From NCBI GenBank assembly GCA_963662155.1, contig OY759264.1:17807142-17871141 (forward strand): DNA of 64,000 nt. Reading direction: 5' to 3'. Both the position numbers and the translations under genes were made by a program. Origin of the DNA: Lamellibrachia columna. Its lineage: Eukaryota > Annelida > Polychaeta > Sabellida > Siboglinidae. The notes beneath the pieces are model-generated. The model had not been told where the DNA came from and searched no databases. It saw only the letters and a list, made by a program, of their open reading frames with translations. Below, piece after piece: positions 1 through 64,000 of this stretch (its first letter is position 1; the number at the start of each line of letters is the position of its first letter).

Positions 1-450
1 TAGTGAGACATGTATTTTAACCCTTTGTACATCTACTACACTTAGTAATCGAAGTTATTTAATAGATGCTGGTATGATATATCGTAGATATATATTAAGA
101 ATCTCTTATTAGCACTGTATATCTATAGATAGATGAGGAAGACTGGGTGCTGTGCAGTATAAACGCTGTGCCTCCAGTGCGTTCTTGTCTTGTTTTACTA
201 ATGGGTGTTCTTTTTATGTCTGTGACTATATACAATAACTCCACCCCCCCCCCCGTCTCCTATATTGCCTTTCGTAAACATAACCTATATATCTCTTTGT
301 TTACCCATAATTGTGTTATACCTATTATGTGAGGGTCAATATCTTCTACCATATCTTTAATTCGTTTTTCGTATTTACTATGCTATTTGCAATTAAACAC
401 ACTAATTTAATCCCATCTTCATTAATGTTCTCCGGAAATATCTTTGCAGA

Positions 451-511
451 TGTGTGTGCGTGCGTGCGTGCGTGCGTGTGTGTGTGTGTGTGTGTGTGTT
501 TGTGTGTGTGT
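451..511. repeat. (TG)n/(CG)-interrupted microsatellite
   Basis: Alternating TGTG and TGCG dinucleotides run through this stretch with one T interruption. ORFs reading Val-Cys repeats across it are artefacts of the repeat. The sequence before it (1-450) shows no gene; it is AT-rich with a short C-run near 240. Confidence 0.95.
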
Positions 512-639
512 AGTACTGGCTTATTGTCCTGTTTGGGCTTCTCTAAATCTCATTTATGTTACTGTCAACCGTTCTTATCAGTTCGTCTGCAAAAACAGCC
601 GCCCCTTTCCTGACTAACTACCAGTATCTCTAAACTATG

Positions 640-1790
640 ACGATTGTACCCTCTCTGCATTATTTTGCCTACGCGTTATTTGAGCCTACGTGTGCCAGAA
701 TGTATCCTTGCTTGCTAGGACCCAGGAATTTCTTCACCCTGCTGCTCAAGACACTCCTTAAGTAGCTTTTTCGGCAGTATAATGTCCATGCAAAAGTTCA
801 TGTTCTTAGTCACGTTATCAGTCAGTTCAGAGACACTGCTACACGCGGCGTAAAAACAGTCCCAGATAGTACACACAAGACAGCCACGCAGTTTTTAAAT
901 TTTTTCATCATTCCACAGAGTTACAGTTTCTTAAATTTTCCCTGTCTTCAGTAGTTGTTTTATAGACAGGAAGGAGGTGGACAATGTTATGATCAGATGT
1001 ACCTATCGATGGCCTAGACACGGATTTGTAAGCGCTCTAGACGTTGTAGTAGCAGAGATCAATGATCTTGCTGTTACGCGTCGCGCAGGTTACGTACTGT
1101 TTGTAGGTAGGAAGAGACGTTTTCAAACTGCAGCCGTTTGAAGTCACCAAGAATCAACTTCGGAGCACTAGGTGACACACTGTCAAGTTCTTGCATGTGT
1201 TGGTGGATAATGTCTGCAGCTCTGGTGTTGTTCGTACTGGGAGGCACATACACAAGTACAACAAATATCTGTCAATATCAGGAGTACAGATAGTGCGTCT
1301 CACAACATGGTTGTTACACCATCGTTCGTTCACATAAATACACAATCCGCCTCCCATCCGCTTCCCAGGTGCTTCGTTTCTGTCTGTCCTGATTGGTACA
1401 TCAAATCCGTCAACATGCAAGTGCCGAGTGTCAATAGTTTCGTTTAACCACATTTCGGAGAAGCAAAGTTTGAATCACGGTACTCAGTGAGAAACTTGAT
1501 GTTGTCGTACAGTTTGTCCATTTTGCTCCGTAGTGACCGAACGTTCCCTATTATCACACACGGCAGAGGGAGTCTCGTTGAACGTCGGCGAAAGCGTTGA
1601 CGTACTCCTCCTCGTTTTTTTCTTTTCCTTAGTCTGTGTCTTCTCCTCAGATCGCTGGTAGGCTCGCATTCAGGTGGCAATTCGAGGGTGAACGACGGCT
1701 GGGGTGACTGTGGTGCTCGCCAGATCCGATACCAAACAAGGTTCCAAGCACGGTCAAAACGATAAGACATGTCACAATTTGCGACATAGC
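640..1790 (-). pseudogene. LINE ORF2 fragment, endonuclease (EEP) domain, antisense
   Basis: Read on the minus strand from about 1790 down, this is the N-terminal part of a non-LTR retrotransposon ORF2. An Arg/Lys-rich leader is followed by a strand of the AP-endonuclease fold (GNVRSLRSKMDKL), a TWLNE-like motif, the conserved GGGLCIYV strand, and further down an LILGDF motif (canonical GDFN) and a DHN-V-L motif. The frame changes several times (about 1450, 1250 and 1150) and stops interrupt the part below 1000, so it is not functional. No RT domain follows; the element is cut off at its 3' side. Family placement (CR1/L2/Rex-like) is from motif style only. Confidence 0.8.
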
Positions 1791-1799
1791 GACAATAAA

Positions 1800-2540
1800 C
1801 CAGTGACTTATTTCATGGGTAACTCTTTTGAGACATGACATGCTAAAAAACTCTAATGAGACACAGAATAATGCAGAGCCCTCCAAAGTGCTTGTCGCTT
1901 ACGTGCAGCGCCACCTATCACTCCTAATGTGGGCTTCTTTAAGATATTCCGTGGTATTCAGTTACTTCGACATATATGGCACTAATGGTTGTGGCAATAA
2001 AGACACATAGCAATGGAGTCTATTATTTGGATTACCCTGTAAGCATAACATGTTATGTACAAAATGTTTAAACCATGTCAATATTTGAATATGGTACTGC
2101 CTACGTCAAATCAATATTAAGGCATCCTAACAAGGATTGTAAAAATATGGCAGTGAATATACTTCAACTTATCACTGAGACAATACACGTTTTATTAGTT
2201 ATTCGCATAAGCACAAACTCAGCTGCACAATTTAAGTAAAAAACAATTTTTTCCTAAACATTGTCTCTGTGGTAAAATTAAACGTACATATGTCAATATA
2301 ACACCAATTATGAAAATGGCACAGTGTTGTGTACTATTTCAGTGAACCTAGATAATATCCAACATATTGCAAATCATAAGTTAACTGATCACAAATGCAG
2401 TTTCTCATGGATAAATGAACATGATTATGCAATACATTAGCTGAGTACTTGAATTGCCTATTAGAAAAAATCCTTCAAGATTTGGATTTGTTAAGTTCCA
2501 CTAGACAAAATATAATTCTTCAGTTCGTCCCCCCTTAATG
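1800..2540. other. No gene recognised; AT-rich sequence
   Basis: Only short ORFs without recognisable motifs or codon bias. It lies just downstream, in minus-strand sense, of the four-exon gene at 2593-4525, so it would be its 3' flank. Confidence 0.6.
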
Positions 2541-2543
2541 CAG

Positions 2544-2549
2544 TTTATT
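2544..2549 (-). promoter_or_regulatory. Possible polyadenylation signal AATAAA for the minus-strand gene
   Basis: On the minus strand AATAAA lies about 45 nt after the stop codon of the proposed last exon (2593-2677). That spacing fits a 3' UTR end. The hexamer is common in AT-rich DNA, so support comes mainly from its position. Confidence 0.4.
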
Positions 2550-2592
2550 GTAGTTAAAAAGCAAATGAACTATTAATAAAAATATGTGAGAT

Positions 2593-4525
<1,933 letters not shown>

Positions 4526-4794
4526 AATTGCATAACATTTTCACACATCAAAGTCATAAGAAAGAATAACGAAGCCAACATTAAGAAACCACAGAAACAA
4601 CATGTTAATCAGCAAAGCTACAATGACACCAGGAATTGGCTACTAGCTTCTGAACAGAAAAGTTGACACCAACGTGCTAATAAAGTACCATTGTCATCTA
4701 CTGTGCCCATTTATCAAATGCAAATATCAACTTGGAATTTGAGTAATGTGATTCTTGTTCCAGTCATATTAAGGTATAGGCATATCACCATACG

Positions 4795-4870
4795 TATGTG
4801 TGTGTGTGCGTGCGTGAGTGCGTGCGTGCGTGCGTGCATGCGTGCGTGCGCGTGTGCGTGCGTGTGTGTA
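4795..4870. repeat. (TG)/(TGCG) microsatellite
   Basis: TGTG, TGCG and short interruptions such as TGAG and TGCA. Same repeat type as at 451-511. Confidence 0.9.
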
Positions 4871-5330
4871 TTTATGAGTGAACTAGAATGTAGAAACGAT
4901 GACCTTGAACATAATAGTAGGTTAAACTCTCTTGTGTTCCACGGCTTGCCTGAAACCGAGAAAAACACTAAGAGGGCGATAATGTGAGTATGCCAGGCAT
5001 CACTCAGTGTGAACCTGGAGTTGAGCGAGATAGATCGATGCCACCGCATGGGCCGCAACTCGGAGGACACTACCCGAAAGCCGAGACCCATCACTGTGAA
5101 TTTCACTTCTTATGAACCGCGCAATACTGTTTTTGCAGAGAAATGAAAACTCAAGGGAACCAAGACAGTGATAACCGAGAACTTGACAAAGAAACGTAGT
5201 GATCTGCTGAAGAAGGCCCGTGCCTCAGCATCGATCATAGCCACATGGACAATTGATGGACGAATTGTATGTCTTCTGGTCGGTGGTCGAAAGGTGACAG
5301 TTACGAATGAACGTCAACTGTTGGGACTGT
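4871..5330 (+). pseudogene. LINE ORF1-like fragment (L1/Tx1-type RRM ORF1 pattern)
   Basis: A coiled-coil-like start (SELECRNDDLEHNSRLN) leads into SLVFHGLPETE, then after a frame change at about 4985 LSEIDRCHRMGR, KPRPITVNFTSYEPRNTVF, and after another change KKRSDLLKKARASA and [13 protein letters not shown]. This order (coiled coil, nucleic-acid-binding core with I-R-x-H-R-x-G, C-terminal domain) is that of ORF1 proteins of L1-type LINEs. At least two frameshifts; no complete ORF. The following endonuclease fragment (5826-6044) is separated from it by a (TA)n tract and need not be the same element. Confidence 0.7.
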
Positions 5331-5462
5331 TGTGAGAGATGTAACTATGCATGGATTGGGAACCATGAACTATGCTTAACGTGGGAAATGGCGGTCAATC
5401 CGAGTCAAGTTGCAAAATTAAAAGGATATCAGTTGGTGTGTAAATTAAAGAAGGTTGTGGCT

Positions 5463-5481
5463 TATATATATATATATATAC

Positions 5482-5521
<40 letters not shown>

Positions 5522-5541
5522 GTGTGTATATATATATATAC

Positions 5542-5599
<58 letters not shown>

Positions 5600-5611
5600 G
5601 TGTATATATAC

Positions 5612-5647
<36 letters not shown>

Positions 5648-5659
5648 GTGTATATATAC

Positions 5660-5732
<73 letters not shown>
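5463..5732. repeat. (TA)n microsatellite with CGTG/CGTA interruptions
   Basis: About 270 bp of TA dinucleotides broken by six short ACGTG or ACGTA motifs. ORFs with Ile-Tyr repeats across it are artefacts. Likely to form hairpins and be unstable in length. Confidence 0.97.
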
Positions 5733-5734
<2 letters not shown>

Positions 5735-5825
5735 GCATTAAATATGGCATCGATTATAAATAAGAAATGATATTGCTTTCATAAACAATAATGTAAACTA
5801 TTATGATTGTCTGTTTATTGAGATT

Positions 5826-6044
5826 TTGAAAAACACCCATGATCCCACACACAAGACCTCCATAATAGGAACAATATATAGATCACCATACCTATGTACA
5901 AGGAACATATTTACTCAGGATCTTGACATAATAATGAAACAAGTGCAAAATGAAAACAAAGACATTATTATCTGTGGTGACGCAAACGTAAATCTATTAA
6001 ACGTTCATAATAACAGTCACAGTGCTGACTCACTGCTCTGTTAA
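5826..6044 (+). pseudogene. LINE endonuclease fragment
   Basis: Codes IIGTIYRSP (canonical IYRPP) and, 30 residues on, KDIIICGDANVNLL (canonical GDFN-N-L), the central strands of the EEP endonuclease of jockey/CR1 LINEs. Both ends are missing; the gypsy relic begins directly after its stop, so the fragment was probably broken by that element or by later deletion. Confidence 0.8.
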
Positions 6045-6055
6045 AGGGTAATGCT

Positions 6056-8202
6056 TTGGGAGTATTTCATCGTATGAGCACTGATGACTGTAACGACTAT
6101 GATTTACTGAAAGTAGCATTGTTAAATCGCTATCGTCTGACTGACGCTGATTTTAGGGACAAGTTTCGACAGGCAAAACCTGAGGATGGTGAGAGTTTTA
6201 GCCAGTTTGGAAACCGCGTTACGAGCTATCTAGATAGATGGATTGAGTTGAGTGAGACTCCACGGATATTTGATGGCGTTCGAGACCTGATAATCCGTGA
6301 ACAAGTGCTTGGGATTGGTTCCACAGACGAGTGTTCATTGAGGAGAATGGTGTGTTATTGCGGAGCAGTATCTAAAAGCTCATCGCAAATCGTTTCGACA
6401 CTGGTGGATGCCCGATAAAAGCAAGAGTGAAGGTCGTGAAGTTAGAGGACCAGAGAGAGAGAACAAAAACCGACAAATGGAGACACCGAATCGGTTTCGT
6501 AGCAACACTGGACAATCACGTCAGTACAATCCAAATACACCGGTCATACATGTTGGATATGTGGTTCTGCTAAACACTACGCTCGAGATTTTCCTCAAAA
6601 CATGCACAAGACACCTATATCTGGAGGCAAAAACAGAGTAGGACCCAATGAGACGACACTGGCGTGTGAAGACGCTTTGTTGTTCAAAGGTGGTATAAAG
6701 TTAACCACAAAACAGGTTGGAGATTTTCGATACGTTGAAGATAAAAACGGTAAAAGATTTCAGTTAAAGGAAATGGCCGCTTTAGCATCTGACCAACATA
6801 AAGGTATGGTAGTCGCAGTAGGACAAGTAAGTGGTCGACCAGACTTGGTTGAAGCCTTACGTGATAGCGGTTGTTCCACTATGGTCATTAGAAAGGATCT
6901 TTGTGACCCAGATGACTTCACAGGAGAGACCAGAGGTTGTGTGATGATGGACGGAAGAGTGATTGAAGTTCAAGTGGTAATCAAAACGGTAGACACTCCA
7001 TACTACACTGGGATAGTGGAAGGCGTAGCTATGGACTCTCCCGTTTACGACTTGGTCATTGGAAACCTTCTCGGAGCACGGAACCAGGAAGATCCAGACA
7101 CTAGTTGACAACAACCATCTGAGTTAAAGAAGACCACCGTAAATGCAGAGAAGACAGCAGACATTGATATAATCAGTAATGAGATTACTGATCATGAGAT
7201 AACAGGAGGAGTAGTGATGACACGCTCATAGAGCAAGGATAAACCACTACGACCTCTGAAAGTAGCTAAGACGAAGATCTCTAAGAGGCAGTTGAGGGGT
7301 TCCTCGGCAGCAGCAAACTCAACTAGCAATGTGTCTGAGATGACTTCATTGAGGTTGACTAATGAGATATTGAGAAGGGAGAATGAGATGCTGATTGAGA
7401 AGATGAAACGGTGCATGGTGAAGACAGCCGAAGATGTCATAAAAACAAAGAGAATGTACGAGAATGCAGTGAAGGAGCTGAATCAACTGAAGAAAGCGAA
7501 GTCTCGGCTGGAGAAACAAGTGGCAGGCAGGGAGAGACAAGTAACACGGGATGACCACATAAGTGACCTACGACAGGTGCTTGAGAGGTTACGACGACAC
7601 GGTTTGACTGCCAAACCGTCTAAGTGTGAAATTGGACATGCTGAACTTGACCTGTTAGGACATGTAGTGGGAGGTGGTTCCATAAAGCCACAGGATAAGA
7701 AGCTAGAAAAGATTCTAGGCACGAGAAGGCCAGAAACCAAAAAGGAACTCAGGTCGTTTCTGGGCACAATTGGGTATTATCAAAAGTTCACTGATAAATA
7801 CGCCAATAAGGCAAAGCCACTGACAGATCGACTGAAGAAAGGAAAACCTAATCAGGTTAGATGGGACGATGAATCTAGCGGGACTGTGGAAGCCTTAAAG
7901 AGAGAACTGACCCGAAAGCCAATCCTTAAACTACCGAACTTCCGAAAGCAGTTTGTTCTACAATTGAACGCGAGTGTTTGGGGTTGTTCTGGGCAACTAA
8001 ACGGTTACACGTTTACTTGTACGGTACGGAATTCATCCTAGAGACAGATCATCAGCCTTTAGCTTTCATGAATCGTGCTAATATCAGTAATGATCGTGTC
8101 ATGCGCTGGGCTCTACACATGCAGATGTACCGTCATCGAGTACGCATTGTTAAGGGCACAGATAACACAACTGCAGACTTCCTAAGTCGCTGCGGGTTGT
8201 AA
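6056..8202 (+). pseudogene. Ty3/gypsy retrotransposon relic: gag, protease, partial RT, RNase H
   Basis: In order on the plus strand: a gag capsid-like segment (DYDLLKVALLNRY ... FRQAKPEDGESFSQF ... YLDRWIEL); a zinc knuckle near 6550-6600 whose last Cys is replaced by Phe; a retropepsin segment with DSGCSTMVI (canonical D-S/T-G); a linker; the RT thumb region (LLGHVVGG, KKELRSFLGTIGYYQKF); and RNase H (TDHQPLAFM ... GTDNTTADFLSR). Frameshifts occur near 6355 and 6545 and stops near 7108 and 7230. RT fingers/palm with the catalytic Asp pair are missing at a junction near 7555, a second junction near 7967 removes the start of RNase H, and no integrase is present. It is non-functional and internally deleted. 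Confidence 0.88.
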
Positions 8203-8250
8203 GAAACTCCGTTTGATGTAATAGTCATGTTAATCATAAATGTATTATCT

Positions 8251-8375
8251 TGTGAGGGGGCAGTTGTGACAATGTGTATATTATACATTTATGTTGTGCA
8301 GTTGTGACAATGTGTATATTATACATTTATTTTATGACAGTTGTTGTGACTGTGTGTATATTGTACATTTATTTT
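8251..8375 (+). repeat. Polypurine tract and possible 3' LTR start, with about 3 tandem copies of a ~35-38-bp unit
   Basis: Just after the RNase H stop, a purine run GTGAGGGGG precedes TGTGACAATG, the layout expected of a polypurine tract and 3' LTR beginning with TG. The unit GTTGTGAC...TATACATTTAT then occurs three times in diverged form (from about 8263, 8300 and 8339). No CA-ending LTR could be delimited. Confidence 0.5.
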
Positions 8376-8499
8376 GTGGTTTGTTAACAAATTTAACAGT
8401 TTGCTGGATGAACACATTCCTGAACAAATAGTAAAACAAAGCAAATACAAACATTAAAGCATCCTTGGATAACACATGCTATATATTAAATTCGATAAA

Positions 8500-9596
8500 T
8501 ACTCGGGATCATCTGAATAGAAAACGCATTCACTCTAAAATTCTCCAGAGATCCATAACATTGACCAACAATACAGACAGTGCAGGAACTTACTGAACAA
8601 AGTAATACGTAATACAAAATCCCAGTATTGGAACAAACAATTTGTAGAAATTAAAACGACATCAAACAAACATGGACTAACATTAAAAACATACTGCATC
8701 TCCAGATTAAACATAATTTTCCCTCATCATTTCGAATCAACAACCAAACAAGCAATGACCCAACAGAAATAGTCAATGCATTTAACAAACACTTTTCAAA
8801 TATTGGCCCAAAGTTAGCAAATAAAATAAACTCTACAAATAATTATAAAGATTACTTGCTGAATCAATTGCCAAATAATATTGTCATGGAATAAATCACC
8901 TGTGCAGAATAATTAATATCATCCAAAATATGAAATCAAAAACAAGTGCTGGATATGATAACATATCAGCACAATTGATGACACAATGTGTAGAAAGCAG
9001 TGCCTTGCTTATGACGGAAATTTTCAATTCTATGATACGATCTGGTATATTCCCCAATAACCTAAAAATTGCCAAAGTCATACCTCTTTGCATATCCGGT
9101 GATGCCAGTTTGTTTACAAACTACAGGTCAATCTCACTATTATCAGCGTTTTCCAAAGTCTTTGAAAGACTGATTTATAATCGCCTTTATAGCTTTCTTG
9201 AAAAGTACAAAATACTAATTGCATCCCAATACGGTTTTCGTAAACAATGCTCAACTGAACATTCAACTCTAGAATTAATCGACAGCATAGTAAACGCATT
9301 GAATGACAAACGGTATGCACTTACTGTATTCATTGACCTAAGTAAACCTTCTTGGACACTTTAGATCACACTATCCTACTTGATAAACTATGACATTATG
9401 GAATACAGGGAGTCCCACATAAACGTTTTAAAAGCTAATAATATTGTGTGACATTTAGGGCGTCCAGCTGCCCCAACTAGTTTAGTTTTTACTGGCATCC
9501 TGGCATTCATTGTTATCACATGTACTTTGTTTTTGTGTTATGTATGCCAAATAAAACCAATTTCCAAATCTAATTCCAATTCCAATTATTTCATGA
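8500..9596 (+). pseudogene. CR1/jockey-like LINE with internal deletion, 3' end intact
   Basis: From about 8580 the frame reads a pre-RT linker, then 8930-9364 codes RT motifs: KTSAGYDNIS, NNLKIAKVIPL, NYRSISLLSAFSKVFERLI, YGFRKQCSTEHSTLEL and VFIDLS. The palm with the catalytic Asp pair is absent; shortly after 9440 the sequence jumps to a 3' UTR ending in AAATAAA and a (CCAATT)-type tail (9550-9596), typical of CR1/jockey 3' ends. Stops and one frame change near 9355 show decay. Confidence 0.8.
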
Positions 9597-11430
9597 AGCC
9601 ATGCCACATGAATTCAACGGCTATTCAAATCTAGCTAATTTTTCAGGAGAGCGTGGTATGAAGGGTTCGATGTGTATCACCAAAATAAAGCATATCAAAT
9701 GAAAAATCGTGACCCCTTAACTAATTTTAACTTGCGATTGTTAACGCATTTCATGACATGGTTGGGGGGTTTGGGCGATAAAAGGGTATCTTATTTTATT
9801 AAGTTCAACTTTCAAACAAAGAGTATTAATGGCATTGCTTACATAATCCTTTAAGCGGTCAAAATGTGTGAATCAGAATTACCAGTATAAACATCAGAAA
9901 TAAAACATGCGACTTAGTGAGCTAATACGAACTGATTTCAAAGCTAATCCGATTTCAAAAAGTGGCTTAGCATCTTCGGCGACATTCAGCAGGAAAAGTA
10001 ATCACCATTACAGCGATTGTAATGTAATTACGTTTTACACGGAGACACCGTCAAATAATACGGTTAATGCGCGTTAAGAATACAGTAATTTCTAAGAGTG
10101 TTCTTAATTCCCCCCTGTTACATCCGTCACTTTCCTTCCTGTCGACCTGTCACTTTCCCCCTTCCCTCTTGTCATCTCCCTCCTGTCACCTATCTCCTCC
10201 ATCCAACCAGTCACTTTGTCACCCATCTGATTGTTATCCTGTTTAGTAACTGCGCCTGCCTCCAGTACATCCCTTATGCATTTTCTCCGCTATGCCACCT
10301 CCTTCAACAAACATTTAACCATCTAACTTTATCTCTGCCCACGTGTTGGTGCTGTCGGACTTCCCAAAATATACACAACTATCACAGCTGTATCATTCTA
10401 CATGTCTGATGGCCAAACCGTTACTTTTACACGCAGCCATATCGCATACTGCAATGTTGTAACTTGTGTTACAGTAAACGTTCTTAAATTTATAATTATT
10501 GTGATGTGGTATGCTAGATTTTAGTTAAACTTTTGTATTACTTGTGCTTTTGTAATGTGGATTAGTGACTTATACTTGTGTTTGGACTAGTGAACTTAAT
10601 GAGTGGACTAAAAACTTAATTTATTTACATGAACATGTGATTTAGGTTACATTGCTAACATTTAATGTATAAAGGAGTATTTATTAAGACTGTGTAATGT
10701 TTACACGAATCTTTGAAAAGACCGTGTAAAGTAAATAGGCATTAAGCGAGGACACCCTAAGTAATCCTATTATCGTTCGGCTTACGCGAACGTTCTTCAA
10801 TATAAAGTCCAACTTAAGCCACATTTCTGCAGTTAGTTACTTTGTTTTACCAAAACGCTTAGTGGAGCTATGTCAGACACTAGCTTATGTATGCAAGTTA
10901 TGTAAATGTATCACTTTATCTAACATACTTACATTCAACAATGTAGAAAATAGTTAGAAACAACGTAAGCACCACTATTAACGCTCAACTTATGATACAT
11001 GACCGTGACCACGCTGTTGCCATGCCAGTTGTTGCATGTCCCGTGTCTCCCCTGTCCTGGTGGTTGCCTTCCCTCTCATGTTCGCTGTCTGCCCCTTCCT
11101 TTCCACTCCCATTCTGTCTGATGTCTCTTCCACCTTTCTTGTTGTTGTTCACATGCTGTATCTTGTGTCAGCCAAGGTAACCACCGGTAAATGTATTCAT
11201 CATAGCAGAACAGCCCATTTACAACATTTACACTTTAAAGGGGGTTATGCCAGCTACTACTAGTAATACTTTAGCATTTGATTGCTTCAACAACACCACC
11301 TAACGCACGCAATACGACATTGTGTAAGATTATAATACAAGCACAGTCTAGTAGCAAAAGTATGTCATCAGTTAATACGTGCATTAGGTTAGCCAGTCTG
11401 CGAGTTTAACTCATTATCTTTCTCAATGGA
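9597..11430. other. No gene recognised
   Basis: AT-rich DNA with two pyrimidine-rich patches (10105-10235 and 11035-11150) of degenerate CTGTC/CCTTCC motifs. Short ORFs through these patches are compositional. Confidence 0.5.
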
Positions 11431-11436
11431 AACACT

Positions 11437-11760
11437 TTGTTCGTATTAAAACAAATTCGGTTGTCTATTGTCTTTCTGCCATACCACTACTGGCCGTCGT
11501 GCGGCGAACGTCGCACGGAGAAGATTATGTTGTCTGCCGTCGCTCTAGCATACGGTTCCGGCCGCCACGCCGCGCACGTAGTGCTGAGACGATTCTGCGC
11601 TCTGCCGTCTTTATGGCGTATTGCTACGATTGTCGCTACCGTCTTTCTTCGCAATAGGGGTTTCGTCTCGCCAGTCGCGTTTTGACGTTACTTCTTAACT
11701 TTAGGGGAGCGTAGACACTTCTACCTCCTCGCTCAAAGTTATACCTTACACGTGGTTGAC
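11437..11760 (+). other. GC/CpG-rich island of unknown origin
   Basis: Base composition changes sharply here to CpG-rich, with a short ORF of 82 codons (11437-11685) rich in Arg, Ala and Val but without a recognised motif. A small inverted repeat GTGCGGCGAACGTCGCAC lies near 11498. It could be the edge of a mobile element (LTR or promoter) or a host CpG island. Confidence 0.35.
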
Positions 11761-12470
11761 TCACACATGCCCTTCGTCTGACATCCGGGCACTCACACTG
11801 GGCTATACTTCCCTTTCACTACTTTCACCCTGATCTGCTCGCTAAGATCTCTCACACGTGTATCCAATCTCTTTTTGTATTCATTGTTTCTGAGATAACA
11901 CATGACACTAGTTCACTAATCACCGTCTCCTGGTCTAGTCCACTAAGAAACCACTCCTTAAATATTAGTGTAAACAACCCTAAATCGGGTAATACTCCGG
12001 TCCTTGCCTACTTATTACGCATCATTCTCTAAGATAAACAAACCCACGGGCATGCTTGAGCAAGCAAATTACATAATACTGGTCGACTCTAACAAAGGTC
12101 GATGCATTCCTTCATACTTGAACGGTTTAACTAAATAAAGAAACAGGAAATAGTATTCTGATACAAAACTTGCTGAAATGCTACAGAGAGCATAAATGAG
12201 ATATATGTCAATCAAACTTAGAGGGGGGGGGTTAGAGTCTTGTCTACAGCGGTGAATAATTTATCCTGAAAGTGTTGCTATTTAGAAAAACGTCAAATAT
12301 CACTTTATGGGAATGCTTACTTAAGTAATGAGGATGTCTGAGGAATTATGTAAGTTGACATTAACGTAGAATTTACATTTGAACAATATACAGTGATAAA
12401 CGTAAACATTTTTATTACACAGTATGTCTGAAATGGTATCCAGTCAAACTGTGTATTAACAGTGCCAAGT
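11761..12470. other. No gene recognised
   Basis: Mixed AT-rich sequence with a G-run near 12225. Nothing supports a coding region on either strand. Confidence 0.5.
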
Positions 12471-12474
12471 TTCC

Positions 12475-12551
12475 AGTCGTTTCGTGAAATGACTGAAGTT
12501 TTTCAGGCATTTCGCGAAAATGCCTAAACATTTAGTCATTATGCGAAATTA
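12475..12551. repeat. Three ~30-bp units, each built on a palindrome around TTTCGYGAAA
   Basis: 12475-12494 reads AGTC-GTTTCGTGAAAT-GACT, 12505-12525 reads AGGC-ATTTCGCGAAAA-TGCCT, and 12534-12551 is a decayed third. Starts are 30 and 29 bp apart. The two best are near-perfect dyads with different outer arms, which suggests pairwise compensating change. Confidence 0.6.
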
Positions 12552-12589
12552 CAGATTACACTGTTTGCCTGTAACATATGCATTCTGCA

Positions 12590-12730
12590 AACCATGTCAA
12601 TTAACTTGAAAAGTTAATTAATTAAATTACAATTAGCTCAGAAATTATCAAATTAAATTAACCTCTCAAATTATTAAATTAAACTAAAAATTAACTCCAA
12701 TTTAATTAACAATGAAATTATGCGTTGCAG
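12590..12730. repeat. AT-rich (TTAATTAAATTA) low-complexity tract
   Basis: Almost only A and T in repeated AATTAA/TTAAATTA words. Confidence 0.7.
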
Positions 12731-12927
12731 ATTATATTCATATGTGAATGCTTTTTTAAGCTTAATCACTTGTTGCAAGTTATCATTGAAATAATATACG
12801 CTAATTGGTATTGTTTGCACATATAAAACACTAAAACACTCTCATCATAGTAAAAAGTTCATATTCATTGGTGGATTTACTTTACTTATTACATCCGAGG
12901 GACATTATTATTGACAATCAAAAGACT

Positions 12928-13082
12928 CTTCCCATTACCACCACGCTACCTGGTGGATTAGTATGGGATTTAAAGATTATGTGAGAACATCACGCCGCTT
13001 AATGAATAAGCTTGTGGTTCTCTAACCCGAATCGTTACGTTCCAATTTAATCCACCTGGTAGCGTGGTGATATCATGGGAAG
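12928..13082. mobile_element. Small inverted-repeat (MITE-like) element, 155 bp
   Basis: The left end CTTCCCAT...CCACCACGCTACC is matched in inverted orientation by the right end GGTAGCGTGGTGATATCATGGGAAG, giving arms of about 34 bp around an 85-bp centre. No ORF. A clear target duplication was not identified, so it may be a solo hairpin or an eroded MITE. Confidence 0.55.
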
Positions 13083-13524
13083 GGAATATTCTGAACAGTA
13101 TTGTTGACTTACAAAAGAATACAAAAACCGTGTCTTGTAGCTGTATCGGAAAGAGATTTGTTCACAATATGTTTAAATATCAGGACATTTGACATTTGGC
13201 CACATTTAAAAGTTGTAGATGCTTGTTTTTTTTTTGTTCTGAAAAGATTTTAAAGTTGTGGCTGAGGATTTGTTGGATGTGGGGTTTCCTCCCATATTCA
13301 ACCACCAAACCAACAAAACCGAGCACCCACACACATCATTTATATGCAATAAACTGCCCTTTAAAGAGCGTTTTATATTGAATAATTATGTATTCCATTT
13401 ATACACACATATTTAAAATGTATACACTATGTTTATTAATAAGAAAATATGGCTTGTCTTTGATTCAAGTTGGCAATCTAAAAGCTCCCAAATTTAAGCT
13501 ATGTCACCTTTCTCTGCATGTTAT

Positions 13525-15250
13525 GTACATTGGCACACTAACGAACTCGACGAAGGAAAACGTGCATTACGCCGGTCGGAACGCCAGATCGACGATCGAG
13601 TCTGACAGTCCATCATCAGATTTACTCTTGCGGAACACTTTCCGGAAGGCACTCGGGAAGGCACGGTCTCAATACTACCGGTCAGAGATAATGGATGCTG
13701 GCGGCAACATGCGACGGATATACTAGATCCGTAACACGCTGCTTGGCCAAGAGGGAGACCGGCCACTACCCGAAGGGTTAGATGCTACACATTTTGTACT
13801 AGCTACGAGGTTCCAGACAACCTTCTCTGAAAAGATCGACACGCTCCTCTGCAATGTGTCAAGGCAGCTGGTTGATGATGTATCGCCAGTTGTGATTGTT
13901 CCTCTAGTACGCTTCGAGGCTGCGTCGATGACAGACGTGAAAAGGATAATGCTGGCTTCTGCTGCGAGCTTGACCCACTGCCGTCGTCTTTCTTGAAAAG
14001 AGCCGTTGTAACACCAGTACTCAAGACCTGTAACGCCGACCTTAACGTGCTTGCCAACTACCGCCCCATCTCAAATATATTTGTGTATATGTTTGTGGCT
14101 AAGACTACTGAGCGCTTCGTCGACAGACAGTTGCAACGTTTCCTTGACGTGATCGGCATATATGCAGACCACCAGAGTGCTTACAGACCCTGTCACATTG
14201 CCGAGAAGGCACTCTTGTGCATTCACAATGACATAGCACAGTCGGTTGACGCACGTCGCAGCGTACTTCTAGTGCTGTTAAACATATTTGCGGCTTTAGA
14301 TATTATATATAACCTACGATGTACTACTGCGGCGGCTGCACGGCTATGGCACCAATGGCGAAGCATACGCGTAGCTGACGTCCTACCTCCAACTCCTAAC
14401 ATCTGTGGTGCTTGTCAAGAAAGGACTATCGCAGCGTAGCGTTATGAAGATCGGAGTTCCGCAAGGGTCGGTCCTCGGACCTATGTTTTTAACGCCTACA
14501 TTGCGTCATTGGTGAAACTTCTCCAACAGCACCACATACAAAACCACCTGTATGCTGACGACTCGCCGCTGAACGTCGACTTCCAGCCAACTGATCATGC
14601 AGGTGCGGTAAAAATGTAAAGACATGGCTAGCGCACAAAGGGCTCATACTCAACGAGAGGAATTCGCAAACCATTGTCATCCGGTCAGCGAGTCTGCGCG
14701 CGCCAATATCCATTACATGCGTCGACATGTGTAGTGAACTAGTGGCAACATCTGCTGTCGTCATGGATATGGCCTCTCTATGGGGTCACAGGTTGCGAAC
14801 GAATGTCGGAGTGCATATTACCATCTAACTCGAATTGCAAGGATACGAGCTCCATAACAGCCAGTGTGTGCAAATAGCTAGTGCATGCATGTGTTACTTC
14901 ATGCATTGACTACGCCGATGCGATGTTATTCGGTATACAAGACTGTCTCCTACACCGTCTGGAAATGGTGCAGCAGCCGGCGGCACGAATCGTCCTCAAG
15001 ATCCGACGAGGAGATCGACAATCGATGTCCGAGGTACTGAGGCAATTGCATTGGCTTCCCGTGAAAAAGCGCATAAAGTACAAACTATTAGTCCTTGTAC
15101 ACTGTGCGCTTTACGCCTTGCTGCTGCATTGTCATACGCCACGCCTCTCCCTACGCTCTGCCGGCGATCTACTTCCGCACGTTCCACGTGTCAACCTCGA
15201 ACGGTACAGTCGCCGAGCGTTTGCGTGCGCTGGCCAGTTGGGTCAAATTA
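13525..15250 (+). pseudogene. L2/CR1-like LINE, linker, RT and C-terminal domain, frameshifted
   Basis: In successive frames: a pre-RT segment WHTNELDEGKRALRRSERQ at 13530-13600; EKIDTLL and CELDPLPSSFL near 13830-13990; RT motifs ANYRPISN, FVDRQLQRFLD and YADHQSAYRPCHIAEKALL in 13993-14290; VPQGSVLGP near 14460; HLYADDSPLN (catalytic Y-A-D-D) near 14550; and the C-terminal domain CIDYADAMLFGIQDCLLHRLE with LHWLPVKKRIKYKLL in 14900-15230. At least six frame changes. The C-terminal part is the same family as 3020-3540. Confidence 0.85.
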
Positions 15251-15660
15251 CCCTATAGGTTCATTTAGCAGCAAGTTACTAGCCCCAAATGTTTATTTTA
15301 GACAGATATTTGCAACAGCCATGAAGATATATTTTATTATCCATTACCCTACTAGTGGACATCTTATTGGCCATGTCTTCCCTTCAATTTATGCTTGCCC
15401 GAATGAAAAGCCCCCACCCCAGTTCGTAGTGTCTATATTTCCCTCCCATTCACACATGCCTGAACCTGAACCTCTCAGACCTGCCGGAAACGCCTGTATA
15501 ACTTGGATGTAAAATATACGTTAAATCAGCACTTACTTTAGAGGTGATTGGGAATGTGTCAGTTAAATTAAATTAACTCCTTTTGGAGTTATTAATAAAA
15601 TAAAATGAAACTAGCATCTCTGTTAATATTAATTAATTATACAGTGTTTTGTTTTGTTTT

Positions 15661-16010
15661 AGGCAATGGAAAGCTCTTTCGAGAAGAAAACTGGAAGCAT
15701 ACCGGCACCGGTCAGTCATTGCAGATTCCCTCAGCATAGTTCTTGCCACCATATATTTCTAGCATTTTATGCAATGGCTGTAAAAAGACACCGCAGAGTG
15801 TTAATACCTGTTCATACTGTGGAATTGGATGTGTCCGATTTAGTCGGAACTAGTTACTTACGTTATGGCTTGTGTGTTGACGACGGAACTATTACTTTCC
15901 TATTTTGTTGCTTCAAAAGTAGCGCACATCGGTTACTAAAATTCTATCAACATAAGCTATACGAAATTGACAATACACACAACCCAATGTCAGCAAACCG
16001 AGGAGCCTGA
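15661..16010 (+). CDS. Unassigned 114-codon ORF behind a good splice acceptor-like site
   Basis: A pyrimidine-rich TTTTGTTTTGTTTTAG precedes GCAATGG, so an ATG lies 5 nt into a possible exon. The ORF runs 15666-16010. A stretch RYGLCVDDGTITFLFCC resembles the strand pattern of OB-fold proteins (as in STN1/RPA2-like families), but this is a weak, short resemblance. No donor site was settled on. It could be an exon or retrocopy of a host gene or chance. Confidence 0.25.
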
Positions 16011-16139
16011 TATTAACACCTATAATTGACACACGTACAAAGAACTTACTTGAAAATAAGGTTGTAACACTTTTATTATAAAATAAACTAATATATCACA
16101 TTTACGTGTGATTATATTTCGGATTTTATATGCACGTTT

Positions 16140-16520
16140 TGGTTAATGTGGACTATTTACATGTGTGTCCCGCACTACGTTACCTTAACTGGAACTGAAT
16201 GGCATATATTGGAAAAATATAAGGGAGTCCAATAATTCCGTAAAACTGCTATTTTGATACCAGATGCTTTGTCCCAGTCACCCAAGACAAGCAGTTGAAT
16301 GGAACTTCTGACATAGTGTTGTATGAAGTCCCTGAATATTTGTGTGTAATGTTTGCGTATTGCAGACTGTTCGCTTAGGGTGGTGGAGTTCTGAAATTGA
16401 CAATTTTTTTTCAAAGCCCCTCTGCTAGAAACCACATTACTGTCCATCTACTGTCTGATTTGACAGCTAGAGAATGTTTAATTGTGAGATGAATACCATA
16501 CAGTAGAGTAGCCAAATTCC
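16140..16520 (-). pseudogene. Old antisense LINE endonuclease remnant
   Basis: The minus strand codes SIQLLVLGDWDKASGIK (decayed GDFN strand) after FRDFIQHYV. The plus-strand sequence near 16430-16490 matches the repeat blocks at 24815 and 25615 (AAACCACANTACTGTCCAT ... AATTGTGAG), so it belongs to the same dispersed family as those in the 19-42 kb region. Confidence 0.5.
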
Positions 16521-16774
16521 GACACTGTGTCACATGATATCACATAAGTACGCAGCGCGCTCCAAATGTCCACCACCTGCTGAGCGAATCAGAATCAGAA
16601 GTAAATTAATTTGATCCGAACTGTACACGCTTTCAATAATAATATATCAGTCTATAATTGTACGTTATAAAATATTACCGTATACAGAGATGATCATGGA
16701 GACTCCCACTAAGACGCTACCGTAGGAGCCACCCGTCGTATTATTTTATTTTAGCTTCTGAAGAATGAGCAAAA

Positions 16775-16777
<3 letters not shown>

Positions 16778-16807
<30 letters not shown>

Positions 16808-16884
16808 TGTATGTATGTATGTATGTATGTATGTATGTATGTATGTATGTATGTATGTATGTATGTATGTATGTATGTATGTAT
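16778..16884. repeat. (TATG)n microsatellite, about 26 units
   Basis: Uninterrupted tetranucleotide GTAT/TATG repeat. Confidence 0.98.
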
Positions 16885-17690
16885 ACAGTTCCCATCGTTA
16901 AAATGTAGTAACGTCCGCCGTAAATGAAAACCTGGATTGTTGTGTTTTAGTATACAGCTGTGATGCATGTTCATAGTATGTAGTGAAGTGAGAACGTGAA
17001 AATGTATTTATAGTGTTTGAGTGTAGCTAACATCATTGTAGTTGATTGCGCATATATATACAGGTATAACAGTTGATGATTGTACAAGTTTTTTGTAATT
17101 CTGAATGATATGATACTTTGCATAATTTATGAAACTCTGTAAACTGTGTGTATAAAGTTTGTGATTCACACTTTGAGAAGTATTGCTGATTGTGTTTGGT
17201 AATCTGTATTTAAGACATTGTTTTGTAAATGTATGCTTTGTACCATAAATGTGAATTTTATTTTGGTTGCGTGTATTATGACCATGAATCTTGGTGTTTG
17301 TTGCTATCTGCCAATGTTATAGGTATGTAGGTTATTTATTATGTATACATTTATAATAACAGTTTAATTCTTGAAGGGTTAATACATCATTCACTTTTAG
17401 TAAGTTTAGTTTTTAGCGGACAGTATGTCAGTTGAAATTACTTAATGTTATTATTGGCATATCCCTTTTCTGAAATTGATTAATTCTTTGACAGTCATTA
17501 AACAGTCATTTATATGTGGTACTAATAACGTGTTATGTAGTATAATTTTAATTATCATAGGCAATACTAATTTAAATATATTTATTGTCCGATTATCCTA
17601 GAACATTTGTTTTATATATTTTCAAAGTGTTTTTCCAATTTAGTTGTATATCTAAGGTTAATCCCAAGAAATAAAAATCGTCAACCTTTG
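16885..17690. other. No gene recognised; T/G-rich and AT-rich DNA
   Basis: Many TGTAT/TTTGT words and no supported ORF. It lies 3' of the minus-strand LINE at 17700-19500, and part may be its 3' UTR. Confidence 0.5.
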
Positions 17691-17699
17691 TTATTATTA

Positions 17700-19500
17700 T
17701 AATATTCATTTTAGGAACAGGTGCTTAACATTTTTTTGGCATGTGGAAAACCATGAAATTGGAGTTTTGCTCATTGCACTTAACAAAGTGGTATCATCTC
17801 CATAAGATATAAAGTTGAAAATTCGGCTGGCTTGTGAAAAATCATTAATATAGATAGTAAATAGAATTAGTCCAAGAATGGAGCCCTGGCGTACACCAGT
17901 TGCTATTGATAAGGTTTCTGATTTTACTCCAGCAATTTCTACATATTGTGTTATATTTGATAAATAGCCTTCATATAGTTTCAGAGGTACCCCCTCAATA
18001 CCATAATAGTTTAATTTACATAGTAATGTGTTATGGTCTAAAGTGTCAAACGCTTTAGAGAGATCAAAGGATATACTGAACAGTACCTCATTATTATCCA
18101 TTTCGGTTGTTATTCTGTCTATCTGTTCTAAGGCTGCGTATTCAGTCGAATGACCAGAGCAGAAGCAAAGTTAATTTTATTAAAATTTCTTTCGAAATTT
18201 AGAAATAGGAGGATAGTTGATTGCATGTGAGTTTTTCCAATACTTTTTATATGGCTGGTAGAAGGGAAATTGGTCTGTAGTTGTTGATTTTTGTCGGGTG
18301 AAATTGTTTTAGCAAATTAGTTAAAATGCCATCAAACCCAGTACTAATTTTTAGACGGAAGATTGTCTATTGTTTTTTGTACAGTTAGTTCGTCAACGTT
18401 ATTAAATGCAGTTTAGATTTTCTTCAAGGTAGTGCTTGACATCTTTATCTCCTGAGTAGGTTATGTTATTGATCAGATTTTTACCGATGTTTGTAAAAAA
18501 ACATGTTAAATGCATTGGCTATATCTAGTGTGTTTGTTGTTTCTTTGTTATTTATATTGAAAGATTCCGGAAAACATTTCTTGTTGTTTTCATTTATAGT
18601 TTGGATGCACGTATGCTTCTCTTTAGTATATTATTGTACATTTTTAAGTTTATAAACATTATTTCGTATTCCCGTGAGTTAGTATTTGTTAGTTTCATTC
18701 TCTTATATAAATTATCTCGAAATGTTATGGATTTTAGCAGGCTCATAGTGATCCATTTCGATTTTTTATGTTTATATTTATAAAATTTCAGTCATTTGCT
18801 CAACGTATGATTGTTCTTGGCCTTTTCAAAATGTCGTAACTTAAATTAGGGTCTGTATTCAAACTTTTGTCTAATTTGTTGTACAAATCGGATACACTAA
18901 TACCATTTATTATATTTAGAATAGCTTTCTTATTTTATGTATTTATTTTAATCCATTTTGGATTTCGTGGATTGACTAACGAAATGTCTAAGGGAATAAA
19001 TCAAGGGAAGTAATCAGATAATGTGTTTATTGATATACCAGATGTAGCTGTGGCTGTTGAGCTCTGAAATTTACAGAATATATTATCAATTAGGGTACAA
19101 TTGGAGCGGGATAATCTTGTTGGAAGTGTGATTTGTGGAAATAGACTGTGGGATGTCAAAAGATCAAAACATTCGCTGCATATTGAAATGTCGTTTATTT
19201 TAAGAAGATTAAGATTGTAGTCTCCGGCTAAGTTACTAGTTATACTCGATTTTTCTATGGATAAGATGAGTGTAGTAAATTCATCAATAAAATGCCTAAT
19301 ATGTTCTCTTACCATACTCGGTGGTCTGTATATTATATTATGTTACCAATAGTAATTGCTTTTGATAATCAACCCCTGTTACCTTAATTATCAGTCAATC
19401 CCAATATTCGTACGTGTTTATAATTAATTGTACTTCATGTTGGAATATTTTATCTACATATATTATTAAGCCACCATTGTTACTACTGCTCTTTCCTTGA
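17700..19500 (-). pseudogene. Jockey/CR1-like LINE, endonuclease and RT, antisense
   Basis: Minus strand: GGLIIYVDKIFQHEV near 19440-19490 and IEKSSITSNLAGDYNLNLLK near 19200-19260 (endonuclease, GDFN as GDYN, then LPTRLSRSNCTLIDNIF); pre-RT sequence; NNYRPISLL near 18260; and in 17706-18101 RT motifs ISFDLSKAFDTLDH, VRQGSILGLILFTIYIND and YGDD (catalytic pair, canonical YADD). Frames change between these blocks. Its 5' end from 19403 upward lies inside the first copy of the tandem duplication, so the same endonuclease piece reappears at 27422 and 35278. Confidence 0.8.
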
Positions 19501-19508
19501 GCAGTGCA

Positions 19509-19655
<147 letters not shown>

Positions 19656-19659
19656 GCCT

Positions 19660-20465
19660 ACTGATTTGATAGCTTTTGAATGTTGAATTGTGAGTTTTCA
19701 TAACATATAGCAAAGCCCTGTTCTACCATCATGCCAGTTGTTTACAGTGGTGGAAAAAATCATATCCAGATGGAGTTAGGTCTCTCACTATCTTTTCATC
19801 TGTGCTGGATGGTGATAGCCACATTTTATTGATGACATCTAAATCAAATTTAAATATACAATGCTGCTGTACATTAATCGATGCACTGATCTGTGAATGC
19901 ATAATATGTATGAAATGAATGTACTTTATTTACAGTATATTTTGTAATCTAACCTATTTTTGAGAATTTACAGCAGCCATTCTAGATAAAATACATGGTT
20001 CTAATATAACTGACACATAGCCTTTTATTTATTGTTTTATGACATTATTAGTGTATCGTTTTCAGGATCTTTTGAAAATTAGGCCCATGAATCTACATAG
20101 ACTAGCTAAGACTGGTTTAAGGAACAGTGCTGCTGTTGGATTATCTGGTAATAAATTTAAGTTTAGATGATAAAGTCCCTTCCTGAACATATAGTTTAAA
20201 GGGAAACTGCTGAGCCAATAGAGCATGTGGCTTGTGGCAGTAGCAGACTCGGAGACGATTCACGAGCCCACGGATCAGTAGTTATGTCGAACTCTGAAAG
20301 CGACAATGTTTCTTTTGACGTAAATTAATGTTATAATTGTCATCATTTTAGCATGTTGCTTTCATCAAACTTTTTTTATTTAAAACCTGATGCATTTGTT
20401 AGTGTACACATAACACGAACTAACCTTGATGTTTTTCTACATTGTCAATGTTCACTGCTTTGCAG
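19660..20465 (-). other. Intron-like sequence with an old antisense LINE remnant
   Basis: 19730-19850 resembles the antisense endonuclease block at 22320-22430 (AAAATCATATCYAGATGGA ... GATAGCCA). The rest, up to the acceptor at 20465, has no coding signal. Counterparts lie in copy 2 (27675-28449) and copy 3 (35531-36305). Confidence 0.4.
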
Positions 20466-20693
20466 GACACATCTTCTGGCTCTAGCCAGAAGCCTTCCAC
20501 TAACTCCCACACAGCCCGTGTTAATATTGATTCACCAGTAGCGTCTCCCCCTAATGGGCTGCGAGGAAAGCCAGTTGTGCAGAGTCTGCCTCATGGTACA
20601 TGTGAGCAGAACGATGAGAGGGATATCGATGGGGAGCACTGGCAGAACCTGGAACAGATGATGCAATCAGCAGAGACAGCAGAACCAGAAGAG
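20466..20693 (+). CDS. Candidate coding exon, 228 nt, phase 0-0
   Basis: A pyrimidine-containing acceptor TTCACTGCTTTGCAG precedes the segment and a strong donor GAAGAG|GTGAGG follows. The 76 codons are open and code a polar, Ser/Pro-rich then acidic stretch (DTSSGSSQKPSTNSHTARV ... ERDIDGEHWQNLEQMMQ ... ETAEPEE). No known domain is visible. Composition (higher GC, no repeat match elsewhere in the window except its own duplicates) sets it apart from the LINE mosaic around it. It is symmetric in phase, like the micro-exon candidates downstream, so it may belong to the same plus-strand gene. Confidence 0.5.
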
Positions 20694-21046
20694 GTGAGGG
20701 TGTAGCTGTTCAACCTGTCTTTCTCGTTGTCCCAATATTGGTTTATCTGAAAGTGAAAAGGTTTATGAGAGTAGTTATAATTGAAACTGCACACGTACAT
20801 GCATTTGTAAGAACGAACGCACGCACACACGGACAAACACACTCACATATTTGAAATATTTGTTTGTTCTATTAGTCCGGGAGGCAAGTTTCAAAAGAGG
20901 CCTAGAATGGGTTTAGTTCAACATCCACTACATAATTGGTTTGCCACTACACGAACCTCGGGGGTGTATCTGGAACATATCTAACCCTGAATGAATTGAG
21001 GCATCACTAACATTTTACAGCCATTTATCCATTGTGTGTATCAACC

Positions 21047-21830
21047 CAATTTTTTTCGGGGGAGGTGGAGAACATGATATTAAGATTTCTTTTGCTATAT
21101 TTTCATCCGTGTCGCATGCCGATAGCCCACTATATGCGGTGACAGCTAAAGAGTGTGATTATTTAGGGGATTAGTCTCTGGTTGCACTGGTCGATCACTA
21201 TTACGCTCTATTGTTGGACTGGTGTTACAACAGCCCCGTGAATCAATTGGATGGATAAATACTTTGTTTTCGGAAATGTTTTATCTTTCAGATGCTCGAT
21301 TGATTATATATTGGACAGGGCTACAATGCTCTACTCTCATTATATTTGCGATTAAAGTATTTTTAATATTTCTATACAAAATGCTGTATGTTACAGGATG
21401 AGTAAAAAATGTGATTCGTGTCTTAGCATCAATTTACTATTGATGAACACATAAACCTTTTTCTATTTGTTTGCAGTATACCTCCTTCCATTATCTACAT
21501 GGTGAGCTGGCGGTAAGTTTGTGTTTGATACAATTAATATAGCTCACAATCGGATGCTTTTCTAGATATGTGCACTAAGGAATTTCACAAGTATTTCGTT
21601 GATCTCGCCTGGTGATAGCTAAGTTTCAGTAATGACAAATAAAACAAATGCACTCTTGATGATGTGATCAATGAGGGAATCGATCTTCTTTTGCACTACA
21701 GCCCGTGACTAAATCGGATGATGATGTATTTTGTTGTCGGAAGTGTTTTATTTTGAGATGCACTGGGATGAAATGCACTAGATCAGAGTGGACTGTATTG
21801 CTTTACACATCACAGGCCGATTGACTGGAA
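21047..21830 (+). repeat. Type I micro-exon cassette, copy with exon 1
   Basis: A block of about 780 bp, visibly conserved with 60168-60960 and 63222-64000, containing in order a LINE-derived antisense stretch, GAATCAATYGGATGGATAA, CGGAAATGTTTTATCTTTCAGATGCTCG, the micro-exon with splice sites, TTAATATAGCTCACAATCGG, and a second TCGGAAGTGTTTTATTTTGA motif. Repeated with the unit at 28903-29686 and 36759-37542. Confidence 0.75.
21477..21512 (+). CDS. Micro-exon candidate 1, 36 nt (YTSFHYLHGELA)
   Basis: Acceptor TTCTATTTGTTTGCAG and donor GTAAGTTTG bound 36 nt, 12 open codons in phase 0, continuing the phase of the 228-nt exon. The flanks on both sides are closely matched at 60603 and 63663, while the 36 nt are not. 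Copies lie at 29333-29368 and 37189-37224. Confidence 0.5.
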
Positions 21831-21834
21831 CCAG

Positions 21835-22195
21835 ATGTTATAATCGCGATCGAATGCAAAATAGACCACAACGTGCAGAACATATATTTTCTACTACCGC
21901 GAAATGACAGCATATATGCAGGTGGCGGTGTCCTTCTTGATACGAAGAGCACACTTTTAACTGCGGAAATGCCCCAATATGACACGAAGTGCGAAATCTG
22001 CCAGGGATAAATACACCTCAAAGATGATTCTGGTTGGTGAATATAACCGTCCTCCTAAGTCATCCGTGACATCACTACATGACCTGGACAAATCGATATC
22101 GAAAGTGCATGCTGATCACCCGAATGCAGCTCTCGGATGGCGAAATATTTTGCTGTCGGAAGTGTGGTGGAGATCGCCAGCACTAGAACCTAGTT
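21835..22195 (+). pseudogene. LINE endonuclease remnant, sense, copy 1
   Basis: In one frame GGGVLLDTKSTLSTAEMPQ, in another MILVGEYNRPPKSSVTSLHD (canonical IYRPP), then VHADHPNAALGWRNILL and WWRSPALEPSF in place of GDFN-x-P-x-I-D-W. Frameshifts show decay. Same element type at 60960-61480. Copies at 29691-30051 and 37547-37907. Confidence 0.7.
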
Positions 22196-22259
22196 TTGTC
22201 AGAATCCGTCTGCTAGAAACCGCATTACTGTCGATATACCCGAATTATTTTAAAGCTTG

Positions 22260-22520
22260 AAAATTATTAGCTGTGACTATTCCGTACAGTGAAGTAGCCA
22301 AATTTTGCAAGCATGCCACTTATTTTCGAGGGAGTTGGACAAAATCATATCTAGATGGATTTATTTTGCTCACCAACTTGTCATGCGTGTTACCAGTTGA
22401 TAGCCAAGTTTCAGTGATGACAACTAAGTTACGTTTACGTTGTGATACATTAAGCGATCGGTCTTATTTCTCACTCGCCGAGCATTAATACGCTCAATTG
22501 TAGTATTCTTGGTACTACAA
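22260..22520 (-). pseudogene. LINE endonuclease remnant, antisense, copy 1
   Basis: On the minus strand codes N-R-S-x-x-x-K-x-D-x-x-x-D then ITETWLS (first strands of the EEP fold), followed by YDKLVSKIN. Related antisense blocks are at 41690-41970, 58140-58460 and 61870-62170. Copies at 30116-30376 and 37972-38232. Confidence 0.65.
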
Positions 22521-22849
22521 CCCCATGAATCAATCGGAAGGATAACTATTTTGTTTTCGGAAGTGTTTTCTTTTGGGGATTCACTGGGAATAAATGCTCT
22601 GGATTAGAGTGCTCCGGGCTGAGACGCATCACTGTCATGTTTATAACAATGGCATTGCTGAATATAGGTGAAGTAATCAACATCTTTAACAGACTGAAAC
22701 ATGTGCATTACTGCCATGCAGTGTTTTCTAGAAATATGAATTTATGATTGACAAGAGAAAAACGAACTCACAATAGTGATTGCCAACCGCAAAAGCGTCA
22801 ACGGGGATGACCACTATTGAGAACATGCTTGATTCACTGTACCCAGAAA

Positions 22850-23240
22850 TTATCATCCCGGAAATCCAAATAGAATTTCGAACGCCATGGCCATCATATG
22901 GAACAGCTCAACTAGGAACCAACCGGTACGAACCAAAGTGAAGATTACTGCTAATATACTGGACTCATACCAGTGCATCCAGACCAGGAGGGCTCATAAC
23001 AAGCTACGTAACATGCTACGTAAAGTTGTTGAAGGGCTAGTAGTCCTTATTTCATGCCATTTTTTGCCACGCCCACGAGCAGTATGCTGGACCCAAAGGT
23101 GGACGCCTACAACTTCTCCTTTCTCCCAAAGACGACTGTGGTGTGGAAATCCATACCAGACAATGTTTTCCTCACTGAATCGGTTGATGTGTGTCGCAGC
23201 AGACTTTGCAGTGAGGAACACAATACGATACCACAATACG
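22850..23240 (+). pseudogene. LINE C-terminal domain remnant, copy 1
   Basis: Codes CIQTRRAHNKLRNMLRKVVE and, in another frame, SFLPKTTVVWKSIPDNVFL, matching the order RR-x-x-x-L-x-x-x-YK ... FFP-x-T-x-x-WN-x-LP of CR1/L2-type LINE C-termini. Copies at 30706-31096 and 38562-38952 (the latter ends in the fusion). Confidence 0.65.
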
Positions 23241-23339
23241 AGACAGTATACAGTGAAAACAAAGGCACGTAAAGCACATGTATATAGGGTACATGGCCAG
23301 ACAAGTGGGCACTACCATGCCAGATTCCTAGTGGGAGGT

Positions 23340-24290
23340 TGACAACATTATATATAGATGGACTTAAATCTCTCACTACCTTTTCAACCACGTTACAAGA
23401 CGATTGCCAATTTTCAGTGTTGACAGCAAAATTGTGTGACCATTTAGGGGATAAGTCTATGTTCTATCACAATGCACAAGGTGCACAAAAATCTCTTTCA
23501 ACTTTAGGTAAGTGTCTCACTGACTCATTTCTTTTAGATGGAAACAAGGAAGGTGAAACTTAACCCAGATACAACATACCTTAGTATTACTGGCACTAAG
23601 CAACAACGAAATAGGTTCATGTGCTACTTTCCAGTTAAATTGCTTGGTAGTGATACATCCCCATCATATACCGTTCATAATCTAGGCGTTGTCTTTGACA
23701 GTGCGCCAGCATATTTCTCAAGTATGCCAATCATCTGTAGTATTCGGCGTCATATATCTTCATGTACTGCTAAATCAATATCAACAGCACTAATTAGTAG
23801 CCGCCTTGATTGTCCCAATTCACTACTAAGCAACTCTGCTAAAATAAACTTAGCTAAACTCCAACGTGTAAAAACTGTTCCCTCTGATATATCGTTCTCT
23901 ATCAATAGAGCAATCGCCCTACATGGCTTGTCTCCTGCATCTTTCAAATATATCTAGGCAGCTCAGGCCATGGATTTCACAACAACGTATTGTTCCTAAA
24001 ACTACATTTAACTTGGGAAAATGTGCTTTCTCTCTAGTTGCGCCTAAAGTCTGGAATGAACTGCCCATCACTTTGAAATCGTGTGAAACTAAAGCTACCG
24101 TCCGTAAAAAAAACTCAAGGCATATTTATTCCAATTTACATATTCACCTTAAATCTTCGTTTGTCCCCTTTTTGATGATGACATCCATGTTCGTGATATT
24201 GCTTAATGGTTCTGTTTTGTTGCGCCGCTGAGCTCAGGTTCCTGAGGATATCGGCGAGATTATAAGTTTATTATTATTATGGGTCTCACT
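23340..24290 (+). pseudogene. L2-like LINE 3' portion with (TTA)n tail, copy 1
   Basis: Frame 23538-23957 codes LNPDTTYLSITGT, YTVHNLGVVFD (canonical LGV-x-D), ICSIRRHISSCTAKSISTAL, ISSRLDCPNSLL and LAKLQRVKT; the next frame codes FSLVAPKVWNELP. A (TTA)n tail lies at 24267-24280. It stands without an RT domain, so it is 5'-truncated. Copy 2 at 31196-32146; absent from copy 3. Confidence 0.8.
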
Positions 24291-24950
24291 GATTAAATAT
24301 TGCCACGCTGAATTATGATATTCGTGGTACCACAGCCCCATGAGTTATTCAGATGGATAAGTATTTTACTGTCGGAAGTGTGTTATTTCTTAGATGCACT
24401 GGGTGAAATGCACTGTAATAGGTTAGTCTGGCCTGAGGTGCACAACTGTCGTTATATTTATGATAAAAACTAATTTTAAGGTTCCTATGTTACTGAACAA
24501 ATAGGTGTATGGTCTGGTGAAAACATAAACACTAGATCTATGATATGACTGGCTACATGTGTTTGTTAATGAACACGTTGTATAAATACGAGGAAGTCTT
24601 AATTATATGAATGTTACTTTGACATACGATGATTTTCTAGTCTGTGAAACATGCTACTTTGATATACAACGTTTCCCCAGTCACAGAAGACTTGCAGTAG
24701 ATTGGATGTTATGGAAATATACTCTATGAAATCAGTGATTTATTCAATATGTTTTGTATATGACAAACCTTTTGTGATGATAGATGATAATTATAGTCAG
24801 AGTTCAACTGCTGGAAACCACAGTACTCTCCATATTTTCGAAAGACTACATTGCTTGATAATGTTGAATTGTGAGTTGGCAAACGTACGGAAAAAATAAA
24901 CAATTCGTCTACCGTGTTAGGTTTCTCGTGGGAGGAACTTTGCATTGTTC
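24291..24950 (-). other. Old antisense LINE-derived repeat, copy 1
   Basis: Motifs TATTTTACTGTCGGAAGTGT, CCCAGTCACAGAAGACTTGCAG (decayed antisense endonuclease GDW/GDFN block) and TTGAATTGTGAGTTGGCAAACG recur elsewhere (16250, 25660, 41275, 61560, 62985). No gene. Copy 2 at 32147-32806. Confidence 0.45.
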
Positions 24951-25740
24951 GAACAATAACACGCTCAGTTATGAATTTTGTGGTACAAAATATCCCGCGA
25001 ATTAATTAGACGTAGAAGTATTTTGCTGTCGGAATTGTTTTATTTTGAAATGCACTGGGGTGAAATGCACTGGATCATAGTTTTCAAAGCTGAGAAGCAC
25101 CAATGTCTTTATTAAGCTAATTTTAATATTTTTTGCTAGTTACAGTATGTTACAGGCTAAGTGTAAACAATATGATTAATGTGGTCACATATATTCTCTT
25201 TCTGCTTGCAGAGTCATTTCCTGCATCGCCAAGTAAGTTTGTGTTTCATTAATTTGATACGACTCTTTTTCATATGATTTTATATAATGTCCACGAACGC
25301 ATTAAGGCATGCACGGGAAATCTGTACCTAACTCCCATTTTCACTCTAATGCGATCTATCGTAAACATATCAAATACCAACCACGACATGATATACACCA
25401 AAAGAAGCGCAAACATTCCTGAAATAACTAAGCAAAATAATGCAAAAAAAAAACTATTGTTATGGTCACACAATTTTCACGGAAAAACCTCGGGGTCATA
25501 TTGTCATCGGCTCAATATTTCGAAAATTGGAATGCCCCTGGCGTGGTCTGATAATATTTTATTTGCGTAGCTCCCCTTCTAAAATCAATAAGTATGCCCC
25601 AATAAAGAATTCCACAGTAAGAAACCACACTACTGTCCATATATTCGAGTGATTAGATCGCTTGAGAATGTTGAATTGTGAGTTGGCAAACGTACAAAAA
25701 AATTCTTCTTCTACTATGCTAGATTTCTCGAGGGAGAGAA
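24950..25740 (+). repeat. Type II micro-exon cassette with exon 2
   Basis: Shares the GTCGGAATTGTTTTATTTTGA and TGCACTGGGGTGAAATGCAC motifs and TTACAGTATGTTACAGG with type I, but its downstream flank (GTCCACGAACGCATTAAGGC, then a Lys-coding A-run) is shared only with 39765-40090. Copy 2 at 32806-33596. Confidence 0.65.
25212..25232 (+). CDS. Micro-exon candidate 2, 21 nt (SHFLHRQ)
   Basis: Acceptor CTCTTTCTGCTTGCAG and donor GTAAGTTTG bound 21 nt, seven open codons. Its flanks are related to those of micro-exon 1 but more closely to those of the decayed one at 39741 (downstream: GTAAGTTTGTGTTTCATTAA in both). Confidence 0.45.
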
Positions 25741-25766
25741 ATTTTGCATTGTTCGAGCATTAACAC

Positions 25767-27421
25767 ATAAAGGAAGTTAGTAAAGGGGAATGTATCATAA
25801 TGGGAGATTTTAACCATGGACACATACAATGGAAATCTCTAGAGAGTATAGGGGGTGAGGACCAACAATTTCTATTTTTAATTCAGGAAAGTTTCCTTAC
25901 TCAGCACGTGCTAGAACCAACCAGGGGAGAAAATGTATTAGATATAGTTTTATCATCACAAAAAGAATTAGTGGACAATGTAAAAATATATGAGCCATTG
26001 GGTAACAGTGATCACAATCAAATACATTTTGACATCAATGTAAAATCAGAAACTAAAAGTACAAAACGTATAGGAAAAACTTCCACAAAGGTAACTATAA
26101 AGATATGAGAAAATACTTAGCAAAGCTAGATTGGAATAACATGCTGATGAATAAGACCGCAATTGAATGTTGGAATATTCTAAAATATGAAATTGAGAGT
26201 ATCATCGATAAATTTGTTCCCTTGAAAAAACGTTCTAGAAAACGGTCTAGACAGAAACACTTGTCAAAAGAAGCTATTAGAAAAATAGTATTTAAGCAAA
26301 CTATGTGGAGGGTTTATAGGCGTACCAGAAAGGATGAAAACTATGCAAATTACAAAGAGGCACTTAACCTAGCTACAACTGAAATTAGAAAATCTAACAG
26401 AACCTTTGAAAAAAATTGGCAGGTAATATAAAAAATGACAGCAAGAGTTTCTATGCTTATGTAAGGAGTAAACAGAAAGTTCGAGATAAGGTCGGACCAC
26501 TGGAAAACAACAGGGGAAACATAATTTCAGACGGGTTTCTAATGGCAGAGGTCCTGAATGAGTATTTCAGCTCAGTTTTTACCACAGACTCCATTTACTA
26601 AATTTGAGGGCAATAAATCAGAACATTTAGGGTAGTTATTTGTAACTCCTGAAATGATAGCAAAGAAAATTAAGAAGATGAAAGATAATAAATCACCTGG
26701 AGTTGATGGGATACCACCAAAACTGCTTAAGGAAAATGTTGCGCAAATTAGTACACCACTTGCTAAATTGTTTAATTTGTCACTAGAAGAAGGAATAATT
26801 CCTTCAAAATGGAAAGAAGCAAACATTACGCCGCTATTTAAGAAGGGATCATGCCAGAACATTACAGACCAGTGAGTTTAGCATCAGTTGTATGTAAATT
26901 ACTCGAAACAATAATTAGAGACCACATGGTGGAATTCCTTGTAAAACATAAATTAATAAATACATCTCAACATGGGTTCCTAAAAGCAAGGTCATGTCTA
27001 ACCAAACTCTTATGTTTTTTGGAAGAAATTACAAAGTGGGTAGATGACGAGTCACCAGTGGATGTTGTCTACTTAGATTTTCAGAAAGCTTTCGATAAAG
27101 TGCCACTTCAAAGATTGTTACTTAAACTAAAAGCCCATGGTATAGGTAATGATGTAATCAACTGGATAGAAAAGTGGCTTACACACAGAAGACAGAGTGT
27201 AATAGTAGATGGTGAGATTTCAAACTGGAAATCTGTTTTGAGTGGGGTACCACAGGGATCAATATTAGGCCCTATATTGTTTTTAATATATATATATATA
27301 TATATAAATGATTTGGAAGATGACATATCTAGCAACGTACTCACATTTGCAGATGACACAAAAGTATTCAGAAAGGGTACTAGTGATACAGATAAACAAA
27401 GTTTACAGGATGATCTGGATA
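25767..27421 (+). pseudogene. CR1-like LINE, 5' half (endonuclease end, linker, RT), copy 1
   Basis: Begins within the endonuclease at IIMGDFNHGHIQWKSLES and continues TRGENVLDIVLSSQ and SDHNQIHFDI; a linker with KKRSRKRSRQKHLSKEA; then RT motifs DNKSPGVDGIPPKLL, YRPVSLASVVCKLLE, QHGFLKARSC, VYLDFQKAFDKVP, SGVPQGSILGPILF and FADD (catalytic, near 27345). Frame changes at about 26104, 26425, 26600 and 26860 inactivate it. A (TA)n run near 27288-27305 enlarges the FLIYIND motif. The frame is cut at LQDDLDK by the tandem junction. A likely target duplication AACAC (25762-25766 and 39601-39605) flanks the whole element. The remainder is at 38976-39600. Confidence 0.88.
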
Positions 27422-27527
27422 AATATTCGTACGTGTTTATAATTAATTGTACTTCATGTTGGAATATTTTATCTACATATATTATTAAGCCACCATTGTT
27501 ACTACTGCTCTTTCCTTGAGCAGTGCA

Positions 27528-27665
<138 letters not shown>

Positions 27666-28456
27666 GTGTAGCCTACTGATTTGATAGCTTTTGAATGTTG
27701 AATTGTGAGTTTTCATAACATATAGCAAAGCCCTGTTCTACCATCATGCCAGTTGTTTACAGTGGTGGAAAAAATCATATCCAGATGGAGTTAGGTCTCT
27801 CACTATCTTTTCATCTGTGCTGGATGGTGATAGCCACATTTTATTGATGACATCTAAATCAAATTTAAATATACAATGCTGCTGTACATTAATCGATGCA
27901 CTGATCTGTGAATGCATAATATGTATGAAATGAATGTACTTTATTTACAGTATATTTTGTAATCTAACCTATTTTTGAGAATTTACAGCAGCCATTCTAG
28001 ATAAAATACATGGTTCTAATATAACTGACACATAGCCTTTTATTTATTGTTTTATGACATTATTAGTGTATCGTTTTCAGGATCTTTTGAAAATTAGGCC
28101 CATGAATCTACATAGACTAGCTAAGACTGGTTTAAGGAACAGTGCTGCTGTTGGATTATCTGGTAATAAATTTAAGTTTAGATGATAAAGTCCCTTCCTG
28201 AACATATAGTTTAAAGGGAAACTGCTGAGCCAATAGAGCATGTGGCTTGTGGCAGTAGCAGACTCGGAGACGATTCACGAGCCCACGGATCAGTAGTTAT
28301 GTCGAACTCTGAAAGCGACAATGTTTCTTTTGACGTAAATTAATGTTATAATTGTCATCATTTTAGCATGTTGCTTTCATCAAACTTTTTTTATTTAAAA
28401 CCTGATGCATTTGTTAGTGTACACATAACACGAACTAACCTTGATGTTTTTCTACA

Positions 28457-28549
28457 TGTGAGCAGAACGATGAGAGGGATATCGATGGGGAGCACTGGCA
28501 GAACCTGGAACAGATGATGCAATCAGCAGAGACAGCAGAACCAGAAGAG
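28457..28549 (+). pseudogene. 3' part of the 228-nt exon, acceptor deleted, copy 2
   Basis: The last 93 nt of the exon and its GTGAGG donor remain, but the 159-bp deletion removed the acceptor and the first 135 nt. The breakpoint is at TACA shared by both sides. It cannot be spliced in as an internal exon from its own acceptor. Confidence 0.6.
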
Positions 28550-29332
28550 GTGAGGGTGTAGCTGTTCAACCTGTCTTTCTCGTTGTCCCAATATTGGTTT
28601 ATCTGAAAGTGAAAAGGTTTATGAGAGTAGTTATAATTGAAACTGCACACGTACATGCATTTGTAAGAACGAACGCACGCACACACGGACAAACACACTC
28701 ACATATTTGAAATATTTGTTTGTTCTATTAGTCCGGGAGGCAAGTTTCAAAAGAGGCCTAGAATGGGTTTAGTTCAACATCCACTACATAATTGGTTTGC
28801 CACTACACGAACCTCGGGGGTGTATCTGGAACATATCTAACCCTGAATGAATTGAGGCATCACTAACATTTTACAGCCATTTATCCATTGTGTGTATCAA
28901 CCCAATTTTTTTCGGGGGAGGTGGAGAACATGATATTAAGATTTCTTTTGCTATATTTTCATCCGTGTCGCATGCCGATAGCCCACTATATGCGGTGACA
29001 GCTAAAGAGTGTGATTATTTAGGGGATTAGTCTCTGGTTGCACTGGTCGATCACTATTACGCTCTATTGTTGGACTGGTGTTACAACAGCCCCGTGAATC
29101 AATTGGATGGATAAATACTTTGTTTTCGGAAATGTTTTATCTTTCAGATGCTCGATTGATTATATATTGGACAGGGCTACAATGCTCTACTCTCATTATA
29201 TTTGCGATTAAAGTATTTTTAATATTTCTATACAAAATGCTGTATGTTACAGGATGAGTAAAAAATGTGATTCGTGTCTTAGCATCAATTTACTATTGAT
29301 GAACACATAAACCTTTTTCTATTTGTTTGCAG

Positions 29333-29368
29333 TATACCTCCTTCCATTATCTACATGGTGAGCTGGCG
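29333..29368 (+). CDS. Micro-exon candidate 1, duplicate in copy 2
   Basis: Identical to 21477-21512 including both splice borders. Confidence 0.45.
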
Positions 29369-32300
29369 GTAAGTTTGTGTTTGATACAATTAATATAGCT
29401 CACAATCGGATGCTTTTCTAGATATGTGCACTAAGGAATTTCACAAGTATTTCGTTGATCTCGCCTGGTGATAGCTAAGTTTCAGTAATGACAAATAAAA
29501 CAAATGCACTCTTGATGATGTGATCAATGAGGGAATCGATCTTCTTTTGCACTACAGCCCGTGACTAAATCGGATGATGATGTATTTTGTTGTCGGAAGT
29601 GTTTTATTTTGAGATGCACTGGGATGAAATGCACTAGATCAGAGTGGACTGTATTGCTTTACACATCACAGGCCGATTGACTGGAACCAGATGTTATAAT
29701 CGCGATCGAATGCAAAATAGACCACAACGTGCAGAACATATATTTTCTACTACCGCGAAATGACAGCATATATGCAGGTGGCGGTGTCCTTCTTGATACG
29801 AAGAGCACACTTTCAACTGCGGAAATGCCCCAATATGACACGAAGTGCGAAATCTGCCAGGGATAAATACACCTCAAAGATGATTCTGGTTGGTGAATAT
29901 AACCGTCCTCCTAAGTCATCCGTGACATCACTACATGACCTGGACAAATCGATATCGAAAGTGCATGCTGATCACCCGAATGCAGCTCTCGGATGGCGAA
30001 ATATTTTGCTGTCGGAAGTGTGGTGGAGATCGCCAGCACTAGAACCTAGTTTTGTCAGAATCCGTCTGCTAGAAACCGCATTACTGTCGATATACCCGAA
30101 TTATTTTAAAGCTTGAAAATTATTAGCTGTGACTATTCCGTACAGTGAAGTAGCCAAATTTTGCAAGCATGCCACTTATTTTCGAGGGAGTTGGACAAAA
30201 TCATATCTAGATGGATTTATTTTGCTCACCAACTTGTCATGCGTGTTACCAGTTGATAGCCAAGTTTCAGTGATGACAACTAAGTTACGTTTACGTTGTG
30301 ATACATTAAGCGATCGGTCTTATTTCTCACTCGCCGAGCATTAATACGCTCAATTGTAGTATTCTTGGTACTACAACCCCATGAATCAATCGGAAGGATA
30401 ACTATTTTGTTTTCGGAAGTGTTTTCTTTTGGGGATTCACTGGGAATAAATGCTCTGGATTAGAGTGCTCCGGGCTGAGACGCATCACTGTCATGTTTAT
30501 AACAATGGCATTGCTGAATATAGGTGAAGTAATCAACATCTTTAACAGACTGAAACATGTGCATTACTGCCATGCAGTGTTTTCTAGAAATATGAATTTA
30601 TGATTGACAAGAGAAAAACGAACTCACAATAGTGATTGCCAACCGCAAAAGCGTCAACGGGGATGACCACTATTGAGAACATGCTTGATTCACTGTACCC
30701 AGAAATTATCATCCCGGAAATCCAAATAGAATTTCGAAAGCCATGGCCATCATATGGAACAGCTCAACTAGGAACCAACCGGTACGAACCAAAGTGAAGA
30801 TTACTGCTAATATACTGGACTCATACCAGTGCATCCAGACCAGGAGGGCTCATAACAAGCTACGTAACATGCTACGTAAAGTTGTTGAAGGGCTAGTAGT
30901 CCTTATTTCATGCCATTTTTTGCCACGCCCACGAGCGGTATGCTGGACCCAAAGGTGGACGCCTACAACTTCTCCTTTCTCCCAAAGACGACTGTGGTGT
31001 GGAAATCCATACCAGACAATGTTTTCCTCACTGAATCGGTTGATGTGTGTCGCAGCAGACTTTGCAGTGAGGAACACAATACGATACCACAATACGAGAC
31101 AGTATACAGTGAAAACAAAGGCACGTAAAGCACATGTATATAGGGTACATGGCCAGACAAGTGGGCACTACCATGCCAGATTCCTAGTGGGAGGTTGACA
31201 ACATTATATATAGATGGACTTAAATCTCTCACTACCTTTTCAACCACGTTACAAGACGATTGCCAATTTTCAGTGTTGACAGCAAAATTGTGTGACCATT
31301 TAGGGGATAAGTCTATGTTCTATCACAATGCACAAGGTGCACAAAAATCTCTTTCAACTTTAGGTAAGTGTCTCACTGACTCATTTCTTTTAGATGGAAA
31401 CAAGGAAGGTGAAACTTAACCCAGATACAACATACCTTAGTATTACTGGCACTAAGCAACAACGAAATAGGTTCATGTGCTACTTTCCAGTTAAATTGCT
31501 TGGTAGTGATACATCCCCATCATATACCGTTCATAATCTAGGCGTTGTCTTTGACAGTGCGCCAGCATATTTCTCAAGTATGCCAATCATCTGTAGTATT
31601 CGGCGTCATATATCTTCATGTACTGCTAAATCAATATCAACAGCACTAATTAGTAGCCGCCTTGATTGTCCCAATTCACTACTAAGCAACTCTGCTAAAA
31701 TAAACTTAGCTAAACTCCAACGTGTAAAAACTGTTCCCTCTGATATATCGTTCTCTATCAATAGAGCAATCGCCCTACATGGCTTGTCTCCTGCATCTTT
31801 CAAATATATCTAGGCAGCTCAGGCCATGGATTTCACAACAACGTATTGTTCCTAAAACTACATTTAACTTGGGAAAATGTGCTTTCTCTCTAGTTGCGCC
31901 TAAAGTCTGGAATGAACTGCCCATCACTTTGAAATCGTGTGAAACTAAAGCTACCGTCCGTAAAAAAAACTCAAGGCATATTTATTCCAATTTACATATT
32001 CACCTTAAATCTTCGTTTGTCCCCTTTTTGATGATGACATCCATGTTCGTGATATTGCTTAATGGTTCTGTTTTGTTGCGCCGCTGAGCTCAGGTTCCTG
32101 AGGATATCGGCGAGATTATAAGTTTATTATTATTATGGGTCTCACTGATTAAATATTGCCACGCTGAATTATGATATTCGTGGTACCACAGCCCCATGAG
32201 TTATTCAGATGGATAAGTATTTTACTGTCGGAAGTGTGTTATTTCTTAGATGCACTGGGTGAAATGCACTGTAATAGGTTAGTCTGGCCTGAGGTGCACA

Positions 32301-33067
32301 ACTGTCGTTATATTTATGATAAAAACTAATTTTAAGGTTCCTATGTTACTGAACAAATAGGTGTATGGTCTGGTGAAAACATAAACACTAGATCTATGAT
32401 ATGACTGGCTACATGTGTTTGTTAATGAACACGTTGTATAAATACGAGGAAGTCTTAATTATATGAATGTTACTTTGACATACGATGATTTTCTAGTCTG
32501 TGAAACATGCTACTTTGATATACAACGTTTCCCCAGTCACAGAAGACTTGCAGTAGATTGGATGTTATGGAAATATACTCTATGAAATCAGTGATTTATT
32601 CAATATGTTTTGTATATGACAAACCTTTTGTGATGATAGATGATAATTATAGTCAGAGTTCAACTGCTGGAAACCACAGTACTCTCCATATTTTCGAAAG
32701 ACTACATTGCTTGATAATGTTGAATTGTGAGTTGGCAAACGTACGGAAAAAATAAACAATTCGTCTACCGTGTTAGGTTTCTCGTGGGAGGAACTTTGCA
32801 TTGTTCGAACAATAACACGCTCAGTTATGAATTTTGTGGTACAAAATATCCCGCGAATTAATTAGACGTAGAAGTATTTTGCTGTCGGAATTGTTTTATT
32901 TTGAAATGCACTGGGGTGAAATGCACTGGATCATAGTTTTCAAAGCTGAGAAGCACCAATGTCTTTATTAAGCTAATTTTAATATTTTTTGCTAGTTACA
33001 GTATGTTACAGGCTAAGTGTAAACAATATGATTAATGTGGTCACATATATTCTCTTTCTGCTTGCAG

Positions 33068-33088
33068 AGTCATTTCCTGCATCGCCAA
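33068..33088 (+). CDS. Micro-exon candidate 2, duplicate in copy 2
   Basis: Identical to 25212-25232. Copy 3 lacks this part because of its internal deletion. Confidence 0.42.
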
Positions 33089-33622
33089 GTAAGTTTGTGT
33101 TTCATTAATTTGATACGACTCTTTTTCATATGATTTTATATAATGTCCACGAACGCATTAAGGCATGCACGGGAAATCTGTACCTAACTCCCATTTTCAC
33201 TCTAATGCGATCTATCGTAAACATATCAAATACCAACCACGACATGATATACACCAAAAGAAGCGCAAACATTCCTGAAATAACTAAGCAAAATAATGCA
33301 AAAAAAAAACTATTGTTATGGTCACACAATTTTCACGGAAAAACCTCGGGGTCATATTGTCATCGGCTCAATATTTCGAAAATTGGAATGCCCCTGGCGT
33401 GGTCTGATAATATTTTATTTGCGTAGCTCCCCTTCTAAAATCAATAAGTATGCCCCAATAAAGAATTCCACAGTAAGAAACCACACTACTGTCCATATAT
33501 TCGAGTGATTAGATCGCTTGAGAATGTTGAATTGTGAGTTGGCAAACGTACAAAAAAATTCTTCTTCTACTATGCTAGATTTCTCGAGGGAGAGAAATTT
33601 TGCATTGTTCGAGCATTAACAC

Positions 33623-35277
33623 ATAAAGGAAGTTAGTAAAGGGGAATGTATCATAATGGGAGATTTTAACCATGGACACATACAATGGAAATCTCTAGAG
33701 AGTATAGGGGGTGAGGACCAACAATTTCTATTTTTAATTCAGGAAAGTTTCCTTACTCAGCACGTGCTAGAACCAACCAGGGGAGAAAATGTATTAGATA
33801 TAGTTTTATCATCACAAAAAGAATTAGTGGACAATGTAAAAATATATGAGCCATTGGGTAACAGTGATCACAATCAAATACATTTTGACATCAATGTAAA
33901 ATCAGAAACTAAAAGTACAAAACGTATAGGAAAAACTTCCACAAAGGTAACTATAAAGATATGAGAAAATACTTAGCAAAGCTAGATTGGAATAACATGC
34001 TGATGAATAAGACCGCAATTGAATGTTGGAATATTCTAAAATATGAAATTGAGAGTATCATCGATAAATTTGTTCCCTTGAAAAAACGTTCTAGAAAACG
34101 GTCTAGACAGAAACACTTGTCAAAAGAAGCTATTAGAAAAATAGTATTTAAGCAAACTATGTGGAGGGTTTATAGGCGTACCAGAAAGGATGAAAACTAT
34201 GCAAATTACAAAGAGGCACTTAACCTAGCTACAACTGAAATTAGAAAATCTAACAGAACCTTTGAAAAAAATTGGCAGGTAATATAAAAAATGACAGCAA
34301 GAGTTTCTATGCTTATGTAAGGAGTAAACAGAAAGTTCGAGATAAGGTCGGACCACTGGAAAACAACAGGGGAAACATAATTTCAGACGGGTTTCTAATG
34401 GCAGAGGTCCTGAATGAGTATTTCAGCTCAGTTTTTACCACAGACTCCATTTACTAAATTTGAGGGCAATAAATCAGAACATTTAGGGTAGTTATTTGTA
34501 ACTCCTGAAATGATAGCAAAGAAAATTAAGAAGATGAAAGATAATAAATCACCTGGAGTTGATGGGATACCACCAAAACTGCTTAAGGAAAATGTTGCGC
34601 AAATTAGTACACCACTTGCTAAATTGTTTAATTTGTCACTAGAAGAAGGAATAATTCCTTCAAAATGGAAAGAAGCAAACATTACGCCGCTATTTAAGAA
34701 GGGATCATGCCAGAACATTACAGACCAGTGAGTTTAGCATCAGTTGTATGTAAATTACTCGAAACAATAATTAGAGACCACATGGTGGAATTCCTTGTAA
34801 AACATAAATTAATAAATACATCTCAACATGGGTTCCTAAAAGCAAGGTCATGTCTAACCAAACTCTTATGTTTTTTGGAAGAAATTACAAAGTGGGTAGA
34901 TGACGAGTCACCAGTGGATGTTGTCTACTTAGATTTTCAGAAAGCTTTCGATAAAGTGCCACTTCAAAGATTGTTACTTAAACTAAAAGCCCATGGTATA
35001 GGTAATGATGTAATCAACTGGATAGAAAAGTGGCTTACACACAGAAGACAGAGTGTAATAGTAGATGGTGAGATTTCAAACTGGAAATCTGTTTTGAGTG
35101 GGGTACCACAGGGATCAATATTAGGCCCTATATTGTTTTTAATATATATATATATATATATAAATGATTTGGAAGATGACATATCTAGCAACGTACTCAC
35201 ATTTGCAGATGACACAAAAGTATTCAGAAAGGGTACTAGTGATACAGATAAACAAAGTTTACAGGATGATCTGGATA
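33623..35277 (+). pseudogene. CR1-like LINE, 5' half, duplicate in copy 2
   Basis: Same as 25767-27421, with the same frameshifts and the same (TA)n enlargement, so it was duplicated after decay and not inserted separately. Confidence 0.88.
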
Positions 35278-35383
35278 AATATTCGTACGTGTTTATAATT
35301 AATTGTACTTCATGTTGGAATATTTTATCTACATATATTATTAAGCCACCATTGTTACTACTGCTCTTTCCTTGAGCAGTGCA

Positions 35384-35521
<138 letters not shown>

Positions 35522-36312
35522 GTGTAGCCTACTGATTTGATAGCTTTTGAATGTTGAATTGTGAGTTTTCATAACATATAGCAAAGCCCTGTTCTACCAT
35601 CATGCCAGTTGTTTACAGTGGTGGAAAAAATCATATCCAGATGGAGTTAGGTCTCTCACTATCTTTTCATCTGTGCTGGATGGTGATAGCCACATTTTAT
35701 TGATGACATCTAAATCAAATTTAAATATACAATGCTGCTGTACATTAATCGATGCACTGATCTGTGAATGCATAATATGTATGAAATGAATGTACTTTAT
35801 TTACAGTATATTTTGTAATCTAACCTATTTTTGAGAATTTACAGCAGCCATTCTAGATAAAATACATGGTTCTAATATAACTGACACATAGCCTTTTATT
35901 TATTGTTTTATGACATTATTAGTGTATCGTTTTCAGGATCTTTTGAAAATTAGGCCCATGAATCTACATAGACTAGCTAAGACTGGTTTAAGGAACAGTG
36001 CTGCTGTTGGATTATCTGGTAATAAATTTAAGTTTAGATGATAAAGTCCCTTCCTGAACATATAGTTTAAAGGGAAACTGCTGAGCCAATAGAGCATGTG
36101 GCTTGTGGCAGTAGCAGACTCGGAGACGATTCACGAGCCCACGGATCAGTAGTTATGTCGAACTCTGAAAGCGACAATGTTTCTTTTGACGTAAATTAAT
36201 GTTATAATTGTCATCATTTTAGCATGTTGCTTTCATCAAACTTTTTTTATTTAAAACCTGATGCATTTGTTAGTGTACACATAACACGAACTAACCTTGA
36301 TGTTTTTCTACA

Positions 36313-36405
36313 TGTGAGCAGAACGATGAGAGGGATATCGATGGGGAGCACTGGCAGAACCTGGAACAGATGATGCAATCAGCAGAGACAGCAGAACCAG
36401 AAGAG
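36313..36405 (+). pseudogene. 3' part of the 228-nt exon, acceptor deleted, copy 3
   Basis: Identical deletion to copy 2, showing that it predates the second duplication. Confidence 0.6.
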
Positions 36406-37188
36406 GTGAGGGTGTAGCTGTTCAACCTGTCTTTCTCGTTGTCCCAATATTGGTTTATCTGAAAGTGAAAAGGTTTATGAGAGTAGTTATAATTGAAACT
36501 GCACACGTACATGCATTTGTAAGAACGAACGCACGCACACACGGACAAACACACTCACATATTTGAAATATTTGTTTGTTCTATTAGTCCGGGAGGCAAG
36601 TTTCAAAAGAGGCCTAGAATGGGTTTAGTTCAACATCCACTACATAATTGGTTTGCCACTACACGAACCTCGGGGGTGTATCTGGAACATATCTAACCCT
36701 GAATGAATTGAGGCATCACTAACATTTTACAGCCATTTATCCATTGTGTGTATCAACCCAATTTTTTTCGGGGGAGGTGGAGAACATGATATTAAGATTT
36801 CTTTTGCTATATTTTCATCCGTGTCGCATGCCGATAGCCCACTATATGCGGTGACAGCTAAAGAGTGTGATTATTTAGGGGATTAGTCTCTGGTTGCACT
36901 GGTCGATCACTATTACGCTCTATTGTTGGACTGGTGTTACAACAGCCCCGTGAATCAATTGGATGGATAAATACTTTGTTTTCGGAAATGTTTTATCTTT
37001 CAGATGCTCGATTGATTATATATTGGACAGGGCTACAATGCTCTACTCTCATTATATTTGCGATTAAAGTATTTTTAATATTTCTATACAAAATGCTGTA
37101 TGTTACAGGATGAGTAAAAAATGTGATTCGTGTCTTAGCATCAATTTACTATTGATGAACACATAAACCTTTTTCTATTTGTTTGCAG

Positions 37189-37224
37189 TATACCTCCTTC
37201 CATTATCTACATGGTGAGCTGGCG
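37189..37224 (+). CDS. Micro-exon candidate 1, duplicate in copy 3
   Basis: Identical to 21477-21512 including both splice borders. Confidence 0.45.
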
Positions 37225-38975
37225 GTAAGTTTGTGTTTGATACAATTAATATAGCTCACAATCGGATGCTTTTCTAGATATGTGCACTAAGGAATTTCAC
37301 AAGTATTTCGTTGATCTCGCCTGGTGATAGCTAAGTTTCAGTAATGACAAATAAAACAAATGCACTCTTGATGATGTGATCAATGAGGGAATCGATCTTC
37401 TTTTGCACTACAGCCCGTGACTAAATCGGATGATGATGTATTTTGTTGTCGGAAGTGTTTTATTTTGAGATGCACTGGGATGAAATGCACTAGATCAGAG
37501 TGGACTGTATTGCTTTACACATCACAGGCCGATTGACTGGAACCAGATGTTATAATCGCGATCGAATGCAAAATAGACCACAACGTGCAGAACATATATT
37601 TTCTACTACCGCGAAATGACAGCATATATGCAGGTGGCGGTGTCCTTCTTGATACGAAGAGCACACTTTCAACTGCGGAAATGCCCCAATATGACACGAA
37701 GTGCGAAATCTGCCAGGGATAAATACACCTCAAAGATGATTCTGGTTGGTGAATATAACCGTCCTCCTAAGTCATCCGTGACATCACTACATGACCTGGA
37801 CAAATCGATATCGAAAGTGCATGCTGATCACCCGAATGCAGCTCTCGGATGGCGAAATATTTTGCTGTCGGAAGTGTGGTGGAGATCGCCAGCACTAGAA
37901 CCTAGTTTTGTCAGAATCCGTCTGCTAGAAACCGCATTACTGTCGATATACCCGAATTATTTTAAAGCTTGAAAATTATTAGCTGTGACTATTCCGTACA
38001 GTGAAGTAGCCAAATTTTGCAAGCATGCCACTTATTTTCGAGGGAGTTGGACAAAATCATATCTAGATGGATTTATTTTGCTCACCAACTTGTCATGCGT
38101 GTTACCAGTTGATAGCCAAGTTTCAGTGATGACAACTAAGTTACGTTTACGTTGTGATACATTAAGCGATCGGTCTTATTTCTCACTCGCCGAGCATTAA
38201 TACGCTCAATTGTAGTATTCTTGGTACTACAACCCCATGAATCAATCGGAAGGATAACTATTTTGTTTTCGGAAGTGTTTTCTTTTGGGGATTCACTGGG
38301 AATAAATGCTCTGGATTAGAGTGCTCCGGGCTGAGACGCATCACTGTCATGTTTATAACAATGGCATTGCTGAATATAGGTGAAGTAATCAACATCTTTA
38401 ACAGACTGAAACATGTGCATTACTGCCATGCAGTGTTTTCTAGAAATATGAATTTATGATTGACAAGAGAAAAACGAACTCACAATAGTGATTGCCAACC
38501 GCAAAAGCGTCAACGGGGATGACCACTATTGAGAACATGCTTGATTCACTGTACCCAGAAATTATCATCCCGGAAATCCAAATAGAATTTCGAAAGCCAT
38601 GGCCATCATATGGAACAGCTCAACTAGGAACCAACCGGTACGAACCAAAGTGAAGATTACTGCTAATATACTGGACTCATACCAGTGCATCCAGACCAGG
38701 AGGGCTCATAACAAGCTACGTAACATGCTACGTAAAGTTGTTGAAGGGCTAGTAGTCCTTATTTCATGCCATTTTTTGCCACGCCCACGAGCGGTATGCT
38801 GGACCCAAAGGTGGACGCCTACAACTTCTCCTTTCTCCCAAAGACGACTGTGGTGTGGAAATCCATACCAGACAATGTTTTCCTCACTGAATCGGTTGAT
38901 GTGTGTCGCAGCAGACTTTGCAGTGAGGAACACAATACGATACCACAATACGAGACAGTATACAGTGAAAACAAA

Positions 38976-39600
38976 TCAAATTCTAGGGCTAATTAGGAGA
39001 ACTATCATGTATAAGGAGAAACAGCTAATTGTACCCCTGTACAAAGCAATAGTTAGACCACATTTGGAATATTGTATTCAAGCATGGAGGCCATATCGTA
39101 AAAAGGACATAGACAAGCTAGAAAGAATACAACAAAGAGCAACTAAAATGATTCCAGAATTGAGAGACCTTAGTTACGAAAGTCGCTTATTACAATTTGG
39201 TTGGACAACACTAGAGACCAGGAGACTAAGAGGAGACCAAATAGAAGTGTTTAAAATAGTGAATGGTTATGAGGATGTTGATAGGAATATGTTCTTCAAG
39301 CTTAAAAAAGGCAGTAGAACCAGAGTACACAAAGCAGCATTAGTTAAGGAGCAGTGTAGGTTGGACATGAGAAAGTACTCTTTCTCACAGAGGGTGATAA
39401 ATGAATGGAACAAACTGCCAAATGATTGTGTTAATGCTAGTAGTGTGAATATATTTAAAAACAGAATTGACAGATATTTGATAAGGGCGGGCTACACATG
39501 GATGAGAAAATTGTTGGACTCTCGATAAGCCAATGACTTCCTTGTCCACGTGCCATCTGGAACTTGTTTTTTGGGATGGCAATCTTGTTAAATCTTGTTA
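38976..39600 (+). pseudogene. CR1-like LINE, C-terminal part and 3' tail
   Basis: Codes NQILGLIRRTIMYKEKQ, LYKAIVRPHLEYCIQAW, ERIQQRATKMIPELRDLSYE, TLETRRLRGDQIEVFKIVNG and QRVINEWNKLPNDCVNA, the C-terminal domain of the LINE whose 5' half is at 25767. It ends with a stop at 39528 and a tail with the repeated decamer TCTTGTTAAA. The ORF here is fused upstream to the LINE C-terminal remnant in copy 3, which makes an artificial 309-codon frame (38599-39528). Confidence 0.88.
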
Positions 39601-39602
39601 AA

Positions 39603-40090
39603 CACGCTCAGTTATGATGTTCGTGGTACAACAGCCCAGTGAATTAATCAGACGTAAAAGTATTTTGCTGTGGGAAGTGTTTTATTTTGAGATGCGCAGC
39701 GATATTAATTAAACATTAATATGTTCTCTCTGTTTTCAACGCGCTTCCCGAAGTGCGTTTTGGTGTAAGTTTGTGTTTCATTAAATTAACACTATTCTTC
39801 ATCAGAGGATTTTGTAGAAATGTCTACGAACGCACTAAGGCGCGGATTAAAGCCATTTTCACTATAATTCGATCAATCGTAATCTTGTCAAATATCAACG
39901 TGGCATGATATGTTATAAACCAAGAGACGTGCAAGTATTCCTTCCAAAAAACAACTGTTATTGTAATACAATTTCACGGAAAAACCTATATTGTCATATT
40001 GTCATCGGTTCAATATTGCATACATTCGAGTGCTCCTGAGGTGGTCTGACAATATTTTGTTTGCGTGGCTCCCCTTCTAAAATGAAGAAG
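39603..40090 (+). repeat. Type II micro-exon cassette with decayed exon 3
   Basis: Begins with ACACGCTCAGTTATGATGTT, homologous to 24959, and follows the type II order. The LINE split by the duplications was inserted just before it. Confidence 0.6.
39741..39764 (+). pseudogene. Decayed micro-exon candidate 3, 24 nt, acceptor AG lost
   Basis: The donor GTAAGTTTG and its downstream flank match micro-exon 2, and an upstream pyrimidine tract CTCTCTGTTTTC is present, but where GCAG is expected the sequence reads CAAC. If the exon starts there it is 24 nt and open (ALPEVRFG). A splice site lost by mutation is the simplest reading. Confidence 0.35.
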
Positions 40091-40850
40091 TATGACCCAA
40101 AATAGCCAAATTGCTTTTGTCGGCCAATTAAATATAATGGACAAAAAGGAATCTAACCGTCCTGACAATAAAGGGTGAATCAGAGATTCACGGTATTATG
40201 TAGCAGTTACACGATCAATAAATTATATGGCTGCAAAAGTTAAGAGTTACCGGGTTGGTACCTTGGAGGTTACTGGTACAACGCGTGTCAGTTAAGCATA
40301 CGTCAGATTGCGGGAAACATACGTCAGGGCGTACGAGCGCACTACTTTAATTAGAGGCGTTTACCTGGTCGACTCGTCTATCCCAAATTACTACATAAAT
40401 ATATGCGATTTGTGGAAAGGGGAGGCGGCTACTAATTAGTGCTGTTGATATTGATTTAGCAGTACATGAAGATCTAATATGACGCCGAATACTACAGAGA
40501 TCACGTATATGGTAGAAACAGGATTTTTGGCATACTTGAGAAGTATGACCCAAATAAGCCGCATTGCTTTTGTCGGCCAATTAACTATAATGGACAATCA
40601 ATAAAACGCCTGCCAACATTATCTGGTTGAAAGGTGAATAGTTACCGGATTGGTACCTTGGAGGTTACTGCTACAACGCGTGTCAGTTAAGCATACGTCA
40701 GATTGCGGAAACATACGTCAGATTGCGGGAAACATACGTCAGGGCGTACGAGCGCACTATTTTAATTAGGGGCGTTTACCTGGCCGACTCGTCCATCCCA
40801 AATTACTACATCAATATACACGATTTGTGTAAAGGGGATTCAGTCTAATA
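40091..40850. repeat. Diverged direct repeat pair (about 390 bp apart)
   Basis: Two blocks (40091-40425 and 40545-40850) share AAGTATGACCCAAA, TGCTTTTGTCGGCCAATTAA, TTGGTACCTTGGAGGTTACT and AGGGCGTACGAGCGCACTA. The second contains one extra internal copy of a ~27-bp ATACGTCAGATTGCGGAAAC unit. Confidence 0.7.
40426..40530 (-). pseudogene. Short antisense fragment of the L2-like LINE
   Basis: Minus strand codes CSIRRHIRSSCTAKSISTAL and ISSRL, the same segment as in 23735-23815. It lies between the two direct repeats. Confidence 0.65.
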
Positions 40851-41040
40851 GAATCAACAGTAATCGAGTTACAAACGGAGGCGTACGGTTAGCCAAAGTA
40901 CACGATTGTGGTAAAAACGTTGAGGTTTAACCGTGAACAGTAAAACAGAAAGGACAATAGATTTATCAAACTAACATACACAAACATACATGTGCCATCT
41001 TTGTAAGACATAGACAACAGTCACCCATTCACATGTATTT

Positions 41041-41250
41041 TACCTTCCTTCAACTAAACTATCAAACTGGACATGTGAATAACAGAGAATACAGGAAGTC
41101 ATTCCGGAATGAAGTTGAGACGATCGAAGTAAATTGGTCATTGGAGAGTTGGCCGATGTTCGAGTGACACCCATTTTCAAGTGAGCACGTGGATAACAGA
41201 GAACATACGATGTCATCCCGGAATGAAGAAGAGACGATTGAACCAATCAG
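41041..41250. repeat. Two diverged copies of a ~125-bp sequence
   Basis: GTGAATAACAGAGAATACAG...GTCATTCCGGAATGAAG and GTGGATAACAGAGAACATAC...GTCATCCCGGAATGAAG. No coding signal. Confidence 0.6.
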
Positions 41251-41512
41251 TTACGTTTGGTCACATATGTGTTACTACGTTATTGGACAAATCGGTGTAT
41301 AGTCTGATGATGATATAAACACTAGGTCAATGGTATGACCTTCTACATTTGTTGGTTGGTGAGCGTGTAGAAAACATCCGGTGGAGTGTAGTTAGTCTGT
41401 GAAACTTGTTACTTTGATATCCGATGGTTATTCATTAGTAAATTATGTGTGTTCTTTTTTGGATGTTGGAGGCCTGTTAATGAGTTTTGTCAGAATCCGT
41501 CTGAAACCGCAT

Positions 41513-41652
41513 TAGATTTAACAAGATTTAACAAGATTGCCATCCCAAACAACAAGTTCCAGATGGCAAGTGGACAAGGAAGCCATTGGCTTATCGAGAG
41601 TCCAACAATTTTCTCATCTATGTGTAGCCCGCCCTTATCAAATATCTGTCGA
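41513..41652 (-). mobile_element. Very short 5'-truncated antisense insertion of the CR1-like LINE tail
   Basis: The antisense of the last ~140 bp of the LINE at 38976-39600, including its decamer tail (GATTTAACAAGATTTAACAAG), interrupts the repeat ACCGCATTA|CTGTCGATATACC, which is intact at 22220, 58110 and 61856. It shows that this LINE family has inserted in this repeat more than once. Confidence 0.75.
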
Positions 41653-41689
41653 TACACCCTTGAAAATGATTAGTTGTGATTATTCCGTA

Positions 41690-42345
41690 GATTAAAGTAG
41701 CCCAATTTTACAAGCATGCCAGTTTTATTTGAGGAATTTGGACAAAATCATATCTGGATTGATTTATTTTGCTCAATAAATTGTCATACGGGTTACCTGT
41801 TGATAGCCACGTTTCAGTGATGACAATTAAGTCACGTTTACTCTCTATGCTGTGATCAATTTAGCCATCGGTCTTATTTCCCATTGGCCGAGCATTAATT
41901 CGCTCAATTGTAGTATTCGTGGTACTACAGCCCCACAAATCATTCGGAAGGATAAATATTTTGTTTTCGGAAGTGTTTTTTATACCCTGCTGATGCTTAA
42001 TGTTGATACCTTGCTGATGCGTAATGGCAGAAACCTGAGCTTGTTAGCTACAGGAACACACAAAGAGTAACTGTTGTTAAAGATCATTTAATAAATGCAT
42101 TGTGATAATAAAATACATGTATCAATGAGAAATAGCTGGTACAAACATGTTCATCGAGAAAAATATCATACATGTAAATCGATGAGATATAGCTTAGTCA
42201 CCAATACAAACTAGCTCATCGAGAAAAGCAATTATTAAACGACATGTAAAAGTAGCAAAGGTGGGGCGATCATTTATCCCACCAGGTCTCCAATACGGGA
42301 GGCCCCCACCCCCACCCCAGGATTCTATTTTGTGGATTCACTGTG
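41690..42345 (-). pseudogene. Antisense LINE endonuclease remnant and flanking old repeat
   Basis: Homologous to 22260-22520 and 58140-58460, with the antisense TETWLS-type block. Between 42030 and 42250 a sequence with repeated ATGTTCATCGAGAAAA/CTCATCGAGAAAAG words is unassigned. C-runs lie near 42300. Confidence 0.45.
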
Positions 42346-42633
42346 AATAAATGCACTGGATCAGAGTGCTCTGGGCTGAGACGCAACACTGCCATGTTTA
42401 TAACCATGGCATTGCTGAATCTCGGTGAACAAATCAATATCTTTAACATACTAAACCATGTGTCATCGCGGAAATTCAAAGATAATTTTTACCACCCTAT
42501 GAGTATGAACCACGGCCATCATATGGAACAGCTCAACTAGGAACCAACCAGGAGTGGCAACGTATTAGATTTGTGCTTTGCAACATCCCCTGAACTCATA
42601 ACGAGCTACACTGCAGTACCTCGTAACAGCGAC
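42346..42633 (+). pseudogene. LINE endonuclease segment, left of the palindrome
   Basis: Codes NHGHHMEQLN, EPTRSGNVLDLCFATSP and ELITSYTAVPRNS in frame, the region just before the SDH motif of the EEP domain. The palindromic element interrupts it exactly at the SDH codons; the sequence resumes at 57666 (SDHDHISVIRSNTRTKQNS). Confidence 0.7.
42628..42633. repeat. Target-site duplication AGCGAC, left
   Basis: Directly abuts the left end of the palindrome and equals 57666-57671. Confidence 0.8.
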
Positions 42634-43040
42634 AGTAGTTAGTGGAGGTTTTTGGCACCCCCTAGTGCGGCGGTTACGCATGACTGACTTCAAAGGAAAT
42701 ACCCGTAATATCGCCCACCCACCGCTTCCGGTTGCGCGCGCAGCCAATCAGAGCGCCCCCTGACGGTTGCAGCCGTGCGCAGCGCCCCCTAGCGACTGGA
42801 GGAGGAACGAACATGGACCTAGTTACGTAGCCAATCAGAACGCCTCCTGAGCGCAGTGCCTTATGGGTAACCTAAGCGCCCCCTAGCGACTGGAGGAGGA
42901 GGAGGAACGAAAGATAACCAGTGGGTAACTTAAGCGCCCTCTAGGGACTGGAGGAGGAACGAACATTGACCTAGTTACATTTTACCGGAGGGTCAGTAAC
43001 CTAGTAAGGAGACGAGAACAAAACGCCCTAACGACTGGAG
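42634..43040. promoter_or_regulatory. GC-rich left end with CCAAT boxes and repeated GCGCCCCCTAG motifs
   Basis: Two CCAATCAG boxes (near 42744 and 42831) and five AGCGCCCYCTAG-like motifs (near 42659, 42752, 42781, 42875 and 42933). Several are followed by CGACTGGAGGAGGAACGA, a ~60-90-bp imperfect repeat. The reverse complement CCAGTCGCTAGGGGGCGCT resembles the core of CTCF sites. Promoter or insulator function is inference. Confidence 0.4.
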
Positions 43041-43758
43041 TTAACTGTAAGCCCAAGCGTTTATCCAGCTGTGAGCCATAGTGGGAGATCAAAGGATGCT
43101 AATCGGAACAATGTAGCAACGGAGCCGAGCTAATCAGCAACAATGTGGCAAGTACAATATCTATGTGGGACTGAGGCATGTTATAGCCAGTATATATGTA
43201 GTGGACATAAGACGTAATAAAACGAAAACTTGTAAATATAATGCGAAGATGTAATATATATTAAGTAGCCGACATGCATGGCTATAATATAACCGCTGGA
43301 CTATGGAAATCTGACCGTTCATTAAAGAAATGGTAGCAGGGGTGAAAAGTGACTATGTGTATAATATGCACACACGCAATGGGAACGAGAACTCAATACA
43401 AGACGGAAATATCAGTTCAAGCAAAATTTAATATATATGAAAACAACCCAACCGCTAATTCCACTATTCCAACACCTGCTTCCGGGACCAAAGTAAGTCG
43501 TATTCGCGTGCCGCCCAACTTTTTAACCGCGCGGTGGCTATGCGCTAGCCGCGTAATGTTTTCGCGCGAGTATCCGTGGTAACAGTAACCGCGATAGTGG
43601 ACATAGGAACAACTGCCCGTTAACAGCGGTCATTAATAGTATCATTAATAACTGAGATGAAAGAGTAAGTTAACAGTGGTCATTAACAGGGTAATTAATA
43701 ACTGAGATCAAAGGACCTAACGAGGAGATGAGAAACGAACAAAACACGATATCGTACT
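43041..43758. other. Left-arm unique region with a 77-codon ORF
   Basis: An ORF at 43349-43582 (plus; mirrored at 56717-56950, minus) is conserved between arms with one residue changed, but arm identity is that high everywhere, so it is no evidence of selection. No motif is recognised. 43620-43720 contains a direct repeat of GTTAACAGYGGTCATTAA. Confidence 0.4.
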
Positions 43759-44362
43759 ATATTTTCTTTATATGTAAATATTTAAAAATAATGCGCTTTT
43801 ACACTTTATCCATAACTCCTACAGTTTACCCACAATTCCTACAATTTACCCATAAGTCTCCTATTGAATAAGAGTACAAGGACATTTTATTAAATATTTG
43901 AAAATAATGACACAATATCGTCCACAAACGTTAGACAGAGGACTCTAAAGTCTCTTGCCATACCGACGTAAAGCTGACGTAAGCTATAAAAGTGTCAGGA
44001 CATGCAGCTGACGTATGCCGCACACACAACAATACCAAATAAGGACATGCAGCTGACGTAAACGGCATCAGACGCGTCGCGGAAAGTGTACTATCAGCAT
44101 ATTTTCGTTATATGTCAATATTTTTTAAATAATGCGCCTTTACACTTTACCCATTACTCCTACAGTTTACCCATAATTCCTTCAATTTACCCATAATTCC
44201 TACAATTTACCCAGCACATATATAGTGTAGTAATATTGTCCACAAACGTTAGACAGAGGACTCTAAAGTCTCTTGTCATACCGACGTACAGCTGACGAAA
44301 GCTATAAACGTGTCAGGACATGCTGCTGACGTAATCCGCATACAGAACAATACCAAATAAGG
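43759..44362. repeat. Left-arm direct repeat pair (43759-44044 and 44099-44362)
   Basis: Both contain ATATTTTC, short tandem TTTACCCATAATTCCTACAA words, TCCACAAACGTTAGACAGAG, ACTCTAAAGTCTCTTG, and CATGCNGCTGACGTA. Mirrored at 55935-56198 and 56254-56539. Confidence 0.75.
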
Positions 44363-44444
44363 TAGTGCACGCTATGTGTGCCAATATCAAAAGCCAGCAG
44401 GAGAACAACATTGTGGCAGCGATGACGGGAGTATGACGAGAAGC

Positions 44445-47400
44445 TGTGTGATATGTATGGAGACGTTCACCACCATGTGATATGTGTGAAGACATTTACC
44501 TCTGTGTGATATGTATGGATACATTTGACACCATGTGGTATGCATGGAGACATTGACTACCATGTGCCATGTATGGAAACATTGACCACCATGTGACATG
44601 CATGGAGACATTTACCGTTGTGTGATATGTATAGAGACATTGACCGCCATGTGACATGTATGGAGACATTTGACACCATGTGGTATGCATGGAGACATTG
44701 ACTGCCATATGATATGCATGGAGACATTGACTGCCATGTGACGTGCATGGAGACATTGACCGCTATGTAACATGTATGGAGACATTTGACACCATGTGGT
44801 ATGCATGGAGACATTGACTGCCATATGACTTGCATGGATACATTGAATGCCATGTAACGTGCATGGAGACATTGACCACCATGAAACATGCATGGGGACA
44901 TTTACAGTTGTGTGATATGTATGGAGACATTTGACACCATGTGACATGCATGGAGACATTTACCACTGTGTGATATGCGTGGAGACATTGACCACAATGT
45001 GACATGCATGGAGACATCGACTACTATGTGAAACGTATGGAGACATTTACCACTGTGTGATATGTATGGAGACGTTTACCACCATGTGATATGTGTGGAG
45101 ACATTTAACCCTGTGTGATATGTATGGAGACATTTGACACCATGTGATATGCGTGAAGACATTGACCCTCATGTGACATGCATGGAGACATTTACCACTG
45201 TGTGATATGTACGGAGACAATTTACACCATGTGATATGCATGGATACATTGACCGCCATGTAACATGCATGGTGACATTGAATGCCATGTAAAGTGCATG
45301 GAGACATTTCATACCATTTGATGTGCATGGAGACATTGACTACCATGTGACATGCATGGAGACATTGACCGCCATGTGGTATGCATGGAGACATTGACTG
45401 CCATGTGACATGCATAGAGACATTGAATGCCATGTAACGTGCATGGAGACATTGACCACCATGTGACATGCATGGGGACATTTACTGTTGTGTGATATGT
45501 ATGGAGACATTTGACACCATGTGACATGCATGGAGACATTTACCACTGTGTGATATGCGTGGAGATATTGACCACAATGTGACATGCATGGAGACATCGA
45601 CTGCTATGTGAAACGTATGGAGACATTTACCACTGTGTGATATGTATGGAGACGTTTACCACCATGTGATATGTGTGGAGACATTTAACCCTGTGTGATA
45701 TGTATGGAGACATTTGACACCATGTGATATGCGTGTATACATTGACCCTCATGTGACATGCGTGTAGACATTTACCACTGTGTGATATGCATGGAGACAT
45801 TTACCACTGTGTGATATGTACGGAGACATTTTACACCATGTGATATGCATGGATACATTGACCGTCATGTAACATGCATGGTGACATTGACCACCATATG
45901 ATATGCATGGAGACATTGACTACCATGTGACATGCATGGAGACATTGACTACCATGTGACATGTATGGAGACATTGACCGCCATGTGTCATGTATCGAGA
46001 AATTGACCGTCATGTGTCATGTATGGAGACATTTACCGCTGTGTGATATGTATGGAGACATGTACCACCATATGATATGTGTGGAGACATTTACGCCTGT
46101 GTGATATGTATGGAGACATTTGACATCATGTGATATGCGTGGAGACATTGACCGTCATGTGACATGCATGGAGACATTTACCACTGTGTGATATGTATGC
46201 AGACATTGACCGTCATATGGTATGCATGGAGACATTGACCACCATGTGACATGCATGGAGACATCGACTGCTATGTGACATGTATGGAGACATGTATGGA
46301 GACATTTACTGCTGTGTGATATGTATGGAGACGTTCACCACCATGTGATATGTGTGGAGACATTTACCCCTGTGTGATATATATGGAGACATTTGACACC
46401 ATGTGGTATGCATGAAGACATTGACTACCATGTGACGTGCCTGGAGACATTGACCGTCATGTGACATGTATGGAGACATTTACCGCTGTGTGATATGTAT
46501 GGAGACATTTGACACCATGTGACATGCATGGAGACATTTACCACTGTGTGATATGCGTGGAGACATTGACCACAATGTGACATGCATGGAGACATCGACT
46601 GCTATGTGACACGTATGGAGACATTTACCACTGTGTGATATGTATGGAGACGTTTACCACCATGTGATATGTGTGGAGACATTTAACCCTGTGTGATATG
46701 TATGGAGACATTTGACACCATGTGATATGCGTGTAGACATTGACCCTCATGTGACATGCGTGTAGACATTTACCACTGTGTGATATGCATGGAGACATTT
46801 ACCACTGTGTGATATGTACGGAGACATTTTACACCATGTGATATGCATGGATACATTGACCGTCATGTAACATGCATGGTGACATTGACCACCATAGGAT
46901 ATGCATGGAGACATTGACTACCATGTAACATGCATGGAGACATTGACTACCATGTGACATGTATGGAGACATTGACCGCCATGTGTCATGTATCGAGAAA
47001 TTGACCGTCATGTGTCATGTATGGAGACATTTACCGCTGTGTGATATGTATGGAGACATGTACCACCATGTGATATGTGTGGAGACATTTACGCCTGTGT
47101 GATATGTATGGAGACATTTGACATCATGTGATATGCGTGGAGACATTGACCGTCATGTGACATGCATGGAGACATTTACCACTGTGTGATATGTATGCAG
47201 ACATTGACCGTCATATGGTATGCATGGAGACATTGACCACCATGTGACATGCATGGAGACATCGACTGCTATGTGACATGTATGGAGACATGTATGGAGA
47301 CATTTACTGCTGTGTGATATGTATGGAGACGTTCACCACCATGTGATATGTGTGGAGACATTTACCCCTGTGTGATATATATGGAGACATTTGACACCAT

Positions 47401-47917
47401 GTGGTATGCATGAAGACATTGACTACCATGTGACGTGCCTGGAGACATTGACCGTCATGTGACATGCATGGAGACATTTACCGCTGTGTGATATGTATGG
47501 AGACATTTGACACCATGTGACATGCATGGAGACATTTACCACTGTGTGATATGCGTGGAGACATTGACCACAATGTGACATGCATGGAGACATCGACTGC
47601 TATGTGACACGTATGGAGACATTTACCGCTGTGTGATATGTATGGAGACATTTACCACCATGTGATATGTGTGGAGACATTTACCACTGTGTGATATGTA
47701 TGCAGACATTGACCGTCATATGGTATGCATGGAGACATTGACCACCATGTGACATGCATGGAGACATCGACTGCTATGTGACATGTATGGAGACATTTAC
47801 TGCTGTGTGATATGTATGGAGACGTTCACCACCATGTGATATGTGTGGAGACATTGACCCCTGTGTGATATATATGGAGACATTTGACACCATGTGGTAT
47901 GCATGACGACATTGACT
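44445..47917 (-). repeat. Minisatellite A, left arm: 29-bp unit, about 120 copies
   Basis: Unit pattern TGTGRYATGYATGGAGACATTKACYRCCA, 29 bp with rare 28-30-bp variants. Groups of units recur as larger blocks: 45831-46013 and 46829-47011 are 998 bp apart, and other segments 580 bp (20 units) apart. All frames of the minus strand are open for long stretches because the unit lacks stops on that strand. Confidence 0.93.
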
Positions 47918-49774
47918 GTACATGTGAGGAACCTTACATAGCACCAACTTAGCAATTGTACATGTGAGGAACCTTACATAGCACCAACTTGGCGATTGTA
48001 CATGGGGGAACGTTACATAGCACCAACTTAGCAATTGTACATGTGGGGAACCTTGCATAGCACCAACTTAGCGATTGTACATGCGGGGAACCTCGCATAG
48101 CACCAACTTAGCAATTGTACATGTGGGGAACCTTGCATAGCACTAACTTAGCAATTGTACATGGGGGAACCTTACATATCACCAACTTAGCAATTGTACA
48201 TGGGGGGAACCTTACATAGCACCAACTTAGCAGTTGTACATGTGGGGAACCTTACATAGCACCAACTTAGCGATTGTACATGTGAGGAACCTTACACAGC
48301 ACCAACTTAGCGATTGTACATGGGGGGAACCTCGCGTAGCACCAACTTAGCGATTGTACATGTGAGGAACCTTACATAGCACCAACTTAGCAATTGTACA
48401 TGGGGGAACCTCGCATAGCACCAACTTAGCAATTGTACATGTGAGGAACCTTACATAGCACCAACTTAGCAATTGTACACGGGGGGAACCTCGCATAGCA
48501 CCAACTTAGCAATTGTACATGTGAGGAACCTTACATAGCACCAACTTAGCAATTGTACATGTGAGGAACCTTACACAGCACCAACTTAGCGATTGTACTT
48601 GGGGGGGAACCTCGCGTAGCACCAACTTAGCGATTGTACATGTGAGGAACCTTACATAGCACCAACTTAGCAATTGTACATGGGGGAACCTCGCATAGCA
48701 CCAACTTAGCAATTGTACATGTGAGGAACCTTACATAGCACCAACTTAGCAATTGTACACGGGGGGAACCTCGCATAGCACCAACTTAGCAATTGTACAT
48801 GTGAGGAACCTTACATAGCACCGACTTAGCAATTGTACATGTGAGGAACGTTACACAGCACCAACTTAGCAATTGTACATGTGAGGAACCTTACATAGCA
48901 CCAACTTAGCAATTGTGAGGAACCTTACACAGCACCAACTTAGCGATTGTACATGGGGGGAACCTCGCGTAGCACCAACTTAGCGATTGTACATGTGGGG
49001 AACCTTACATAGCACCAACTTAGCAATTGTACATGGGGGAACCTCGCATAGCACCAACTTAGCAATTGTACATGTGAGGAACCTTACATAGCACCAACTT
49101 AGCAATTGTACATGTGAGGAACCTTACATAGCACCAACTTAGCAATTGTGAGGAACCTTACACAGCACCAACTTAGCGATTGTACATGGGGGAACCTCGC
49201 GTAGCACCAACTTAGCGATTGTACATGTGAGGAACCTTACATAGCACCAACTTAGCATTGGTACATGGGGGAACCTCGCATAGCACCAACTTAGCAATTG
49301 TACATGTGAGGAACCTTACATAGCACCAACTTAGCAATTGTACATGTGAGGAACCTTACATAGCACCAACTTAGCAATTGTACATGTGAGGAACCTTACA
49401 TAGCACCAACTTAGCAATTGTGAGGAACCTTACACAGCACCAACTTAGCGATTGTACATGGGGGGAACCTCGCGTAGCACCAACTTAGCGATTGTACATG
49501 TGAGGAATCTTACATAGCACCAACTTAGCATTGGTACATGGGGGAACCTCGCATAGCACCAACTTAGCAATTGTTCATGTGAGGAACCTTACATAGCACC
49601 AACTTAGCGATTGTACATGGGGGGAACGTTACATAACACCAACTTAGCAATTGTACAAGTGGGGAACCTCGCATAGCACCAACTTAGCGATTGTACATGT
49701 GGTGAACCTTACATAGCACCAACTTAGCAATTGTACATGGGAGGAACCTCGCATAGCACCAACGTAGCAATTGT
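47918..49774. repeat. Minisatellite B, left arm: 40-bp unit, about 46 copies
   Basis: Unit TAGCRATTGTACATGTGAGG plus AACCTTACATAGCACCAACT, 40 bp. Two main variants alternate (ATGTGAGGAACCTTACAT and ATGGGGGAACCTCGCAT), and some units lack TACATG. It joins array A at GACATTGACTGTACATGTGAGG without a spacer. Confidence 0.93.
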
Positions 49775-50074
49775 GATAATGTCTCCATCCTGCTTTGCTG
49801 TTTCTCACCATCTCAGCATACATTTATTTATTTTATGACACTGTCTCCAGCCTGCCTTGCTTTTTCTCAGCATCTCAGCATATATTTCTGCACTTTATGA
49901 CACTGTCTCTAGCCTGCCTTGCTCTGTCTCACCATCTCATACACTGTCACACGCAACTTGAAACAGGTGTTGTATTCTTGCTAGTGACACCCCTCTACAT
50001 ATGGACAAGCTCCATAGAGTAGTAGTGAGTCGAGTGTAGCCATTATCTTCTGGTTCCCACACCTCACCACCCCC
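49775..50074. other. Left inner core of the palindrome
   Basis: Non-repetitive sequence with two ~62-bp direct repeats of a CTTTATGACACTGTCTC/GCCTGCCTTGCT pattern. Mirrored at 50362-50671. The 75-codon ORF in it (49795-50022) is likewise mirrored and has no known domain. Confidence 0.6.
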
Positions 50075-50206
50075 CCATAGAGTAATGGTACAGTCGCCAG
50101 GGGCGCAGGGGCGCGCGCGATTACACACCTTTTCCGCGTAATACACCTTTTTCCTGTAATCGCGCGCGCCCCTGCGCCCCCTGGCGACTGTACCATTACT
50201 CTATGG
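50075..50206. repeat. Central hairpin: 50-bp GC-rich arms around a 31-bp loop
   Basis: CCATAGAGTAATGGTACAGT...GCGCGCGCGATTAC (50075-50124) is matched in inverted orientation by GTAATCGCGCGCGCC...ACTCTATGG (50156-50206) with one base length difference in a G-run. The loop contains TACACCTTTT twice. The stem also holds CGCCAGGGGGCGCAGG, similar to the motifs at the element ends. Confidence 0.9.
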
Positions 50207-50470
50207 TGGGGGTGGTGAGGTGTGGGAACCAGAAGATAATGGCTACACTCGACTCACTACTACTCTATGGAGCTTGTCCATATGTAGAGGGGAGTCACTA
50301 GCGAGAATACAACACCAAGCGTGCGTGGGGGTGGTCAGATGGCTATATTCCTCTCATTACTCTATGGTGGGGGTGGTGAGGTGTGGGAACTAGAAGATAA
50401 TGGCTACACTCGACTCACTACTACTCTATGGAGCTTGTCCATATGTAGAGGGGTGTCACTAGCAAGAATA
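50199..50470 (+). repeat. Right-core direct duplication, offset 161 bp
   Basis: CTATGGTGGGGGTGGTGAGG and the following ~110 bp occur at 50201 and again at 50362. The left arm has only one copy. The two copies differ (GGGGAGTCACTAGCGAG versus GGGGTGTCACTAGCAAG), so this is not a read-duplication error of one sequence. Confidence 0.85.
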
Positions 50471-50671
50471 CAACACCTGTTTCAAGTTGCGTGTGACAGT
50501 GTATGAGATGGTGAGACAGAGCAAGGCAGGCTAGAGACAGTGTCATAAAGTGCAGAAATATATGCAGAGATGCTGAGAAAAAGCAAGGCAGGCTGGAGAC
50601 AGTGTCATAAAATAAATAAATGTATGCTGAGATGGTGAGAAACAGCAAAGCAGGATGGAGACATTATCACA

Positions 50672-52447
50672 ATTGCTACGTTGGTGCTATGCGAGGTTCC
50701 TCTCATGTACAATTGCTAAGTTGGTGCTATGTAAGGTTCCCCCCATGTACAATCGCTAAGTTGGTGCTATGTAAGGTTCCTCACATGTACAATCGCTAAG
50801 TTGGTGCTGTGTAAGGTTCCTCACAATTGCTAAGTTGGTGCTATGTAAGGTTCCTCACATGTACAATTGCTAAGTTGGTGCTATGTAAGGTTCCTCACAT
50901 GTACAATTGCTAAGTTGGTGCTATGTAAGGTTCCTCACATGTACAATCGCTAAGTTGGTGCTACGCGAGGTTCCCCCCATGTACAATCGCTAAGTTGGTG
51001 CTGTGTAAGGTTCCTCATAATTGCTAAGTTGGTGCTATGTAAGGTTCCTCACATGTACAATTGCTAAGTTGGTGCTATGTAAGGTTCCTCACATGTACAA
51101 TTGCTAAGTTGGTGCTATGCGAGGTTCCCCCATGTACAATTGCTAAGTTGGTGCTATGTAAGGTTCCTCACATGTACAATCGCTAAGTTGGTGCTACGCG
51201 AGGTTCCCCCCATGTACAATCGCTAAGTTGGTGCTGTGTAAGGTTCCTCACAATTTCTAAGTTGGTGCTATGTAAGGTTCCTCACATGTACAATTGCTAA
51301 GTTGGTGCTGTGTAACGTTCCTCACATGTACAATTGCTAAGTCGGTGCTATGTAAGGTTCCTCACATGTACAATTGCTAAGTTGGTGCTATGCGAGGTTC
51401 CCCCATGTACAATTGCTAAGTTGGTGCTATGTAAGGTTCCTCACATGTACAATCGCTAAGTTGGTGCTACGCGAGGTTCCCCCCATGTACAATCGCTAAG
51501 TTGGTGCTGTGTAAGGTTCCTCACATGTACAATTGCTTAGTTGGTGCTATGTAAGGTTCCTCACATGTACAATTACTAAGTTGGTGCTATGCGAGGTTCC
51601 CCCCGTGTACAATTGCTAAGTTGGTGCTATGTAAGGTTCCTCACATGTACAATTGCTAAGTTGGTGCTATGCGAGGTTCCCCCATGTACAATTGCTAAGT
51701 TGGTGCTATGTAAGGTTCCTCACATGTACAATCGCTAAGTTGGTGCTACGCGAGGTTCCCCCCAGGAAAAAATCGCTAAGTTGGTGCTGTGTAAGGTTCC
51801 TCACATGTACAATTGCTAAGTTGGTGCTATGTAAGGTTCCTCACATGTACAATTGCTAAGTTGGTGCTATGCGAGGTTCCCCCCCGTGTACAATTGCTAA
51901 GTTGGTGCTATGTAAGGTTCCTCACATGTACAATTGCTAAGTTGGTGCTATGCGAGGTTCCCCCATGTTCAATTGCTAAGTTGGTGCTATGTAAGGTTCC
52001 TCACATGTACAATCGCTAAGTTGGTGCTACGCGAGGTTCCCCCCATGTACAATCGCTAAGTTGGTACTGTGTAAGGTTCCTCACATGTACAATCGCTAAG
52101 TTGGTGCTATGTAAGGTTCCCCACATGTACAACTGCTAAGTTGGTGCTATGTAAGGTTCCCCCCATGTACAATTGCTAAGTTGGTGATATGTAAGGTTCC
52201 CCCCATGTACAATTGCTAAGTTGGTGCTATGCAAGGTTCCCCACATGTACAATTGCTAAGTTGGTGCTATGCGAGGTTCCCCGCATGTACAATCGCTAAG
52301 TTGGTGCTATGCAAGGTTCCCCACATGTAAAATTGCTAAGTTGGTGCTATGTAAAGTTCCCCCATGTACAATCGCTAAGTTGGTGCTATGTAAGGTTCCT
52401 CACATGTACAATTGCTAAGTTGGTGCTATGTAAGGTTCCTCACATGT
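50672..52447. repeat. Minisatellite B, right arm
   Basis: Reverse complement of the left array B; about 76 bp shorter, with its own unit variants (for example AGGAAAAAATCGC near 51764). Confidence 0.93.
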
Positions 52448-55400
52448 ACAGTCAATGTCGTCATGCATACCACATGGTGTCAAATGTCTCCATATATATC
52501 ACACAGGGGTCAATGTCTCCACACATATCACATGGTGGTGAACGTCTCCATACATATCACACAGCAGTAAATGTCTCCATACATGTCACATAGCAGTCGA
52601 TGTCTCCATGCATGTCACATGGTGGTCAATGTCTCCATGCATACCATATGACGGTCAATGTCTGCATACATATCACACAGTGGTAAATGTCTCCACACAT
52701 ATCACATGTTGGTAAATGTCTCCATACATATCACACAGCGGTAAATGTCTCCATACATGACACATGACGGTCAATTTCTCGATACATGACACATGGCGGT
52801 CAATGTCTCCATACATGTCACATGGTAGTCAATGTCTCCATGCATGTTACATGGTAGTCAATGTCTCCATGCATATCCTATGGTGGTCAATGTCACCATG
52901 CATGTTACATGACGGTCAATGTATCCATGCATATCACATGGTGTAAAATGTATCCGTACATATCACACAGTGGTAAATGTCTCCATGCATATCACACAGT
53001 GGTAAATGTCTACACGCATGTCACATGAGGGTCAATGTCTACACGCATATCACATGGTGTCAAATGTCTCCATACATATCACACAGGGTTAAATGTCTCC
53101 ACACATATCACATGGTGGTAAACGTCTCCATACATATCACACAGTGGTAAATGTCTCCATACGTGTCACATAGCAGTCGATGTCTCCATGCATGTCACAT
53201 TGTGGTCAATGTCTCCACGCATATCACACAGTGGTAAATGTCTCCATGCATGTCACATGGTGTCAAATGTCTCCATACATATCAAACAGCTGTAAATGTC
53301 TCCATGCATGTCACATGACGGTCAATGTCTCCAGGCACGTCACATGGTAGTCAATGTCTTCATGCATACCACATGGTGTCAAATGTCTCCATATATATCA
53401 CACAGGGGTAAATGTCTCCACACATATCACATGGTGGTGAACGTCTCCATACATATCACACAGCAGTAAATGTCTCCATACATGTCTCCATACATGTCAC
53501 ATAGCAGTCGATGTCTCCATGCATGTCACATGGTGGTCAATGTCTCCATGCATACCATATGACGGTCAATGTCTGCATACATATCACACAGTGGTAAATG
53601 TCTCCATGCATGTCACATGACGGTCAATGTCTCCACGCATATCACATGATGTCAAATGTCTCCATACATATCACACAGGCGTAAATGTCTCCACACATAT
53701 CACATGGTGGTACATGTCTCCATACATATCACACAGCGGTAAATGTCTCCATACATGACACATGACGGTCAATTTCTCGATACATGACACATGGCGGTCA
53801 ATGTCTCCATACATGTCACATGGTAGTCAATGTCTCCATGCATGTTACATGGTAGTCAATGTCTCCATGCATATCCTATGGTGGTCAATGTCACCATGCA
53901 TGTTACATGACGGTCAATGTATCCATGCATATCACATGGTGTAAAATGTCTCCGTACATATCACACAGTGGTAAATGTCTCCATGCATATCACACAGTGG
54001 TAAATGTCTACACGCATGTCACATGAGGGTCAATGTCTACAGGCATATCACATGGTGTCAAATGTCTCCATACATATCACACAGGGTTAAATGTCTCCAC
54101 ACATATCACATGGTGGTAAACGTCTCCATACATATCACACAGTGGTAAATGTCTCCATACGTTTCACATAGCAGTCGATGTCTCCATGCATGTCACATTG
54201 TGGTCAATGTCTCCACGCATATCACACAGTGGTAAATGTCTCCATGCATGTCACATGGTGTCAAATGTCTCCATACATATCACACAACGGTAAATGTCCC
54301 CATGCATGTCACATGGTGGTCAATGTCTCCATGCACGTTACATGGCATTCAATGTCTCCATGCATGTCACATGGCAGTCAATGTCTCCATGCATACCACA
54401 TGGCGGTCAATGTCTCCATGCATGTCACATGGTAGTCAATGTCTCCATGCACATCAAATGGTATCAAATGTCTCCATGCAGGTTACATGGCATTCAATGT
54501 CACCATGCATGTTACATGGCGGTCAATGTATCCATGCATATCACATGGTGTAAATTGTCTCCGTACATATCACACAGTGGTAAATGTCTCCATGCATGTC
54601 ACACGAGGGTCAATGTCTACACACATATCACATGGTGTCAAATGTCTCCATACATATCACACAGGGTTAAATGTCTCCACACATATCACATGGTGGTAAA
54701 CGTCTCCATACATATCACACAGTGGTAAATGTCTCCATACGTTTCACATAGCAGTCGATGTCTCCATGCATGTCACATTGTGGTCAATGTCTCCACGCAT
54801 ATCACACAGTGGTAAATGTCTCCATGCATGTCACATCGTGGTCAATGTCTCCATGCACGTTACATGGCATTCAATGTCTCCATGCATGTCACATGGCAGT
54901 CAATGTCTCCATGCATACCACATGGCGGTCAATGTCTCCATACATGTCACATGGTAGTCAATGTCTCCATGCACATCAAATGGTATCAAATGTCTCCATG
55001 CACGTTACATGGCATTCAATGTCACCATGCATGTTACATGGCGGTCAATGTATCCATGCATATCACATTGTGTAAATTGTCTCCGTACATATCACACAGT
55101 GGTAAATGTCTCCATGCATGTCACATGAGGGTCAATGTCTTCACGCATATCACATGGTGTCAAATGTCTCCATACATATCACACAGGGTTAAATGTCTCC
55201 ACACATATCACATGGTGGTAAACGTCTCCATACATATCACACAGTGGTAAATGTCTCCATACGTGTCACATAGCAGTCGATGTCTCCATGCATGTCACAT
55301 TGTGGTCAATGTCTCCACGCATATCACACAGTGGTAAATGTCTCCATGCATGTCACATTGTGTCAAATGTCTCCATACATATCACACAACGGTAAATGTC

Positions 55401-55853
55401 CCCATGCATGTTTCATTGTGGTCAATGTCTCCATGCACGTTACATGGCATTCAATGTCTCCATGCATGTCATATGGCAGTCAATGTCTCCATGCATACCA
55501 CATGGTGTCAAATGTCTCCATACATGTTACATAGCGGTCAATGTCTCCATGCACGTCACATGGCAGTCAATGTCTCCATGCATATCATATGGCAGTCAAT
55601 GTCTCCATGCATACCACATGGTGTCAAATGTCTCCATACATGTCACATGGCGGTCAATGTCTCTATACATATCACACAACGGTAAATGTCTCCATGCATG
55701 TCACATGGTGGTCAATGTTTCCATACATGGCACATGGCAGTCAATGTCTCCATGCATACCACATGGTGTCAAATGTATCCATACATATCACACAGAGGTA
55801 AATGTCTTCACACATATCACATGGTGGTGAACGTCTCCATACATATCACACAG
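52448..55853 (+). repeat. Minisatellite A, right arm
   Basis: Reverse complement of the left array A. Relative to the left arm it has an extra 522 bp (18 units) near 54.2-54.8 kb and lacks about 590 bp near 52.6-52.8 kb. The 998-bp spacing (52764 and 53762) is also present. Confidence 0.93.
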
Positions 55854-57258
55854 CTTCTCGTCATACTCCCGTCATCGCTGCCACAATGTTGTTCTCCTGC
55901 TGGCTTTTGATATTGGCACACATAGCGTGCACTACCTTATTTGGTATTGTTCTGTATGCGGATTACGTCAGCAGCATGTCCTGACACGTTTATAGCTTTC
56001 GTCAGCTGTACGTCGGTATGACAAGATACTTTAGAGTCCTCTGTCTAACGTTTGTGGACAATATTACTACACTATATATGTGTGCTGGGTAAATTGTAGG
56101 AATTATGGGTAAATTGAAGGAATTATGGGTAAACTGTAGGAGTTATGGGTAAAGTGTAAAGGCGCATTATTTAAAAAATATTGACATATAACGAAAATAT
56201 GCTGATAGTACACTTTCCGCGACGCGTCTGATGCCGTTTACGTCAGCTGCATGTCCTTATTTGGTATTCTTGTGTGTGCGGCATACGTCAGCTGCATGTC
56301 CTGGCACGTTTATAGCTTACGTCAGCTTTACGTCGGTATGGCAAGAGACTTTAGAGTCCTCTGTCTAACGTTTGTGGACGATATTGTGTCATTATTTTCA
56401 AATATTTAATAAAATGTCCTTGTACTCTTATTCAATAGGAGACTTATGGGTAAATTGTAGGAATTATGGGTAAACTGTAGGAGTTATGGATAAAGTGTAA
56501 AAGCGCATTATTTTTAAATATTTACATATAAAGAAAATATAGTACGATATCGTGTTTTGTTCGTTTCTCATCTCCTCGTTAGGTCCTTTGATCTCAGTTA
56601 TTAATTACCTTGTTAATGACCACTGTTAACTTACTCTTTCATCTCAGTTATTAATGATACTATTAATGACCGCTGTTAACGGGCAGTTGTTCCTATGTCC
56701 ACTATCGCGGTTACTGTTACCACGGATAATCGCGCGAAAACATTACGCGGCTAGCGCATAGCCACCGCGCGGTTAAAAAGTTGGGCGGCACGCGAATACG
56801 ACTTACTTTGGTCCCGGAAGCAGGTGTTGGAATAGTGGAATTAGCGGTTGGGTTGTTTTCATATATATTAAATTTTGCTTGAACTGATATTTCCGTCTTG
56901 TATTGAGTTCTCGTTCCCATTGCGTGTGTGCATATTATACACATAGTCACTTTTCACCCCTGCTACCATTTCTTTAATGAACGGTCAGATTTCCATAGTC
57001 CAGCGGTTATATTATAGCTATGCATGTCGGCTACTTAATATATATTACATCTTCGCATTATATTTACAAGTTTTCGTTTTATTACGTCTTATGTCCACTA
57101 CATATATACTGGCTATAACATGCCTCAGTCCCACGTAGATATTGTACTTGCCACATTGTTGCTGATTAGCTCGGCTCCGTTGCTACATTGTTCCGATTAG
57201 CATCCTTTGATCTCCCACTATGGCTCACAGCTGGATAAACGCTTGGGCTTACAGTTAA
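55854..57258. other. Right-arm unique region, mirror of 43041-44444
   Basis: Contains the mirrored direct repeat pair and 77-codon ORF. Small differences to the left arm include AATGACCAC/GTTAATTACC variants near 56600 and a G-to-A change near 56723. Confidence 0.7.
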
Positions 57259-57665
57259 CTCCAGTCGTTAGGGCGTTTAGTTCTCGTCTCCTTACTAGGT
57301 TACTGACCCTCCGGTAAAATGTAACTAGGTCAATGTTCGTTCCTCCTCCAGTCCCTAGAGGGCGCTAAAGTTACCCACTGGTTATCTTTCGTTCCTCCTC
57401 CTCCTCCAGTCGCTAGGGGGCGCTTAGGTTACCCATAAGGCACTGCGCTCAGGAGGCGTTCTGATTGGCTACGTAACTAGGTCCATGTTCGTTCCTCCTC
57501 CAGTCGCTAGGGGGCGCTGCGCACGGCTGCAACCGTCAGGGGGCGCTCTGATTGGCTGCGCGCGCAACCGGAAGCGGTGGGTGGGCGATATTACGGGTAT
57601 TTCCTTTGAAGTCAGTCATGCGTAACCGCCGCACTAGGGGGTGCCAAAAACCTCCACTAACTACT
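57259..57665. promoter_or_regulatory. GC-rich right end, mirror of 42634-43040
   Basis: The same CCAAT boxes (as ATTGG) and CTAGGGGGCGCT motifs in inverted order, nearly identical to the left end. Confidence 0.4.
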
Positions 57666-57671
57666 AGCGAC
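57666..57671. repeat. Target-site duplication AGCGAC, right
   Basis: Directly abuts the right end of the palindrome and equals 42628-42633. Confidence 0.8.
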
Positions 57672-58140
57672 CACGACCATATCAGTGTCATTCGCAGCAA
57701 CACCAGGACCAAACAGAACAGCAAGAAGAAAAGAGTCATCAATCTGTTCTACGAAGTTGATATGTAAGGAGTTAATGATGCCCTGAGGAAGGCAGAAGTA
57801 AATTTCTTTGTGAACTGCTCTGACACTAACACAATGTAGGCAAACTGACAATTTCTATGAAGGCAATCCTGGATAGTACCGTCACATTCATCCAAATTAA
57901 ACATGTATCAGGTAGGTACAAATTATCGTGGATGAACAAGAACGAAGTCACCTCACCAGGAAGAAACAGCGGGATTACAACAGTGTAAATAAATTGAACA
58001 AGGGTAGGTACTGGGAGCTATGAATTCTTTAGTAGATTATGTGTGTTCTTTTAGGATGGTGGAGGTCTGTTAATGAAAAGTTTTGTCAAAATCCGTCTGC
58101 AAAAAACCGCATTACTGTCGATATACCCGAATTATTTGAA
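57672..58140 (+). pseudogene. LINE endonuclease segment, right of the palindrome
   Basis: Continues the interrupted endonuclease: SDHDHISVIRSNTRTKQNS, KKKRVINLF and VNDALRKAEVNFFVNCSDTN, then DSTVTFI in another frame. Related copies are at 58620-58890 and 58960-60165. Confidence 0.7.
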
Positions 58141-58600
58141 ACCTTAAAATTTATTAGTTGTGATTATTCCGTAGAGTAAAGTAGCCCAATTTCACAAGCA
58201 TGGCAGTTTTGTTCGAGGGATTTGGACAAAATCATATCTAGATAGATTTATTTTGCTCACCAACTTGTCACATGTGTTACCTGTTGATGGCCTAGTTTCA
58301 GTGATGACAACTAAGTCACGTTTACTCTCTATGTTGTGATCAATTAAGCGATCGGTCTTATTTCCCACTGGCTGAGCATTAATACGCTCAATTGTAATAG
58401 TCGTGGCACTACAGCCCCACGAATCAATCGGAAGGATAAATATTTTGTTTTCGGAAGTGTTTTATTTTGTGGAATCACTAGGAATAAATGCATTGGAGCA
58501 GAGTGTTCTGGGCTGAGACCTATCATATTTATAACCATGACATTGCTGAATCTCGGTGAACTAATCAACATCTTTAACATACTGAACAATGTGTCATCGC
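58141..58600 (-). pseudogene. Antisense LINE endonuclease remnant
   Basis: Homologous to 22260-22620 and 41690-41970. Contains the CGGAAGTGTTTTATTTTG and AAATGCAYTGGA motifs. Confidence 0.55.
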
Positions 58601-58890
58601 GGAAGTCCAAAGACCACCCTTTGAATATGAACCATGGCCTTCATATGGAACAGCTCAGCTAGGAACCAACAGGGAGTGGCAACATATTAGAGTTGTGCTT
58701 TGCAACATCCCCTGAACTCACAACGAACTGCACTACAGGCCCACGTAACAGCGACCACGACCATATAATTGTCATTCGTAGCAACAACAGGACCAAGCAG
58801 AACAGCAAGAAGAATCGAGTGATCAATCTCTTCAACAAGGTTGATTGGGAAGGAGTTAATGATGCCCCGAGGAAGGCAGAATGGTGAACT
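58601..58890 (+). pseudogene. LINE endonuclease segment, second copy; related empty site
   Basis: Codes LDLCFATSPELTTNC-like sequence (here ELCFATSPELTTNCTTGPRN), then SDHDHIIVIRSNNRTKQNS. At 58755 it carries AACAGCGACCACGACC uninterrupted, the related empty site of the palindrome insertion. Confidence 0.75.
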
Positions 58891-60165
58891 AATAAACAGC
58901 TTTAACACACTGAACCATGTGTCATCGCGGAAGTCCAAAGAGAATTTCGATCACCCTTTGAGAATGAACCATGGCCATCATATGGAACAGCTCAACTAGG
59001 AACCAACCGGGAGTGGCAACATATTAGAATTGTGCTTTGCACCATCCCCTGAACTCACAACGAGCTACCCCACATCAGCACCAGCGACCACGACCATATA
59101 ATTGTCATTCGCAGAAACACCAGGACCAAGCAGATCAGCAAGAAGAAAACAGTCATCAATCTCTTCAACAAGGCTGATTGTGAAGGAGTTAATGATTCCC
59201 CGATAAAGGCAGAAGTAAGCTTATTTGTCAACTGCTCTGACACTAACACAATGTAGGCAAACTGACAATTTTTCAAGAAGGCAATCCTGGATAGTACCGT
59301 CACATTCATCGCAATAAAACATGTATCAGATAGGTACCAGTTAACCTGGATGAACAAGTACGAAGTCGCCTCAACAGGACGAAAGAGTGAGATTACAACA
59401 GTGTAAAGAAGTTGAACAAGGGAAGGTACTGTAAGCAGAATGCTGCGGAAGAAGACATATTGGAGTCTGAGAGTCACTTACTGGCTCTACGCTAGCAACA
59501 TCATAGGAAATTTTGAAAAAGATAGTCAATCCAAATGACTACGTCAATACATAAATGGACTGCGACATGTACGACAGGCTACGGAGTGAATACCCTAGTT
59601 GCAGACGACAAGGTGGCAACTGACCCCTACAGCAGGCGAATATTTTGAACGAAAAATTCAAGGCCAACATTTTAAAGAACAATTCTGCACTGTCTTCTCG
59701 CGAGAACATAAATCTAAGCAGCCTTTTCCGTAAAGGCGCACTCAACCATCCATTGAGCTACTATCCTATATCATTCACCTCTATCAGTTGCAAGGAAGCA
59801 GGGTTTTAACGCAGACGTTACTGTTTGACCAAGTTGATCAGATAATTTAGCATGCTCGCTAAGCAAGCACTCACCAATCGAAGTGACTTGCTGATCATAT
59901 GATTCAGCCAGCTTATTAAGTAGGTACTCACAAATCGACATAGCCAACTTGGATTTCTCAAGTGCCAAACCATCGGTTCATTAAAAAGTTCAAGTACTAC
60001 AACTTGGACAACAACATCATTGGGTGGATCGAGGCCTTTTTAACACGCGACAGCGAATTGTGGTTAACGGATTTACCTCACCGGTAGCTCCGGTCATCTC
60101 AGGTGTGCTACGCAAAACAATATTAGGACCCATTTTTTCCTTTTATTCATCAACGACATTTGACA
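58891..60165 (+). pseudogene. LINE endonuclease end, linker and RT start
   Basis: After a third copy of the SDHDHI segment (59077) the frames code KKTVINLFNKADCEGVND, an inter-domain linker with ILDSTVTFIAIKHV, then decayed RT motifs (LSSLFRKGALNHPLSYYPIS, KKFKYYNLDNNIIGWIEAFL, RIVVNGFTSP, ISGV...TILGPI). Many stops and shifts. Its RT ends where the micro-exon cassette begins at 60168. Confidence 0.75.
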
Positions 60166-60167
60166 TG

Positions 60168-60960
60168 CCAACCCCACTTTTTCAGGGGAAGTGGAGAAAA
60201 TTACATTTAGATTTGTTTACTATACTTTCGTCCAGGTCGCATGTTGATAATCCACTATAAATGGTGACAGCTAAATAGTGTGATCATTTGGGAGATTAGT
60301 CTCTGGTTGCACTGGTCGATCACTATTACACTCAATTGTTGGACTGGTGTTACAACAGCCCCGTGAATCAATCGGATGGATAAATACTTTGTTTTCGGAA
60401 ATGTTTTATCTTTCAGATGCTCGATTGGTTATATATTGGACGGGGCTAAAATGCTCCACTGTCATTATATTTGCGCTTAAAGTATTTTTAATATTTCTAA
60501 ACAAAATGCTATATGTTACAGGATGAGTACAAAAATGTGATTCATGTCTTAGCATCAATTTACTATTGATGAACACATCAACCTTTTTCTATTTGTTTGC
60601 AGATGTTACCCTCTGACCTGTTTCCAATTAGGTTGCCTATGGTAAGTTTGTGTTGGATAAAATTAATATAGCTCACAATCGGATGCTTTTCTAGATATGT
60701 GCACTAAGTAATCTCACATGTATTTCGTCGTCCTCGCTTGGTGATAGCTAAGTTTCAGTAATGACAAATAAAACAAAGGCACTCGTGATGATGTGTTCAA
60801 TAAGGGAATCGATCTTCTTTTGCACTACAACCCGTGACTAAATCGGATGATGATGTATTTTGTTGTCGGAAGTGTTTATTATATTTTGAGATGCACTGGG
60901 ATGAAATACACTGGATCAGAGTGGACTGTATTGCTTTACACATCACAGGCCGATTGACTG
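60168..60960 (+). repeat. Type I micro-exon cassette, copy with exon 4
   Basis: Same arrangement as 21047-21830; differs by scattered substitutions and small indels, and by a completely different exon. Confidence 0.75.
60603..60641 (+). CDS. Micro-exon candidate 4, 39 nt (MLPSDLFPIRLPM)
   Basis: Acceptor TTCTATTTGTTTGCAG and donor GTAAGTTTG bound 39 nt, 13 open codons. Flanking sequence from about 60168 to 60960 matches 21047-21830 closely; the exon itself does not. Confidence 0.5.
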
Positions 60961-61480
60961 GAACCAGATGTTATCATCGTTGTCGAATATAAAATAGACC
61001 ACAACGTGCAGAACATATATGTTATACTACCGCGAAATGACAGCATATATGCAGGCGGCGGTGTACGTCTTGATACGAAGAGCACACGTTCAACTAGGGA
61101 AATGCTCCAATATGACACGAAGTGCGAAATCCGCTAGGGATAAATACACCTGGAGGGATCGAAGATGATTCTGGTAGGGGAATATAACCGTCTTTTTAAG
61201 TCATCCATGAAATCACTACATGAATTGGACAAATTGGTCTCTAAAGAGTATGCTGATCACCCGAATGCATCTCTCGGATGGTGAAATATTTTGCTGTCGG
61301 AAGTGTGGTGGGGATCGCCAGCACATGAGCCTAGACAGGCGAATTAAGCACTGGTATGTAACATTCATTTGAGAGTTATCCATAACCATCAGAATGAACA
61401 TCTAAAATATGAACCAACCGAGAGAGGTAACATGTTAAAGTTTTACTTTACAACATCTCCTGAGACAATCGAACTAAAAT
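60961..61480 (+). pseudogene. LINE endonuclease remnant, sense
   Basis: Homologous to 21835-22195 and longer at its 3' side: EYNRLFKSS-like block, then NEHLKYEPTERGNMLKF and FTTSPETIE. Confidence 0.65.
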
Positions 61481-62400
61481 TTAAGAAATTATTACTTTTC
61501 ATGGTCATTGCAGTTTTGGCCAGGTTCACAAACGAGTCAGGCACGTTTGGTGGCATATGTTTTACTACGTTATTGAACAAATCGATGTATAGTGTGATGA
61601 CGACATACACACTAGGTCAAAGGTGTGACCTTTTACATTTGCTGTTTGATGAGCATGTAGAATACACCCTGGGGCTTCTAGTTAGTCTTTGAAACGTGTT
61701 ATTTGATATCCGAATGTTAGTTGCAGTTGACCAAGAAAAGTAGATAAGTTATGTTATGACATAATGTCTTTGAAGTATGTGAATTCCTTAGTAGATTATG
61801 TGTGTTATTTTTTGGATGGTGACAAGTTTTGTCAGAATCCGTCTGCTAGAAACCGCATTACTGTCGATATACCCGAATTATTTGAAATCTTTAAAAGTAT
61901 TAGTTCTGTCTATTCCATATAGTAAGGTAGCCACATTTTCAATCATGGCATTTTTTCGAGGGATTTGGACAAAATCATATATAGATGGATTAATTTCGCT
62001 CACCAACTTGTCATACGTATAACCTGGTGATAGCCAAGTTACAGTGATAATAACTAAGTCAGGTTTACTCTCTATGCTGTGATCAATTCAACCATCGGTA
62101 TTATTTCCCATTGGCCGAGTATTAACCAGTTCAGTTGTAGTTTTAGTAATATAACAGCCCAACGAATCATTCGGATGGATAAATATGTTGGTGTCGGATA
62201 TGTTTTATTTTGGGGATGCACTGGGAATAAATGCACTGGATCAGAATGCTCTGGGCTGAGGAACCTCACTGTCATATTTACAGCCATGGCATTGCTGAAT
62301 CTTGGTGAACTAATAAACAGCTTTAACATACTAAATACTATATAGTACTGCCATGCATATAACCGCCCTCTTAAAACAAGGTGCGTGCTGATCATCGGAA
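61481..62400 (-). pseudogene. Antisense LINE-derived old repeat
   Basis: 61550-61720 matches 41270-41430; 61830-62170 matches the antisense endonuclease block at 22200-22520; 62200-62340 matches 22560-22700. Confidence 0.5.
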
Positions 62401-62412
62401 TGCATTTCTCTG

Positions 62413-62860
62413 ATGGTGAAATATTTTGACATTCCTGCAATATTTATAAAGACATGCAATCGAGGAGCTGTAATCAACGCTGGCCTTCGTCACACAGCAG
62501 TCACTCTCCAACAAGGCTGTACAGAACGACTGCTTCGATGTTTGAGTGACACCATTTTTCAAGAAGGAACTACCACCTGGTATCATTCACCACCATCTGT
62601 TGCAAGGTAGCGGAGCAAATCATTGTCTCACAGACAATGGAATACCTGGACAATCACTTTGGTTGACGTCCAGCATGGGCTTAGACGCAAACGTTCCTGT
62701 TTGACCCAGTTGCTTTAACACACAGACTAATGGAAGTTGTGGTTAATGGATTTACCTGATCGGAAGCTCCGGTCACCTCTAGTGTGTCACATGGAACAAT
62801 AATGGGCCCCTTGTTCTTCCTAGACTTTGACGAGTATACATCGCTATCCAGATCTGTCAT
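62413..62860 (+). pseudogene. LINE RT fragment
   Basis: Codes in changing frames DTIFQEGTTTWYHSPPS (from VTPIFKKG...NYRPISLT), SHRQWNTWTITLVDVQHGLR and RKRSCLTQLL, the N-terminal third of an RT domain. Interrupted by stops. Confidence 0.6.
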
Positions 62861-63221
62861 TCACTGTCCATATGGTGTTGGATCTGCTTGGCGACATTAA
62901 TATCAATGTTGTGACTGTCACGTTGCATAAAGCGGAGGGAGTCGTAATTATATAAATGATGTTAATTTGATATACGATGGCTTATCCCAGTCGCCCAAGA
63001 TTTCCAGCAGAGTGGATGTTATGGCGCTATTTTCTTTGAAATCAGTGAATTATTCAATATTTTTTGTGTATGGCTAAACATATTCTATTTGTGTAAAGGG
63101 GATTTGGTCTAATTTGTTATTAATGGATTTACCTCACCAGCAGCTCCGATCATCTCTAGTGTGCTACACAGAACAATATTAGGACCCATTGATTTTCCTT
63201 CTATTCATCAACGACATTTGC
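62861..63221. pseudogene. LINE scraps: antisense endonuclease and sense RT
   Basis: 62980-63020 carries the antisense CCCAGTCGCCCAAGATTTCC block. 63112-63215 codes VINGFTSPAAPIISSVLHRT and ILGPI, an RT segment matching that at 60035-60150. Confidence 0.55.
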
Positions 63222-64000
63222 CATGCCAACCCAATTTGTTTTCGGGGGAGGTTTAGAAAATGATATTAATATTTATTTTACTATATTTTCATCCGTGTCG
63301 CATGTTGATACCCCACTACATGTGGTGACAGCTAAAGTGTGTGATCATTTAGGAGATTAGTCTCTGGTTGCACTAGTCGAGCACTATTACGCTCAATTGT
63401 TGGACTCTTGTTGCAACCGACCCGATAATCAATCGGATGGATAACTACTTTGTTTTCGGAAATGTTTATCTTTCAGATGCTCGGTTGATTATATAGTGGT
63501 CAGGTTTGATATGTTCCATTGTCAGTATATGTACGATTAAACTAATTTTAGTATTTCGGTACAAAATGTTGTATGTTACAGGATGAGTGCAAAAATGTGA
63601 TTCGTGTCTTAACATCAATTTACTATTGATGAACACATCAACTTTTTTCTATTTGTTTGCAGGAGACCCGCTCTGCTCCCTGTTCAACGGAGCCGTCGCC
63701 TTCTTTGGTAAGTTTGTGTTCCATACAATTAATATAGCACACACTCGGTTGCTTTTCTAGATATGTGCACTAAGGAATCTCACAAGTATTTCGTCGTCCT
63801 CGCTTGGTGATAGGGACGTTTCGGTAACGACAAAATTTAATAAAGCACAGGCACTCGTGATGATGTGATCAATAAGGGAATCGATCTTCTTTTGCACTAC
63901 AGTCCGTGACTAAATCGGATGATGATGTATTTTGTTGTCGGAAGTGTTTTATTTTGAGATGCACTGGGATGAAATACACTGTATCAAAGTGGACTGTATT
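63222..64000 (+). repeat. Type I micro-exon cassette, copy with exon 5 (window end)
   Basis: Same arrangement as 21047-21830, slightly more diverged, running off the window. Confidence 0.72.
63663..63707 (+). CDS. Micro-exon candidate 5, 45 nt (ETRSAPCSTEPSPSL)
   Basis: Same acceptor TTCTATTTGTTTGCAG and donor GTAAGTTTG as candidates 1 and 4, bounding 45 nt, 15 open codons rich in Ser and Pro. The window ends within its downstream flank. Confidence 0.5.

What the first reader, a model, noticed from the sequence alone, without database searches (positions are those of the whole stretch)
42634..57665. A 15-kb non-coding palindrome inserted as one mobile element with 6-bp target duplication
Seen: two arms of about 7.5 kb in inverted orientation, ends AGTAGTTAGTGG...CCACTAACTACT, AGCGAC exactly repeated outside both ends, and related uninterrupted sequences at 58755 and 59077 with one AGCGAC. 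It is thus a transposition product and not a simple inverted duplication of local DNA. Known: Polinton/Maverick integrases give 6-bp duplications and AG-type ends; foldback elements (Drosophila FB, sea-urchin TU) have long inverted arms containing tandem repeats. Inferred: a new giant foldback family, perhaps mobilised in trans by a Polinton-type integrase. It has no polymerase, ATPase, protease or integrase of its own.
Basis: partly seen in the sequence, partly recalled or inferred. Interest (0 to 1): 0.92.

Follow-up and report, generated by a model that had tools for sequence, protein, structure and literature searches.

The report
Gene-less giant palindrome riding Maverick elements
A 15-kb stretch of DNA that is its own mirror image and carries no recognisable genes belongs to a family that has jumped around this genome many times, apparently by borrowing the machinery of virus-like Maverick elements whose end sequences it shares.

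Summary
Confirmed. 42634-57665 is a 15,032-bp palindrome: arms of about 7.5 kb, 98.4% identical over 6,930 aligned bases, around a 29-nt loop. It interrupts a LINE-like repeat with an exact 6-bp duplication (AGCGAC); two uninterrupted repeat copies downstream show the empty site.

The host genome (880 Mb, 30 contigs) tells what it is. Elements with the same AGTAGT...ACTACT ends carry Maverick/Polinton-type genes: rve+Chromo integrase, Adeno_IVa2-like ATPase, PolB-like polymerase. All 48 other ends that could be mapped start AGTAGT; of 17 two-ended copies 16 have perfect 6-bp duplications, one 5/6. This is the published vertebrate Maverick signature (PMC8097293).

The palindrome is one of many: 40 scored centres match its loop region, 34 over the full 106 bp (255 first-look candidates). 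Arms within a copy are nearly identical even where copies differ by about 30%. The window's end looks like a Maverick left/right chimera, on both arms.

Best reading: a non-autonomous, hairpin-forming Maverick satellite mobilised in trans. Mobilisation by these helpers is inferred; hairpin replication more weakly.

The parts
42628..42633 (.). left target-site duplication AGCGAC
42634..50125 (+). left arm of the palindrome
42634..43023 (+). outer 390 bp, begins AGTAGT; 93.6-94.4% to the left (protease-side) ends of L010 and L009, 92.6% to the one-armed L011
43023..43438 (+). subterminal part resembling Maverick right ends (about 84% to L009 and L013 right ends)
43482..44446 (+). arm-specific region; its first 279 bp were used to find the other palindromes; holds two copies (81% alike) of a roughly 290-bp repeat
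44447..47916 (+). 29-bp tandem array, about 119 units, left arm
47917..49774 (+). 40-bp tandem array, about 47 units, left arm
49775..50125 (+). inner stem region, left arm
50126..50154 (.). 29-nt loop; identical in five other centres read, 27 of 29 in the C2:6.26 Mb copy
50155..57665 (-). right arm of the palindrome
50155..50668 (-). inner stem region, right arm; holds a 162-bp segment (50207-50368) absent from the left arm
50669..52450 (-). 40-bp tandem array, about 45 units, right arm
52451..55850 (-). 29-bp tandem array, about 117 units, right arm
55851..57665 (-). subterminal and terminal part of right arm, ends ACTACT
57666..57671 (.). right target-site duplication AGCGAC
58460..58881 (+). 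uninterrupted copy of the flanking LINE-like repeat, empty-site comparison 1
58883..59431 (+). uninterrupted copy of the flanking LINE-like repeat, empty-site comparison 2

Best explanation
The insert is a gene-less, non-autonomous member of a palindromic element family that moves with the Maverick/Polinton machinery of the same genome.

Shown: it was inserted as a unit with a 6-bp duplication. Its AGTAGT...ACTACT ends are shared with gene-bearing Maverick-type elements here, and other copies with the same palindromic centre and 6-bp duplications lie on many contigs.

Inferred: a Maverick integrase supplied in trans recognises the ends and inserts the linear DNA. A Maverick protein-primed polymerase probably copies it from the (AGT)2 ends by strand displacement. 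The displaced strand can fold into a hairpin of about 7.5 kb with a 29-nt loop. Copying or repairing that hairpin makes the two arms identical again in every cycle and lets one captured Maverick end appear on both arms.

The palindrome probably arose once, at the short GC-rich inverted repeat around the loop, because the centres read share that loop. One-armed relatives such as C4:35177148 (Maverick left end plus part of a protease-like frame, joined at the loop edge to one arm) are either the ancestor type or a later recombinant.
For: Empty site and exact duplication.

Relatives share the ends and carry Maverick-type genes between them: rve 4.2e-15 with Chromo 4.5e-7, Adeno_IVa2 2.2e-5; PolB PF03175 at 1.1e-3, below its gathering score. 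Two or more gene motifs occur in 13 of the 9.9-kb loci, and none in the three palindromes whose stretches were read (window by ORF list; L029/L030 and L019/L020).

Duplications perfect in 16 of 17 two-ended copies. Published Maverick ends and 6-bp duplication (PMC8097293, section 7 and passages).

15 convergent pairs including the window's among 40 listed matches to an arm-specific query. 40 scored centre matches, 34 over the full 106 bp spanning loop and both stems, the window's own included.

Arms of the C2:6.26 Mb copy 99.93% identical over 7,263 bp. Left/right end identity 99.6-100% over 503-655 bp in the 10 copies, although ends of different copies differ by up to about 30%.

Chimeric end on both arms. 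Palindrome-type ends intermingle with Maverick ends in a 260-bp tree. 122 integrase matches, 100 of them without a stop inside the matched 327 aa, so helpers could exist.
Against: No transposition, hairpin or extrachromosomal DNA has been observed. The closest Maverick ends are 95% over 260 bp, not identical, and the outermost 60 bp are only 73-85% alike in the four Maverick ends compared, so the direct helper is not pinned down. Twelve palindrome-type ends form a clade of their own in the tree with no Maverick sampled (the search for one did not complete). One sampled midpoint of five showed no palindromic centre (L068). Absence of genes was checked only in the three copies read through; the others were sampled at ends and centres, and a protease motif lies at the expected right end of the C27 copy (L036). 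Identity of left and right ends is lower in other copies: 97-98% at C14:42.8 Mb, 99.0-99.4% at C8:47.0 Mb, 97.8-99.4% in pieces at C6:49.6 Mb. Two copies are 22 and 32 kb, presumably with nested insertions, not checked. Arm identity could also come from chromosomal gene conversion.
Confidence: 0.85

Rival explanations
1. The palindrome is mobilised by the Maverick integrase, but its arms grew stepwise and are kept alike by gene conversion in the chromosome, without any hairpin intermediate (as proposed for Galileo inverted repeats).
For: Expansion of inverted repeats by recruitment of internal sequence and conversion is described for Galileo, and the same passage says it has been reported for Polinton inverted repeats (PMC3573991, passages). 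Array copy numbers differ between the window's arms.
Against: Outside the arrays divergence is the same near the tip and near the centre (12/1813 vs 2/351, Fisher p=1.0), though the inner stretch is short. The loop is identical in five other centres and 27/29 in a sixth, and left/right end identity is 99.6-100% in the 10 copies.
Confidence: 0.3
2. It is a foldback element of another superfamily (MULE, P/Galileo, IS3EU/GingerRoot), and the likeness to Mavericks is convergent.
For: Long arms with tandem repeats are typical of foldbacks such as Tetris (PMC4079207, passages).
Against: The duplication is 6 bp in 16 of 17 two-ended copies, not 8-10 (Tetris) or 7 (Galileo). Ends are AGTAGT..ACTACT, not TA..TA as in IS3EU (PMC10045372, passages). 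The outer 390 bp are 93.6-94.4% identical to ends of gene-bearing Maverick-type elements.
Confidence: 0.03
3. A local inverted duplication or an assembly artefact.
For: Long palindromes are error-prone in assemblies (general knowledge).
Against: Different flanks on the two sides, a clean empty site, arm differences, and the same structure with other duplications at other places.
Confidence: 0.02
4. The palindromes are dead by-products: each is a one-off defective Maverick replication product, not a self-perpetuating lineage.
For: Defective snapback genomes are known in other viruses (AAV, PMC8235507, only the listing and start of the abstract seen; adenovirus palindromic recombinants, recalled).
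Against: Independent events would have different loops; the centres read share one loop and neighbouring stem, and 34 scored centres match across it, so the palindrome seems to have been inherited and multiplied.
Confidence: 0.05

Closest known systems
Maverick/Polinton elements (vertebrate Mavericks, PMC8097293, section 7, abstract and passages read)
   Same: (AGT)2//(ACT)2 ends, exact 6-bp duplication, total length within the published 12.7-24.6 kb; outer 390 bp close to those of gene-bearing Maverick-type elements of this genome
   Different: No recognisable genes; inverted repeats of 7.5 kb instead of 46-1,447 bp; interior of tandem arrays; whole element is one palindrome
Foldback elements (Tetris, PMC4079207; Galileo, PMC3573991; passages read; Drosophila FB recalled)
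   Same: Very long inverted arms containing tandem arrays; no coding capacity (Tetris)
   Different: Duplication 6 bp instead of 8-10 (Tetris) or 7 (Galileo); ends and inferred helper are Maverick; nearly no middle domain (29 nt)
Snapback/palindromic defective genomes of DNA viruses (AAV snapback genomes, PMC8235507, listing and start of abstract only; adenovirus symmetric recombinants, recalled)
   Same: Mirror-image genome with one kind of end at both termini, dependent on a helper
   Different: Here chromosomal, multi-copy, with one common loop, integrated with a target duplication
IS3EU/GingerRoot transposons (PMC10045372, passages)
   Same: 6-bp duplication
   Different: Termini mostly TA..TA; not seen here

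Membership tests
Maverick/Polinton | 6-bp target-site duplication | tested here: met
   window exactly 6 bp; 16 of 17 two-ended copies perfect, one 5/6, one of the 16 uninformative
Maverick/Polinton | end motif (AGT)2//(ACT)2 or (AG)3//(CT)3 | tested here: met
   AGTAGT...ACTACT; published motif PMC8097293 section 7
Maverick/Polinton | end sequence shared with gene-bearing Maverick-type elements of the same genome | tested here: met
   390 bp at 93.6-94.4% to L010 and L009 left ends; 95% over 260 bp to L012, L015, L016; outermost 60 bp 73-85%
Maverick/Polinton | own pPolB, ATPase, protease, capsid and integrase genes | tested here: not met
   no ORF of 150 aa or more in the window's element; hence not an autonomous Maverick
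Maverick/Polinton | terminal inverted repeats of 46-1,447 bp | tested here: not met
   arms 7.5 kb; published range PMC8097293
Foldback elements of the Mutator type | 8-10 bp target-site duplication | tested here: not met
   6 bp; figure for Tetris from PMC4079207
Foldback elements of the Mutator type | long inverted arms with internal tandem repeats | tested here: met
P superfamily (Galileo) | 7-bp target-site duplication | tested here: not met
   6 bp; 7 bp for Galileo from PMC3573991 passage
IS3EU/GingerRoot | TA..TA termini | tested here: not met
   AG..CT termini; feature from PMC10045372 passage
helper-dependent hairpin replicon | single-stranded or hairpin intermediate, helper dependence | not testable with these tools
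   only sequence available

The most novel reading that the evidence does not exclude
The family is a heritable satellite of a virus-like element: a gene-less hairpin genome that is replicated by Maverick polymerase, kept near Maverick genome length by its tandem arrays because it is packaged in Maverick particles, and re-equips itself with the ends of whichever Maverick is current by copying one captured end onto both arms through the hairpin.
Probability: 0.25. Interest if true: 0.95.

Novelty: new variant of a known kind. Interest (0 to 1): 0.83.

Why it matters
Maverick particles have not been observed (abstract of PMC8097293), and how these elements replicate is, to my knowledge, inferred from gene content. 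A large family of palindromes that seems to use only Maverick ends would show which cis signals suffice for multiplication. Its folding property makes the strand-displacement model testable, because full-length hairpins should be detectable. It also links foldback elements, satellite-like arrays and virus-like elements in one object. No description of palindromic non-autonomous Mavericks was found in the searches made (open-licence papers only; lists were partly capped, e.g. 25 of 44 titles seen).

Tried and rejected
Ends searched in viral contigs, genome contigs of bacteria and archaea, and phages: nothing. Rfam: nothing. Pfam scans of six-frame pieces of the arms were rejected for stop codons and not repeated; (flanking-repeat frames) likewise. 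A LINE protein search to identify the host gave 2,084 hits, 120 listed, none with a name. The host species is unknown.

Considered and dropped: local inverted duplication, assembly artefact, MULE, P and IS3EU foldbacks (see rivals). CTCF-core-like motifs near the ends were noticed but not pursued. Whether the twelve palindrome-type ends in their own clade have a Maverick partner stayed open, because that search did not complete. The direction ancestor versus recombinant for L011 was not resolved; its right end was not found within the fetched stretch. The tree has no support values shown, and its L033 row is only 114 bp long.

Controls and misses: the ungapped centre finder, run on the window as a control, scored its own centre only 63%, because the window's stem has single-base indels; the window's centre rests on the gapped alignment. 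Of 32 end stretches fetched, seven gave no end match (L034, L035, L036, L043, L044, L049, L050), as did L032. The copies at C8:31.3 Mb, C27, C4:43.9 Mb, C3:10.7 Mb and C7:27.7 Mb are therefore not in the duplication count. TATATA at C2:13291071 lies in a TA repeat and is uninformative. L026 was fetched but its outer end was not mapped. Ends were mapped by similarity to known ends, so ends of another type would have been missed. The open-frame listing was cut in the middle.
Full report
WHAT IS THERE. Positions 42634-57665 hold a 15,032-bp palindrome. A gapped alignment of the two halves gives 6,930 aligned bases at 98.4% identity around a 29-nt loop at 50126-50154. From tip to centre each arm has about 1.8 kb of subterminal sequence, a 29-bp array of 117-119 units, a 40-bp array of 45-47 units, and an inner stem of 351 bp on the left and 514 bp on the right. 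Units of the 29-bp array within one arm are only about 77.5% alike, yet the arrays are collinear between arms at 97-98%, so the arms were copied as a whole after the arrays had formed. Divergence between arms is the same near the tip (12/1813) and in the inner stem (2/351; Fisher p=1.0) and higher in the arrays. The right arm has a 162-bp segment near the centre that the left arm lacks. There is no ORF of 150 aa or more inside, and no blastn match to the rest of the window.

INSERTION. AGCGAC lies outside both ends and cannot be extended, so the duplication is exactly 6 bp. The flanks belong to a repeat that looks LINE-like by translation (my reading; no family match). Joined across one AGCGAC they align without a break to two neighbouring copies, 87% over 555 bp and 86% over 437 bp. 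This excludes a local inverted duplication.

ENDS. The element begins AGTAGT and ends ACTACT. In vertebrate Mavericks the commonest terminus is (AGT)2//(ACT)2, with 6-bp duplications in intact elements, lengths of 12.7-24.6 kb and inverted repeats of 46-1,447 bp (PMC8097293: section 7, abstract, outline and passages read). The chance that a random 6-mer equals one of the three published types is 3/4096.

RELATIVES IN THE GENOME. The window lies in G000:C4:17807142-17871141 of an 880-Mb assembly of 30 contigs. The outer 401 bp give 53 listed matches (1,293 first-look candidates, 40 scored). Twenty stretches around such matches were fetched. Short motifs of protease-like, capsid-like, integrase, ATPase and polymerase frames occur, two or more kinds each, in 13 of the 9.9-kb loci (L009, L010, L012, L014, L017, L018, L022-L028), with further pieces in L011, L013, L015 and L016. 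The labels protease and capsid rest on my recall of Maverick proteins; those frames matched nothing in Pfam at E 1e-3. Pfam confirms rve (4.2e-15) plus Chromo (4.5e-7), Adeno_IVa2 (2.2e-5) and NADAR (4.8e-19); PolB PF03175 reaches 1.1e-3, below its gathering score. The integrase has 6,759 relatives at E 1e-3 among the 8,000 candidates scored, and 122 scored matches in this genome (2,343 first-look candidates), 22 with and 100 without a stop inside.

DUPLICATIONS. Two-ended copies: the window, three (C5:32188859-32197001, C13:5065532-5083512, C6:49633002-49644970) and 13. Sixteen of 17 have perfect 6-bp duplications; C14:42792542 has 5 of 6; C2:13291071 (TATATA in a TA repeat) is uninformative. 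All 48 mapped ends (20, 28) begin AGTAGT; they were mapped by similarity to known ends. Two of the 17 carry genes (C13, and C5, which is shortened). In nine the palindromic centre was seen: window, C2:6.26 Mb, C9:14.2, C8:36.5, C3:11.2 and C1:14.07 Mb, and C4:13.1, C2:13.3 and C7:27.2 Mb. C6:49.6 Mb is an imperfect palindrome with about 1.7 kb unpaired in the middle. At C2:25.6 Mb the sampled 1 kb had no centre. For C9:1.69, C1:21.2, C14:42.8 and C8:47.0 Mb the centre was not tested.

A FAMILY OF PALINDROMES. An arm-specific query finds 40 listed matches of 97-100% identity (668 first-look candidates); 30 of them form 15 convergent pairs including the window's own, one of them wide at about 30 kb, and 10 are unpaired in the list. 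A 106-bp query across the loop and both stems finds 40 scored centres (255 first-look candidates), 34 over all 106 bp at 88-100%, the window included. The 29-nt loop is identical in five other centres read (L031/L032, L065, L066, L067, L069) and differs at two positions in the C2:6.26 Mb copy. That copy has halves of 7,276 and 7,289 bp, 99.93% identical over 7,263 aligned bases, no ORF above 167 aa, and an interior that matches the window's arm only in parts. The 15 two-ended copies other than the two gene-bearing ones have a median length of 14.9 kb, IQR 14.1-15.4, range 10.2-31.7 kb. Of these 15 only three were read through (window, C2:6.26 Mb, C6:49.6 Mb); none of the three showed a gene motif. 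The rest were sampled at ends and in part at centres, so absence of genes is not shown for them, and a protease motif lies at the expected right end of the C27 copy (L036). The two longest probably hold nested insertions, not checked. The complete Maverick at C13 is 17,981 bp. Similar length suggests packaging but proves nothing.

HOMOGENISATION AND END CAPTURE. In the 10 copies the left and right outer 503-655 aligned bp are 99.6-100% identical, while ends of different copies can be as little as about 70% alike. In other copies left/right identity is 97-98% (C14:42.8 Mb) and 99.0-99.4% (C8:47.0 Mb) over 350 bp and 97.8-99.4% in pieces at C6:49.6 Mb. In the window, positions 60-360 of the arm are 95-100% identical to the left end of the Maverick-type copy L009, and 360-780 are 83-93% identical to Maverick right ends; the outermost 60 bp are only 73-85% alike to these. 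A sister palindrome (L031) is 93-100% identical from 420 to 960 but 53-92% before 360. Since the window's arms are over 99% identical there, a chimeric end is present on both arms of one copy. The simplest route is that one end was captured and then copied onto the other arm. In a 260-bp tree, without support values, palindrome-type ends fall among Maverick ends in several places (window near L012, L015 and L016; L019-L021 near L024; L031 with L061; L033, 114 bp only, near L009's right end; one-armed L011 near L009 and L010), and twelve palindrome-type ends form a clade with no Maverick sampled.

ONE-ARMED RELATIVE. L011 (C4:35177148) starts as a Maverick left end with part of the protease-like frame (722-726 bp at 97-98% to eight Maverick-type loci) and passes, within a base or two of the loop edge, into loop and one arm, traced for 6.1 kb with its best piece at 96.5% identity. 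It may be the ancestral type from which the palindrome snapped back, or a recombinant. This was not resolved, and its right end was not found.

HOW IT PROBABLY WORKS. Shown: insertion as a unit, shared ends, shared duplication length, many copies, common loop in the centres read, near-identical arms. Inferred: integration by a Maverick integrase in trans (about 0.85). Inferred with less support: protein-primed strand-displacement copying with a hairpin intermediate (about 0.5), and packaging (about 0.25). The terminal trinucleotide repeat fits protein-primed initiation with sliding back, as in adenovirus (recalled). Helper-dependent snapback genomes are known in AAV (PMC8235507, search listing and start of abstract only).

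KNOWN AND NEW. Foldback elements with tandem-repeat arms are known: Tetris, duplication 8-10 bp (PMC4079207, passages), and Galileo, 7 bp (PMC3573991, passages). The latter mentions in passing, citing a 2007 review not read here, that expansion of Polinton inverted repeats has been reported. I found no description of palindromic gene-less Mavericks in the searches listed under Why it matters. The element fails two defining features of Mavericks proper (genes, inverted-repeat length), so it is filed as a non-autonomous palindromic relative that works through them, not as a Maverick.

Noticed in passing
window 20597-38975: Tandem duplication with 7,856-bp period: 20597-31119 and 28453-38975 are 99.97% identical, including long TG runs; a very recent duplication or an assembly error.
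   Followed up: partly
window 42753, 42782, 42876, 50174, 57415, 57509, 57538: AGGGGGCGC occurs seven times in the window, all inside the palindrome (three per arm near the ends, one at the centre); it resembles the core of the CTCF motif (recalled).
   Followed up: no
L009 860-9002 (C5:32188859-32197001): An 8.1-kb Maverick-type element with a 6-bp duplication that keeps protease-like and capsid-like motifs and a NADAR-domain frame but shows no integrase, ATPase or polymerase motif: a second kind of non-autonomous element.
   Followed up: partly
L036 (C27:20570-21370): A protease-like Maverick motif at the expected right end of the C27 palindrome, where no element end was found; this copy may keep a gene remnant or carry a Maverick end.
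   Followed up: no
L015/L016 (C4:7.26 Mb): Two Maverick-type copies 8.9 kb apart on the same strand with the same flank GGCGTC and equal integrase scores: probably a duplication.
   Followed up: no
P0173 and P0179: 71% identical integrases are filed under a bacterial endosymbiont of the tubeworm Escarpia laminata, probably host DNA of a marine worm.
   Followed up: no
C15:37780963 and 37820821; C1:58107983 and 58257992; C3:29604396 and 29635936: Integrase matches in pairs of equal score 30-150 kb apart, suggesting duplications that include Mavericks.
   Followed up: no
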